Shown piece by piece: positions 1-37,302 of a stretch of 37,302 bases of DNA. Numbering within the stretch: the first letter of the stretch is position 1; each line of letters starts with the position of its first letter. The stretch is from the NCBI GenBank assembly GCA_948442255.1, contig CAOJRT010000015.1, positions 1-37,302 on the forward strand. Reading direction: 5' to 3'. The position numbers and the translations under genes were made by a program. This DNA is from an uncultured Caryophanales bacterium (GTDB lineage Bacteria > Bacillota_I > Bacilli_A > RF39 > UBA660). The notes beneath the pieces were generated by a model. It was given only the letters and a program-made list of their open reading frames with translations, had not been told where the DNA came from and made no database searches.

Positions 1-66
1 ATTCATGTGTCTTTTTCAATGCATCTTTGTTGCACTTCAGATTTAAATTAACAAAAGTTTTGGAAA

Positions 67-98
67 TTGACGAATAAATGCAGATGTGTTAGTATAAT
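67..98 (+). promoter_or_regulatory. Candidate promoter of the attenuated leader transcript
   Basis: A perfect TATAAT box lies at 93-98. The nearest TTGACG (67-72) is 20 bases upstream, longer than the ideal spacing, so the -35 assignment is weak. The box sits about 50 bases before the leader ORF at 151 and would make a leader RNA carrying the hairpins at 195-332. Bases 1-66 show nothing I can assign. Confidence 0.5.
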
Positions 99-150
99 GT
101 CATCAGTGAAGAACTGGTGAATATAATAAATAATAAAGGATGTTATTTAT

Positions 151-213
151 ATGAAAAAAATTATAATCAATAATACTTGGCGTCATATAGGTAACACTTA
201 TACATATCGATAA
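151..213 (+). CDS. 20-residue leader peptide
   Basis: An ATG at 151 follows AAAGGA (135-140) at a good distance and opens a 20-codon frame ending in TAA at 211-213. The product begins MKKIII and ends TYTYR. Its last codons form the 5' arm of the first downstream hairpin, which is the geometry of a ribosome-sensing leader peptide: ribosome position would decide which RNA helix forms. The peptide shows no run of a single amino acid codon as in classical amino-acid attenuators, which fits antibiotic or general translation sensing better. It resembles in layout the leaders of tet(M)-like and ABC-F resistance genes, but I cannot match it to a named leader. Confidence 0.6.
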   Translation: MKKIIINNTWRHIGNTYTYR

Positions 214-332
214 TTAATTCGATTATAGGTATAAGTGGATTTTTGCATTGCTTATACCTGTATGAAAAATAAATGAATTAAACAATAAAAGGGAATACAG
301 GTTTAAAAACTATAACTTGTATTCCTTTTTTT
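195..332 (+). promoter_or_regulatory. Transcription attenuator with alternative hairpins
   Basis: Five segments can pair in alternative ways. Segment 1 (about 195-213, inside the leader ORF) pairs with segment 2 (about 217-237). Segment 2 (AGGTATAAG, 227-235) also pairs with segment 3 (CTTATACCT, 251-259). Segment 3 (CCTGTAT, 257-263) also pairs with segment 4 (ATACAGG, 295-301). Segment 4 forms the terminator with segment 5 (to 325). A ribosome halted early in the leader would allow 1:2 then 3:4 (antitermination). A ribosome completing the leader would block segment 1, favour 2:3 and leave the terminator intact. The target would be the M20 peptidase/GNAT pair starting at 411. Confidence 0.6.
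290..332 (+). terminator. Rho-independent terminator of the attenuator
   Basis: GGAATACAGGT (292-302) pairs with ACTTGTATTCC (about 315-325), allowing one G.U pair, and is followed directly by a run of seven T. It lies 80 bases before the M20 peptidase start, so it acts inside the leader rather than at a gene end. Confidence 0.8.
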
Positions 333-410
333 CTATTAGAAAATTATAGATATAGTATTTCAAATGGTTAAGCAATGTAATAAAGATTTTTAAAAGGAAA
401 GGGAAATAAT

Positions 411-1448
411 ATGGAGGTAAAAGAAATATTAAAAAAATTAGTTAGTTATAATACAATCAAAGATAATCAAAATAAAGAAATTATGGATTTTATTGAGAAT
501 TATTTAAAAAAGTATAATTTCACTATTAAAAGAATTAATAAATGTTTAGTTGCTTATAATAGTGAAATACCTAATATTGGGTTTATTGGACACACAGATA
601 CAGTTGATTATGAATCATGGGGTGGTGATCCATTTACTCTTCAAGAAAATGAAGATAAGTTAATTGGTCTTGGTGCTTGTGATATGAAAGGTGGATTAGC
701 TGCAATATTATCTACTATTTCAAAATTAGATTTGACTAAAAATAAATTAGCGCTATATTTTACTAATGATGAAGAGATTAGTTTTGAAGGAATAAAAAAT
801 ATTAGAAAATTTATTGTTCCTGAAAATATCATTATTGGAGAACCAACAAACAATATACCTATCTATGGTACTAAAGGGGTTTTGGAATTAAAAATCGAAT
901 TTTATGGAATAAAGTGCCATTCATCAACTCCCGAGAAAGGTGTTAGTGCAATTTATGAAAGCATTAAATTTATTGAGAGTATCCAAGATTATTATGAAAA
1001 TGAAATTAAAAAGGAGATAGTATCAGACTTTGAAGTTCCTTATACAACCATGAATATAGGGATGATTAAAGGTGGAGAATCAGTTAACTCTGTAGCTGGA
1101 AAATGTGAGATTAGTATAGATTTTAGAATTGCAAAAAAAGAACATCTAGAAAGTATAACTAAAAAGATTAAAGACTTATTAAAACAATATAATTCTAAAT
1201 TAACAATAAAGCAGAGTATTCCGCCTAAAATAAATAAAACTGATATAGGCTTCTTAGAAGAAATATCTTCAACCAAGCAAGCAAAGTGTTATTTAACAGA
1301 AGGTTCCTATATTGATAAGAATTTTATTATATTAGGACCTGGTCCAGATACATCTCATCAAAAAAATGAATACGTAAATTTAAGTTCACTAAAAGAAACA
1401 GAAAGATTATATGAAAAAATAATAGAGTTTTATAATGAAAGGAAGTAG
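411..1448 (+). CDS. M20 family metallopeptidase (ArgE/DapE type)
   Basis: 345 residues. The dinuclear-zinc peptidase motifs of the M20 family are in order: GHTDTV (His61, Asp63), GACDMKGG (metal-bridging Asp91), NDEE (general-base and metal Glu121/122), GEPT (Glu144) and a C-terminal His in DTSHQKNEY. The dimerisation domain lies between about 155 and 265. Such enzymes hydrolyse N-acyl amino acids, succinyl-diaminopimelate or dipeptides in the cytoplasm; the exact substrate cannot be read from sequence. The start at 411 follows AAAGGAAAGGG at good spacing. The gene is controlled by the attenuator upstream and lies 3 bases from the GNAT gene, so the two form an operon. A leader-controlled peptidase is unusual and hints at detoxification of a peptide or acylated compound, which is inference. 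Confidence 0.85.
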   Translation: MEVKEILKKLVSYNTIKDNQNKEIMDFIENYLKKYNFTIKRINKCLVAYNSEIPNIGFIGHTDTVDYESWGGDPFTLQENEDKLIGLGACDMKGGLAAILSTISKLDLTKNKLALYFTNDEEISFEGIKNIRKFIVPENIIIGEPTNNIPIYGTKGVLELKIEFYGIKCHSSTPEKGVSAIYESIKFIESIQDYYENEIKKEIVSDFEVPYTTMNIGMIKGGESVNSVAGKCEISIDFRIAKKEHLESITKKIKDLLKQYNSKLTIKQSIPPKINKTDIGFLEEISSTKQAKCYLTEGSYIDKNFIILGPGPDTSHQKNEYVNLSSLKETERLYEKIIEFYNERK

Positions 1449-1451
1449 AAT

Positions 1452-2090
1452 ATGAAAATAATAGATTACAATAAGACTTTAGATAAAAAGAAAATTGCCG
1501 ATTCGGCATATAGGATTTGTGGAAATGCAGAATTTCCTGTTGAATATCAAGATGTTTATGAACATTTATTTGAAAATGATAATTTAATTTTAAAACTATT
1601 GTTAAATGAAGAAAATAGTCTAGCAGGTTTTGGAGTTTTTGAAAATTATAGAATATTTTTAGAAAGTCAGATAATAACAATGCTTTATTTATCTGGAATG
1701 GTTATTGATCCTAAATATCAAGGAAAAAATATTTCTAGAGAGATTATAAAAAATGCTTATAAACAATTACAATCAGATTTAATTTCTCTACGAACACAAA
1801 ATATTGCTATGGCAAAGTCATTACTAGATACATTTAATGATAATTTATTTGTGATGCCAGGAAATATTAATGATGCAATATTAAGTTGTTTAAGACAAGT
1901 TAGTCCATTTAAGGATATGGATGAACAAGGTGTTATTAGAGATTGTTATCCTAATCAATTATATTATAACTTAAATGCAATAGAAGAAAATTTTGGTATA
2001 AAATTACACTCTATGGATGCTTTAGGAGTTGTAATTGAACCAAGAAAAAATAAAAAAGTATTGTCCTTCTTTAATCAAATGGAAAAATAA
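1452..2090 (+). CDS. GNAT family acetyltransferase
   Basis: 212 residues. The acetyl-CoA binding signature is visible around residues 83-96 as MVIDPKYQGKNISREII (motif A: a beta strand, then Q/R-x-x-G-K/N and a helix). The N-terminal part matches the usual GNAT start, while the C-terminal 90 residues are less typical. The gene starts 3 bases after the M20 peptidase stop, with AGGAAG overlapping the end of that gene, so they are translated from one message. The pairing suggests successive acylation/deacylation of the same small molecule or peptide, but the substrate is unknown. Confidence 0.75.
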   Translation: MKIIDYNKTLDKKKIADSAYRICGNAEFPVEYQDVYEHLFENDNLILKLLLNEENSLAGFGVFENYRIFLESQIITMLYLSGMVIDPKYQGKNISREIIKNAYKQLQSDLISLRTQNIAMAKSLLDTFNDNLFVMPGNINDAILSCLRQVSPFKDMDEQGVIRDCYPNQLYYNLNAIEENFGIKLHSMDALGVVIEPRKNKKVLSFFNQMEK

Positions 2091-2229
2091 TAAAAGTGAT
2101 ATACAAAATTAATGCTATTTATATTGTTTTATAATAAATGAAAATATGCTAAAATATAAGTGAAAATAACTTTTTCAATTTATTTAAAAAAGAAAAAAAA
2201 TGTATAGAAGTATGTTAGCAAGGTGTATT

Positions 2230-3141
2230 ATGGAAACAAAAGAAGTATTAGAATTTTATAAACAAACGAGTCTATACACTGACTTAGGATTTTATAAAAG
2301 TTTTGCAAAAAGTTTGCCAGATAATATAAAAGAAATATGTGAATTACAAAGAAATCAAATAATTCATCCGTTTGATTTAAAAGATGAAGAAATGAGTAAA
2401 AATACAAATGCATTTTATGGAGATATGACAAAAGTAGATAAGACAAGTTTATGTTATGAAAATGATTTGTTTCCTACTGCACAGGCCATGTTAGCAGAAT
2501 TACTAAGAAGGAATAAAAATTATACAAAAGATAGACTTATAGAAGATAAAATACATGTCTGTTGCAGAGAACAAGCAATATTATTAGCTAGTATTTTAAA
2601 AGCAAAAGGCATTTCAGCAAGAGTAAGGAGTGGATTTGCTAGATTCGTTTGTATAGGAAATCAAGAGGCTGGAGACCATTGGATTACGGAATATTATAAT
2701 GAAGAACAAAAAAGGTGGGTTTTAGTAGATGCCGATATGTGTTTTGATGAAGAAACATTAAATGATTATGGTGTTGACTTTGATTTGATGGATATTCCTC
2801 GAGAAAATTTTATTTTTGGTGCAGAGGCCTATTTAAAATTAAGAAGCAAAACTCTATCCGAAAGAGAAATTGCCTATGCGTCGTCTCCAAGAATCTATGG
2901 GATAGAAGCTGCACTTCATGGATTATTTTATGATTTCCATTCCTTAATGAATAATGAAATCATATTTTTACATTTACCAAAATATATTAGAGATAAAAAT
3001 TTTGAATTAAGTGAAGAAGAATATAAAGAATTAGACTCTTTAGCTAATCTTATGTTAAATCCTGATGAAAACTTTAAAGAAATCAAAAAAATTTGGGATA
3101 CAACCTTAAAATTTAGAATACTGTCTGGTGGCATGAACTAA
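2230..3141 (+). CDS. Transglutaminase-like (papain-fold) domain protein
   Basis: 303 residues from the ATG at 2230, preferred over the ATG at 2200 because AAGGTG at 2220-2225 precedes it while 2200 has no ribosome site. The transglutaminase-like triad is visible: HVCCREQA (Cys111/112), a His in GDHWITEY (His150) and an Asp in WVLVDAD (Asp167). This fold includes cysteine proteases, peptide N-glycanases and transglutaminases. There is no signal peptide, so it is probably cytoplasmic. The substrate is unknown. It lies about 140 bases after the GNAT gene, with a TA-rich stretch between that could hold a promoter. Confidence 0.75.
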   Translation: METKEVLEFYKQTSLYTDLGFYKSFAKSLPDNIKEICELQRNQIIHPFDLKDEEMSKNTNAFYGDMTKVDKTSLCYENDLFPTAQAMLAELLRRNKNYTKDRLIEDKIHVCCREQAILLASILKAKGISARVRSGFARFVCIGNQEAGDHWITEYYNEEQKRWVLVDADMCFDEETLNDYGVDFDLMDIPRENFIFGAEAYLKLRSKTLSEREIAYASSPRIYGIEAALHGLFYDFHSLMNNEIIFLHLPKYIRDKNFELSEEEYKELDSLANLMLNPDENFKEIKKIWDTTLKFRILSGGMN

Positions 3142-3325
3142 TTAATAACCAAAAAAAGGATTAAAACATGAAAGAGTTTGAATAATAGGATAAAATATAA
3201 AAAAATCAAATGAACTTAATATAAAGAAAAAAATATATTATATTGACCCTTGTAAAAAAAAGAAGCAACCAAACAATCAACAAGATAAATTATAGAAGAA
3301 AAAATAATAAAAAAAGAAGGATTTT

Positions 3326-4099
3326 ATGAAAAAATTAATATTGATAGGTGGTGTCGATTCTATCGGAGTCCCTTATACAAAAGATAATAAAAATAACCAA
3401 GGATTTTTTGAATTAATAGAAAAAAGATTGAAAAAAGAGTATGATTTAACAACAATAAACTGCTTTCATATGGCCTGCTATAATGATAATGATTATATTA
3501 CAAATTTAATAACACAAGAAAAGACGATAGAGGAGATCAAAGAGGGACAAAATAAAATGTTAAAAAAATGTAAGTATGCAGGAGTTTATCCTTACTTAGA
3601 AATCCCCAAAAGCTTTCTAAATCACTACTTAATAGAAAAGGAAGATAAAAATACATATTTTATAGAATCTATAAAAAGAAACCAAGTCATTTTTATTTAT
3701 TCTGCTTTTGTAAACGATTTATTAAAAAACCAAAAACTAAGTTTATTTAAATTATTAAGGCCTTGTAGAATAAAACAAGAACTGAATAATGTAAATATAA
3801 CCCCCATTTTAAAAAAGATAGAAAAAAATATACAAACCTTGTTTAAACTAAACAAAGAAATGAAAATATACATAGTAGGTCTTTTTATTCCAACGAGAGT
3901 ATCGTATATTAGAAAAAATCTAAAAAGCCTCATTTTAGAAATAAATAATTCATTAGCAAAATTAAGTGAAAAATATGATAATGTTATTTTTATCAACAAT
4001 GAAAATTTGTGCAAAGATGATTTTAATAACATTGACTTTCACCCTAATAAAAAGGGTCATGAAAAAATATTTGCAAATTTTATAAATGTTTATAAGTAA
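3326..4099 (+). CDS. SGNH/GDSL hydrolase-like protein
   Basis: 257 residues. The C-terminal block FHPNKKGH matches the Asp/His block V (DxxHP) of SGNH hydrolases. The N-terminal GGVDSIG resembles block I (GDS). The usual block III GxND is not obvious; YSAFVNDLL near residue 130 may correspond. Start chosen from AGAAGGA upstream of 3326. Members are esterases/lipases or acyltransferases, cytoplasmic here because no signal peptide is seen. Function within the neighbourhood is unknown. The 184 bases before it (3142-3325) are A-rich with no convincing gene. Confidence 0.6.
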   Translation: MKKLILIGGVDSIGVPYTKDNKNNQGFFELIEKRLKKEYDLTTINCFHMACYNDNDYITNLITQEKTIEEIKEGQNKMLKKCKYAGVYPYLEIPKSFLNHYLIEKEDKNTYFIESIKRNQVIFIYSAFVNDLLKNQKLSLFKLLRPCRIKQELNNVNITPILKKIEKNIQTLFKLNKEMKIYIVGLFIPTRVSYIRKNLKSLILEINNSLAKLSEKYDNVIFINNENLCKDDFNNIDFHPNKKGHEKIFANFINVYK

Positions 4100-4170
4100 G
4101 CGATAAAATAGTACTCTTCTTGCAAATGAAAAGCATTTATGAAATAATAAAGCCAACAGGAGGATTATAT

Positions 4171-4599
4171 ATGGTTTATAATGAAACACATAAATTTGTT
4201 GCTGTAATAAATAAAGATGTAGAAATAGGCAAAGCGCTTAATGCAATTGCACATTCAGTAGCAGGCTTAGTATCTTTAGCATCAGAAGGGGAAAAGGAAA
4301 AAATGAGCTTTGTTGATTTTGTGGATAAAGAGGAATCTGTTCACAAGAATATTTCAGGATTATCTTTAATTGTATTAAGAGGAAAAAATAATGAAATAAA
4401 AAAATTAAGAAAAAGTTTGATTGAAAATAATGTTCTTTATACAGATTTTACCGAAACGATGACAGGAGATACTTATAAAGAACAATTAGAAAAAACTTTA
4501 ATGACTAGCGAAGAAGAAATGAAATACTTCTGTATAACAGCCTTTGGTAGTAAGGAAATCTTAGACCCACTGACTAGAAAATTCTCCTTATGGCACTAA
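4171..4599 (+). CDS. DUF2000 family protein
   Basis: 142 residues from the ATG at 4171, chosen because AGGAGG sits just before it; the frame is open upstream to 4120 but without a ribosome site. The N-terminus MVYNETHKFVAVINKD, followed by GKALNAIAHSVAGL, is the DUF2000 signature. This family has a peptidyl-tRNA-hydrolase-2-like fold, and its biochemical role is not established. It stands alone between the SGNH-like gene and the split gene that follows. Confidence 0.75.
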   Translation: MVYNETHKFVAVINKDVEIGKALNAIAHSVAGLVSLASEGEKEKMSFVDFVDKEESVHKNISGLSLIVLRGKNNEIKKLRKSLIENNVLYTDFTETMTGDTYKEQLEKTLMTSEEEMKYFCITAFGSKEILDPLTRKFSLWH

Positions 4600-4646
4600 A
4601 AATAAAAAATAGATAAATAGTATATAGATTTGAAAGAAGAATAAAT

Positions 4647-5383
4647 ATGGCTTTATTAAATATGTTAACTCCAAATAGAAAAAAACTTTTAGATGAATTA
4701 GGCATTACAAAAGAGGAAGATATTCCTACAAGCTTTTTTGATACAATTGAAAGCTATACAAGCGAGATTTGTAAAGAAGAACGATTTTGTTTAAGTAGCT
4801 TACACATTGCATTTCATAAACAAGGAGTTTTTTTTATAAAAGACGTTGTGGGGACTAATCATCATCTTTATGCAAACCACTCTTGGTTGGAAGCCTTTTT
4901 AACTTTAGACAATGGAGAAGAGTTACTAGAAGAATATTTTAATAATCTCCCCTTATTTGAGAAAAAACTTTAAAATTCAAAAAAACTTCCGTTGACATGG
5001 TTTATAAAGAAGAGAAATATTATATTTACGATAAAGAAGGAAGCGTAAATAATAAGTTAATTCTAATGAAGATAAAGTATTTAACATCTTTAGCAAAAGA
5101 TAGTGAGAACAGAAAAAAATTAGAAGAGGATTTTAGCTTTTGTGGAAGAATAAGAATGTCTCCTAAAGAAGAGGTGGCGAGAAGTATTTACTACTTTATG
5201 TATCCTGATGGAACCTTTAAGGAATCTGGTTATTCTGTAATCAATAAAACGAATGATTCTAAAAGACCTTTATTTACGATAGTAACAAAAACACCAACAC
5301 GTACCGTGATTATTAAGGATGATGTAAAAGAAGAAGATTTACTTCAATTAGTTAATCAAGAACCAGAGAAAAAAATGCTATAG
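4647..5383 (+). pseudogene. Unrecognised gene split by an A-run frameshift
   Basis: Two adjacent frames (4647-4973, 108 residues; 4997-5383, 128 residues) appear to be one gene. The second frame is open back to 4961, overlapping the end of the first. Adding a single A to the A6 run at 4962-4967 would join them through EKKTLKFKKTSVDMVYKEE into one protein of about 245 residues. The second frame has no ribosome site before its ATG at 4997, which supports a broken gene over two genes. I do not recognise the family. It is rich in Lys and Glu, with no membrane segment. It may be a real frameshift, programmed slippage or a sequencing error. Confidence 0.55.
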
Positions 5384-5477
5384 CATAAAAGAACTTTTCA
5401 TGACGTTTATAGAGTAAAAGTATTAGGATTAATAATAGCTTAATAAAAACTCTGCTATAAGAAAGGAGATAAACTAT

Positions 5478-6116
5478 ATGCAGTTATCAGAAATAAATAA
5501 GAAAAACTTAACAGATGAAGAAATAGAACAGATTGTTTATGAAGGAATACAAGATAGTGGCGAGAATGCTTATTATGGACTAGTATTTGGAAATAGCATG
5601 TTAATAAAAGAAAGAGTAAAAACGGCAATTGAAGCTTTCCAACAAAAAAGAATAAAAAAGATTATTTTTACAGGAGGAACTGGAGGAGTAAGCAACCAAA
5701 ATCGAGATCCAATTGCTGAGGCAATAAAAATGAAAAAATTAGCAATTTATTTAGGAATAAAAGAAGAAGATATATTAATAGAAACGGAAGCAAATAACAC
5801 TTTTGAAAATATAGATAACGCAATCAAATTAATGGATTCAACTTATTTAGATAAGATTATAATTATAACGAGCGAATTTCATTTAAAAAGATGTGTGGCA
5901 ATTTTAAAAAAGAAATATCCATATATCAAGGTGATAACAATACCTTCAAAAGACGGATACTCTGATAAAGATAATTGGTTTCTATCAGACGCCAGTTATA
6001 ATTCTGGCCGAAGTTTAGTAACATATGAGGCAAATCTTTTAATAAAATATGCCAAAGAAGAAAAAATAGCAGATTTAGAAATTACAGGATTTGATAATAA
6101 AAAGATTTTTAAATAG
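5478..6116 (+). CDS. YdcF/DUF218 family protein
   Basis: 212 residues. The start follows GAAAGGAGAT at ideal spacing. The DUF218 pattern is clear: YYGLVFGNS near residue 33, KKIIFTGGTGG (about 59-69), an acidic TEANNTFENIDNA (about 100-112) and KIIIITSEFHLKR (about 122-134). The family has a Rossmann-like fold and includes ElyC-type envelope proteins and YdcF, which binds S-adenosylmethionine. This member lacks the N-terminal membrane segments of ElyC and resembles the soluble kind. Biochemical role unknown. It lies 27 bases before the HAD gene and is likely cotranscribed. Confidence 0.8.
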   Translation: MQLSEINKKNLTDEEIEQIVYEGIQDSGENAYYGLVFGNSMLIKERVKTAIEAFQQKRIKKIIFTGGTGGVSNQNRDPIAEAIKMKKLAIYLGIKEEDILIETEANNTFENIDNAIKLMDSTYLDKIIIITSEFHLKRCVAILKKKYPYIKVITIPSKDGYSDKDNWFLSDASYNSGRSLVTYEANLLIKYAKEEKIADLEITGFDNKKIFK

Positions 6117-6142
6117 AAATAGATAAAAAAGGAAGTGATTTA

Positions 6143-6946
6143 TTGATTAAAATGATTGTAGTCGATTTAGATGGAACAATTCTAAATGAAAAAAGACAAA
6201 TAACTAAAAATACAATAAATTATCTCCATTCCTTAAAAGAAAAAGGCTTTATTATCGTAATTGCAACAGGAAGAATATATGCTTCTTCCTTATTAGCAAC
6301 AGAAGGAGCAACATTTGCTAATTATTTGCTTACAGATGCAGGAACCTGTATATATGATTTAGAAAATAATAAAGTTATAAAAAAGGATTTAATTAGAAAG
6401 GAAACAATAGAAAAAATATTTTCCTATTATGATGATAGCTTTAACTTTATTGATGTTTGTGATCAGAATCACACTTATAAATATATTGAGGAATGTCATG
6501 AAGGAAGAAGTGTTATAGCAACAAAAGATTTAGATTATATTTTAACGCAATGCAATGAAATAACGCATGCTGCCATTTCCTTAAAAGACTACAATAGAGT
6601 ACCTGCACTTTATACAAAATTAAAAAAAGAAATGACCGATGCGGACATTATCATCATGCAAGATTCTTTTAAAGAAAACAAATGGTTAGAAATATTTCCA
6701 AAAGGATGCAATAAATGGAATGCAATAACATATTTAGCCGAAACTTTATCTATTAAAGCAGAAGAAATTATGGCGTTTGGTGATGGAGGAAATGATATAG
6801 AAATGATTGAAAAATGTGGCTTTGGCATAGCAATGAAAAATGCTTTACCAAGTATAAAAGAAGTAGCAAATGATATTACAACATTTGATTATAAAGAAGA
6901 AGGCGTTATAAAATATTTAGAAAAATATTTTAGGAAAAACGAATAA
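6143..6946 (+). CDS. HAD-superfamily Cof-type phosphatase
   Basis: 267 residues starting from TTG at 6143, chosen because GGAAGTGA lies 5 bases before it; the ATG at 6152 would cut into the first strand. All HAD motifs are present: VVDLDGT (nucleophile Asp8, acid/base Asp10), motif II ATGR, a motif III Lys near residue 193 (GCNKWNA) and motif IV GDGGNDIEM. The C2B cap and length match Cof-type sugar-phosphate/FMN phosphatases. Substrate not predictable. A deoxyribonucleotidase gene follows 13 bases later. Confidence 0.9.
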   Translation: MIKMIVVDLDGTILNEKRQITKNTINYLHSLKEKGFIIVIATGRIYASSLLATEGATFANYLLTDAGTCIYDLENNKVIKKDLIRKETIEKIFSYYDDSFNFIDVCDQNHTYKYIEECHEGRSVIATKDLDYILTQCNEITHAAISLKDYNRVPALYTKLKKEMTDADIIIMQDSFKENKWLEIFPKGCNKWNAITYLAETLSIKAEEIMAFGDGGNDIEMIEKCGFGIAMKNALPSIKEVANDITTFDYKEEGVIKYLEKYFRKNE

Positions 6947-6959
6947 GGGAAAATTAGGT

Positions 6960-7560
6960 ATGAAAAAGAAAAAAAATTTTATTACTAGACATAGATGAAG
7001 TATTTTGCTTTAGTGGATTTTTAGAAGCAGTTAATGCATTTTTAGGAACTAGTTACGTCATAGATGATTTTACAGAATATTACATTGATGAAGTTGCAAT
7101 TCCAAAAGAAAGATTTGCCGAATTTAATCAGTTTTTAAAAGGAAGAAATTTATATGAAAATGCCTTTGTTTTGCCAGAAGCAATTGAAACTATCAGGGCT
7201 CTTAACGAAGAATATGATATATATATTTGCTCCTCTTGTATTAATCCATTTGATATAGAAGGTTCTGGAAAACTATTTTATGATAAATACAATTTATTAT
7301 TTGAAAAGTTACCTTTTATTGATCCTGGTCACTACATTTTTACAAGTGCAAAACATATGATTAGAGCAGATGTTCAAATAGATGATAGATTATCTAATTT
7401 AGACGAAAATATAGAAACTAGAATACTATTTACTTCTTACCATAACAAAGATATTAAATCCGAAGAATTAAAAGAAAAAGGTGTAATTCGTGCTGGGTAT
7501 GACTGGCGTAATGGTTGGAGAGAAGTAAAAAAAATACTATTAGAAGAAAATGTAAAATAA
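6960..7560 (+). pseudogene. 5'(3')-deoxyribonucleotidase (NT5C family), frameshifted in A8
   Basis: The ATG at 6960, preceded by AAGGG, reads only a short frame to a TGA at 6996. The conserved protein lies one frame over and is open from the A-run: ILLLDIDEVF with the catalytic DxD pair, then about 190 more residues ending with VQIDDRLSNL and RAGYDWRNGW, typical of NT5C enzymes that dephosphorylate deoxynucleoside monophosphates. Removing one A from the A8 run (6969-6976) restores a single frame of about 200 residues. Without the shift the first start in the main frame is TTG at 7171, which would lose the catalytic motif. After the stop at 7560 another coding-like frame runs to 7633 (Lys-rich, ending KVKR), as if a second A-run indel had cut off the natural tail. 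Confidence 0.75.
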
Positions 7561-7637
7561 TACAAAAAATAGTTCTTTAGAAAAAAATATAAAAAAATTG
7601 CAAGAAAAATATAATGAAAAAGTAAAAAGGTGATTAT

Positions 7638-8399
7638 ATGGCGATAGATTCACATATGCATATAAATAATTATCAATTAGATAAACCTATTAAAGCGATG
7701 GCTTTAAAGCGGATAAACAAAGACCATAATATAGAAAAAGCAATCAATGTTGGTATAAATCTCTCCACAACAAGAGAAGCAATTGATTTAAGCGAACGAC
7801 ATAGCAAGCTTTATGTGGCAGCAGGAATACATCCGTTATACATAGAAAATCAGGATTTAAATGAATTATTTACTTTAGCTGATCATCCTCGTGTAGTAGC
7901 AATAGGAGAAATCGGTTTAGATAATACAGCTGATAATTATAAAGAACAACGTCGTTTCTTAATTTCACAAATATTAATAGCTAATAGTTTAAAGTTGCCA
8001 GTTATTATACATAGCAAAAATTGCAATTTTCAAATAGTAGAAATATTTAAAAAAATTGTAAAACCAAGATATGGCTGTGTTTTCCATTGTTTTAAGCCAG
8101 ACGAAGAGACTTTAAATTATTTAATTGCTAATGATTATCTTGTTTCTTTTTCTGGTTTAATTACATATAAAAATGCAAAGCGAAGTCTTGAAATCGCACG
8201 TATCGTTCCAGATAACTTGTTTTTAGTTGAAACAGACAGCCCTTTCTTCCCACCAGAATCTTTGAGAGCAAGCGTAAACTATTCTTCTAACCTTATTTAT
8301 GTTATAGAGAAACTTGCCGAAATAAGAGGGACTTCTTATATACAGGTAGAAAAAAGAACAAAAGAAAATACTCTTCGTTTGTTTCCCAAATTAAACTAA
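7638..8399 (+). CDS. TatD family metal-dependent hydrolase/DNase
   Basis: 253 residues with the amidohydrolase-fold metal ligands of TatD: DSHMH at the N-terminus (His6, His8), AGIHP near residue 56, GEIGLD (metal-bridging Glu), VIIHSK, FHCF and ETDSPF. TatD enzymes are 3'-5' exonucleases linked to DNA repair or turnover. The start follows AAAAGGTGAT. Length and motif order match the family fully. A small terminator follows directly. Confidence 0.9.
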   Translation: MAIDSHMHINNYQLDKPIKAMALKRINKDHNIEKAINVGINLSTTREAIDLSERHSKLYVAAGIHPLYIENQDLNELFTLADHPRVVAIGEIGLDNTADNYKEQRRFLISQILIANSLKLPVIIHSKNCNFQIVEIFKKIVKPRYGCVFHCFKPDEETLNYLIANDYLVSFSGLITYKNAKRSLEIARIVPDNLFLVETDSPFFPPESLRASVNYSSNLIYVIEKLAEIRGTSYIQVEKRTKENTLRLFPKLN

Positions 8400-8418
8400 G
8401 ACAGAAAACTGTCTTTTT
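8399..8418 (+). terminator. Terminator after the TatD gene
   Basis: AGACAG (8399-8404) pairs with CTGTCT (8409-8414) around AAAA and runs into T5. It ends the upstream transcription unit. Confidence 0.7.
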
Positions 8419-8426
8419 GTTATACT
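8418..8426 (+). promoter_or_regulatory. Extended -10 promoter for the methyltransferase gene
   Basis: TG-T-TATACT: an extended -10 element with TATACT at 8421-8426, 19 bases before the coding start. The same TGTTATACT occurs before the gene at 14534, so this seems a common local promoter type. Confidence 0.55.
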
Positions 8427-8444
8427 ATAAAGTAGGTGATTTAA

Positions 8445-8915
8445 ATGTATATATATGAATATATTTCTCCTATAGGCATCCTTTATCTTATTGCCGATAA
8501 AGAAAATTTAAGAAAAATAGTTTTACCTAATGGTTTAAGTAAAATAAAAATAGAGTACCAAAAATTAGAAAACAAAGCTATCAAAAAAACCATTGAATGG
8601 TTAGATAAATATTTTAATCAAGAAATTCCAAAAGAACTTCCACCTCTCTTCTTAGAAGGAACAACATTCCAAAAAAAAATTTGGAATATTGTAAAGGAGA
8701 TACCTTATGGACAAATAATTACTTATAAACAGGTAGGAGAAAAATTACATCTAAAATATTATCAAGCAATTGGCCAAGCAATCAAGAAAAATCCTATACC
8801 TATTCTAATTCCGTGTCATAGAGTAATCGGTTCTAATCATACGCTCATAGGATATGGAGGCGGGCTAGAAGTAAAGGAAAAACTATTAAATTTAGAAAAT
8901 GTTAAACTTAGTTGA
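8445..8915 (+). CDS. ogt: Methylated-DNA--protein-cysteine methyltransferase
   Basis: 156 residues. The suicidal active site PCHRVIG is present (Cys124), preceded by the DNA-binding helix-turn-helix (IPYGQIITYKQVGEKL) and followed by GYGGGLEVKEKLLNLE. The enzyme transfers alkyl groups from O6-alkylguanine to its own cysteine. The N-terminal pseudonuclease-like half is short, as in Ogt. The family is certain; the gene name follows the shorter Ogt form. RBS is AGTAGGTGA. Confidence 0.92.
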   Translation: MYIYEYISPIGILYLIADKENLRKIVLPNGLSKIKIEYQKLENKAIKKTIEWLDKYFNQEIPKELPPLFLEGTTFQKKIWNIVKEIPYGQIITYKQVGEKLHLKYYQAIGQAIKKNPIPILIPCHRVIGSNHTLIGYGGGLEVKEKLLNLENVKLS

Positions 8916-8982
8916 CAAATTTCCATCCAAAATTGATAGCTTGCAACTATAAAATTAAATATACTTATCCCGAGGTGAAAAA

Positions 8983-9606
8983 ATGAAAATAAATGAAAAA
9001 TTATATGAACTAAGAAAAGAAGCACATCTTTCCCAAGAAGAAACAGCCGAAAAGCTTGGCGTTACAAGACAAACCATTTCAAAATGGGAAACAGGAGAAT
9101 CAAGCCCTGATATTGATAAGATATTACCAATCTGCAATCTTTATCATATTGATACAGAAGAACTATTTAAAGGAATAAAAAAAGAAGAAGTTAACGAAGA
9201 AAAAAAAGAAAATAAAGAAAAAACAGCTTTTGTAATAGCTTTATCAGTATTTCTATATTTCCTTTCTGTAATATGGATTATTTTAGCAGAAACACAAACG
9301 AATATAAAGGATGAAATTGTTGTATCCATATTTCTTCTTATATGTGCACTGCCAACATGCTATTTAATCTATTATTTTGTATCTCTTCCAAAAAAAGAAA
9401 AAATAAAAAAAGAAGAGAACAAAGTATTAGTGAGAATAAAGAGTATTTTATCTCTTATTACTTTAATTATCTATCTTTTAATTAGTTTTACTACCATGAA
9501 GTGGGGAATTACATGGATAATATGGATAATATATGCAATCATAGAAGAAATTGTAGAAACTATTTTTACTATAAAGGAGGAAAAACATGAAAATGAATGT
9601 CATTAA
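8983..9606 (+). CDS. XRE-type regulator with C-terminal membrane domain
   Basis: 207 residues. Residues 1-60 are a Cro/CI helix-turn-helix (LSQEETAEKLGVTRQTISKWE), followed by a charged linker (about 60-77) and three or four hydrophobic segments (about 80-100, 110-132, 152-170, 175-195). This is the common membrane-tethered XRE layout that pairs with DUF4097 genes. Its last 20 bases overlap the DUF4097 gene, so the two are coupled. It probably senses an envelope signal and controls its own operon. A TTGACA occurs at 8912-8917, but I see no matching -10. Confidence 0.85.
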   Translation: MKINEKLYELRKEAHLSQEETAEKLGVTRQTISKWETGESSPDIDKILPICNLYHIDTEELFKGIKKEEVNEEKKENKEKTAFVIALSVFLYFLSVIWIILAETQTNIKDEIVVSIFLLICALPTCYLIYYFVSLPKKEKIKKEENKVLVRIKSILSLITLIIYLLISFTTMKWGITWIIWIIYAIIEEIVETIFTIKEEKHENECH

Positions 9607-10351
9607 GATTATTTTATTAACCATCATTGCTCTTTTACTAAGTGGAATTTTATTTGTATTATTAACTAAATATAAATTTGATTATATTAAATTTGGCGGT
9701 AGTGAAAAATTATTAAAAGAGGAGTCTTATGATATAAATAAAAAGAAAATAATTGTTAATACTTATGCAGCAGAAGTAGAGATTAAAGAAAGTAAAGATG
9801 AATTAATCCATATAGAATTATATGGTGAAAAAGAAACTGACTATATAATTGAAGAAAATGATAATTTGAAAATTGAAGACAAGAGTAAGCACAATATTTG
9901 TATTGGTTTCTGTTTTACAAATAGACATATTGTTGTTTATTTGCCTAATGACTATATTTCTGAGTTAGAATTAAAAACAATATCTGGAGATGTAACCTCA
10001 GAAATAGATTTTGTAAATAAGGCAACGATTGATACGACAAGTGGCGATGTAAAATTAAAAGGGAATGAAGAAATAAATATAAACACAGTGAGTGGAGATA
10101 TCGAGATGGAAAATGCTACGAAAATAGACCTCGGTACAACAAGTGGAGATATAAAAATAGACTCTTTAAATTTAGAAAGTGATAGTTCTATTAATACAAT
10201 AAGCGGATGTATCAAAATAAGCGAAACAAATGACATTTATATTGATACTCATACTGTTTCAGGAGATGTAAAGATAGAACATAATAATCGCCATGCTGAT
10301 ATTGATTTAAAAATAAATACGACAAGTGGAGACATTCGTATAAAAAATTAG
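9587..10351 (+). CDS. DUF4097 (putative adhesin-type beta-helix) membrane-anchored protein
   Basis: 254 residues. An N-terminal hydrophobic segment (about 5-25) anchors it, with the rest outside the membrane. The C-terminal half carries seven near-repeats of T-T/I/V-S-G-D/C-V/I (TISGDV, TTSGDV, TVSGDI, TTSGDI, TISGCI, TVSGDV, TTSGDI), the stacked beta-solenoid turns of DUF4097. Exact function unknown; these proteins often sit with XRE or sensory regulators, as here. The ATG at 9587 follows AAGGAGG and overlaps the regulator gene by 20 bases. Confidence 0.85.
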   Translation: MKMNVIKIILLTIIALLLSGILFVLLTKYKFDYIKFGGSEKLLKEESYDINKKKIIVNTYAAEVEIKESKDELIHIELYGEKETDYIIEENDNLKIEDKSKHNICIGFCFTNRHIVVYLPNDYISELELKTISGDVTSEIDFVNKATIDTTSGDVKLKGNEEININTVSGDIEMENATKIDLGTTSGDIKIDSLNLESDSSINTISGCIKISETNDIYIDTHTVSGDVKIEHNNRHADIDLKINTTSGDIRIKN

Positions 10352-10372
10352 TATAAAGTAATTAATTTGTGT

Positions 10373-10550
10373 TATAATAATAATGTACTTAAAAAGTATA
10401 TTATATTTGCCGAGATAGTTGTAACGTTAGAACATATGCGTCGTTTGCATAAGGTGACTTGTTTAACTCAGTCTCTCGGCACCAAATTGAATGATAACTC
10501 GAACTTTTCGAGTATTAAAAGAGCGACTTGTAAAAATGTCGTTTTTATTT
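10373..10550 (+). ncRNA. Candidate structured small RNA
   Basis: A TATAAT (10373-10378) precedes a non-coding stretch with ordered helices. A perfect 8-bp stem (TGCCGAGA 10408-10415 with TCTCGGCA 10474-10481) encloses a smaller hairpin (TATGC/GCATA around 10436-10451). Then comes a 7-bp hairpin (ACTCGAA 10497-10503 with TTCGAGT 10507-10513) and a terminator (GCGAC 10523-10527 with GTCGT 10538-10542, then T5). The whole is about 160 bases, is more GC-rich than its neighbours and ends 29 bases before a degraded gene. I compared it by eye with tRNA, SRP, tmRNA, T-box and common riboswitch cores and found no match. A 71-residue open frame over it is a by-product. Confidence 0.55.
10523..10546 (+). 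terminator. Terminator of the structured RNA
   Basis: GCGAC/GTCGT stem (one G.U) with a 10-base A-rich loop, then TTTTTATTT. It closes the small RNA candidate just before the degraded gene at 10579. Confidence 0.55.
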
Positions 10551-10578
10551 ATAATAAAACAAATAAATATCATTTGAA

Positions 10579-11230
10579 ATGAAGAAATTCAAAATGAAAT
10601 GTGACATAAAGTATGTTGGAAAAAAGCGCAATGGAATACCACAATATTATTGTTCTATTCATAAATCAAATGCTTTTGATAAAAAAGGGAATAAACTTGA
10701 AGAATGCTTATGCAATTATAAGGAGATATTTGCTAACGATATAGATATAAAAAAGACAAAAGTTGAAAATATAAAAATTATATATACAAATATTTTAGAG
10801 AATCCAGTCCCAACTATTTAATAAATAATAAAGAATTTAATGGTGTTTTAAAGTTTGATAACTGTATTTTAACTTATAAAGATTTGACAGAGACTCTGTT
10901 ATCCAAATTAAATAATGTAACTACAGAAATAGTAAAATGTAATCATTGCCATCAATATCATTCTGACAACGGAAAATTCGTCTATACACCTCATAGAATG
11001 CATCTTTGTTTATATTGTAGGCATTTATTTAGAGTAAAAGAAAAAATATAGAAAATGAATTTTTAATGATTTATAATATACCTACAATAAAATTAAATAA
11101 TAGAATAAGCAAGCTAGATAATAAATGTTTAGTTGAATATGACTTATTTAAAGGCGCACTATTAATCAACAAAGAAAATGTGAATAGAATAGTAATGAAA
11201 GAAAAAGAATTAGTATTATTGACTTTTTAA
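10579..11230 (+). pseudogene. Decayed Cys/His-rich protein gene, at least two frameshifts
   Basis: Three coding-like segments in different frames follow one another. The first is 10579-10821 (begins MKKFKMKCDIKYVG, with Cys at YYCSIH and CLC). The second ends near 11052 and holds a zinc-ribbon-like CNHCHQYH plus LCLYCRH. The third ends at 11230 (MIYNIPTIKLNN through VLLTF). Each frame ends near where the next begins, so one ancestral protein of about 215 residues with paired Cys/His metal sites is the simplest reading. I do not recognise the family. No good ribosome site precedes 10579, and the structured RNA lies just upstream. Confidence 0.5.
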
Positions 11231-11331
11231 ATAATTTTTAGAAAATGAATTTTAGTTTTTCTTTTTTTATTGAGTTTTTCATTAGTATATAATATTCTTT
11301 ATAATAAAGATAAAAAATGTGATAGAAAGTA

Positions 11332-11340
11332 TGTTATAAT
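11332..11340 (+). promoter_or_regulatory. Extended -10 promoter of the Nudix gene
   Basis: TG-T-TATAAT with TATAAT at 11335-11340, 44 bases before the Nudix start. No good -35, as expected for an extended -10. Confidence 0.6.
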
Positions 11341-11383
11341 TAAATGAATTATATTAATATTGGACCAATAGAAAGGAATTAAG

Positions 11384-11920
11384 ATGCGAGAACAATTTGT
11401 GGCAATGAAAGCCTTTATAGTTGACGAAAAAAATGATACTATATTTTTGATGCGTAAAGGAACTAAAGATATTTTAAATTCAGGGAAATGGGAAGTTCCA
11501 GGCGGAAAAATGGAATTTAGTGAAACAACAACAGAAACCTTTAAAAGAGAAGTGAAAGAAGAAAGTGGTTTAGATATCGAAGTTGGAAGCTATTATACAA
11601 CACCATGGCAATGGATATTTACAAAACCAAACGGAGTTGAAACACAAATTATAGCGGTTGGTAAGATTTGTCAAGCTTCAAGTAGAAAAATTGATTTTAG
11701 CAAACAAACTGCTACTGACGATTTAATAGAAGGAAGATGGGTTACTATAAGAGAAGTTTTACATTATGATTTAATACCAAATTTTATTCCTACTATGCAA
11801 GGGTTTGTTGAATTCTATTTTGATACAAAAGGAAAAGGCTTATCAGTTTTTGAAGCAGAAATAGAGCCACCGATTTCTACTTCAGAATACACAGGAGAAT
11901 CATTGTCTAAGCATCTTTGA
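11384..11920 (+). CDS. Nudix hydrolase
   Basis: 178 residues. The Nudix box G-x5-E-x7-REVKEESGL is complete from about residue 44 (GGKMEFSETTTETF...). The protein is longer than a minimal MutT (about 130), with a 35-residue C-terminal tail. Nudix enzymes hydrolyse nucleoside diphosphates linked to another moiety; the substrate is not evident. It has its own promoter and is not tightly linked to the genes beside it. RBS is AAAGGAATTAAG. Confidence 0.85.
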   Translation: MREQFVAMKAFIVDEKNDTIFLMRKGTKDILNSGKWEVPGGKMEFSETTTETFKREVKEESGLDIEVGSYYTTPWQWIFTKPNGVETQIIAVGKICQASSRKIDFSKQTATDDLIEGRWVTIREVLHYDLIPNFIPTMQGFVEFYFDTKGKGLSVFEAEIEPPISTSEYTGESLSKHL

Positions 11921-12008
11921 AATATAGGTTAAAAATTTAGACAAACAAGGAGAAGAAAGAATTCCTTTTTAAGAAAACTTTTATTAATTATTTGAAACCA
12001 GAAGATAG

Positions 12009-12037
12009 TTGTCAAAAAAGCCTTTTTTTGTTACTAT
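12009..12037 (+). promoter_or_regulatory. Sigma-A-type promoter of the exonuclease leader
   Basis: TTGTCA (12009-12014), 17 bases, TACTAT (12032-12037). Transcription would start near 12044, giving a 120-base leader before the exonuclease gene. Confidence 0.65.
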
Positions 12038-12080
12038 GTATGTGTGCATAATAATGGCATATAAAATTTAATATAAACTT

Positions 12081-12140
12081 TTCAGTCATGTTGGACTGAA
12101 CCCTAGAGATAGGTATGATCTAAATCATATCTATCTTTTT
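12081..12140 (+). promoter_or_regulatory. Leader hairpin plus internal terminator before the exonuclease gene
   Basis: A perfect 7-bp hairpin (TTCAGTC 12081-12087, GACTGAA 12094-12100) is followed by CCCTAGA and a 12-position stem (12108-12119 with 12124-12135, about 11 pairs) running into T5. This terminator sits 24 bases before the gene start, so transcription should stop unless antitermination occurs. The arrangement looks like a riboswitch or protein-binding leader. I cannot assign a class; preQ1, T-box and fluoride cores do not fit by eye. It could also be a short RNA with its own terminator. Confidence 0.5.
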
Positions 12141-12163
12141 GCATTTTAAAGGAGTAATATTAT

Positions 12164-13012
12164 ATGAAAAAACAAAAAACAATCATCTTAATTGATGGGC
12201 ATAATTTATTATTTAGAATGTTTTATGGAATTCCTGCTTCTATAAAGAATACAAAAGGAAAAGAGATAAGAGGATTAATTGGTTTTATTGGTAGTTTAAA
12301 AAAGATAGCAAAAGAGTGGAATCCCTATTCTTTACTAGTCATTTTTGACAGTGAGACAAGTAAAAATAACAATTTAAAGATAGATACCAGTTATAAAGCA
12401 AATAGAATTGATTATACAAATATTCCAGAAGAAAAAAATCCCTTTTCTCAATTACCTTTAATAAAAAAAGCTTTAGATTATGTCCGTATTCCCTATTTAG
12501 AAATAGAAAAGGATGAAGCGGATGATTATATTGCTTCTGTTGTTACAAATCCAAAGTGGAAATGTTATCAATTTATCATAGTTTCTACAGATACAGATTT
12601 TATTCAGCTAGTTAATAAAAATACACATCTCTATGTTCCAAGAGGAAAGAAAAGTATTTTATATAATGATAAAGAAGTCATAAAAAAGTATAACATTTTA
12701 TCAAAACAATATGTTATATTTAAATCATTAGTAGGAGATAGAGCCGATAATATTAAAGGAGTTCAAGGAATTGGTAATAAAACAGCAATAAAAATATTAC
12801 AATATGGTTCAATAGAAAACTATGTACTCCATAATGAAACTAATCGAATTACCAAGATTCTCCTTAAGAATGAAAAAGTTCTCGAAAGAAATAAAAAGTT
12901 AATATATATGAAAAAAAGTTTAGATGTAACTAATTTACAATTTCAAAAATTAGCAGAGGAACTATCTTCATATAAAACTTATGAAATTATTGAAAGAATA
13001 GGAGAGCGTTAA
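12164..13012 (+). CDS. Stand-alone 5'-3' exonuclease (FEN/PolA N-terminal type)
   Basis: 282 residues covering only the 5'-nuclease domain found at the N-terminus of DNA polymerase I. Visible are IILIDGHNLLFR (metal Asp10), the helical arch, KDEADDYIAS and VSTDTDFIQL (acidic metal cluster), then the helix-hairpin-helix VGDRADNIKGVQGIGNKTA. It would trim flaps and RNA primers. Such single-domain forms are common in Firmicutes beside a separate polymerase. RBS is AAAGGAG. It is preceded by a leader with a terminator. Confidence 0.9.
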   Translation: MKKQKTIILIDGHNLLFRMFYGIPASIKNTKGKEIRGLIGFIGSLKKIAKEWNPYSLLVIFDSETSKNNNLKIDTSYKANRIDYTNIPEEKNPFSQLPLIKKALDYVRIPYLEIEKDEADDYIASVVTNPKWKCYQFIIVSTDTDFIQLVNKNTHLYVPRGKKSILYNDKEVIKKYNILSKQYVIFKSLVGDRADNIKGVQGIGNKTAIKILQYGSIENYVLHNETNRITKILLKNEKVLERNKKLIYMKKSLDVTNLQFQKLAEELSSYKTYEIIERIGER

Positions 13013-13165
13013 AAAGCTTTTTTAAATAATTAACAAGAGAAAAATTATTTATTGCTAATTTAAACCTAATAGCTTAAAATAAAGGAAACATAGAAAAGCA
13101 AAAGATGAATGCAAATGTATGATTCTAAATAAAAAAAACTTGCTTACTGAAAAGGAGGTATTTAA

Positions 13166-13558
13166 ATGATAGACAAAGTAGGCGGAATCATTTTAAAAGA
13201 CAAAATGATTCTTGTGCAAAGAAAAAAGAACAATAGAGAAGAATGTATAATTCCAGGCGGAAAAAGAGAGGGGCAGGAAACGGTCTTTGAAACTTTAAAA
13301 AGAGAATTACGAGAAGAAATTGAAGTGGAACTCTTAGAAGCAAAATTTATAGGCGGATATGAAGATATAGCAGTCTTTTCCAATCAACCCATTCACGTTC
13401 AAGTTTATTTAACTAAAACAAAAGGCGAAATAAAATGCCAAAACGAGATTAAAGAAGCCATATGGATTAACCGAAACTATAAAGAAAAAGGAATAAAAGT
13501 AGGTAGTATATTAGAAAAATATGTGATACCAGAAATGATAAAAAGAAATCTTATGTAA
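13166..13558 (+). CDS. Small Nudix hydrolase
   Basis: 130 residues, MutT-sized. The Nudix box runs GGKREGQETVFETLKR then ELREEIEVEL, matching G-x5-E-x7-RE-L-x-EE except that the final Gly is Ile, a common tolerated change. The start follows AAAAGGAGG. The next gene begins 12 bases downstream, so the two are cotranscribed. Bases 13013-13165 hold no gene. Confidence 0.85.
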   Translation: MIDKVGGIILKDKMILVQRKKNNREECIIPGGKREGQETVFETLKRELREEIEVELLEAKFIGGYEDIAVFSNQPIHVQVYLTKTKGEIKCQNEIKEAIWINRNYKEKGIKVGSILEKYVIPEMIKRNLM

Positions 13559-13570
13559 AGGAGACAAAAA

Positions 13571-14377
13571 ATGCTATTATATAGTAATCCACAAGATAGG
13601 ATAAAAATGATGAACTATCATCGAACTAAAGATATGATAAACTTACTAACTTATTTTCCAAGTATCAGCCCAATTCGTGATTTAACGATTGTGGAAACGA
13701 TAGAAGAATACAGAGAAAATTATGATTTACTAAAAGATTATACAGGAGAAAGGAACGATACTATACTTTCAAAGCCTTCTATGAAAAGTGTAGAAGGTAC
13801 AGGAAAAAATCCAAATATAGAAGAAATATTTAAAAAGGTCAAGGAATTAGATAAAAACGGTGTTATGGTATTATTTAATTTGACTCATGAACCATCAGAA
13901 AGATATGATAGATATGCTGGCATTTCGGTAGGAGTAAGTCTAGGAAAAGGAATCTATATAGATGCAGTTGGAAAGGGATTTGATGGTAGAGAAGTATCAA
14001 AAGGAATAACAACACATGAAAGATATTATATTCCTTGGTTTGACATAAGATTTTGTTGTATAGAAAATTTTAAAAAATACCAAACTTATCTTATAAATAA
14101 TGAGAATTATTCTATAAGTAGGAAAGAAAGAATAGACTTCTTGACAAGTTTAAATATTAATCCAGAAATAGTAGAAGAAAAGATTCCAAAAAATTATCAA
14201 CCAATTCCAGATTTTATATGGATAGACATTATAAAAAATATTATAAAAAAGCTAGAAAAAGTAGATTTTGAATTACAACAAAATGGATTAAATGAATTCG
14301 CTATAAGTGGTCATACAGAGGGAAAAAGATTTCTTCCTTGGCAACTATTTGATAAGAGTAGATATAATGTAAAATAA
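13571..14377 (+). CDS. Unrecognised conserved-looking protein
   Basis: 268 residues, no signal peptide or membrane segment. I do not recognise it. Notable stretches are VMVLFNLTHEPSERYDRYAG (about 98-117), GISVGVSLGKGIYIDAVGKGFDGREVS across about 117-143, and a C-terminal SGHTEGKRFLPWQLFD. The glycine-rich central part and hydrophobic strands suggest an alpha/beta enzyme. It follows the small Nudix gene by 12 bases with AAAGGAG before its start, so its role may be tied to a nucleotide-like metabolite. Confidence 0.7.
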   Translation: MLLYSNPQDRIKMMNYHRTKDMINLLTYFPSISPIRDLTIVETIEEYRENYDLLKDYTGERNDTILSKPSMKSVEGTGKNPNIEEIFKKVKELDKNGVMVLFNLTHEPSERYDRYAGISVGVSLGKGIYIDAVGKGFDGREVSKGITTHERYYIPWFDIRFCCIENFKKYQTYLINNENYSISRKERIDFLTSLNINPEIVEEKIPKNYQPIPDFIWIDIIKNIIKKLEKVDFELQQNGLNEFAISGHTEGKRFLPWQLFDKSRYNVK

Positions 14378-14495
14378 ATCTATTCTTTTTTTATCGAAAG
14401 GTAAGAATACTTTACAATTAAAATACATATTTTGATAGAAATAGAATAAAATAATAGTAAAATTAGATTTTTAACTACCAATATTCTTATAAATT

Positions 14496-14504
14496 TGTTA
14501 TACT
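14496..14504 (+). promoter_or_regulatory. Extended -10 promoter
   Basis: TG-T-TATACT with TATACT at 14499-14504, 30 bases before the gene at 14534. Identical to the element before the methyltransferase gene. Confidence 0.5.
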
Positions 14505-14533
14505 TGATATATGAAAAATAAGGAGCAGTTATT

Positions 14534-15817
14534 ATGGAGAAAACAGATAATCAAAAACCACAAAAGTATATAGTATCCCTAGATAATGGTATCCGTGAAG
14601 AAGAACCTATCACTATGGAAGTATTTAATAATTTTAGTGATGGCTCTAAACTAGTTCAATTAAATCAAAATGTTTTTGGTGTTTATAAGGAAAATAGTAC
14701 ACAGCCAGAAACAATGTATATAGATGATTATGATATTATTAAATCCGATATTGCCGAATTACTTGATGTAGAACATGAAGAATCCAAAAGAGTTGTATCA
14801 GAAGATGCTAATTTGGGTGTATTTACCGTTCTAAACTATAGCAAAGATTTAGAAACTCGCATATCAGCTACCACAATAATTAACAATGTTGTAAAATATA
14901 TAAACAATAACTTGCTAAATAAAGAAGAAGCCACATGGATTAGTGAAATCTTTAGATTACCTTCTACAAAAGAAAGTCCAATTAAAGACCCAAAACAAAT
15001 AGAAGACACCATCCGCTTAGGAATGAAATGTTTAGAAATCGAAATTGAAAAACGAACTGGATATTCTCTGGCAGAAGCGAGTAGAGAAGCACTACATAAG
15101 AATTATATCAGAATGATACTTTTCGATTTTATCATTGGAAGAAAACATAGAGGATTTGATTATTACATAGTAACAAGTTTAACCCAAAATAACGAACCGA
15201 TTTGGAATGCTTGTCACCTTGCACCTATTTCAGTAACAAATGGAATAGAAAAAGATGCCTTAGTAGGCGACAATAATTATAATATAAATAATAAATTCCT
15301 TGATAGAGAAGAAGTAATAAAAGTCTTATTTTCTGCTTTTTATCCAGAAATTCAAAAACAAACAGAAGCTTTAAACGATGCTACAAGATTATATAAAGAT
15401 GCAATAAATAGAATTATTTATAATAATACAGATGTGGATGCTGCTATGTCTTTAGAAGATTTAATTACGACAAATATTGATATAGTGACAAAATTACAAA
15501 CAGCAAAAGAAAAAGAAAAAAATATTAAAACAAATAAAATAGAAAGAACAATGGCTACACAATCAATTAATGTACGTGTCACAGCTAAATTAGATTTAAT
15601 TCAAAAAAAATACCCTATCAACCCGAAAGAACATCCTGAATTGATAAGAGATTTAAAAAAACAAAATACAAATCCAGACGATATTAATTTAATAGTAGAA
15701 AAGGAAAATGGAGCGAATAAAGGATTCGCTAGTGTCGCTGTCTTAATTTCTACAGTTGCCTTTATTTGTGGAATAGCTGCTGGAATAGTATATGTTTTAC
15801 TTACATTTGGAAACTAA
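14534..15817 (+). CDS. C-terminally membrane-anchored protein, possibly kinase-like
   Basis: 427 residues. Residues 1-395 are soluble and a single hydrophobic segment at about 399-423 forms a C-terminal anchor, so the bulk would face the cytoplasm. The segment MILFDFIIGRKHRGFDYYIV (about 195-214) resembles the catalytic-loop region of HipA/PI3K-like kinases (FDxLIGNxDRHxxNF), but the Asn and Asp positions are not kept, so it would be inactive or unrelated. A Lys/Glu-rich helical part (about 280-360) may form a coiled coil. RBS is AAGGAG. It begins a run of envelope-associated genes. Function unknown. Confidence 0.65.
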   Translation: MEKTDNQKPQKYIVSLDNGIREEEPITMEVFNNFSDGSKLVQLNQNVFGVYKENSTQPETMYIDDYDIIKSDIAELLDVEHEESKRVVSEDANLGVFTVLNYSKDLETRISATTIINNVVKYINNNLLNKEEATWISEIFRLPSTKESPIKDPKQIEDTIRLGMKCLEIEIEKRTGYSLAEASREALHKNYIRMILFDFIIGRKHRGFDYYIVTSLTQNNEPIWNACHLAPISVTNGIEKDALVGDNNYNINNKFLDREEVIKVLFSAFYPEIQKQTEALNDATRLYKDAINRIIYNNTDVDAAMSLEDLITTNIDIVTKLQTAKEKEKNIKTNKIERTMATQSINVRVTAKLDLIQKKYPINPKEHPELIRDLKKQNTNPDDINLIVEKENGANKGFASVAVLISTVAFICGIAAGIVYVLLTFGN

Positions 15818-15834
15818 TATAGTTTCCTTATTTA

Positions 15835-15862
15835 TTGCATAAAAATAGAAATATGATACAAT
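15835..15862 (+). promoter_or_regulatory. Promoter of the envelope gene run
   Basis: TTGCAT (15835-15840), 16 bases, TACAAT (15857-15862) with TG just upstream (TGATACAAT). It lies 25 bases before the GTG at 15888. Confidence 0.6.
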
Positions 15863-15887
15863 AAACGTAATAGAAATGGTGGTTCTA

Positions 15888-16379
15888 GTGCAGAAAAAAG
15901 TAGTAAAAAATCTCTTAGTTTTTCTAGTAATTGTCTTATTAATTATGTCTAATATAACCTTCTGGATAAAATATAAAAAAAGAGAGAAAGAAGAAAAAAT
16001 AAGAAATCATATTGTATATAAAAATGGGGAACAATACGACAAAGAAATTAAATATTATAATACAATAAATTACAACAATTTAAAAAAAATGTTAAATCAA
16101 GAAGATGCAATTACATTAGCAGTAATTGACAACTCTTCAAGAACATATGATAAATTTTTAGAAATGATAAATAAGGTGGCGTTTTATAAAAATACAAATA
16201 TCTATTTGTTAGAAATAAGTAAACTATCTAAAAAAAATGAAATAGCGTTTTATGAATTAGATGATGAACTAAAAGAATTAGAAAGTGATTATATTATAAT
16301 CATAAAAAATAAAAAAGTGATAGCTAAAGTTGTTATTGATAAAGAAGAAATAAATAATATCATAAAAAGTATGGAATAA
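15888..16379 (+). CDS. Single-TM protein with thioredoxin-like fold lacking cysteines
   Basis: 163 residues from GTG at 15888, chosen because GGTGG sits at ribosome-site distance; an in-frame ATG at 15876 has no such site. Residues about 8-28 are a membrane segment with the rest probably outside. The pattern of strands and helices (ITLAVIDNSSRTYDKF, NIYLLEISKL, DYIIIIKNKKVIAKVV) resembles bacteriocin-transport-accessory thioredoxin-like proteins, but no CxxC is present. Any redox role is therefore unlikely. Annotated from fold pattern only. Confidence 0.55.
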   Translation: MQKKVVKNLLVFLVIVLLIMSNITFWIKYKKREKEEKIRNHIVYKNGEQYDKEIKYYNTINYNNLKKMLNQEDAITLAVIDNSSRTYDKFLEMINKVAFYKNTNIYLLEISKLSKKNEIAFYELDDELKELESDYIIIIKNKKVIAKVVIDKEEINNIIKSME

Positions 16380-16391
16380 AAGGAGTTAATT

Positions 16392-16847
16392 ATGGGAAAA
16401 GTATATGATCAAGTGTGTCTATTTAAAAGGAAATATCCAGGGACAATTACATGGTGCAGATTAAAACAGCATGCCAAAGTAGTAGAGCAACATTTAAATC
16501 CAGACGAAGAACCTCTTTATACATTTGCAGGGCAAAAAAATGATGATGTTTTAGATATTTTTTCAACAGTTGTCGTTTGTCTAACCAATAAAAGAATTTT
16601 AATTGGGCAAGACCATATCTTAACGGGTTACACTTTATACTCCATAACACCTGATATGTTTAATGACTTACAAGTTTATAGAGGAATCTGGTTTGGCAAA
16701 ATAACAATAGATACTGTAAAAGAAGTTGTCGTTTTAACAAATTTAGATAAAAAATCTCTTCCTGAAATAGAAACACAAATCAGTAGTTATATGATGGAAG
16801 AAAAGAAAAAATATGGTTTAGTAGATAAGAATATAGAACTAGATTAG
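16392..16847 (+). CDS. Bacterial PH-domain-like protein
   Basis: 151 residues. The middle (about 35-110) has the bacterial PH pattern: an acidic start (LNPDEEPLYTFAGQ), VVCLTNKRILIGQ and GKITIDTVKEVVVLTN, ending in a helix. Such domains occur in membrane-associated proteins of Firmicutes with unknown ligands. RBS is AAAGGAG, 12 bases after the previous stop; the next gene follows 10 bases later, so this is one operon. Confidence 0.65.
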   Translation: MGKVYDQVCLFKRKYPGTITWCRLKQHAKVVEQHLNPDEEPLYTFAGQKNDDVLDIFSTVVVCLTNKRILIGQDHILTGYTLYSITPDMFNDLQVYRGIWFGKITIDTVKEVVVLTNLDKKSLPEIETQISSYMMEEKKKYGLVDKNIELD

Positions 16848-16857
16848 AGGGATTCTT

Positions 16858-17988
16858 ATGAAAAAGCTTAAACTTAGAAAAAGCATCATCTTTCTTATTG
16901 TAATTCTTCTTTTATTTTCTTTTTGGTTACTAAAAAGAAATAGTGCTTCATCTTATAGTCTAGAATATAAAATAGAGAGCTATGATATTAGTGAGAATTA
17001 TGACAAGGAGAAAAAATCTTATTATTTTGAAATAAAAGAAAACAATTTAAAATATAACTTTATAAAAGAAACAAAATATATAAAAAAGAAAAAATTAATA
17101 AAATCAATAAGAAAAATAGAGGAGAACGATACAAGTTGTTTATTAGTTGAAAGTAATCTAAATATATATCCTATCTGTAGAAATAAAGAAGAACAGATAG
17201 ATTACCACTTAGTAAACAATTCTTTAAAAGAGGAATTAAAAGATTATTTTAAAGAAAAAGAAGCAGAGGAATCAGATTATAAGCAATATTTACTATATAA
17301 TCAAGAAGATAAAATAATAGTCTGGAATTACAAAGGATTTATTTACTTTGAGGAAGGAAATATAGAAGAATTCCCTGTTTTTAATAAGGACATTTATGAT
17401 ATCCCTCTTGCAACTAGAATCAATGAATATATCCTTATTCCTGATTATGAACAAGACTACTCTTTTAATAAAATCTATCGAATCAATTTAAAGAAAAAAA
17501 AGATTGATTCTTGGACTTTAAAAGAAAACATCTCCTTTGATAGTTACATTGTCGGAACAAATAATAAATCTATTTTCTTAGTAGATAACAAAAATAAAAT
17601 AGAATATGAACTAGCCCCACATAAAAAGAAAATTCGTATTGTTGGCTCCGAAAAGAAAAATGGTATAATCTTTAAAGAAGGAAAAGAAGAATCTATAAGT
17701 ATAATCAAACTAACAAGAGAAAAAGTAGAATTTCTATACAAGAATAATTACACATTTACACTTAATAATAAAAAACTTTATTTATCATATATGGATGCTT
17801 CAATTAAAGAACGTATCTCAGATAAAGAAGTTGATAAAATAATAAAGGTAGAGAACGAAGTGGTTTATTACTTAGTAAAAGATACTTTATACAAATTTAA
17901 TAAAGAGTATGGCGAAACCAAAGTAATAAAATATGCAGATTGGGAATTTCATCACGATAATTTAATCTTTTTTTATAACGAAATCTAA
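16858..17988 (+). CDS. Single-TM extracytoplasmic protein, unknown family
   Basis: 376 residues. Residues 7-24 form an N-terminal membrane anchor (RKSIIFLIVILLLFSFWLL) and no lipobox is seen. The rest is Lys/Glu/Tyr-rich with regularly spaced short strands (YLLYNQEDKIIVWNYKGFIYF; IYRINLKKKKIDSW; SIFLVDNKNKIEYEL), which could build a beta-propeller. I do not recognise a family. Two cysteines (near 85 and 103) might pair outside. Same operon as the PH-domain gene. Confidence 0.65.
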   Translation: MKKLKLRKSIIFLIVILLLFSFWLLKRNSASSYSLEYKIESYDISENYDKEKKSYYFEIKENNLKYNFIKETKYIKKKKLIKSIRKIEENDTSCLLVESNLNIYPICRNKEEQIDYHLVNNSLKEELKDYFKEKEAEESDYKQYLLYNQEDKIIVWNYKGFIYFEEGNIEEFPVFNKDIYDIPLATRINEYILIPDYEQDYSFNKIYRINLKKKKIDSWTLKENISFDSYIVGTNNKSIFLVDNKNKIEYELAPHKKKIRIVGSEKKNGIIFKEGKEESISIIKLTREKVEFLYKNNYTFTLNNKKLYLSYMDASIKERISDKEVDKIIKVENEVVYYLVKDTLYKFNKEYGETKVIKYADWEFHHDNLIFFYNEI

Positions 17989-18021
17989 ATTTTATCATAT
18001 CTTAATATTAGGAGTGATAAT

Positions 18022-18480
18022 ATGTACGATAAATACCTAATTAGACAAGGAGATACTTTGGATAGTATAGCAAAAAAATTTAATACGGAACCTAGTATGA
18101 TTATGGATTTAAACAACATGCCGTTTAGAGATTATTACAAAGAAGGCAGAGAAATTATAGTACCAGTAAATAAGGAAAAATACTTTGAATACTATACCAT
18201 TCAAAAAGGAGATACTTTATATGGTATAGCAAGACAATATAACATTAATCCAGAATTACTTGCTTTATTAAATGGGTTAAATAATAGTGATTATATATAT
18301 CCTAATCAAGAAATACTAATTCCTAAAAAAAATTATAGTTATTATGTAACTGCAGAAGGAGATACTCTTGATACAGTAGAAAAGAAATTTAATGTAAACA
18401 AAGACGAAATTGTGAGTCAAAATGAAACTATATACCTATTACCAGGACAATTAATTGTAAAAAGGAATAATAGAATATAA
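18022..18480 (+). CDS. Triple LysM-domain protein without signal peptide
   Basis: 152 residues made almost wholly of three LysM domains (about 4-48, 54-99, 105-149). Each starts with Y-x-I/T-x-x-G-D-T-L (YLIRQGDTLDSIAKKF, YTIQKGDTLYGIARQY, YVTAEGDTLDTVEKKF). LysM binds N-acetylglucosamine polymers such as peptidoglycan. There is no signal peptide or membrane segment, which is odd for a cell-wall binder; spore-coat morphogenetic LysM proteins such as SafA also lack one. The third domain is the most divergent. RBS is TAGGAGTGAT. A terminator follows directly. Confidence 0.85.
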   Translation: MYDKYLIRQGDTLDSIAKKFNTEPSMIMDLNNMPFRDYYKEGREIIVPVNKEKYFEYYTIQKGDTLYGIARQYNINPELLALLNGLNNSDYIYPNQEILIPKKNYSYYVTAEGDTLDTVEKKFNVNKDEIVSQNETIYLLPGQLIVKRNNRI

Positions 18481-18487
18481 GAATGTG

Positions 18488-18517
18488 AGAATATGAGAAA
18501 TCATATTCTTTATTTTT
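18488..18517 (+). terminator. Terminator after the LysM gene
   Basis: Perfect 9-bp stem AGAATATGA/TCATATTCT with a GAAA loop (18488-18509), then a T-rich run. It ends the 15888-18480 operon. Confidence 0.85.
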
Positions 18518-18518
18518 G

Positions 18519-18527
18519 TGATATAAT
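18519..18527 (+). promoter_or_regulatory. Extended -10 promoter of the large membrane protein gene
   Basis: TG-A-TATAAT with TATAAT at 18522-18527, 24 bases before the start at 18552. Confidence 0.6.
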
Positions 18528-18551
18528 AAAAAAAAGAATAGGAGGGATAGA

Positions 18552-20141
18552 ATGATTGTTAAAAAGCCTTATGGATTTTTGATTAAGCATTTTAAAATAA
18601 TCCATTTATTACTGATTGTTCCCATGCTTTATATTGCATTTAAATTCGGAGATATAGCTTCCTTTTTCCAATCCTATGTAAAAGCTAACTATAGTACCAT
18701 CGAAACAAATATAGCAGGTACCTATGTAACTGCATTTTCCTTCGGAGCCCTTCTTTTTTTAATACTGTCCAATGTCATTATCTTTTTCTTATTAAAGTCG
18801 AAAAAAAAGAATACTATATTATATACAATAAACATAGTTTATTATTTTATTCTTATTGTATTTGCCATGATTGCTTATGGTGTAATGGGTGGAATCGAAA
18901 TAGAAAGTACTTTTGATGCAACTATAATAAACTTCTTTAGAGATATTGCAAGAATGCTTGTTATACCAGGATATCTTTTGATAGTCATTAACTTGTGTGT
19001 CGGAGTAGGATTTAATTTACGAACTCTTCGTTTTGACAACCATGTCGATTTACGAGTAACAGAAGAAGACGAGGAAGAAATAGAATTAAAACTAGTGGGC
19101 GATAAATACAATACAAAAAAAAGTATAGTTCACATAGGAAGAGAACTAAAATATTACTTTTTAGAAAATAAATTTGTATTTTCTTGTATAGGTGCAGTCT
19201 TACTTGTATTTATTCTTTTTTCTATTTATATGAATCGTGAAGTGTATAATAAAAAATATAATTTGTATCAAGCCTTTGCCTTAGATACATTCACAATGAC
19301 TTTAAAAGAAAGCTATCTTTCCAATGTAGACTATTCAGGAAACGTTATTGATAAAGATACATACTTTTTAGCAGTAAAAATAGGTATTTATAACAAAAGT
19401 TTGAATGCCGAAACAATAGATAAATCTAATTTTAGAATCTTTATAGGTAATGATGTGATTTATCCAAATTATGAACGTAGTAATCGCTTTTTAGATATTG
19501 GTAATAATTACCAAGGAAATTCTATCTTTCCCCAAACAACAGATGATTATGTCCTAGTTTATGAATTAACTAAAGAGCAAGTAGGAAAAGCTTACCAGAT
19601 GAAAATATTAAGTGGGTTAAAACATGAACCAGGTAAACTAACCCCAACCTATAAAATTATAAATATAAAACCAACTAACTTATTAGAAAAAGAAACTATA
19701 TTAGAAGCTAAGCCAGGTTCTCTGTTATTATTAGATGACACTTTATTACTAAATACAACATATAAACTAAATAGCATAGAATTTAAAGACTATTACCAAT
19801 ATGAATATGAACAATGTACAGGAATAAAAAGCTGTACAATGGTAAAAACTTCAAAAGTACCTCAATCTGGAAATGTTTTAGTTGTAATTGAAGATGAAAT
19901 AGAATGGGATGAAGATACATCTTACTTTAAAAATACAAACAAAGATATTTACACCGACTTTGCTACATTAGAATATGTTTTTAATGGTAGAAAATATACA
20001 AACAGATTAAAAAGTACGACTGGTCAAAACTTAAAAGATAAAAAGTTTTATGAAGTGCCAAGTAATATCCAATATGCATCAAACATAAACTTAATTATGA
20101 CAATAAGAAATAAAGTAGTAAAAATACATATTAAAGACTAA
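18552..20141 (+). CDS. Multi-TM membrane protein with large extracytoplasmic domain
   Basis: 529 residues. Four hydrophobic segments lie in the first 155 residues (about 14-34, 56-82, 87-112, 135-155), then an acidic cytoplasmic stretch with EEDEEEIELKL (about 172-183). A fifth segment (about 215-237) leads into a roughly 290-residue domain outside the membrane. That domain has strand-rich sequence and one Cys pair (EQCTGIKSC), likely a disulfide. I do not recognise the family. The outer domain resembles DUF4352-like immunoglobulin-type domains in style (ITERATED statements about bound, native and stable states are not visible, so this is weak). Own promoter; stands alone. Confidence 0.65.
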   Translation: MIVKKPYGFLIKHFKIIHLLLIVPMLYIAFKFGDIASFFQSYVKANYSTIETNIAGTYVTAFSFGALLFLILSNVIIFFLLKSKKKNTILYTINIVYYFILIVFAMIAYGVMGGIEIESTFDATIINFFRDIARMLVIPGYLLIVINLCVGVGFNLRTLRFDNHVDLRVTEEDEEEIELKLVGDKYNTKKSIVHIGRELKYYFLENKFVFSCIGAVLLVFILFSIYMNREVYNKKYNLYQAFALDTFTMTLKESYLSNVDYSGNVIDKDTYFLAVKIGIYNKSLNAETIDKSNFRIFIGNDVIYPNYERSNRFLDIGNNYQGNSIFPQTTDDYVLVYELTKEQVGKAYQMKILSGLKHEPGKLTPTYKIINIKPTNLLEKETILEAKPGSLLLLDDTLLLNTTYKLNSIEFKDYYQYEYEQCTGIKSCTMVKTSKVPQSGNVLVVIEDEIEWDEDTSYFKNTNKDIYTDFATLEYVFNGRKYTNRLKSTTGQNLKDKKFYEVPSNIQYASNINLIMTIRNKVVKIHIKD

Positions 20142-20146
20142 TCATA

Positions 20147-20175
20147 TTGACATTTAATAGGACTTGGTATAAAAT
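20147..20175 (+). promoter_or_regulatory. Promoter of tRNA-Cys
   Basis: TTGACA (20147-20152), 17 bases, TAAAAT (20170-20175). It lies 30 bases before the tRNA. A perfect 7-bp hairpin (ACATGTC/GACATGT, 20180-20199) fills the short 5' leader. Confidence 0.75.
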
Positions 20176-20204
20176 GAAGACATGTCAAAAAAGACATGTT
20201 ATAT

Positions 20205-20278
20205 GGGTCTATAGCCAAGTGGTAAGGCGTGGGACTGCAACTCCCTGATCGTTGGTTCAAATCCGACTAGGCCCTCCA
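20205..20278 (+). tRNA. tRNA-Cys (anticodon GCA)
   Basis: A 74-base cloverleaf with encoded CCA. The acceptor arm GGGTCTA pairs with TAGGCCC (one T.G), the anticodon loop CTGCAAC gives GCA, the T-loop is GGTTCAAATCC, and discriminator T is followed by CCA. It has its own promoter and terminator. The mobile region begins shortly after it, but no repeat of its 3' end is found further along the window. Confidence 0.95.
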
Positions 20279-20288
20279 TTTGAAAACA

Positions 20289-20320
20289 ACTTACGAACCA
20301 ATATGGTATCGTGAGTTTTT
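20289..20320 (+). terminator. Terminator of tRNA-Cys
   Basis: ACTTACGA (20289-20296) pairs with TCGTGAGT (20309-20316), one G.U, followed by TTTTT. Confidence 0.7.
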
Positions 20321-20370
20321 AATTTTATATAAAACTTAAAGTTCTCTTTCTAGGAAGGAGGACTTTTTTG

Positions 20371-20655
20371 ATGTTGGAATTTAAAACTATGGAAACATTA
20401 AATCCAAATACTGAAATCTTGGAGGCTATCAAAAATTACACTTACAAAGTTAAGAAAGGAACAGTTAAGCACTTATTACATACTAATTTACAAGTTATAG
20501 AGCCTACAGAGTATCAAATTACATATCCTGCTACTCTTACAATTTTAGAATATAAAGTTAATGAAATATCTAATAAGCCATTTTACATTAAAGAACATAA
20601 TCAAAAATATAATCTCAAAGAAATTATCCAAATTTTAAAGAAAATTAAAATTTAG
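20371..20655 (+). CDS. Small unknown protein upstream of a serine recombinase
   Basis: 94 residues from ATG at 20371, with AGGAGG at 20356-20361; an in-frame TTG at 20368 is also possible. No recognised domain, and the protein is Lys/Ile-rich with a single basic helix at the end. Small genes at this position before large serine recombinases often encode accessory or directionality factors, but no similarity is visible to support that here. Confidence 0.6.
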   Translation: MLEFKTMETLNPNTEILEAIKNYTYKVKKGTVKHLLHTNLQVIEPTEYQITYPATLTILEYKVNEISNKPFYIKEHNQKYNLKEIIQILKKIKI

Positions 20656-20687
20656 ACTTCACTTTTTCCGTTTTAGTGAGGAAACAT

Positions 20688-20777
20688 ATGGGAGGACATT
20701 TTTACAAATTCTTAAGTTTACTGTTTGCTATTTTGTCTTTCAGTGAGGAAACAAGTGAGGAGATGATTATTTTATGA
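20688..20777 (+). CDS. 29-residue hydrophobic micropeptide overlapping the recombinase start
   Basis: ATG at 20688 follows AGTGAGGAAACA and opens a 29-codon frame whose TGA overlaps the recombinase ATG as ATGA (20774-20777). The peptide begins MGGHFYKFLSLLFAIL and ends in an acidic stretch: a hydrophobic helix followed by Glu/Ser. The same 12 bases AGTGAGGAAACA recur at 20742-20753 inside the frame, just before the recombinase ribosome site. Overlap and spacing imply translational coupling. It may be only a coupling device or a real membrane micropeptide. Confidence 0.5.
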   Translation: MGGHFYKFLSLLFAILSFSEETSEEMIIL

Positions 20778-22563
20778 GATGTGCAGTATATGTAAGAGTT
20801 AGTACAGACGACCAAAGAGATAATGGTTATTCTATTGATTCACAACTTCGTATGATTAAAGAATATTGTGAGAAAAACGATTATAGTATTGTTGATGTTT
20901 ATAATGACGCAGGCCATTCTGGAAAGGATTTAATGCGACCAGAAATGCAAAGATTACTTGCTGATATTAAATCTAAAAAGATTGATAAGTTGATCGCTAT
21001 TAAAGTAGATAGACTTACAAGAAATAACTATGATGGATTTTGGCTTTTAAATTATTGTGAAGAACACGATGTTAAAATAGAACTTATTTTAGAGCCTTAT
21101 GATGTATCTACTGCTAATGGTGAAATGATATTTGGTATGAATTTAGTATTCGGTCAAAGAGAAAGAAAAGAAATTGGTGCAAGAACAAAGCGTGCTATGG
21201 AAGAAATGGCACTAGAGCATATCCACCCTAGTGAAGCACCCTATGGCTATATTAGAAATAAAGATACAGGACATTTAGAAATAGAGCCAATAGAAGCCCA
21301 AGTTGTTAAAGAAATATTTAAACTTTGCCAAGAAGGACATTCTACTAGAGGTATTGCTACTATTATGGAAAATAATAATGCTTATTTAAAAACAGGAAAA
21401 TGGCGAAGTGACAGAGTTTATAAAATACTTACGAATTCCATTTATATTGGCATATTTGAATATGGAAAATACAAAAGAAAACAACAGGATATTTTAAGGG
21501 TTAAGGCTATTGTGAGCCAATTATTGATGAAGTTACTTGGAATGCCACTAGAAATGTATTAGTGAAAAACAAGCACTCAAACTATGGAGAGTTTATCCAT
21601 TTGTTTTCTGGATTAGTAAAATGTCCGATATGTGGTAGTATTATGGCTTCTTCTGAATCTTTTAAATATCCTAATGGAAAACAAAAAATTTATTACCATT
21701 TAAGATGTAAAAATCATAATTGTAGTGGCTTTGGACTCCATTATAATACTGAAAAAATAGAAGTTAAATTAAGACGAGTTTTAGAAGAATTAACTATCTT
21801 TATGATGGTAACAGATAACGAAATTATTACTTGTAATTCTACAAAAAGTAATGATGTAAAAGAAATTGAAAAAGCGATTGAAAAGTTAAAAGTACAAGAA
21901 AAAAGATTAGTTGATTTATATTTAAGTTCTACATTAGATGTTGAGACAATTAACCACAAAAACGATGTTATCAAAAAAGAAATTGAAAAACTAAACAAAA
22001 AGAAAATAATTCTTGATCCAGATAATGAATCTAAAGAATACACAACAGAGCTTGTTAAAAAACTAGATTGTAAAAAGGAAGATGACAAACTGGTATTTAA
22101 AAATGTTAAGATGTTGGACTTCACTTTTTTCTACAATTTACTATCAAGAGAAGCCAAACGAGATATGATCCATAGACTTATATCTGGGATAGAAATTACT
22201 AGAGATGATAACTATAACATTGATATTAAATACATAAAATTTACTGATGAATTTATCACCAAAAGCAGTACAGAATTTATCAAATATTTATATATTCTTC
22301 TAAAAAATGATACTGTTGGTATTAAATATCTAAATGGAATAACTGAAGAAGAATTAGAAATTAAGAAAAAAGATTATGATGTTTTATCCATTCTAAAAAT
22401 GACAAATAATGAATATTTGAGTGAATTTGTTGATGATTTTTTTGCCAAAGCCCATAGTCATTTCTATGTAGATGGTATAATTGGCAGTCCCTATTTTGAG
22501 GGGAATGTTTCTAAAGATTTTCTATTATTAGTGCCTAAAAAAGAAGTAGTCAAAACAAATTAA
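20774..22563 (+). pseudogene. Large serine recombinase 1, frameshifted
   Basis: Frame one (20774-21562) holds the resolvase catalytic domain (YVRVSTDDQ with nucleophile Ser10, DRLTRN, the E-helix RKEIGARTKRAMEE) and most of the recombinase domain (APYGYIRN, then LTNSIYIGIFEYG). It then runs out of frame near 21509. The continuing frame restores the expected CEPIIDEVTWNATRN sequence, then the zinc ribbon (CPICGSIM ... CKNHNC) and coiled coil up to 22563. Inserting one base in the codon at about 21510 restores a single protein of about 597 residues. The break is not in a homopolymer. As read, the protein would lose its zinc ribbon and coiled-coil, which these recombinases need for synapsis control, so it is probably inactive. 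Confidence 0.85.
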
Positions 22564-22581
22564 AAATGAAAGGAGTTATCA

Positions 22582-22824
22582 ATGAAACAATTAACGAAAG
22601 AAAATATTCTAAAGAATCAAGTAAATACTATAGAACAATTTAAAGTACTTGACTATCTAAAAAAAACAATTATCTATTGGCGAGTTTGAGTATATTTAAT
22701 TGATAGATTTACTATTAAAGTTGTAGATAAAAACAAAGAACAAGGTTATTTTTAATACAATTCTAAAACAAAATCAGTGGATTTTTGCGAGAAAAATACT
22801 AAAAATAAAGAAGTGGAAAGATGA
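22582..22824 (+). pseudogene. Decayed small element protein
   Basis: ATG at 22582 follows AAAGGAG and reads about 35 codons (MKQLTKENILKNQ ... QFKVLDYLKK), then shifts frame at an A8 run. The restored frame continues IGEFEYI-stop-LIDRFTIKVVDKNKEQGYF-stop-YNSKTKSVDF up to 22824. One frameshift and two in-frame stops make this clearly dead. It looks like a small element protein commonly placed between recombinase and TnpV genes; I cannot name the family with certainty. Confidence 0.6.
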
Positions 22825-22828
22825 AAAA

Positions 22829-23182
22829 ATGGAATTAAATTATACAAAAATTGGCGATTATTTATTACCAAATTTAACAATAGAAAAACAAAATAACGAA
22901 AGAATTAATAAGTATGGTTATTTAAGATTACACTATCTAAAAGTTAATGATACAGCATTATATACAACACTTTTAATGAAAAATAAACTAACTAATCATC
23001 TTGTTTCAGTTAGTATCGAAGCAGAAAATAGATTAAATATTTTAATGAAACAATACAAAAATTATGATGGATTACTGTCTGAAAAAAGCAAAATAGATAA
23101 CCAAATTGAATGGGTAAAACTAATGAATAATTATAAAAATATGACTGAAGAAATTATTTTAAATGAACTAATTTATGTATGA
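22829..23182 (+). CDS. TnpV family transposon-encoded protein
   Basis: 117 residues. The start MELNYTKIGDYLLPNLTI and the core KYGYLRLHYLKVNDTALYTTLLMKNKLTNHL are typical of TnpV, a small protein of Tn4451-like and related clostridial mobilizable transposons. Its biochemical role is not established. The C-terminal helix (EAENRLNILMKQ) is also typical. It starts 4 bases after the decayed frame upstream. No obvious strong ribosome site except GTGGAAAG. Confidence 0.8.
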   Translation: MELNYTKIGDYLLPNLTIEKQNNERINKYGYLRLHYLKVNDTALYTTLLMKNKLTNHLVSVSIEAENRLNILMKQYKNYDGLLSEKSKIDNQIEWVKLMNNYKNMTEEIILNELIYV

Positions 23183-23186
23183 AAAT

Positions 23187-23212
23187 AGGACTGTAAAACA
23201 AGCAGTCCTTTA
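23187..23212 (+). terminator. Hairpin after TnpV
   Basis: AGGACTG (23187-23193) pairs with CAGTCCT (23203-23209). The T-run is short (TTTA), so termination may be weak. Confidence 0.5.
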
Positions 23213-23234
23213 TGATTTAGCCTTAAAATTGTGT

Positions 23235-23318
23235 GAGGATAAACTAGAATTTATGTCCTAGCCAGCACTGAAAACCTACTCCCGCATGTTTTCGATTTAT
23301 GGAAAATCCCATATCCTC
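23235..23318 (+). other. Structured region before the MobC remnant (possible oriT or leader RNA)
   Basis: A perfect 7-bp outer stem (GAGGATA 23235-23241 with TATCCTC 23312-23318) encloses a second helix (GGATAAA with TTTATGTCC, 23237-23257) and a GC-richer core around CTACTCCCGCATG. It lies just before a ribosome site and MobC-like coding, where oriT is often found in mobilizable elements. It could instead be an RNA leader. Confidence 0.4.
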
Positions 23319-23342
23319 AAAATTAGAAAGGAAAAGTAAAAA

Positions 23343-23498
23343 ATAAGAGCAAGAAATCTAAAAATCAATGTTTATTTAAACGAATCAGAGAAGAAAATGT
23401 TAGAAGAAAAATCTAATAAAGCCGGACTGTCGCAGTCTGAATTTATTACTAAACAAATTCAGAATATTAATGGCATAAGAAAGAAACTTCAGAATTAA
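23343..23498 (+). pseudogene. MobC-like relaxosome protein remnant
   Basis: The open stretch reads ARNLKINVYLNESEKKMLEEKS, then AGLSQSEFITKQIQ: the ribbon-helix-helix start of MobC accessory proteins that bind oriT. It has no usable start codon (a TAA lies upstream in frame at 23337) and stops after about 50 residues, against about 110-130 for full MobC. No matching relaxase follows, so this is the leftover of a lost mobilization module. Confidence 0.65.
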
Positions 23499-23503
23499 AA
23501 AAA

Positions 23504-23536
23504 GGCAATGTAAGATTGGAGTACATTGCTTTTTTA
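23504..23536. terminator. Bidirectional terminator
   Basis: Perfect 8-bp stem GCAATGTA/TACATTGC (23505-23529) flanked by A7 on the left and T7 on the right, so it can stop both the + strand MobC remnant and the - strand kinase-methyltransferase gene. Confidence 0.85.
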
Positions 23537-23598
23537 TAGAATCATATAATCTATAATATTTAATAGTTTTTTCATCTAAAGTTTCAGTTGAGTCAAAA

Positions 23599-25224
23599 CT
23601 ATCCTTTCTGTACCATGATTTTATATAATATTTTAGGTTTCGAATATTCTTCTTCATTTCTAGTCATAGGCACTTCTTCTGTTTTAATTGTACCAATTAT
23701 TCCAAAATATTTATTGATATCTTCTGAATCAAAAAATCTCTTTGTATAATCTCCTTCAAAATAAAAGTTTTTTTCTAGTTCTTTACCAACACCAGCTCCA
23801 AAATTAAAATCATTAACAGAGGCAACTCTTGATAGTAATATCCCATCATTTTTTAAAATTCTTTTAATCTCATTCATTATATGTATAGTTGTATTGTTAT
23901 CAAAATAATGTAAAGATAAATCTGCAATAACTAATGAATATGCATTATCATCAATAGGAAATTTTTCCATCATATCTAAATATTTAATTTTGCTATTTGG
24001 AATATTATCTTTAACACTTTTTAATGCCTCTTTTGAAAAATCACAAGATAAAACTTTATAACCTCTTTCTACCAAATAAAGAGTATCTGCGCCTGTTCCA
24101 CAACCCAAATCAAGTATTTCGTTATCTTTGTTATTTTCTAAAATATTACTATATTCATCTAGCCATAAATCATACACTTGAACATTACTTCTCTTTTTTG
24201 ACCAATTATCCCACATTTCTATATATCCATTGTTATTTTTTTGTATAATACTTTCCCAAAAATCTGGTGTACTAAAACTTAACCCTTTTTCACTTTCTCT
24301 TAGCCAAAATTCATCCTCTTCTGATATTTTTCCAAGACTACTCAAATAGCTAATTTGTAATATTCCCATTGCATTTGCAAGATCATAGAATAGTGGAAAA
24401 CACTCTAACTCATATTCTGTTAATTTATTATATTTTTGATATTCATCCATTATCATTCTTGTACTTTGTATTGTCTTAGCTTTATTATTTGGATTTAAAC
24501 ATAAATTACAAGATGTTACTGCCAAATCAACAATTCTAGGTAAATAATTTGATACTGCGAAATCAATAATCCATAACTTGCCATTATTGTCTTTCATAAC
24601 ATTTGAACTAATAATATCCCCGTGTACAAAACTTGTTGGCAAATTATCTAATTTAATATTCTTTAGTCTTTTTGTTAAACTTTCAAAAATATTATTATAT
24701 TTGTTATCTAAATACTTTCCTTTTTCTTCATATTCTTTAATGAAATTCGTTATAGTCCATTTATCATAAATAAAATTTGATTCTAATTTAGCATTATGTA
24801 TCTGTGCCATTTGAGAAATAATATTTTTTATTTCCTTTTTGGATGGTATTTCATTTAAATCATAAAAACTTTTACCATCTACATATTCAAATACACATAA
24901 TCTAAAATTAACATTATCTAATTTTATCTCACATAAATATGTCTTATCGCATTCATATACTTTTGGAGTATTTATTTTGAGTGTATTTGCTAATTTTATT
25001 CTATCAATATACATATTTACATCTTCAATAGTTCTATCTTTATTAAATACTTTTACACAATATTTCCCTTTATTGGTTATTAATATAAAATTAAAATCTT
25101 CATACCCAACTAAAATCATTTCTTCAGATAAGAATTTCCCTAAACTATATTTTTGACATACTATTTTTGCTAATTTGGATAAATCGGTTTTAAGATTTAT
25201 TCGCTCATAAAACTCTTTTAACAT
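23599..25224 (-). CDS. APH/choline-kinase-like and SAM-methyltransferase fusion
   Basis: 541 residues. The N-terminal half (about 1-310) is an aminoglycoside-phosphotransferase-fold kinase: KYCVKVF (ATP-binding Lys58), FVHGDIISSNVM (catalytic Asp203, metal Asn208) and WIIDFAVS (metal Asp221, in place of the usual DFG/DWE). The C-terminal half (about 330-541) is a class I methyltransferase with motif I EILDLGCGTGAD (371-380) and VLSCDFS, LVIADLSLHYF. So one protein could phosphorylate and methylate, perhaps on the same small molecule. ATG at 25224 follows AAGGAGG. Promoter shared with the DUF5677 gene 18 bases upstream. A self-protection or antibiotic-modifying role is inference; it could equally serve metabolite synthesis. 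Confidence 0.85.
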   Translation of the reverse strand: MLKEFYERINLKTDLSKLAKIVCQKYSLGKFLSEEMILVGYEDFNFILITNKGKYCVKVFNKDRTIEDVNMYIDRIKLANTLKINTPKVYECDKTYLCEIKLDNVNFRLCVFEYVDGKSFYDLNEIPSKKEIKNIISQMAQIHNAKLESNFIYDKWTITNFIKEYEEKGKYLDNKYNNIFESLTKRLKNIKLDNLPTSFVHGDIISSNVMKDNNGKLWIIDFAVSNYLPRIVDLAVTSCNLCLNPNNKAKTIQSTRMIMDEYQKYNKLTEYELECFPLFYDLANAMGILQISYLSSLGKISEEDEFWLRESEKGLSFSTPDFWESIIQKNNNGYIEMWDNWSKKRSNVQVYDLWLDEYSNILENNKDNEILDLGCGTGADTLYLVERGYKVLSCDFSKEALKSVKDNIPNSKIKYLDMMEKFPIDDNAYSLVIADLSLHYFDNNTTIHIMNEIKRILKNDGILLSRVASVNDFNFGAGVGKELEKNFYFEGDYTKRFFDSEDINKYFGIIGTIKTEEVPMTRNEEEYSKPKILYKIMVQKG

Positions 25225-25242
25225 AATTACAACCTCCTTATT

Positions 25243-25980
25243 TTAAAATTCTAAATTTGCTAAAGATACATTTGCATATTGTTTTTCAAATTCATTATAA
25301 AAAATGTCAGTAAGACTGTTTATTTGCCTTATTAAACAAAACTTATCTTTATTATATTTATTATTATAATCAGCATTTAGACTCTTATTATTATAATTAA
25401 CATACTGCGTTATAGTTCCAACGTAATTGTGAGTAGAATCGCAATTTAGTTTGTAAATATTATAATATAAATCTAATATTTCTGGAATTTTTTTAGATAC
25501 TATTTCTACCCTCTGAAATATGGATTTGCCGCACCAATTTGAAAGTTCTTTCTTATCATTTTTTATATTATATTTAATTTTAAACCTTTCAAAATTAGGA
25601 ACTGTTATATTATTATAATTTTTTTTATCAACTTTATCTTTAATATTTTGTGGCACACTTTTATATAACAGTACACGATTAACATCTTGATATTCACCAA
25701 ATCTTAAATACAACTTCCTGTCCGTTTCACAATATAAAAAATCAAGTAAAATCTCAAACATTGAACGAATAATAATATTTCCAGATGTTACCATATGATT
25801 AGAATCTAAAATAGTAACACCTCTTAACAAATCAATAAAATTAAATAACATAAGGCAAGGTGCTAATCGATATCCTTCATAATTTCCAGCAATTATAACA
25901 CTTTTAAATAAATTTTCTAATCTAGTTATATGTTCGTTATATTTTTTTAATTTTTGATTATCCACTAAATTATCAGGCAT
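25243..25980 (-). CDS. DUF5677 family protein
   Basis: 245 residues, all-helical looking, no membrane segment. The core LAPCLMLFNFIDLLRGVTIL, then NIIIRSMFEILLDFLYCETD, matches the DUF5677 pattern (R-S-x-x-E around residues 72-77). DUF5677 proteins are often found in accessory regions and have been suggested as HEPN-like. The RxxxxH ribonuclease motif of HEPN is not clear here, although CDSTHNYVGT holds a candidate His. The start follows AGGAGG. It heads a two-gene - strand operon with the kinase-methyltransferase. Confidence 0.65.
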   Translation of the reverse strand: MPDNLVDNQKLKKYNEHITRLENLFKSVIIAGNYEGYRLAPCLMLFNFIDLLRGVTILDSNHMVTSGNIIIRSMFEILLDFLYCETDRKLYLRFGEYQDVNRVLLYKSVPQNIKDKVDKKNYNNITVPNFERFKIKYNIKNDKKELSNWCGKSIFQRVEIVSKKIPEILDLYYNIYKLNCDSTHNYVGTITQYVNYNNKSLNADYNNKYNKDKFCLIRQINSLTDIFYNEFEKQYANVSLANLEF

Positions 25981-26036
25981 AAAATCCTCCTATAATTTAA
26001 TTATACAATAAATACTAAAATATTTATATACTCCCA

Positions 26037-26065
26037 TTGAAATTTAATAATAATTCATATATAAT
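26037..26065 (+). promoter_or_regulatory. Strong promoter before a structured leader
   Basis: TTGAAA (26037-26042), 17 bases, TATAAT (26060-26065). It is divergent from the DUF5677 operon and drives the RNA structure that follows. Confidence 0.75.
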
Positions 26066-26071
26066 ATTTTT

Positions 26072-26195
26072 TAGAAAGAGAACTAAGTTCGTAACTTGTA
26101 TGGGATTCGCTCCATTGGGAAATCTGTCCGAACTTTTATAGTTTAGGACTTAAAATACATAAGTATCAATTTCAAAAGAAGTTGGTACTTTTTTA
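26072..26195 (+). ncRNA. Structured leader RNA with terminator (riboswitch-like)
   Basis: After a strong promoter comes a 7-bp stem (AAGTTCG 26085-26091 with CGAACTT 26129-26135). It encloses a hairpin around GGGATTCGCTCC and the purine-rich GGGAAAT. A terminator follows at 26161-26194 (AAGTATCAA with TTGGTACTT, then T6). The decayed gene at 26226 starts 31 bases later. Promoter, aptamer-like fold, terminator and gene in this order is the standard layout of a transcriptional riboswitch or antitermination leader. I cannot assign it to a known class. Confidence 0.5.
26161..26195 (+). terminator. Terminator of the structured leader
   Basis: 9-bp stem (one G.U) AAGTATCAA/TTGGTACTT with an 11-12 base loop, then TTTTTT. 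Confidence 0.7.
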
Positions 26196-26225
26196 GTGTT
26201 TAAATTTGGAAAGGACAGGTTTTAA

Positions 26226-26500
26226 ATGATTAATATTACTACAAAGGAATTAGAGATTGAGCAAGAGTTAAAAAGGAAAATGAATTTATATGTGATTTTT
26301 GTAATACAAAACCTACTATTATTAATGGCAATATTCGCAATATTACCAGAACGAATTTGAGTTATGTTGAGCCACATAGAATTATTATTAAAGGTATAAC
26401 ATTTCTTGCTTTTAACTACTCTAAAACTTTATATATTGGTAATTTATCAGAAAGGCTAGAATTAAAAGATTTAGAAGCCTTTATAAAACAACTAAACTAA
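26226..26500 (+). pseudogene. Frameshifted small Cys-pair protein
   Basis: ATG at 26226 follows GGAAAGGACAGG and reads MINITTKELEIEQELKRK, then slips frame near 26278. The next frame continues EFICDFCNTKPTIINGN and runs to TAA at 26498, giving about 90 residues in total. CDFC could be half of a metal site. I do not recognise the family. Its promoter and structured leader are intact although the gene is broken. Confidence 0.5.
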
Positions 26501-26567
26501 AATATAAGCATTTGTACTAACTTCTCTTATAACAACCTTTAAATAGGTAAAAAATGGTAATTATGTC

Positions 26568-26595
26568 TTGACTTTAACTACAAACTCTTTATAAT
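26568..26595 (+). promoter_or_regulatory. Promoter of the interrupted recombinase 3
   Basis: TTGACT (26568-26573), 16 bases, TATAAT (26590-26595). The transcript starts near 26602 and meets a strong terminator at 26674-26726 before reaching the recombinase start at 26754. Confidence 0.75.
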
Positions 26596-26618
26596 AGGAA
26601 AGCAATAAAAGAAGTTTT

Positions 26619-26636
26619 ATGTTTTTGAGGGGTTAA
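26619..26636 (+). CDS. Five-codon leader peptide
   Basis: ATG-TTT-TTG-AGG-GGT-TAA between promoter and terminator, with AAAAGAAG just upstream. The product would be MFLRG. Such very short leaders occur in ribosome-stalling attenuators. The evidence is position only. Confidence 0.3.
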   Translation: MFLRG

Positions 26637-26673
26637 TATAAAACAAATTTAATATAACAACTTAATTATTATT

Positions 26674-26726
26674 AGAGGTGTCAAAGACATAAAACCAATT
26701 TAAGTGTCTTTGTCGCCTCTTTTTTG
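26674..26726 (+). terminator. Strong terminator between promoter and recombinase start
   Basis: A 16-position stem (26674-26689 with 26705-26720), one G.U and one mismatch, then T6 to T7. It lies upstream of the recombinase ATG, so it should restrict recombinase expression unless overcome. Confidence 0.8.
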
Positions 26727-28529
26727 ATGAAGAATAAGAAAGGATTTTGATTTATGAACGAAGAAAAGAAAGTCGCTGGAATCTACATAAGGGTGCCGTT
26801 GTAATACATAGACAGACACATTATCTTCTGTTTCTTCTAGTTCTTGTTTTGTTATCGTAAAACCATATTTACCGAAACTTGTTCCTATATCCATTTTTCC
26901 ATTTTGTAGGTTTTCGCTCACTAACTCGCCAGTTTTAAGAATAAACTTAATCTTATAAAAATCTTCTTCTCCATTTTCTAACTTTTCACCAATAATGATT
27001 TTCTCAACTAAATTACTGAAGACTTCTTCATTGAATTTAGTAAGTCCTTTATATTGCTTTAAAGTATTAGATATTTTATCAATTTGTTCTAATTTTTGCT
27101 TTCGTGTAAGTTCTATATTTTCCATATCTTTTAGTAGCTGCTCGTACTCTTTAATTCTGTTGGAAATTTCAATATTTTTTTGATTAAGTATTTCTTTTGA
27201 AATAGAGCCATCAAGTTGTAAATCAATCAGATTAGATAATTTATTTTCCAGTTTAGAAATTTCTTCCTTAATCTTCTTTTGATTATTATAATCTTGATTT
27301 TCATTGATGACTTCATTTACTTTTTTCATAAATGAATCGATGTATTTATCACTATCTTGAAATAGTTTGTCATAAGTAATTACAAATATATCTTCAAATT
27401 CTTTTTGTTTATAATGAATGAGATTTGAACAATCAATTTTATTTCTATGACTTCGACATATCCAATAAGCTACTTCTTTTCCATTACTTCTGATTTTGTA
27501 GGAACGCCTGATAAATCTCTCGCCACATATTCCACAAAAGATTTTACTACTAAAAGCATATTTTCTACTAAACTTATCTCTATTTCCATCTGGTTTAATG
27601 ATTTTACTTCTAATAGTTAGTATTTCTTGGCATTTATCCCATAAATCACGAGAAATAATTGGTTCGTGATGATTTGAAGTAAAGTATTGTTCTTTTTCTC
27701 CATAATTCACTTTCTTTTTGTGTGTTAAAACATTTTCGGTATAATACTTTCCTGTTTTTAAATCTCCAACATATTTTTCATTGATAATGATTCTTCGTAC
27801 TGATGCATGACACCATTTTAGATTAGAGGGACTAGGTATTCCTAGTTGATTGAGATTTAAAGCAATTGTTCTAAAACCTACACCTTTTGCATATTCTTCA
27901 AAAATATAAGTAACTATATCTTTTTTGCTTTCATCAGGTATTATTGTATCTTTTTCTTTGTCATATAGATAACCAAAAGGAGCATATTTTCCTACCAATT
28001 CTCCTCGTTTCATTTTCATACGAACTCCAGCTTTTACATTCTCTGAAATGGATTCGCTTTCGGCTTGGGCAAAAGCACTATATAAAGTCAAAAATAATTC
28101 ATTAGATAAACCAAGAGTATGGATATTTTCTTTTTCAAAATAGACATCTACATTATGTTCTCGGAGTAATCTTACACAATTTTAAGTATCAACTGTATTA
28201 CGAGCAAACCTTGATATAGACTTAGCTAGTATTAAGTCAATTTTACCATTTAAAGCATCACTCATCATTTGATTAAACTGTTCTCTCTTTTTCGTTTGAG
28301 TACCAGTTATACCCTCATCAGCATAGATTCCTACAAATTCCCAGTTTGGATTTTCTTCAATCATATTTTTATAATGGATTCGTTGTGAATCATAACTTGT
28401 TTTCTGATCTTCATTGTCTGTAGAAACTCTACAATAAGCACAAGTACGAATTAGTTTATATTTTACATTTCCTTTTAAGCACATTGTTTTAGAAGTTGGT
28501 GCTATTACTTCAACATTTTTATTATTCAT
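26700..28529 (-). pseudogene. Serine recombinase 2 (integrase of the inserted element), in-frame TAA
   Basis: The N-terminal part (28529-28185) carries the catalytic start RTCAYCRVSTDNEDQKTSYDSQ and LILAKSISRFARNTVDT, then a TAA (28182-28184). The same frame continues without shift: NCVRLLREHNVDVYF, AFAQAESESISENVKAGV, APFGYLYD, a zinc ribbon (CGICGERF ... CRSHRNKIDC) and a long coiled coil. TTA (Leu) to TAA would explain the stop. Full length is about 609 residues. The last 31 or so codons lie beyond the insertion point at 26795, in sequence belonging to recombinase 3 and its leader. As read, the enzyme is truncated at residue 115. Confidence 0.85.
26754..26804 (+). pseudogene. Serine recombinase 3, N-terminal fragment (cut by insertion)
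   Basis: ATG at 26754 follows AAAGGA and reads MNEEKKVAGIYIRV, the standard first strand of a large serine recombinase whose next residues should be S-T-E-D-Q. Instead the frame enters foreign sequence at 26795 and stops at 26804. The missing remainder, beginning [14 protein letters not shown], is found at 31711-33558. The two pieces are one gene interrupted by a 4.9 kb element. Confidence 0.85.
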
Positions 28530-28577
28530 TTATTCCTTTCTATAATTGTTGAATAATAGCATATTTCAAATATTTCA

Positions 28578-28763
28578 TTACGCAAAACTATACTCTGAAT
28601 TGTTTAATCTAATATATTTTGCATATTCGGTTTCAATTTTACATTTAAGTTTTTTGTATTCTTTATTATCAATTAAATTATTATCTTTGATAAATTCTAA
28701 CATAGCAATTTCTACTACATAAGATTTTAAATGTTCTAATTTTTTATCACTTCTTTCTTGCAT
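28578..28763 (-). CDS. Small protein upstream of recombinase 2
   Basis: 61 residues, charged, helical (KKLEHLKSYVVEIAMLEFIKDN; YKKLKCKIETEYAKYI). The start follows AAAGGGGGG. A TATAAT-like -10 on the - strand lies at 28843-28848. Genes of this size and composition commonly precede serine recombinases in clostridial elements; function unknown. It is separated from the recombinase by 48 bases and is likely cotranscribed with it. Confidence 0.65.
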   Translation of the reverse strand: MQERSDKKLEHLKSYVVEIAMLEFIKDNNLIDNKEYKKLKCKIETEYAKYIRLNNSEYSFA

Positions 28764-28942
28764 AAATTATTACCCCCCTTTAAATTCTTAAACAATTCAT
28801 ATCATAGTTACGCACCAACTTTCTAATAATAATCTAAAAAAAATTATAACGCGCTTACTCAGTTTATACAGCCCTACAAATAAAAAAGACAACTAAATGA
28901 TAGCTATCAAAATCGTAAAAATATGAAAAATAATAGTCATAC

Positions 28943-29265
28943 TTATGGCCAAAGTTATGGCCATCAAAAATACACTTTTTCCAAAATAATAAAAACAAAA
29001 TAAAAGCAGGATAAGCCTGTTTACAAACAACTAGCCAGTGGCTAGTTTCCCCTTATTTCATAAAGTATTATAAAAAATACGAGTGTTTACATTTTTGATA
29101 TTTGTTATACAATCGTTAACTTTGTCTTTTTTAGAAACCCTTATAAATAAAGACTTCCCAAAAGGTGTTTAACAATCGTACACACTTTTTCAACATAAAT
29201 TTTCTAAAATTTCGGCCATATTTTTTAGAAATTTCATTTGTTTTATGGCCATAAGTACAGCCATA
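28943..29265. repeat. TTATGGCCA repeat cluster
   Basis: Exact copies at 28943-28951, 28955-28963 and 29243-29251, with degenerate copies at 29213-29220 and 29259-29265. The core GGCC is palindromic, so both strands show the motif. In DNA this AT-rich, five GGCC/GCC-centred copies within 320 bases are unlikely to be chance. Confidence 0.45.
29029..29047. repeat. Perfect 9-bp inverted repeat
   Basis: AACTAGCCA, one G, TGGCTAGTT. A compact dyad of this size suits a dimeric repressor site. There is no T-run, so it is unlikely to be a terminator. Confidence 0.55.
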
Positions 29266-29293
29266 GATTAGAAGAAAAATGATGTAGGTATTT

Positions 29294-29390
29294 GAATATG
29301 AAAAAAGCACTACTCACAAAACAAGTAGCACCATTAGATACAATTTTTTCATATTCTACTATATTGTATCACTTGAATGTTAAAAGTCAA
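29294..29390 (-). ncRNA. Candidate short antisense/leader RNA with its own promoter and terminator
   Basis: On the - strand: TTGACT (29385-29390), 16 bases, TACAAT (29363-29368), then a transcript of about 60 bases from near 29356. It ends in an 8-bp stem (GTGCTACT with AGTAGTGC, two G.U) running into T6. The RNA start (GAATATGAAAAAA) is complementary over 13 bases to the terminator tail (TTTTTTCATATTC), so a competing fold could block termination. It contains a leaderless 12-codon frame (MKKLYLMVLLVL, 29352-29314). It may be an attenuator for the - strand genes or a free small RNA. Confidence 0.5.
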
Positions 29391-29589
29391 TAAGGATAAA
29401 ATGTCTGATATTTTGTTGATAAAATTGTTGAGTTAAATACCATTTAAACCTTATTTATAATATAAATATTCATTGATAAATTTACATAGATTTTAGATTA
29501 TTAATTACTATAAATATTTTTGATTTTATAATTTAAGTAAATAAATAAAGTGATTTAGTGATATAATTAATTTGAAAGAAGGTGTCATC

Positions 29590-30501
29590 ATGATTGATAT
29601 ACATTCACATACTACATATTCTGATGGTAGTTTTAGTGTTGAGGAACTTTTAAACGAAGCACAAAAAACTGGATTAAGTTTGTTATCAATAACGGACCAT
29701 AACACTATACAAGCGCATTTTGAATTACAAAATCTTAATGTTAGAAAAAAGTTTGATGGTGAAATAATTTCTGGAATTGAAATAACTACAACTTATAAAG
29801 GCGAAACAATAGAAGTATTGGGGTATGGCTTTGATTTGGAATTAATGCAACAATTTTTAAATAATAATGTATTAACTTTTGAGGAAAAACAATTAAGAGA
29901 ATATAAATTAATAAAAAATCAATACAAAAAAATTGGTGTTATTTTTGATGAAAATAATATTAAATTTAATCCTAAAGTGGAATCTTGTAGACCGGCTTTT
30001 GCTCTTGAAATAAAAAAATATCCTCAAAATTATAAATTTTTTTTAAATCAAGAGTCAATAAATACAACTAGTGGATTCACTAGGAATGAAGTGTATAATC
30101 CTAAAAGTCCATTATATGTTGATGAATCATCATTGTTTCCTAGTTTAGAAAGAGCAATAGAAATGATACATCAGTCAGGTGGAATAGCATTTTTAGCTCA
30201 TACCTTTGCATATTCTCCTAATATTTCAAACCAATTATCAGATATAATAAATAATTATGAATTAGATGGCTTAGAATGTTGTTATACAACTTTTACAAAA
30301 GAACAATCAGATTATTTATTGAAAGTATGTAGAGAAAAAGGAATGTATATGAGTGGTGGAAGTGATTTTCATGGTACTAGAAAAATAAACCATAATTTAG
30401 GAACTGGGAATGGAAATTTATGTATTGATGAAAGTTTAGTAAAAAGTTGGATAAATAGATTTTTACCAGATTTCAATAATTCCAAAGGAAAAGCAAAATG
30501 A
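29590..30501 (+). CDS. PHP domain phosphoesterase
   Basis: 303 residues from ATG at 29590, chosen over the upstream TTG (29572) because GAAGGTG lies just before it. PHP metal motifs are present: DIHSHTTYSDGS at the N-terminus, ITDHNT, a Glu in SGIEITT, FLAHTF and the C-terminal GGSDFHG. Family members include the 3',5'-nucleoside bisphosphate phosphatase/RNase AM type and histidinol phosphatases. This one is of RNase AM-like size but lies in an accessory element. It overlaps the next gene by 4 bases (ATGA), so the products are made together. Confidence 0.85.
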   Translation: MIDIHSHTTYSDGSFSVEELLNEAQKTGLSLLSITDHNTIQAHFELQNLNVRKKFDGEIISGIEITTTYKGETIEVLGYGFDLELMQQFLNNNVLTFEEKQLREYKLIKNQYKKIGVIFDENNIKFNPKVESCRPAFALEIKKYPQNYKFFLNQESINTTSGFTRNEVYNPKSPLYVDESSLFPSLERAIEMIHQSGGIAFLAHTFAYSPNISNQLSDIINNYELDGLECCYTTFTKEQSDYLLKVCREKGMYMSGGSDFHGTRKINHNLGTGNGNLCIDESLVKSWINRFLPDFNNSKGKAK

Positions 30502-31409
30502 AAGTATTAAGTTTAACGGAGCCATGTGCTACTTTAATAAAAGAAAAAAAGCAATTAATTGAAACAAGAAGTTGGAAAACTGATTATCGTGGTGAATTAT
30601 ATATTCATGCTAGTGCTACTTCTATTCCAAAAGATTGGAAAGAAGATAAAGAATTTATGTCACTTTTAGATGATACACCATTAAATTTTGGCTATATAAT
30701 TTGTAAATGTACTTTAGTTGATTGTATTTATATGACAAAAGAATATGTAACGAACATAAAAAAGAATAATCACCAAGAATATATTTGTGGTAAATATGAA
30801 GAAGGAAGATATGCATGGATATTAGAAAATATAACACCATTAGAACACCCTATCAAAGCTAAAGGTCAATTAAATATATGGAATTATTATAATGAATTTG
30901 AAATAATGGATTTAATGAAAAATATTGATTATGGTTGGATTGATAAGGATAATAAAAAACATGTTCTAGTTGATGAAACTTATTCAGATAATTACATATT
31001 ACAATCTCCTAAGGAAATTATAAAAAATAAAATTGGTATATGTTGGGATCAAGTGGAACTTGAAAGATATTATTTTAAAGGGAATGATTGGAATATTAAA
31101 ACCTATTTTTTAGTTCATTATGATGGAGATAAATGTCCAACACATACATTTTTAACATTTGAAAAAAATAATAAATGTTATTGGTTTGAGCATTCGTGGG
31201 AAAAATTTAGAGGAATACATGAATACAAGTCTTTAAAGGAACTATTATTTGATATAAGAGATAAATTTATAAAATATGAGTTGGATAATGATTATGTTGT
31301 AGATAATTTAGTATTACATGAACATAAAAAACCAAAATATCATATTTCTGTTCAAGAATTTTATAATCACTGTGACTATGGAACATATATTGAGTTTGAA
31401 GAATTATAA
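30498..31409 (+). CDS. ASCH domain fused to a transglutaminase-like/papain-fold domain
   Basis: 303 residues. Residues 1-130 match ASCH: VLSLTEPCATLIKEKKQLIETRSWKTDYRGELYIHAS, then an AWILENI strand and GQLNIWNY. ASCH is a PUA-like RNA- or nucleotide-binding fold, and some members are ribonucleases or amidohydrolases. Residues 135-303 look like a papain/transglutaminase fold: IGICWDQVELERYYF (candidate Cys), CPTHTFLTFE (candidate His) and CYWFEHSWEKFRGIHEY (candidate acidic/His). The ATG overlaps the PHP stop. The fusion could combine RNA recognition with an isopeptide or amide cleaving activity. A terminator follows directly. Confidence 0.7.
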   Translation: MKVLSLTEPCATLIKEKKQLIETRSWKTDYRGELYIHASATSIPKDWKEDKEFMSLLDDTPLNFGYIICKCTLVDCIYMTKEYVTNIKKNNHQEYICGKYEEGRYAWILENITPLEHPIKAKGQLNIWNYYNEFEIMDLMKNIDYGWIDKDNKKHVLVDETYSDNYILQSPKEIIKNKIGICWDQVELERYYFKGNDWNIKTYFLVHYDGDKCPTHTFLTFEKNNKCYWFEHSWEKFRGIHEYKSLKELLFDIRDKFIKYELDNDYVVDNLVLHEHKKPKYHISVQEFYNHCDYGTYIEFEEL

Positions 31410-31440
31410 ATAGCTTTCTTTTTTTAAAAAGCTATTTTTC
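31408..31440 (+). terminator. Terminator of the PHP-ASCH operon
   Basis: AAATAGCTTT (31408-31417) pairs with AAAGCTATTT (31428-31437), followed by T-rich sequence. It overlaps the ASCH stop codon. Confidence 0.8.
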
Positions 31441-31481
31441 TTTTATTCAACAATTATTATTGTAATTTGAAATATGCTATT

Positions 31482-31646
31482 TTAAAGCCCTAACGATAAA
31501 GTTACATCTAATTTATCAATATGGACTTTTTTTTGTTCTGCTTGAGTACCAATAGTAATATTGGTATTTATTTTGTAATCAAAATTGATGATATCTAGTG
31601 TTTTAAAATAATACGGTATATGTGTTCCGTAAGAGTTAGTACCCAT
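31482..31646 (-). CDS. Possible 54-residue protein or C-terminal remnant
   Basis: On the - strand an ATG at 31646 opens 54 codons (MGTNSYGTHIPYYFKTLDIINF ... LDVTLSLGL). The frame is open a further 18 codons upstream with coding-like sequence, so it may be the tail of a lost gene. No good ribosome site and no recognised family. Confidence 0.35.
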   Translation of the reverse strand: MGTNSYGTHIPYYFKTLDIINFDYKINTNITIGTQAEQKKVHIDKLDVTLSLGL

Positions 31647-31705
31647 ACTCTTATATGTGAAAAAATAAACGGAACATGATATACAAAATTTCTCACTTTA
31701 AAGTG
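31611..31705. repeat. Nested inverted repeats at the right end of the inserted element
   Basis: GTATATGTGTTCCGT (about 31617-31631) is complementary, with a small bulge, to ACGGAACATGATATAC (about 31669-31684). Inside lies TAAGAGT/ACTCTTA (about 31630-31652). A perfect 12-bp palindrome CACTTTAAAGTG (31694-31705) abuts the GT core at the right junction. These are likely recombinase or directionality-factor binding sites of the attachment region. Confidence 0.45.
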
Positions 31706-31710
31706 TATGA

Positions 31711-33558
<1,848 letters not shown>

Positions 33559-33636
33559 TTTGCAATTACTTGAATAATTTTTAAATATAAAATAAAAAGC
33601 AGTGCTTTCTATTTTATCAGAAGTCTTATGTAGTTT

Positions 33637-33790
33637 TAATGCTTATCGTTGCTTAGCATTATTACGAAATAAGACGGGTGGATTCTAAGGTTGCCTAAAC
33701 CTTAGCCCCCATATTTTGATACTTGTGTCAAAATATATAGGGGTTTAGAGATTTTGACAAACCAAAATTACCCTACTATAAATAGTAGGT
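33637..33790 (+). other. Probable oriT region of the MobV-type module
   Basis: Four inverted repeats lie within 155 non-coding bases just before the relaxase gene: TAATGCT/AGCATTA (33637-33661); CTAAGGTT/AACCTTAG with a 5-base loop (33685-33705); CCCC-ATATTTTGA/TCAAAATAT-(ATA)-GGGG (33707-33743); and CCTACTA/TAGTAGG (33772-33789). Position upstream of a MobV-type relaxase and nested hairpins are what oriT regions of this class show. The nick site cannot be fixed by eye. RBS AAGGGGG follows at 33801. Confidence 0.6.
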
Positions 33791-33818
33791 CTCTGCTTTA
33801 AAGGGGGAATATAGAAAT

Positions 33819-35156
33819 ATGGAAGAATTATCTTATTCATTACATTTAAGTAATGATAAAAATAAATCAAAAAAAGCAAAAAGAAGTGTAAAAAATACTG
33901 AAACTGGAACTACTTCTTTATCTAATAATGCTATCCAAAATCATCAATAGTTATCAAAAGTTGATAAACATAATTTAAGAAAATATGATGAAGAACAAGA
34001 ATTAATTTGTACGATTAAAGGTACTTCTTCTATTGTTGAAGATACTAAAAATTTGTATATAGATTTATTTGAACATGCAAGAATAAAATACAATGAAAAG
34101 CAAACAAGAAATGATAGAAAAATAGAAAATTATTTTAATCATATCTCTAATGATAATAAAAGAGATCTTGCTTGTGAAATTATTATTGAACTTGGAGATA
34201 TGGACTTTTGGGCAGATAAAGATGATAAATTTAAGAAGAAAATGACAGAAGTTTTTAAAGAGCAAATACTAGATTTAGAAGAAATTGTACCAAACTTTAA
34301 AATAGCAAATGCCACCATACATTTTGATGAATCTAGTCCTCATTTACACATAGTTGGTATTCCTTTTAAAGATGGAATGAAAAATGGCATGGAAAAACAA
34401 GTTAGTAAAAGTGATGTCTTTAATAAAATAAGTTTAGTAAATATTCAAGACAAAATGAGAGAATATTGTATCAATTCATTCAATAGAATTTATCATTTAA
34501 ACTATACTCTTAAAGCAAAAGAAGAAGGCAGAAATGTTGATATTAATGTTGCAAATATGAATGAATATAAAAAGTTTAAACGAGAACAAGAAAAATATAA
34601 AAAGCAACTTAATGAATTAAATAATAAAACAGAAGAATTGCAAAATAAATCTAGTGAGATTAATGATATTATAAATAATCTTAAAACTACTATCACTAAT
34701 AAAAATAATTTCACTATTTCTAATGAAAGTATAGATAAGATTAAAAAATATATAGAACAAACAAATGACACTACTTCTAATTTGAGAAATGCGAATGATA
34801 TAAATATAGTCTTAAAAAAATATGAAGATGATTTAAGAGAACATTCTAACGAGGTTAGAAATTTAAAAAAGAAAATCCAAACTCGTGATGAAAAAATTGA
34901 GAATTTACAATATGATTTAGATAATGCAAATGATACTATTGATGAATTAGAAGATAAAGTATCAGCACTTCAAGAAGCTTTAAGTTATTTTAAAGAATTA
35001 TGGCAAAAGTTTATAAAGTTTTTGCAAGATAAATTCTTCTCTTCTAATAAATATGATGACTTTATTAACGATTTATATGATGAAGATGTTCTTGATGATA
35101 ATGATATTGATATTATTCAAAATAATTCAAAAAATAAAAATGATTTTGAGAGATAA
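33819..35156 (+). pseudogene. MobV (Pre/Mob) relaxase with in-frame TAG
   Basis: ATG at 33819 follows AAAGGGGG. Codon 44 is TAG (33948-33950), within NHQ-stop-LSKVDKHNLRKYD. The frame then continues without shift through the relaxase body, with the metal-binding HFDESSPHLHIVGIPF and a long coiled coil from about residue 250 of the full protein. CAG or CAA to TAG would explain the stop; full length is about 445 residues. Restart from TTG at 34053 would lack the N-terminal DNA-binding part. It is either a recent nonsense mutation or needs suppression. Confidence 0.75.
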
Positions 35157-35171
35157 ACTAATCAATCAAAT

Positions 35172-36170
35172 TCATCTTTTTTTGACTAAAGTTTTATTAA
35201 TATCTAAAACTATTGATTTTGTATAATTAATATCATTAATATGCTTGTGTATAAAATCAACATTATTATTTTTTACTTCCTGTGGATATTTTGCATTATT
35301 ATTATAAATAGTATCTAATAATTCGCATAATTGCTCATAACTACAAATACTAGTGTTACTACTAATAAATTCTTTTATTATCCCTATTTCACCATCAAAT
35401 TGATGTTGATTTATTAAATTTATAAACATTTCATTTAGTAAAAGAGGATATAAAAGTTTAACTTCAGAATTGTAGCCAATGGCTCTATATTTTCCATCAG
35501 GTTGACTAGTCTTTAGTGAATCTAAATATCTTTTTAAATTGTTATTTTCAATTTTATATTTTCTAAAAGACATTATTCTATTAACCAAAAGTTCAGTAAT
35601 ATAAGTATTAGTTATTTCATCTAAAGTAGTTCCTGTTCTTTTAGTAGAAAAGTGTTCCTCTGTATCATCATCTCTTAAATAATATGTTTCTTGTAAGCCA
35701 CTTCTCATATAATAGGTATTTTCATCTAATAGAATATTTGTATTATAATATCCCATTAGAGCATGCCGAACTTCATGCGCTAACATTTCAAGTTTCAAAA
35801 CAGGCGTTGCTAAATAGTCTTCCACATGAGTTCCTAATAATATTGTTTGTGGATTTTGTTTCAAACTAGAATCTTTAAAAACTTTTAAATTAGGTACAAA
35901 AATAGTAACAGCAGCACTTCCACCCGGCATTTTACCAAAATTATTTTTTAATGATATTTCATCTACAGTACCAAGATCATATATAATTTCAACTTTATTA
36001 AATAAATCGTATAAAGGAAAATCACAATTTTTTCCAAAATCCATATAAAAACTAAGATATATAAATGTAATCATATTTAATAATTCTTCATTATAGTTAT
36101 ATTTTTGAGCAATATCTTTTAATAAAAAATATTTTTCACTTAATAATTTATTAAATTTAATACTATCCAT
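35172..36170 (-). CDS. HExxH zinc metalloprotease-like protein
   Basis: 332 residues. LAHEVRHALMG (His132, Glu133, His136) is a canonical HExxH zinc site, with a candidate third ligand in the helix TTLDEITNTYITELLVN about 55 residues later. No signal peptide or membrane segment, so it acts in the cytoplasm. The rest is helical and not recognised. Its ATG shares one base with the TAA of the VWA gene (TAATG), a tight translational coupling that implies joint action. It ends 16 bases from the relaxase gene, tail to tail. Confidence 0.7.
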   Translation of the reverse strand: MDSIKFNKLLSEKYFLLKDIAQKYNYNEELLNMITFIYLSFYMDFGKNCDFPLYDLFNKVEIIYDLGTVDEISLKNNFGKMPGGSAAVTIFVPNLKVFKDSSLKQNPQTILLGTHVEDYLATPVLKLEMLAHEVRHALMGYYNTNILLDENTYYMRSGLQETYYLRDDDTEEHFSTKRTGTTLDEITNTYITELLVNRIMSFRKYKIENNNLKRYLDSLKTSQPDGKYRAIGYNSEVKLLYPLLLNEMFINLINQHQFDGEIGIIKEFISSNTSICSYEQLCELLDTIYNNNAKYPQEVKNNNVDFIHKHINDINYTKSIVLDINKTLVKKR

Positions 36171-37302
36171 TACATAAACCTTCCTTTATATTTATTTTTA
36201 TTTTTTTCTCTTATAAATTTTTCAATATCTTCAATTCTAGAGGTTTCAACATAATATCCCATATAAGAACTAGGATATTCTCTATAAAAGAAACTATGAG
36301 AACCATAATCTTTTTCAGTAGAGAACCATACTATGTTTTGATTTTCTTGAGATAATCTCGAAATATCTCTGCTAATATCAAAGTCAGAAAATATATAGAT
36401 TCTTCTATCCTTTATATCTTTTAGTTCTTCATAAAGCGAACGATATTCATTAAAAATAGTACATTCAAAATTGTTATAATTTTTAATTTCAGAATTTACT
36501 ATTTTACTAACATCAATATTTTTAGCATTTTCTTTTTTTATTAATAACTTTCTTAAAATACAATCATTATATGTTAAATATATTAATGAATTCTTTATAG
36601 CAACACTGCTAATAGCATTAACATACATTTCTAATGATTCATTATTTGATGGTGATAAATCAAAAACATAAACATCTGGTTTAAATGTAGGACTTACAAG
36701 ATCATCTATAATTTTAAATTTTTGATTTGTTAAATAGTGTTTAACTATTTCTTTTTTATCATATTTATATGTTCCTTTTTGATATCTTTCATAACTTAAA
36801 GACACTAATTTTTTTAAAACTTTATAAATTTTTGTAGTAGTAATATCATCAAGTTTATCACTAGCTGAATGTGTTTCTTTATGCTGTTTATCTTCTTGTT
36901 CTCTGCTATGATTTTCATCATAATTATTCATTAAATCATCAAAATCATTTTCTTCAGATTCTTGTTCTGAACTTTGTTCTTGTGGTTGTTCTTCAGTTTG
37001 TTGTTCTGAACTCTGTTCTTGCGATTGTTCTTCAGTTTGTTGCTCTGAACTTTGTTCTTGCGATTGTTCTTCAGATTCTTGCTTTGAACTCTGTTCTTGT
37101 GGTTGTTCTTCAGTTTGTTGCTCTGAACTTTGTTCTTGCGATTGATCTTCAGTTTGTTGCTCTGAACTCTGTTCTTGCGATTGTTCTTCAGATTCTTGAT
37201 TTGAACTCTGTTCTTGTGGTTGTTCTTCAGTTTGTTGTTCAGGACTCTGTTCTTGCGATTGATCTTCAGTTTGTTGCTCTGAACTCTGTTCTTGCGATTG
37301 TT
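36170..37302 (-). CDS. VWA-domain protein with tandem Gln/Glu/Ser repeats (5' end outside the window)
   Basis: The frame is open to the window edge; the ATG at 36931 is internal. From the edge inward come nine 13-residue Gln/Glu/Ser repeats (36950-37300), a short acidic linker (NDFDDL), a charged helical part and a C-terminal von Willebrand A-type domain. The VWA metal site is VYVFDLSPSN (DxSxS at 91-95 counted from the internal Met), with IYIFSDFDIS later. Acidic low-complexity region followed by VWA is the plan of CobT-type partners of AAA+ ATPases. Such an ATPase gene would be expected upstream, beyond the window. The stop overlaps the HExxH gene start. Confidence 0.7.
   Translation of the reverse strand, partial: QSQEQSSEQQTEDQSQEQSPEQQTEEQPQEQSSNQESEEQSQEQSSEQQTEDQSQEQSSEQQTEEQPQEQSSKQESEEQSQEQSSEQQTEEQSQEQSSEQQTEEQPQEQSSEQESEENDFDDLMNNYDENHSREQEDKQHKETHSASDKLDDITTTKIYKVLKKLVSLSYERYQKGTYKYDKKEIVKHYLTNQKFKIIDDLVSPTFKPDVYVFDLSPSNNESLEMYVNAISSVAIKNSLIYLTYNDCILRKLLIKKENAKNIDVSKIVNSEIKNYNNFECTIFNEYRSLYEELKDIKDRRIYIFSDFDISRDISRLSQENQNIVWFSTEKDYGSHSFFYREYPSSYMGYYVETSRIEDIEKFIREKNKNKYKGRFM
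36950..37300 (-). repeat. 39-bp tandem repeat, nine copies, continuing off the window
   Basis: In-frame units of 13 codons with consensus QSQEQSSEQQTEE. Every third unit is the variant QPQEQSSxQESEE, giving a higher-order period of 117 bases (A-A-B repeated three times). Copies differ by single bases (E/D at the last codon; E, N, K in the variant), so the array has grown by duplication of three-unit blocks. Confidence 0.9.

Follow-up and report, generated by a model that had tools for sequence, protein, structure and literature searches.

An AAA+-VWA-HExxH operon of an uncultured Caryophanales bacterium and its sister cassette with an ankyrin protein

Introduction

Few of the widespread MoxR/VWA pairs have a known target. 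The DNA analysed here (the window) is a whole contig of 37,302 nucleotides, C15, from the genome of an uncultured Caryophanales bacterium of the gut (1.64 Mb in 80 contigs). At its right end, a VWA gene is followed by a gene for a protein with an HExxH motif. This arrangement raises the question of whether the two proteins belong to an AAA+/VWA machine and, if so, whether the HExxH protein is the partner on which this machine acts.

Organization of the operon

The features of the two genes in the window, all on the minus strand, are as follows.

36170..37300, minus strand: VWA gene, C-terminal 376 aa, open at the contig end
36950..37302, minus strand: Glu/Gln/Ser repeat arm of the VWA protein, tandem, with a 39-bp unit and a 117-bp higher-order unit
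36647..36661, minus strand: DLSPS, first MIDAS motif (D91, S93, S95; residues numbered from M at 36931)
36377..36391, minus strand: FSDFD (residues 181-185), candidate MIDAS Asp loop (D183, D185)
36168..36172, minus strand: TAATG, in which the VWA stop codon overlaps the HExxH start codon
35172..36170, minus strand: HExxH gene, 332 aa, gluzincin-like third component
35763..35777, minus strand: HEVRH (H132-H136), the HExxH motif
35616..35618, minus strand: codon of E185, candidate third metal ligand within LDEITNTYITE, invariant in 24/24 homologs

An earlier note on this DNA, made from the letters alone, had described a DxSxS site and an acidic repeat arm in the VWA protein, and both are present, as DLSPS and as the Glu/Gln/Ser tandem repeat. 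The one-base overlap of the VWA and HExxH genes that it had reported is likewise confirmed: the junction reads GTAATGG on the minus strand, with one base common to the stop codon TAA and the start codon ATG, and the positions given for H132, E133 and H136 are all correct. The note had further predicted an AAA+ ATPase gene just outside the window. The right end of the window falls inside the VWA repeat arm, where the assembly is broken. When the ATPase of a related locus was used as a query, a match with 81% identity was detected in the same genome at C10:968-3250 on the minus strand, and contig C10 carries the following two features.

C10:965-3250, minus strand: AAA+ ATPase gene, 761 aa
C10:3-965, minus strand: N-terminus of the VWA protein (MENIPNLEELLDYGEEYQ...), running off the contig start inside the Glu/Gln/Ser repeat

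The predicted ATPase gene is thus located directly upstream of the VWA gene, and the stop codon of the former and the start codon of the latter overlap by one base (ATAATGG). C10:496-595 repeats the final 100 bases of the window on the same strand. Because contigs C10 and C15 end in the same repeat and the ATPase gene overlaps the region for the VWA N-terminus, the two contigs carry one operon, which encodes the AAA+ ATPase (761 aa), the VWA protein with the repeat arm, and the HExxH protein in this order, and which is split by an assembly break in the repeat.

The ATPase matches AAA_5 of Pfam at an E-value of 6.5e-14, passing the cut-off, and the GDPGCGKT and IDELDK sequences (Walker A and B) are conserved in the ATPases of this operon and its relatives. 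AAA_5 is the Pfam family of MoxR/CobS-like ATPases, within which this ATPase is presumably to be assigned to MoxR. The assignment agrees with matches of the ATPase on plasmids, which are annotated as MoxR and cover only the AAA+ domain.

VWA protein

D91, S93, F181, D183 and D185 are invariant across 10 VWA proteins, which represent both the operon described here and the sister cassette described below. DLSPS and FSDFD are conserved, and N122 is an invariant residue near the place where the MIDAS Thr would be expected. The ATPase is therefore accompanied in the same operon by a VWA protein with a MIDAS pattern, formed by DLSPS and FSDFD. The sister set has the canonical DxSGS, from which DLSPS differs, and a four-residue insertion is needed at this place to align the two. 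The VWA protein of the operon stays below every VWA cut-off of Pfam, and one VWA protein of the sister cassettes gives a weak, sub-threshold match to VWA_CoxE at the right place. In an AlphaFold2 model of the VWA protein (pLDDT 50; 56-76 in the core blocks), strands and helices alternate. When this model was used for a Foldseek search, several VWA-fold proteins were among the top matches, none of them below an E-value of 0.001.

A short conserved stretch flanks the repeat arm on either side, IPxLxELLxYG...DYF on one and ENDFDDL/ENDFNDL on the other. Its length and wording vary among loci, but its acidic character is kept. Homology is claimed here on the basis of the VWA, AAA+ and HExxH domains, with the low-complexity arm left out.

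HExxH protein

The HExxH protein has no family match in Pfam, NCBIfam, PADLOC or PHROGs, and no peptidase family match in Pfam, NCBIfam or PDB. Searches of PDB sequences gave no informative relative. Like the HExxH protein, the VWA protein matches none of the described families. Alignment of 24 homologs indicates that H132, E133, R156, G158, E185 and N188 are invariant and that H136 is nearly invariant. E185 is located 49 residues after H136, and an HExxH motif with an invariant downstream Glu fits a gluzincin; this feature, common to the gluzincin metalloproteases, is present as a sequence pattern only. An AlphaFold2 model of the protein, built with five close homologs in the alignment, has a mean pLDDT of 40, which is too poor to define a fold; that it sets HExxH and E185 in helices supports a gluzincin weakly. 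Because both fold models, of the VWA and HExxH proteins, are of low confidence, metal binding and proteolysis are predicted for the HExxH protein from its conserved residues.

Of 291 genomes sampled from the family, 26 encode a homolog of the HExxH protein, mostly in a stand-alone gene, and the profiles of the operon and stand-alone proteins match with 99.2% probability. The stand-alone homologs (L035-L053 and one on contig C5 of the source genome) are scattered over the family, are about 310 aa long and typically read HEFNHAVNS...EEIINTxQTE. They represent a protein family without description in the libraries searched. No AAA+ or VWA genes were seen beside them, indicating that the HExxH family in general does not require an AAA+/VWA machine. 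The paralog on C5 (C5:14117-14878) has HEYNR instead and has lost the second His.

Conservation and distribution of the operon

Close relatives were detected at five other loci, L030, L031, L032, L033 and L034 (the last in genome G261). The earlier note had called for a search for the three-gene set elsewhere; the set is intact and in the same order on single contigs in three other genomes (L030, L033, L034), with overlaps of 1-4 bases at both junctions. At L031 and L032, the VWA-HExxH pair is present and the contigs begin inside the arm, so that the stretch for an ATPase would lie beyond the contig. Thus, the pair is kept in six loci and the ATPase in all four that are open to view, indicating that the pairing of the VWA and HExxH genes is not due to chance. 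HEVRH and E185 are kept in all six copies. The dN/dS values are 0.11-0.20 across the three genes, and 0.36 for the HExxH gene against G261; all three genes are under purifying selection. An assembly artefact was rejected in view of the intact operons on single contigs elsewhere and of dN/dS values far below 1.

The operon was found in 4 genomes of a 385-genome sample and in none of the four congeners searched. No relatives of it were found in phages, plasmids or IMG/VR; the IMG/VR matches to the ATPase profile are MoxR/VWA-like neighbourhoods of other families.

Sister cassette with an ankyrin protein

Searches with the ATPase and VWA profiles identified twelve further genomes of the same family, in which a VWA gene is followed by a gene for an AAA+ protein of ~600 aa and then by a third gene. 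The sister ATPases match the profile of the operon at E-values of 1e-31 to 1e-41, and the VWA profiles of the two cassette types align with each other (hhalign, 97.6%, E 2.7e-12). In samples of 395 genomes of the class and 392 of the phylum, matches were found only inside this family. The third gene encodes ankyrin repeats at 12/12 sister loci. None of the eleven plain ankyrin proteins contains HExxH, and no HExxH homolog is encoded in those sister stretches. Because homologous AAA+ and VWA genes are accompanied by an ankyrin gene instead at all of these loci, the constant module consists of the AAA+/VWA pair, and the slot of the third gene is exchangeable. The HExxH protein is therefore an exchangeable third component and not an obligate part.

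In the remaining sister third protein (L094:2956-4113), BspA-type leucine-rich repeats precede the ankyrin repeats, and this fusion is a hint that the third slot may serve for recognition.

Accessory island

The features of the window that bear on mobility are as follows.

20205..20278, plus strand: tRNA-Cys, left border of the island
20774..22563, plus strand: serine recombinase/integrase, spread over two frames, next to the border within the island
30498..31409, plus strand: ASCH-like and transglutaminase-like protein, matches below the Pfam cut-offs
31771..33558, plus strand: large serine recombinase in the island
34053..35156, plus strand: MobV-type relaxase, apparently without the N-terminal ~38 profile positions

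The genes to the left of position 20141 of the window, tRNA-Cys and a homolog of C10:4783-5727 are located together in the same order and orientation in the congener G265. The distance from tRNA-Cys to the C10 flank gene is ~1.6 kb in G265, whereas window 20278-37302 and C10:1-4783 together bring it to at least 21.8 kb in the present genome. This difference between the same flanking genes supports both the adjacency of C15 and C10 and the location of the operon on an accessory island. The ATPase shares 81% identity with its counterpart in another genus, whereas two proteins flanking the island are 54-64% identical to those of congeners, which suggests that the operon was horizontally transferred.

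The island contains the serine recombinase gene beside the tRNA, two more recombinase genes and the MobV-type relaxase gene. Placement of the operon on mobile DNA beside a relaxase, as read in the earlier note, is thus supported for this genome, where the element is mobile or accessory. In the relatives, the operon is not beside a relaxase; at L030 and L034 its neighbours differ from those here, and one at L034 reads as the core gene ffh.

Probable mode of action

The earlier note had proposed that the pair delivers or activates a protease in a defence, toxin or maturation system; its prediction of a translationally coupled AAA+ gene in a recurring three-gene set is supported, and the functions that it proposed are hypotheses. 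The operon is best read as encoding a MoxR/VWA pair that remodels a metalloprotease-like protein, its dedicated client or effector. The working model is taken from Midasin/Rea1 and the Mg/Co chelatases (BchID, CobST), in which an AAA+ ring, an acidic linker and a C-terminal MIDAS domain are combined. Unlike in these proteins, AAA+ and VWA are encoded here by separate genes, and none of these proteins is among the matches of the PDB sequence searches. According to this model, the AAA+ ATPase would form a ring, and the VWA protein would dock on it and grip an acidic residue of its partner with its metal site. ATP hydrolysis would then pull or twist the partner held by the VWA protein. The HExxH protein would be the dedicated partner, which may be remodelled (metallated, unmasked or repositioned) and active only while the machine runs; related machines have an ankyrin-repeat protein in its place. 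We infer ring assembly, VWA docking and the direction of action.

In NorQ/NorD, a finger of the VWA protein enters the AAA+ pore, and MIDAS is required for activation of the target, but not for binding to the ATPase; ATP hydrolysis has been proposed to twist the linker and thereby open the target, whose gene belongs to the same operon (PMC9976466, PMC13036017). By analogy with NorQ/NorD, the third protein, which is the HExxH protein in this operon, is likely to be the MIDAS partner, and the leading model is therefore its activation. The whole account, in which the operon serves to activate or metallate a metalloprotease-like protein with the energy of ATP, has in our judgement about an even chance of being correct. 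'Client' may be the wrong word and 'adaptor' the right one, because no enzyme can be recognised in the third component of the sister cassette.

A somewhat unlikely alternative is a mobile conflict or defence system, in which the AAA+/VWA pair would restrain the protease and free it on a phage or plasmid signal, so that the cell is damaged or the proteins of the invader are cut. The island with its recombinases and relaxase, the patchy distribution and the exchangeable third component are consistent with this alternative, and variable effectors as well as peptide-processing add-ons of the zincin type have been described for MoxR-vWA systems (PMC7159879). However, the VWA and HExxH proteins have no match in PADLOC, the matches of the ATPase there are weak and at the AAA+ level (PDC-M37B, 1e-6, partial; TRIP13, 0.006), and VMAP-C, iSTAND and FtsH components are absent. 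No recognisable defence genes are present among the island genes scanned, and the sister cassette of one genus is located between conserved chromosomal genes. A broader proposal, that small-genome gut bacteria possess a new class of modular AAA+/VWA machines, in which one conserved engine takes swappable third proteins, among them a metalloprotease of an unrecognised family that is turned on by ATP-driven remodelling and used in conflicts between mobile elements or phages and the cell, is unlikely to hold in full.

The characterised MoxR/VWA pairs are maturation or repair factors, and it is conceivable, though quite unlikely, that the operon likewise serves host housekeeping by maturing or repairing an enzyme encoded elsewhere, with the HExxH protein as a non-cleaving adaptor that has kept the fold. 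The chromosomal location of the stand-alone homologs and the HEYNR sequence of the C5 paralog, without the second His, would agree with such a role. Retention of HEVRH and E185 in every operon copy and the accessory position of the operon on an island argue against it.

The AAA+ and protease-like proteins of one coupled operon might also divide labour as in Clp, with the AAA+/VWA pair as unfoldase and adaptor that feed substrates to the HExxH protease. We regard this substrate delivery as very unlikely, because the sister cassette contains no protease; moreover, the VWA finger of the structurally solved NorQ/NorD pair plugs the pore, which argues against threading (PMC13036017), and the ATPase is closest to AAA_5 and not to the Clp/FtsH families. 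An ordinary Clp/FtsH-type protease operon is rejected for the wrong AAA+ family and the sister cassette without a protease, and VMAP membership for lack of the defining domain.

Comparison with known systems

The known systems closest to the operon include two groups of MoxR/VWA systems. The MoxR/VWA maturation pairs (NorQ/NorD, CbbQ/CbbO, CoxD/CoxE, RavA/ViaA) similarly consist of an AAA_5 ATPase and a DxSxS VWA protein encoded in an operon beside the likely target gene, and in NorD, as in the VWA protein of this operon, a disordered linker joins an N-terminal part to the VWA domain at the C-terminus. The operon and the sister cassette differ from these pairs in that their ATPases have 600-760 aa, with a long unassigned C-terminal region, that the VWA protein carries a Glu/Gln/Ser repeat arm and stays below the Pfam cut-off, and that the third gene encodes an HExxH or ankyrin protein. 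The MoxR-vWA ternary conflict systems (VMAP, iSTAND, FtsH) are similar in that MoxR and vWA are combined with a third component, in their variable parts and in their patchy spread, and some of them carry an accessory zincin metallopeptidase (PMC7159879). Unlike in these systems, no effector is fused to the VWA protein, and the HExxH or ankyrin protein is the product of the third gene itself. Pfam domains of VMAP-C, iSTAND and FtsH are absent from the VWA and third proteins of either cassette, and the match of the ATPase to iSTAND is sub-threshold (14.8 bits against a cut-off of 24). A combination of MoxR, VWA and a metalloprotease or ankyrin partner was not found described in the open-access literature. 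The operon therefore appears to be a modular variant of known MoxR/VWA systems that is as yet undescribed.

Because the same engine is found with two different third proteins, whether the neighbour is the target is directly testable by a partner swap. If the HExxH protein is a protease under an ATP-driven VWA machine, this would be an unusual mode of protease control.

Neighbouring genes

A 560-604 aa protein of unknown family is encoded directly downstream of the operon at L030 (L030:9175-10989) and L031 (L031:2002-3693); it was dropped as a fourth part, since it is present at these two loci only. The ASCH/transglutaminase-like protein of the island has a 76% identical homolog directly downstream of the operon at L032 (L032:2163-3089) and a 42% identical homolog near the operon at L034 (L034:7570-7881). 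Being near the operon in 3/6 loci, it may travel with the operon. The serine recombinase genes at window positions 20774-22563 and 26700-28091 are split or without the N-terminal domain, and the island resembles layers of mobile elements in partial decay. It also contains, at 23599-25224 on the minus strand, a gene for a fusion of an APH-type phosphotransferase and a methyltransferase, adjoining a gene for a DUF5677 protein. The stand-alone HExxH genes often directly follow an apparent DNA polymerase IV gene (dinB), or adjoin a GatB/YqeY-like gene.
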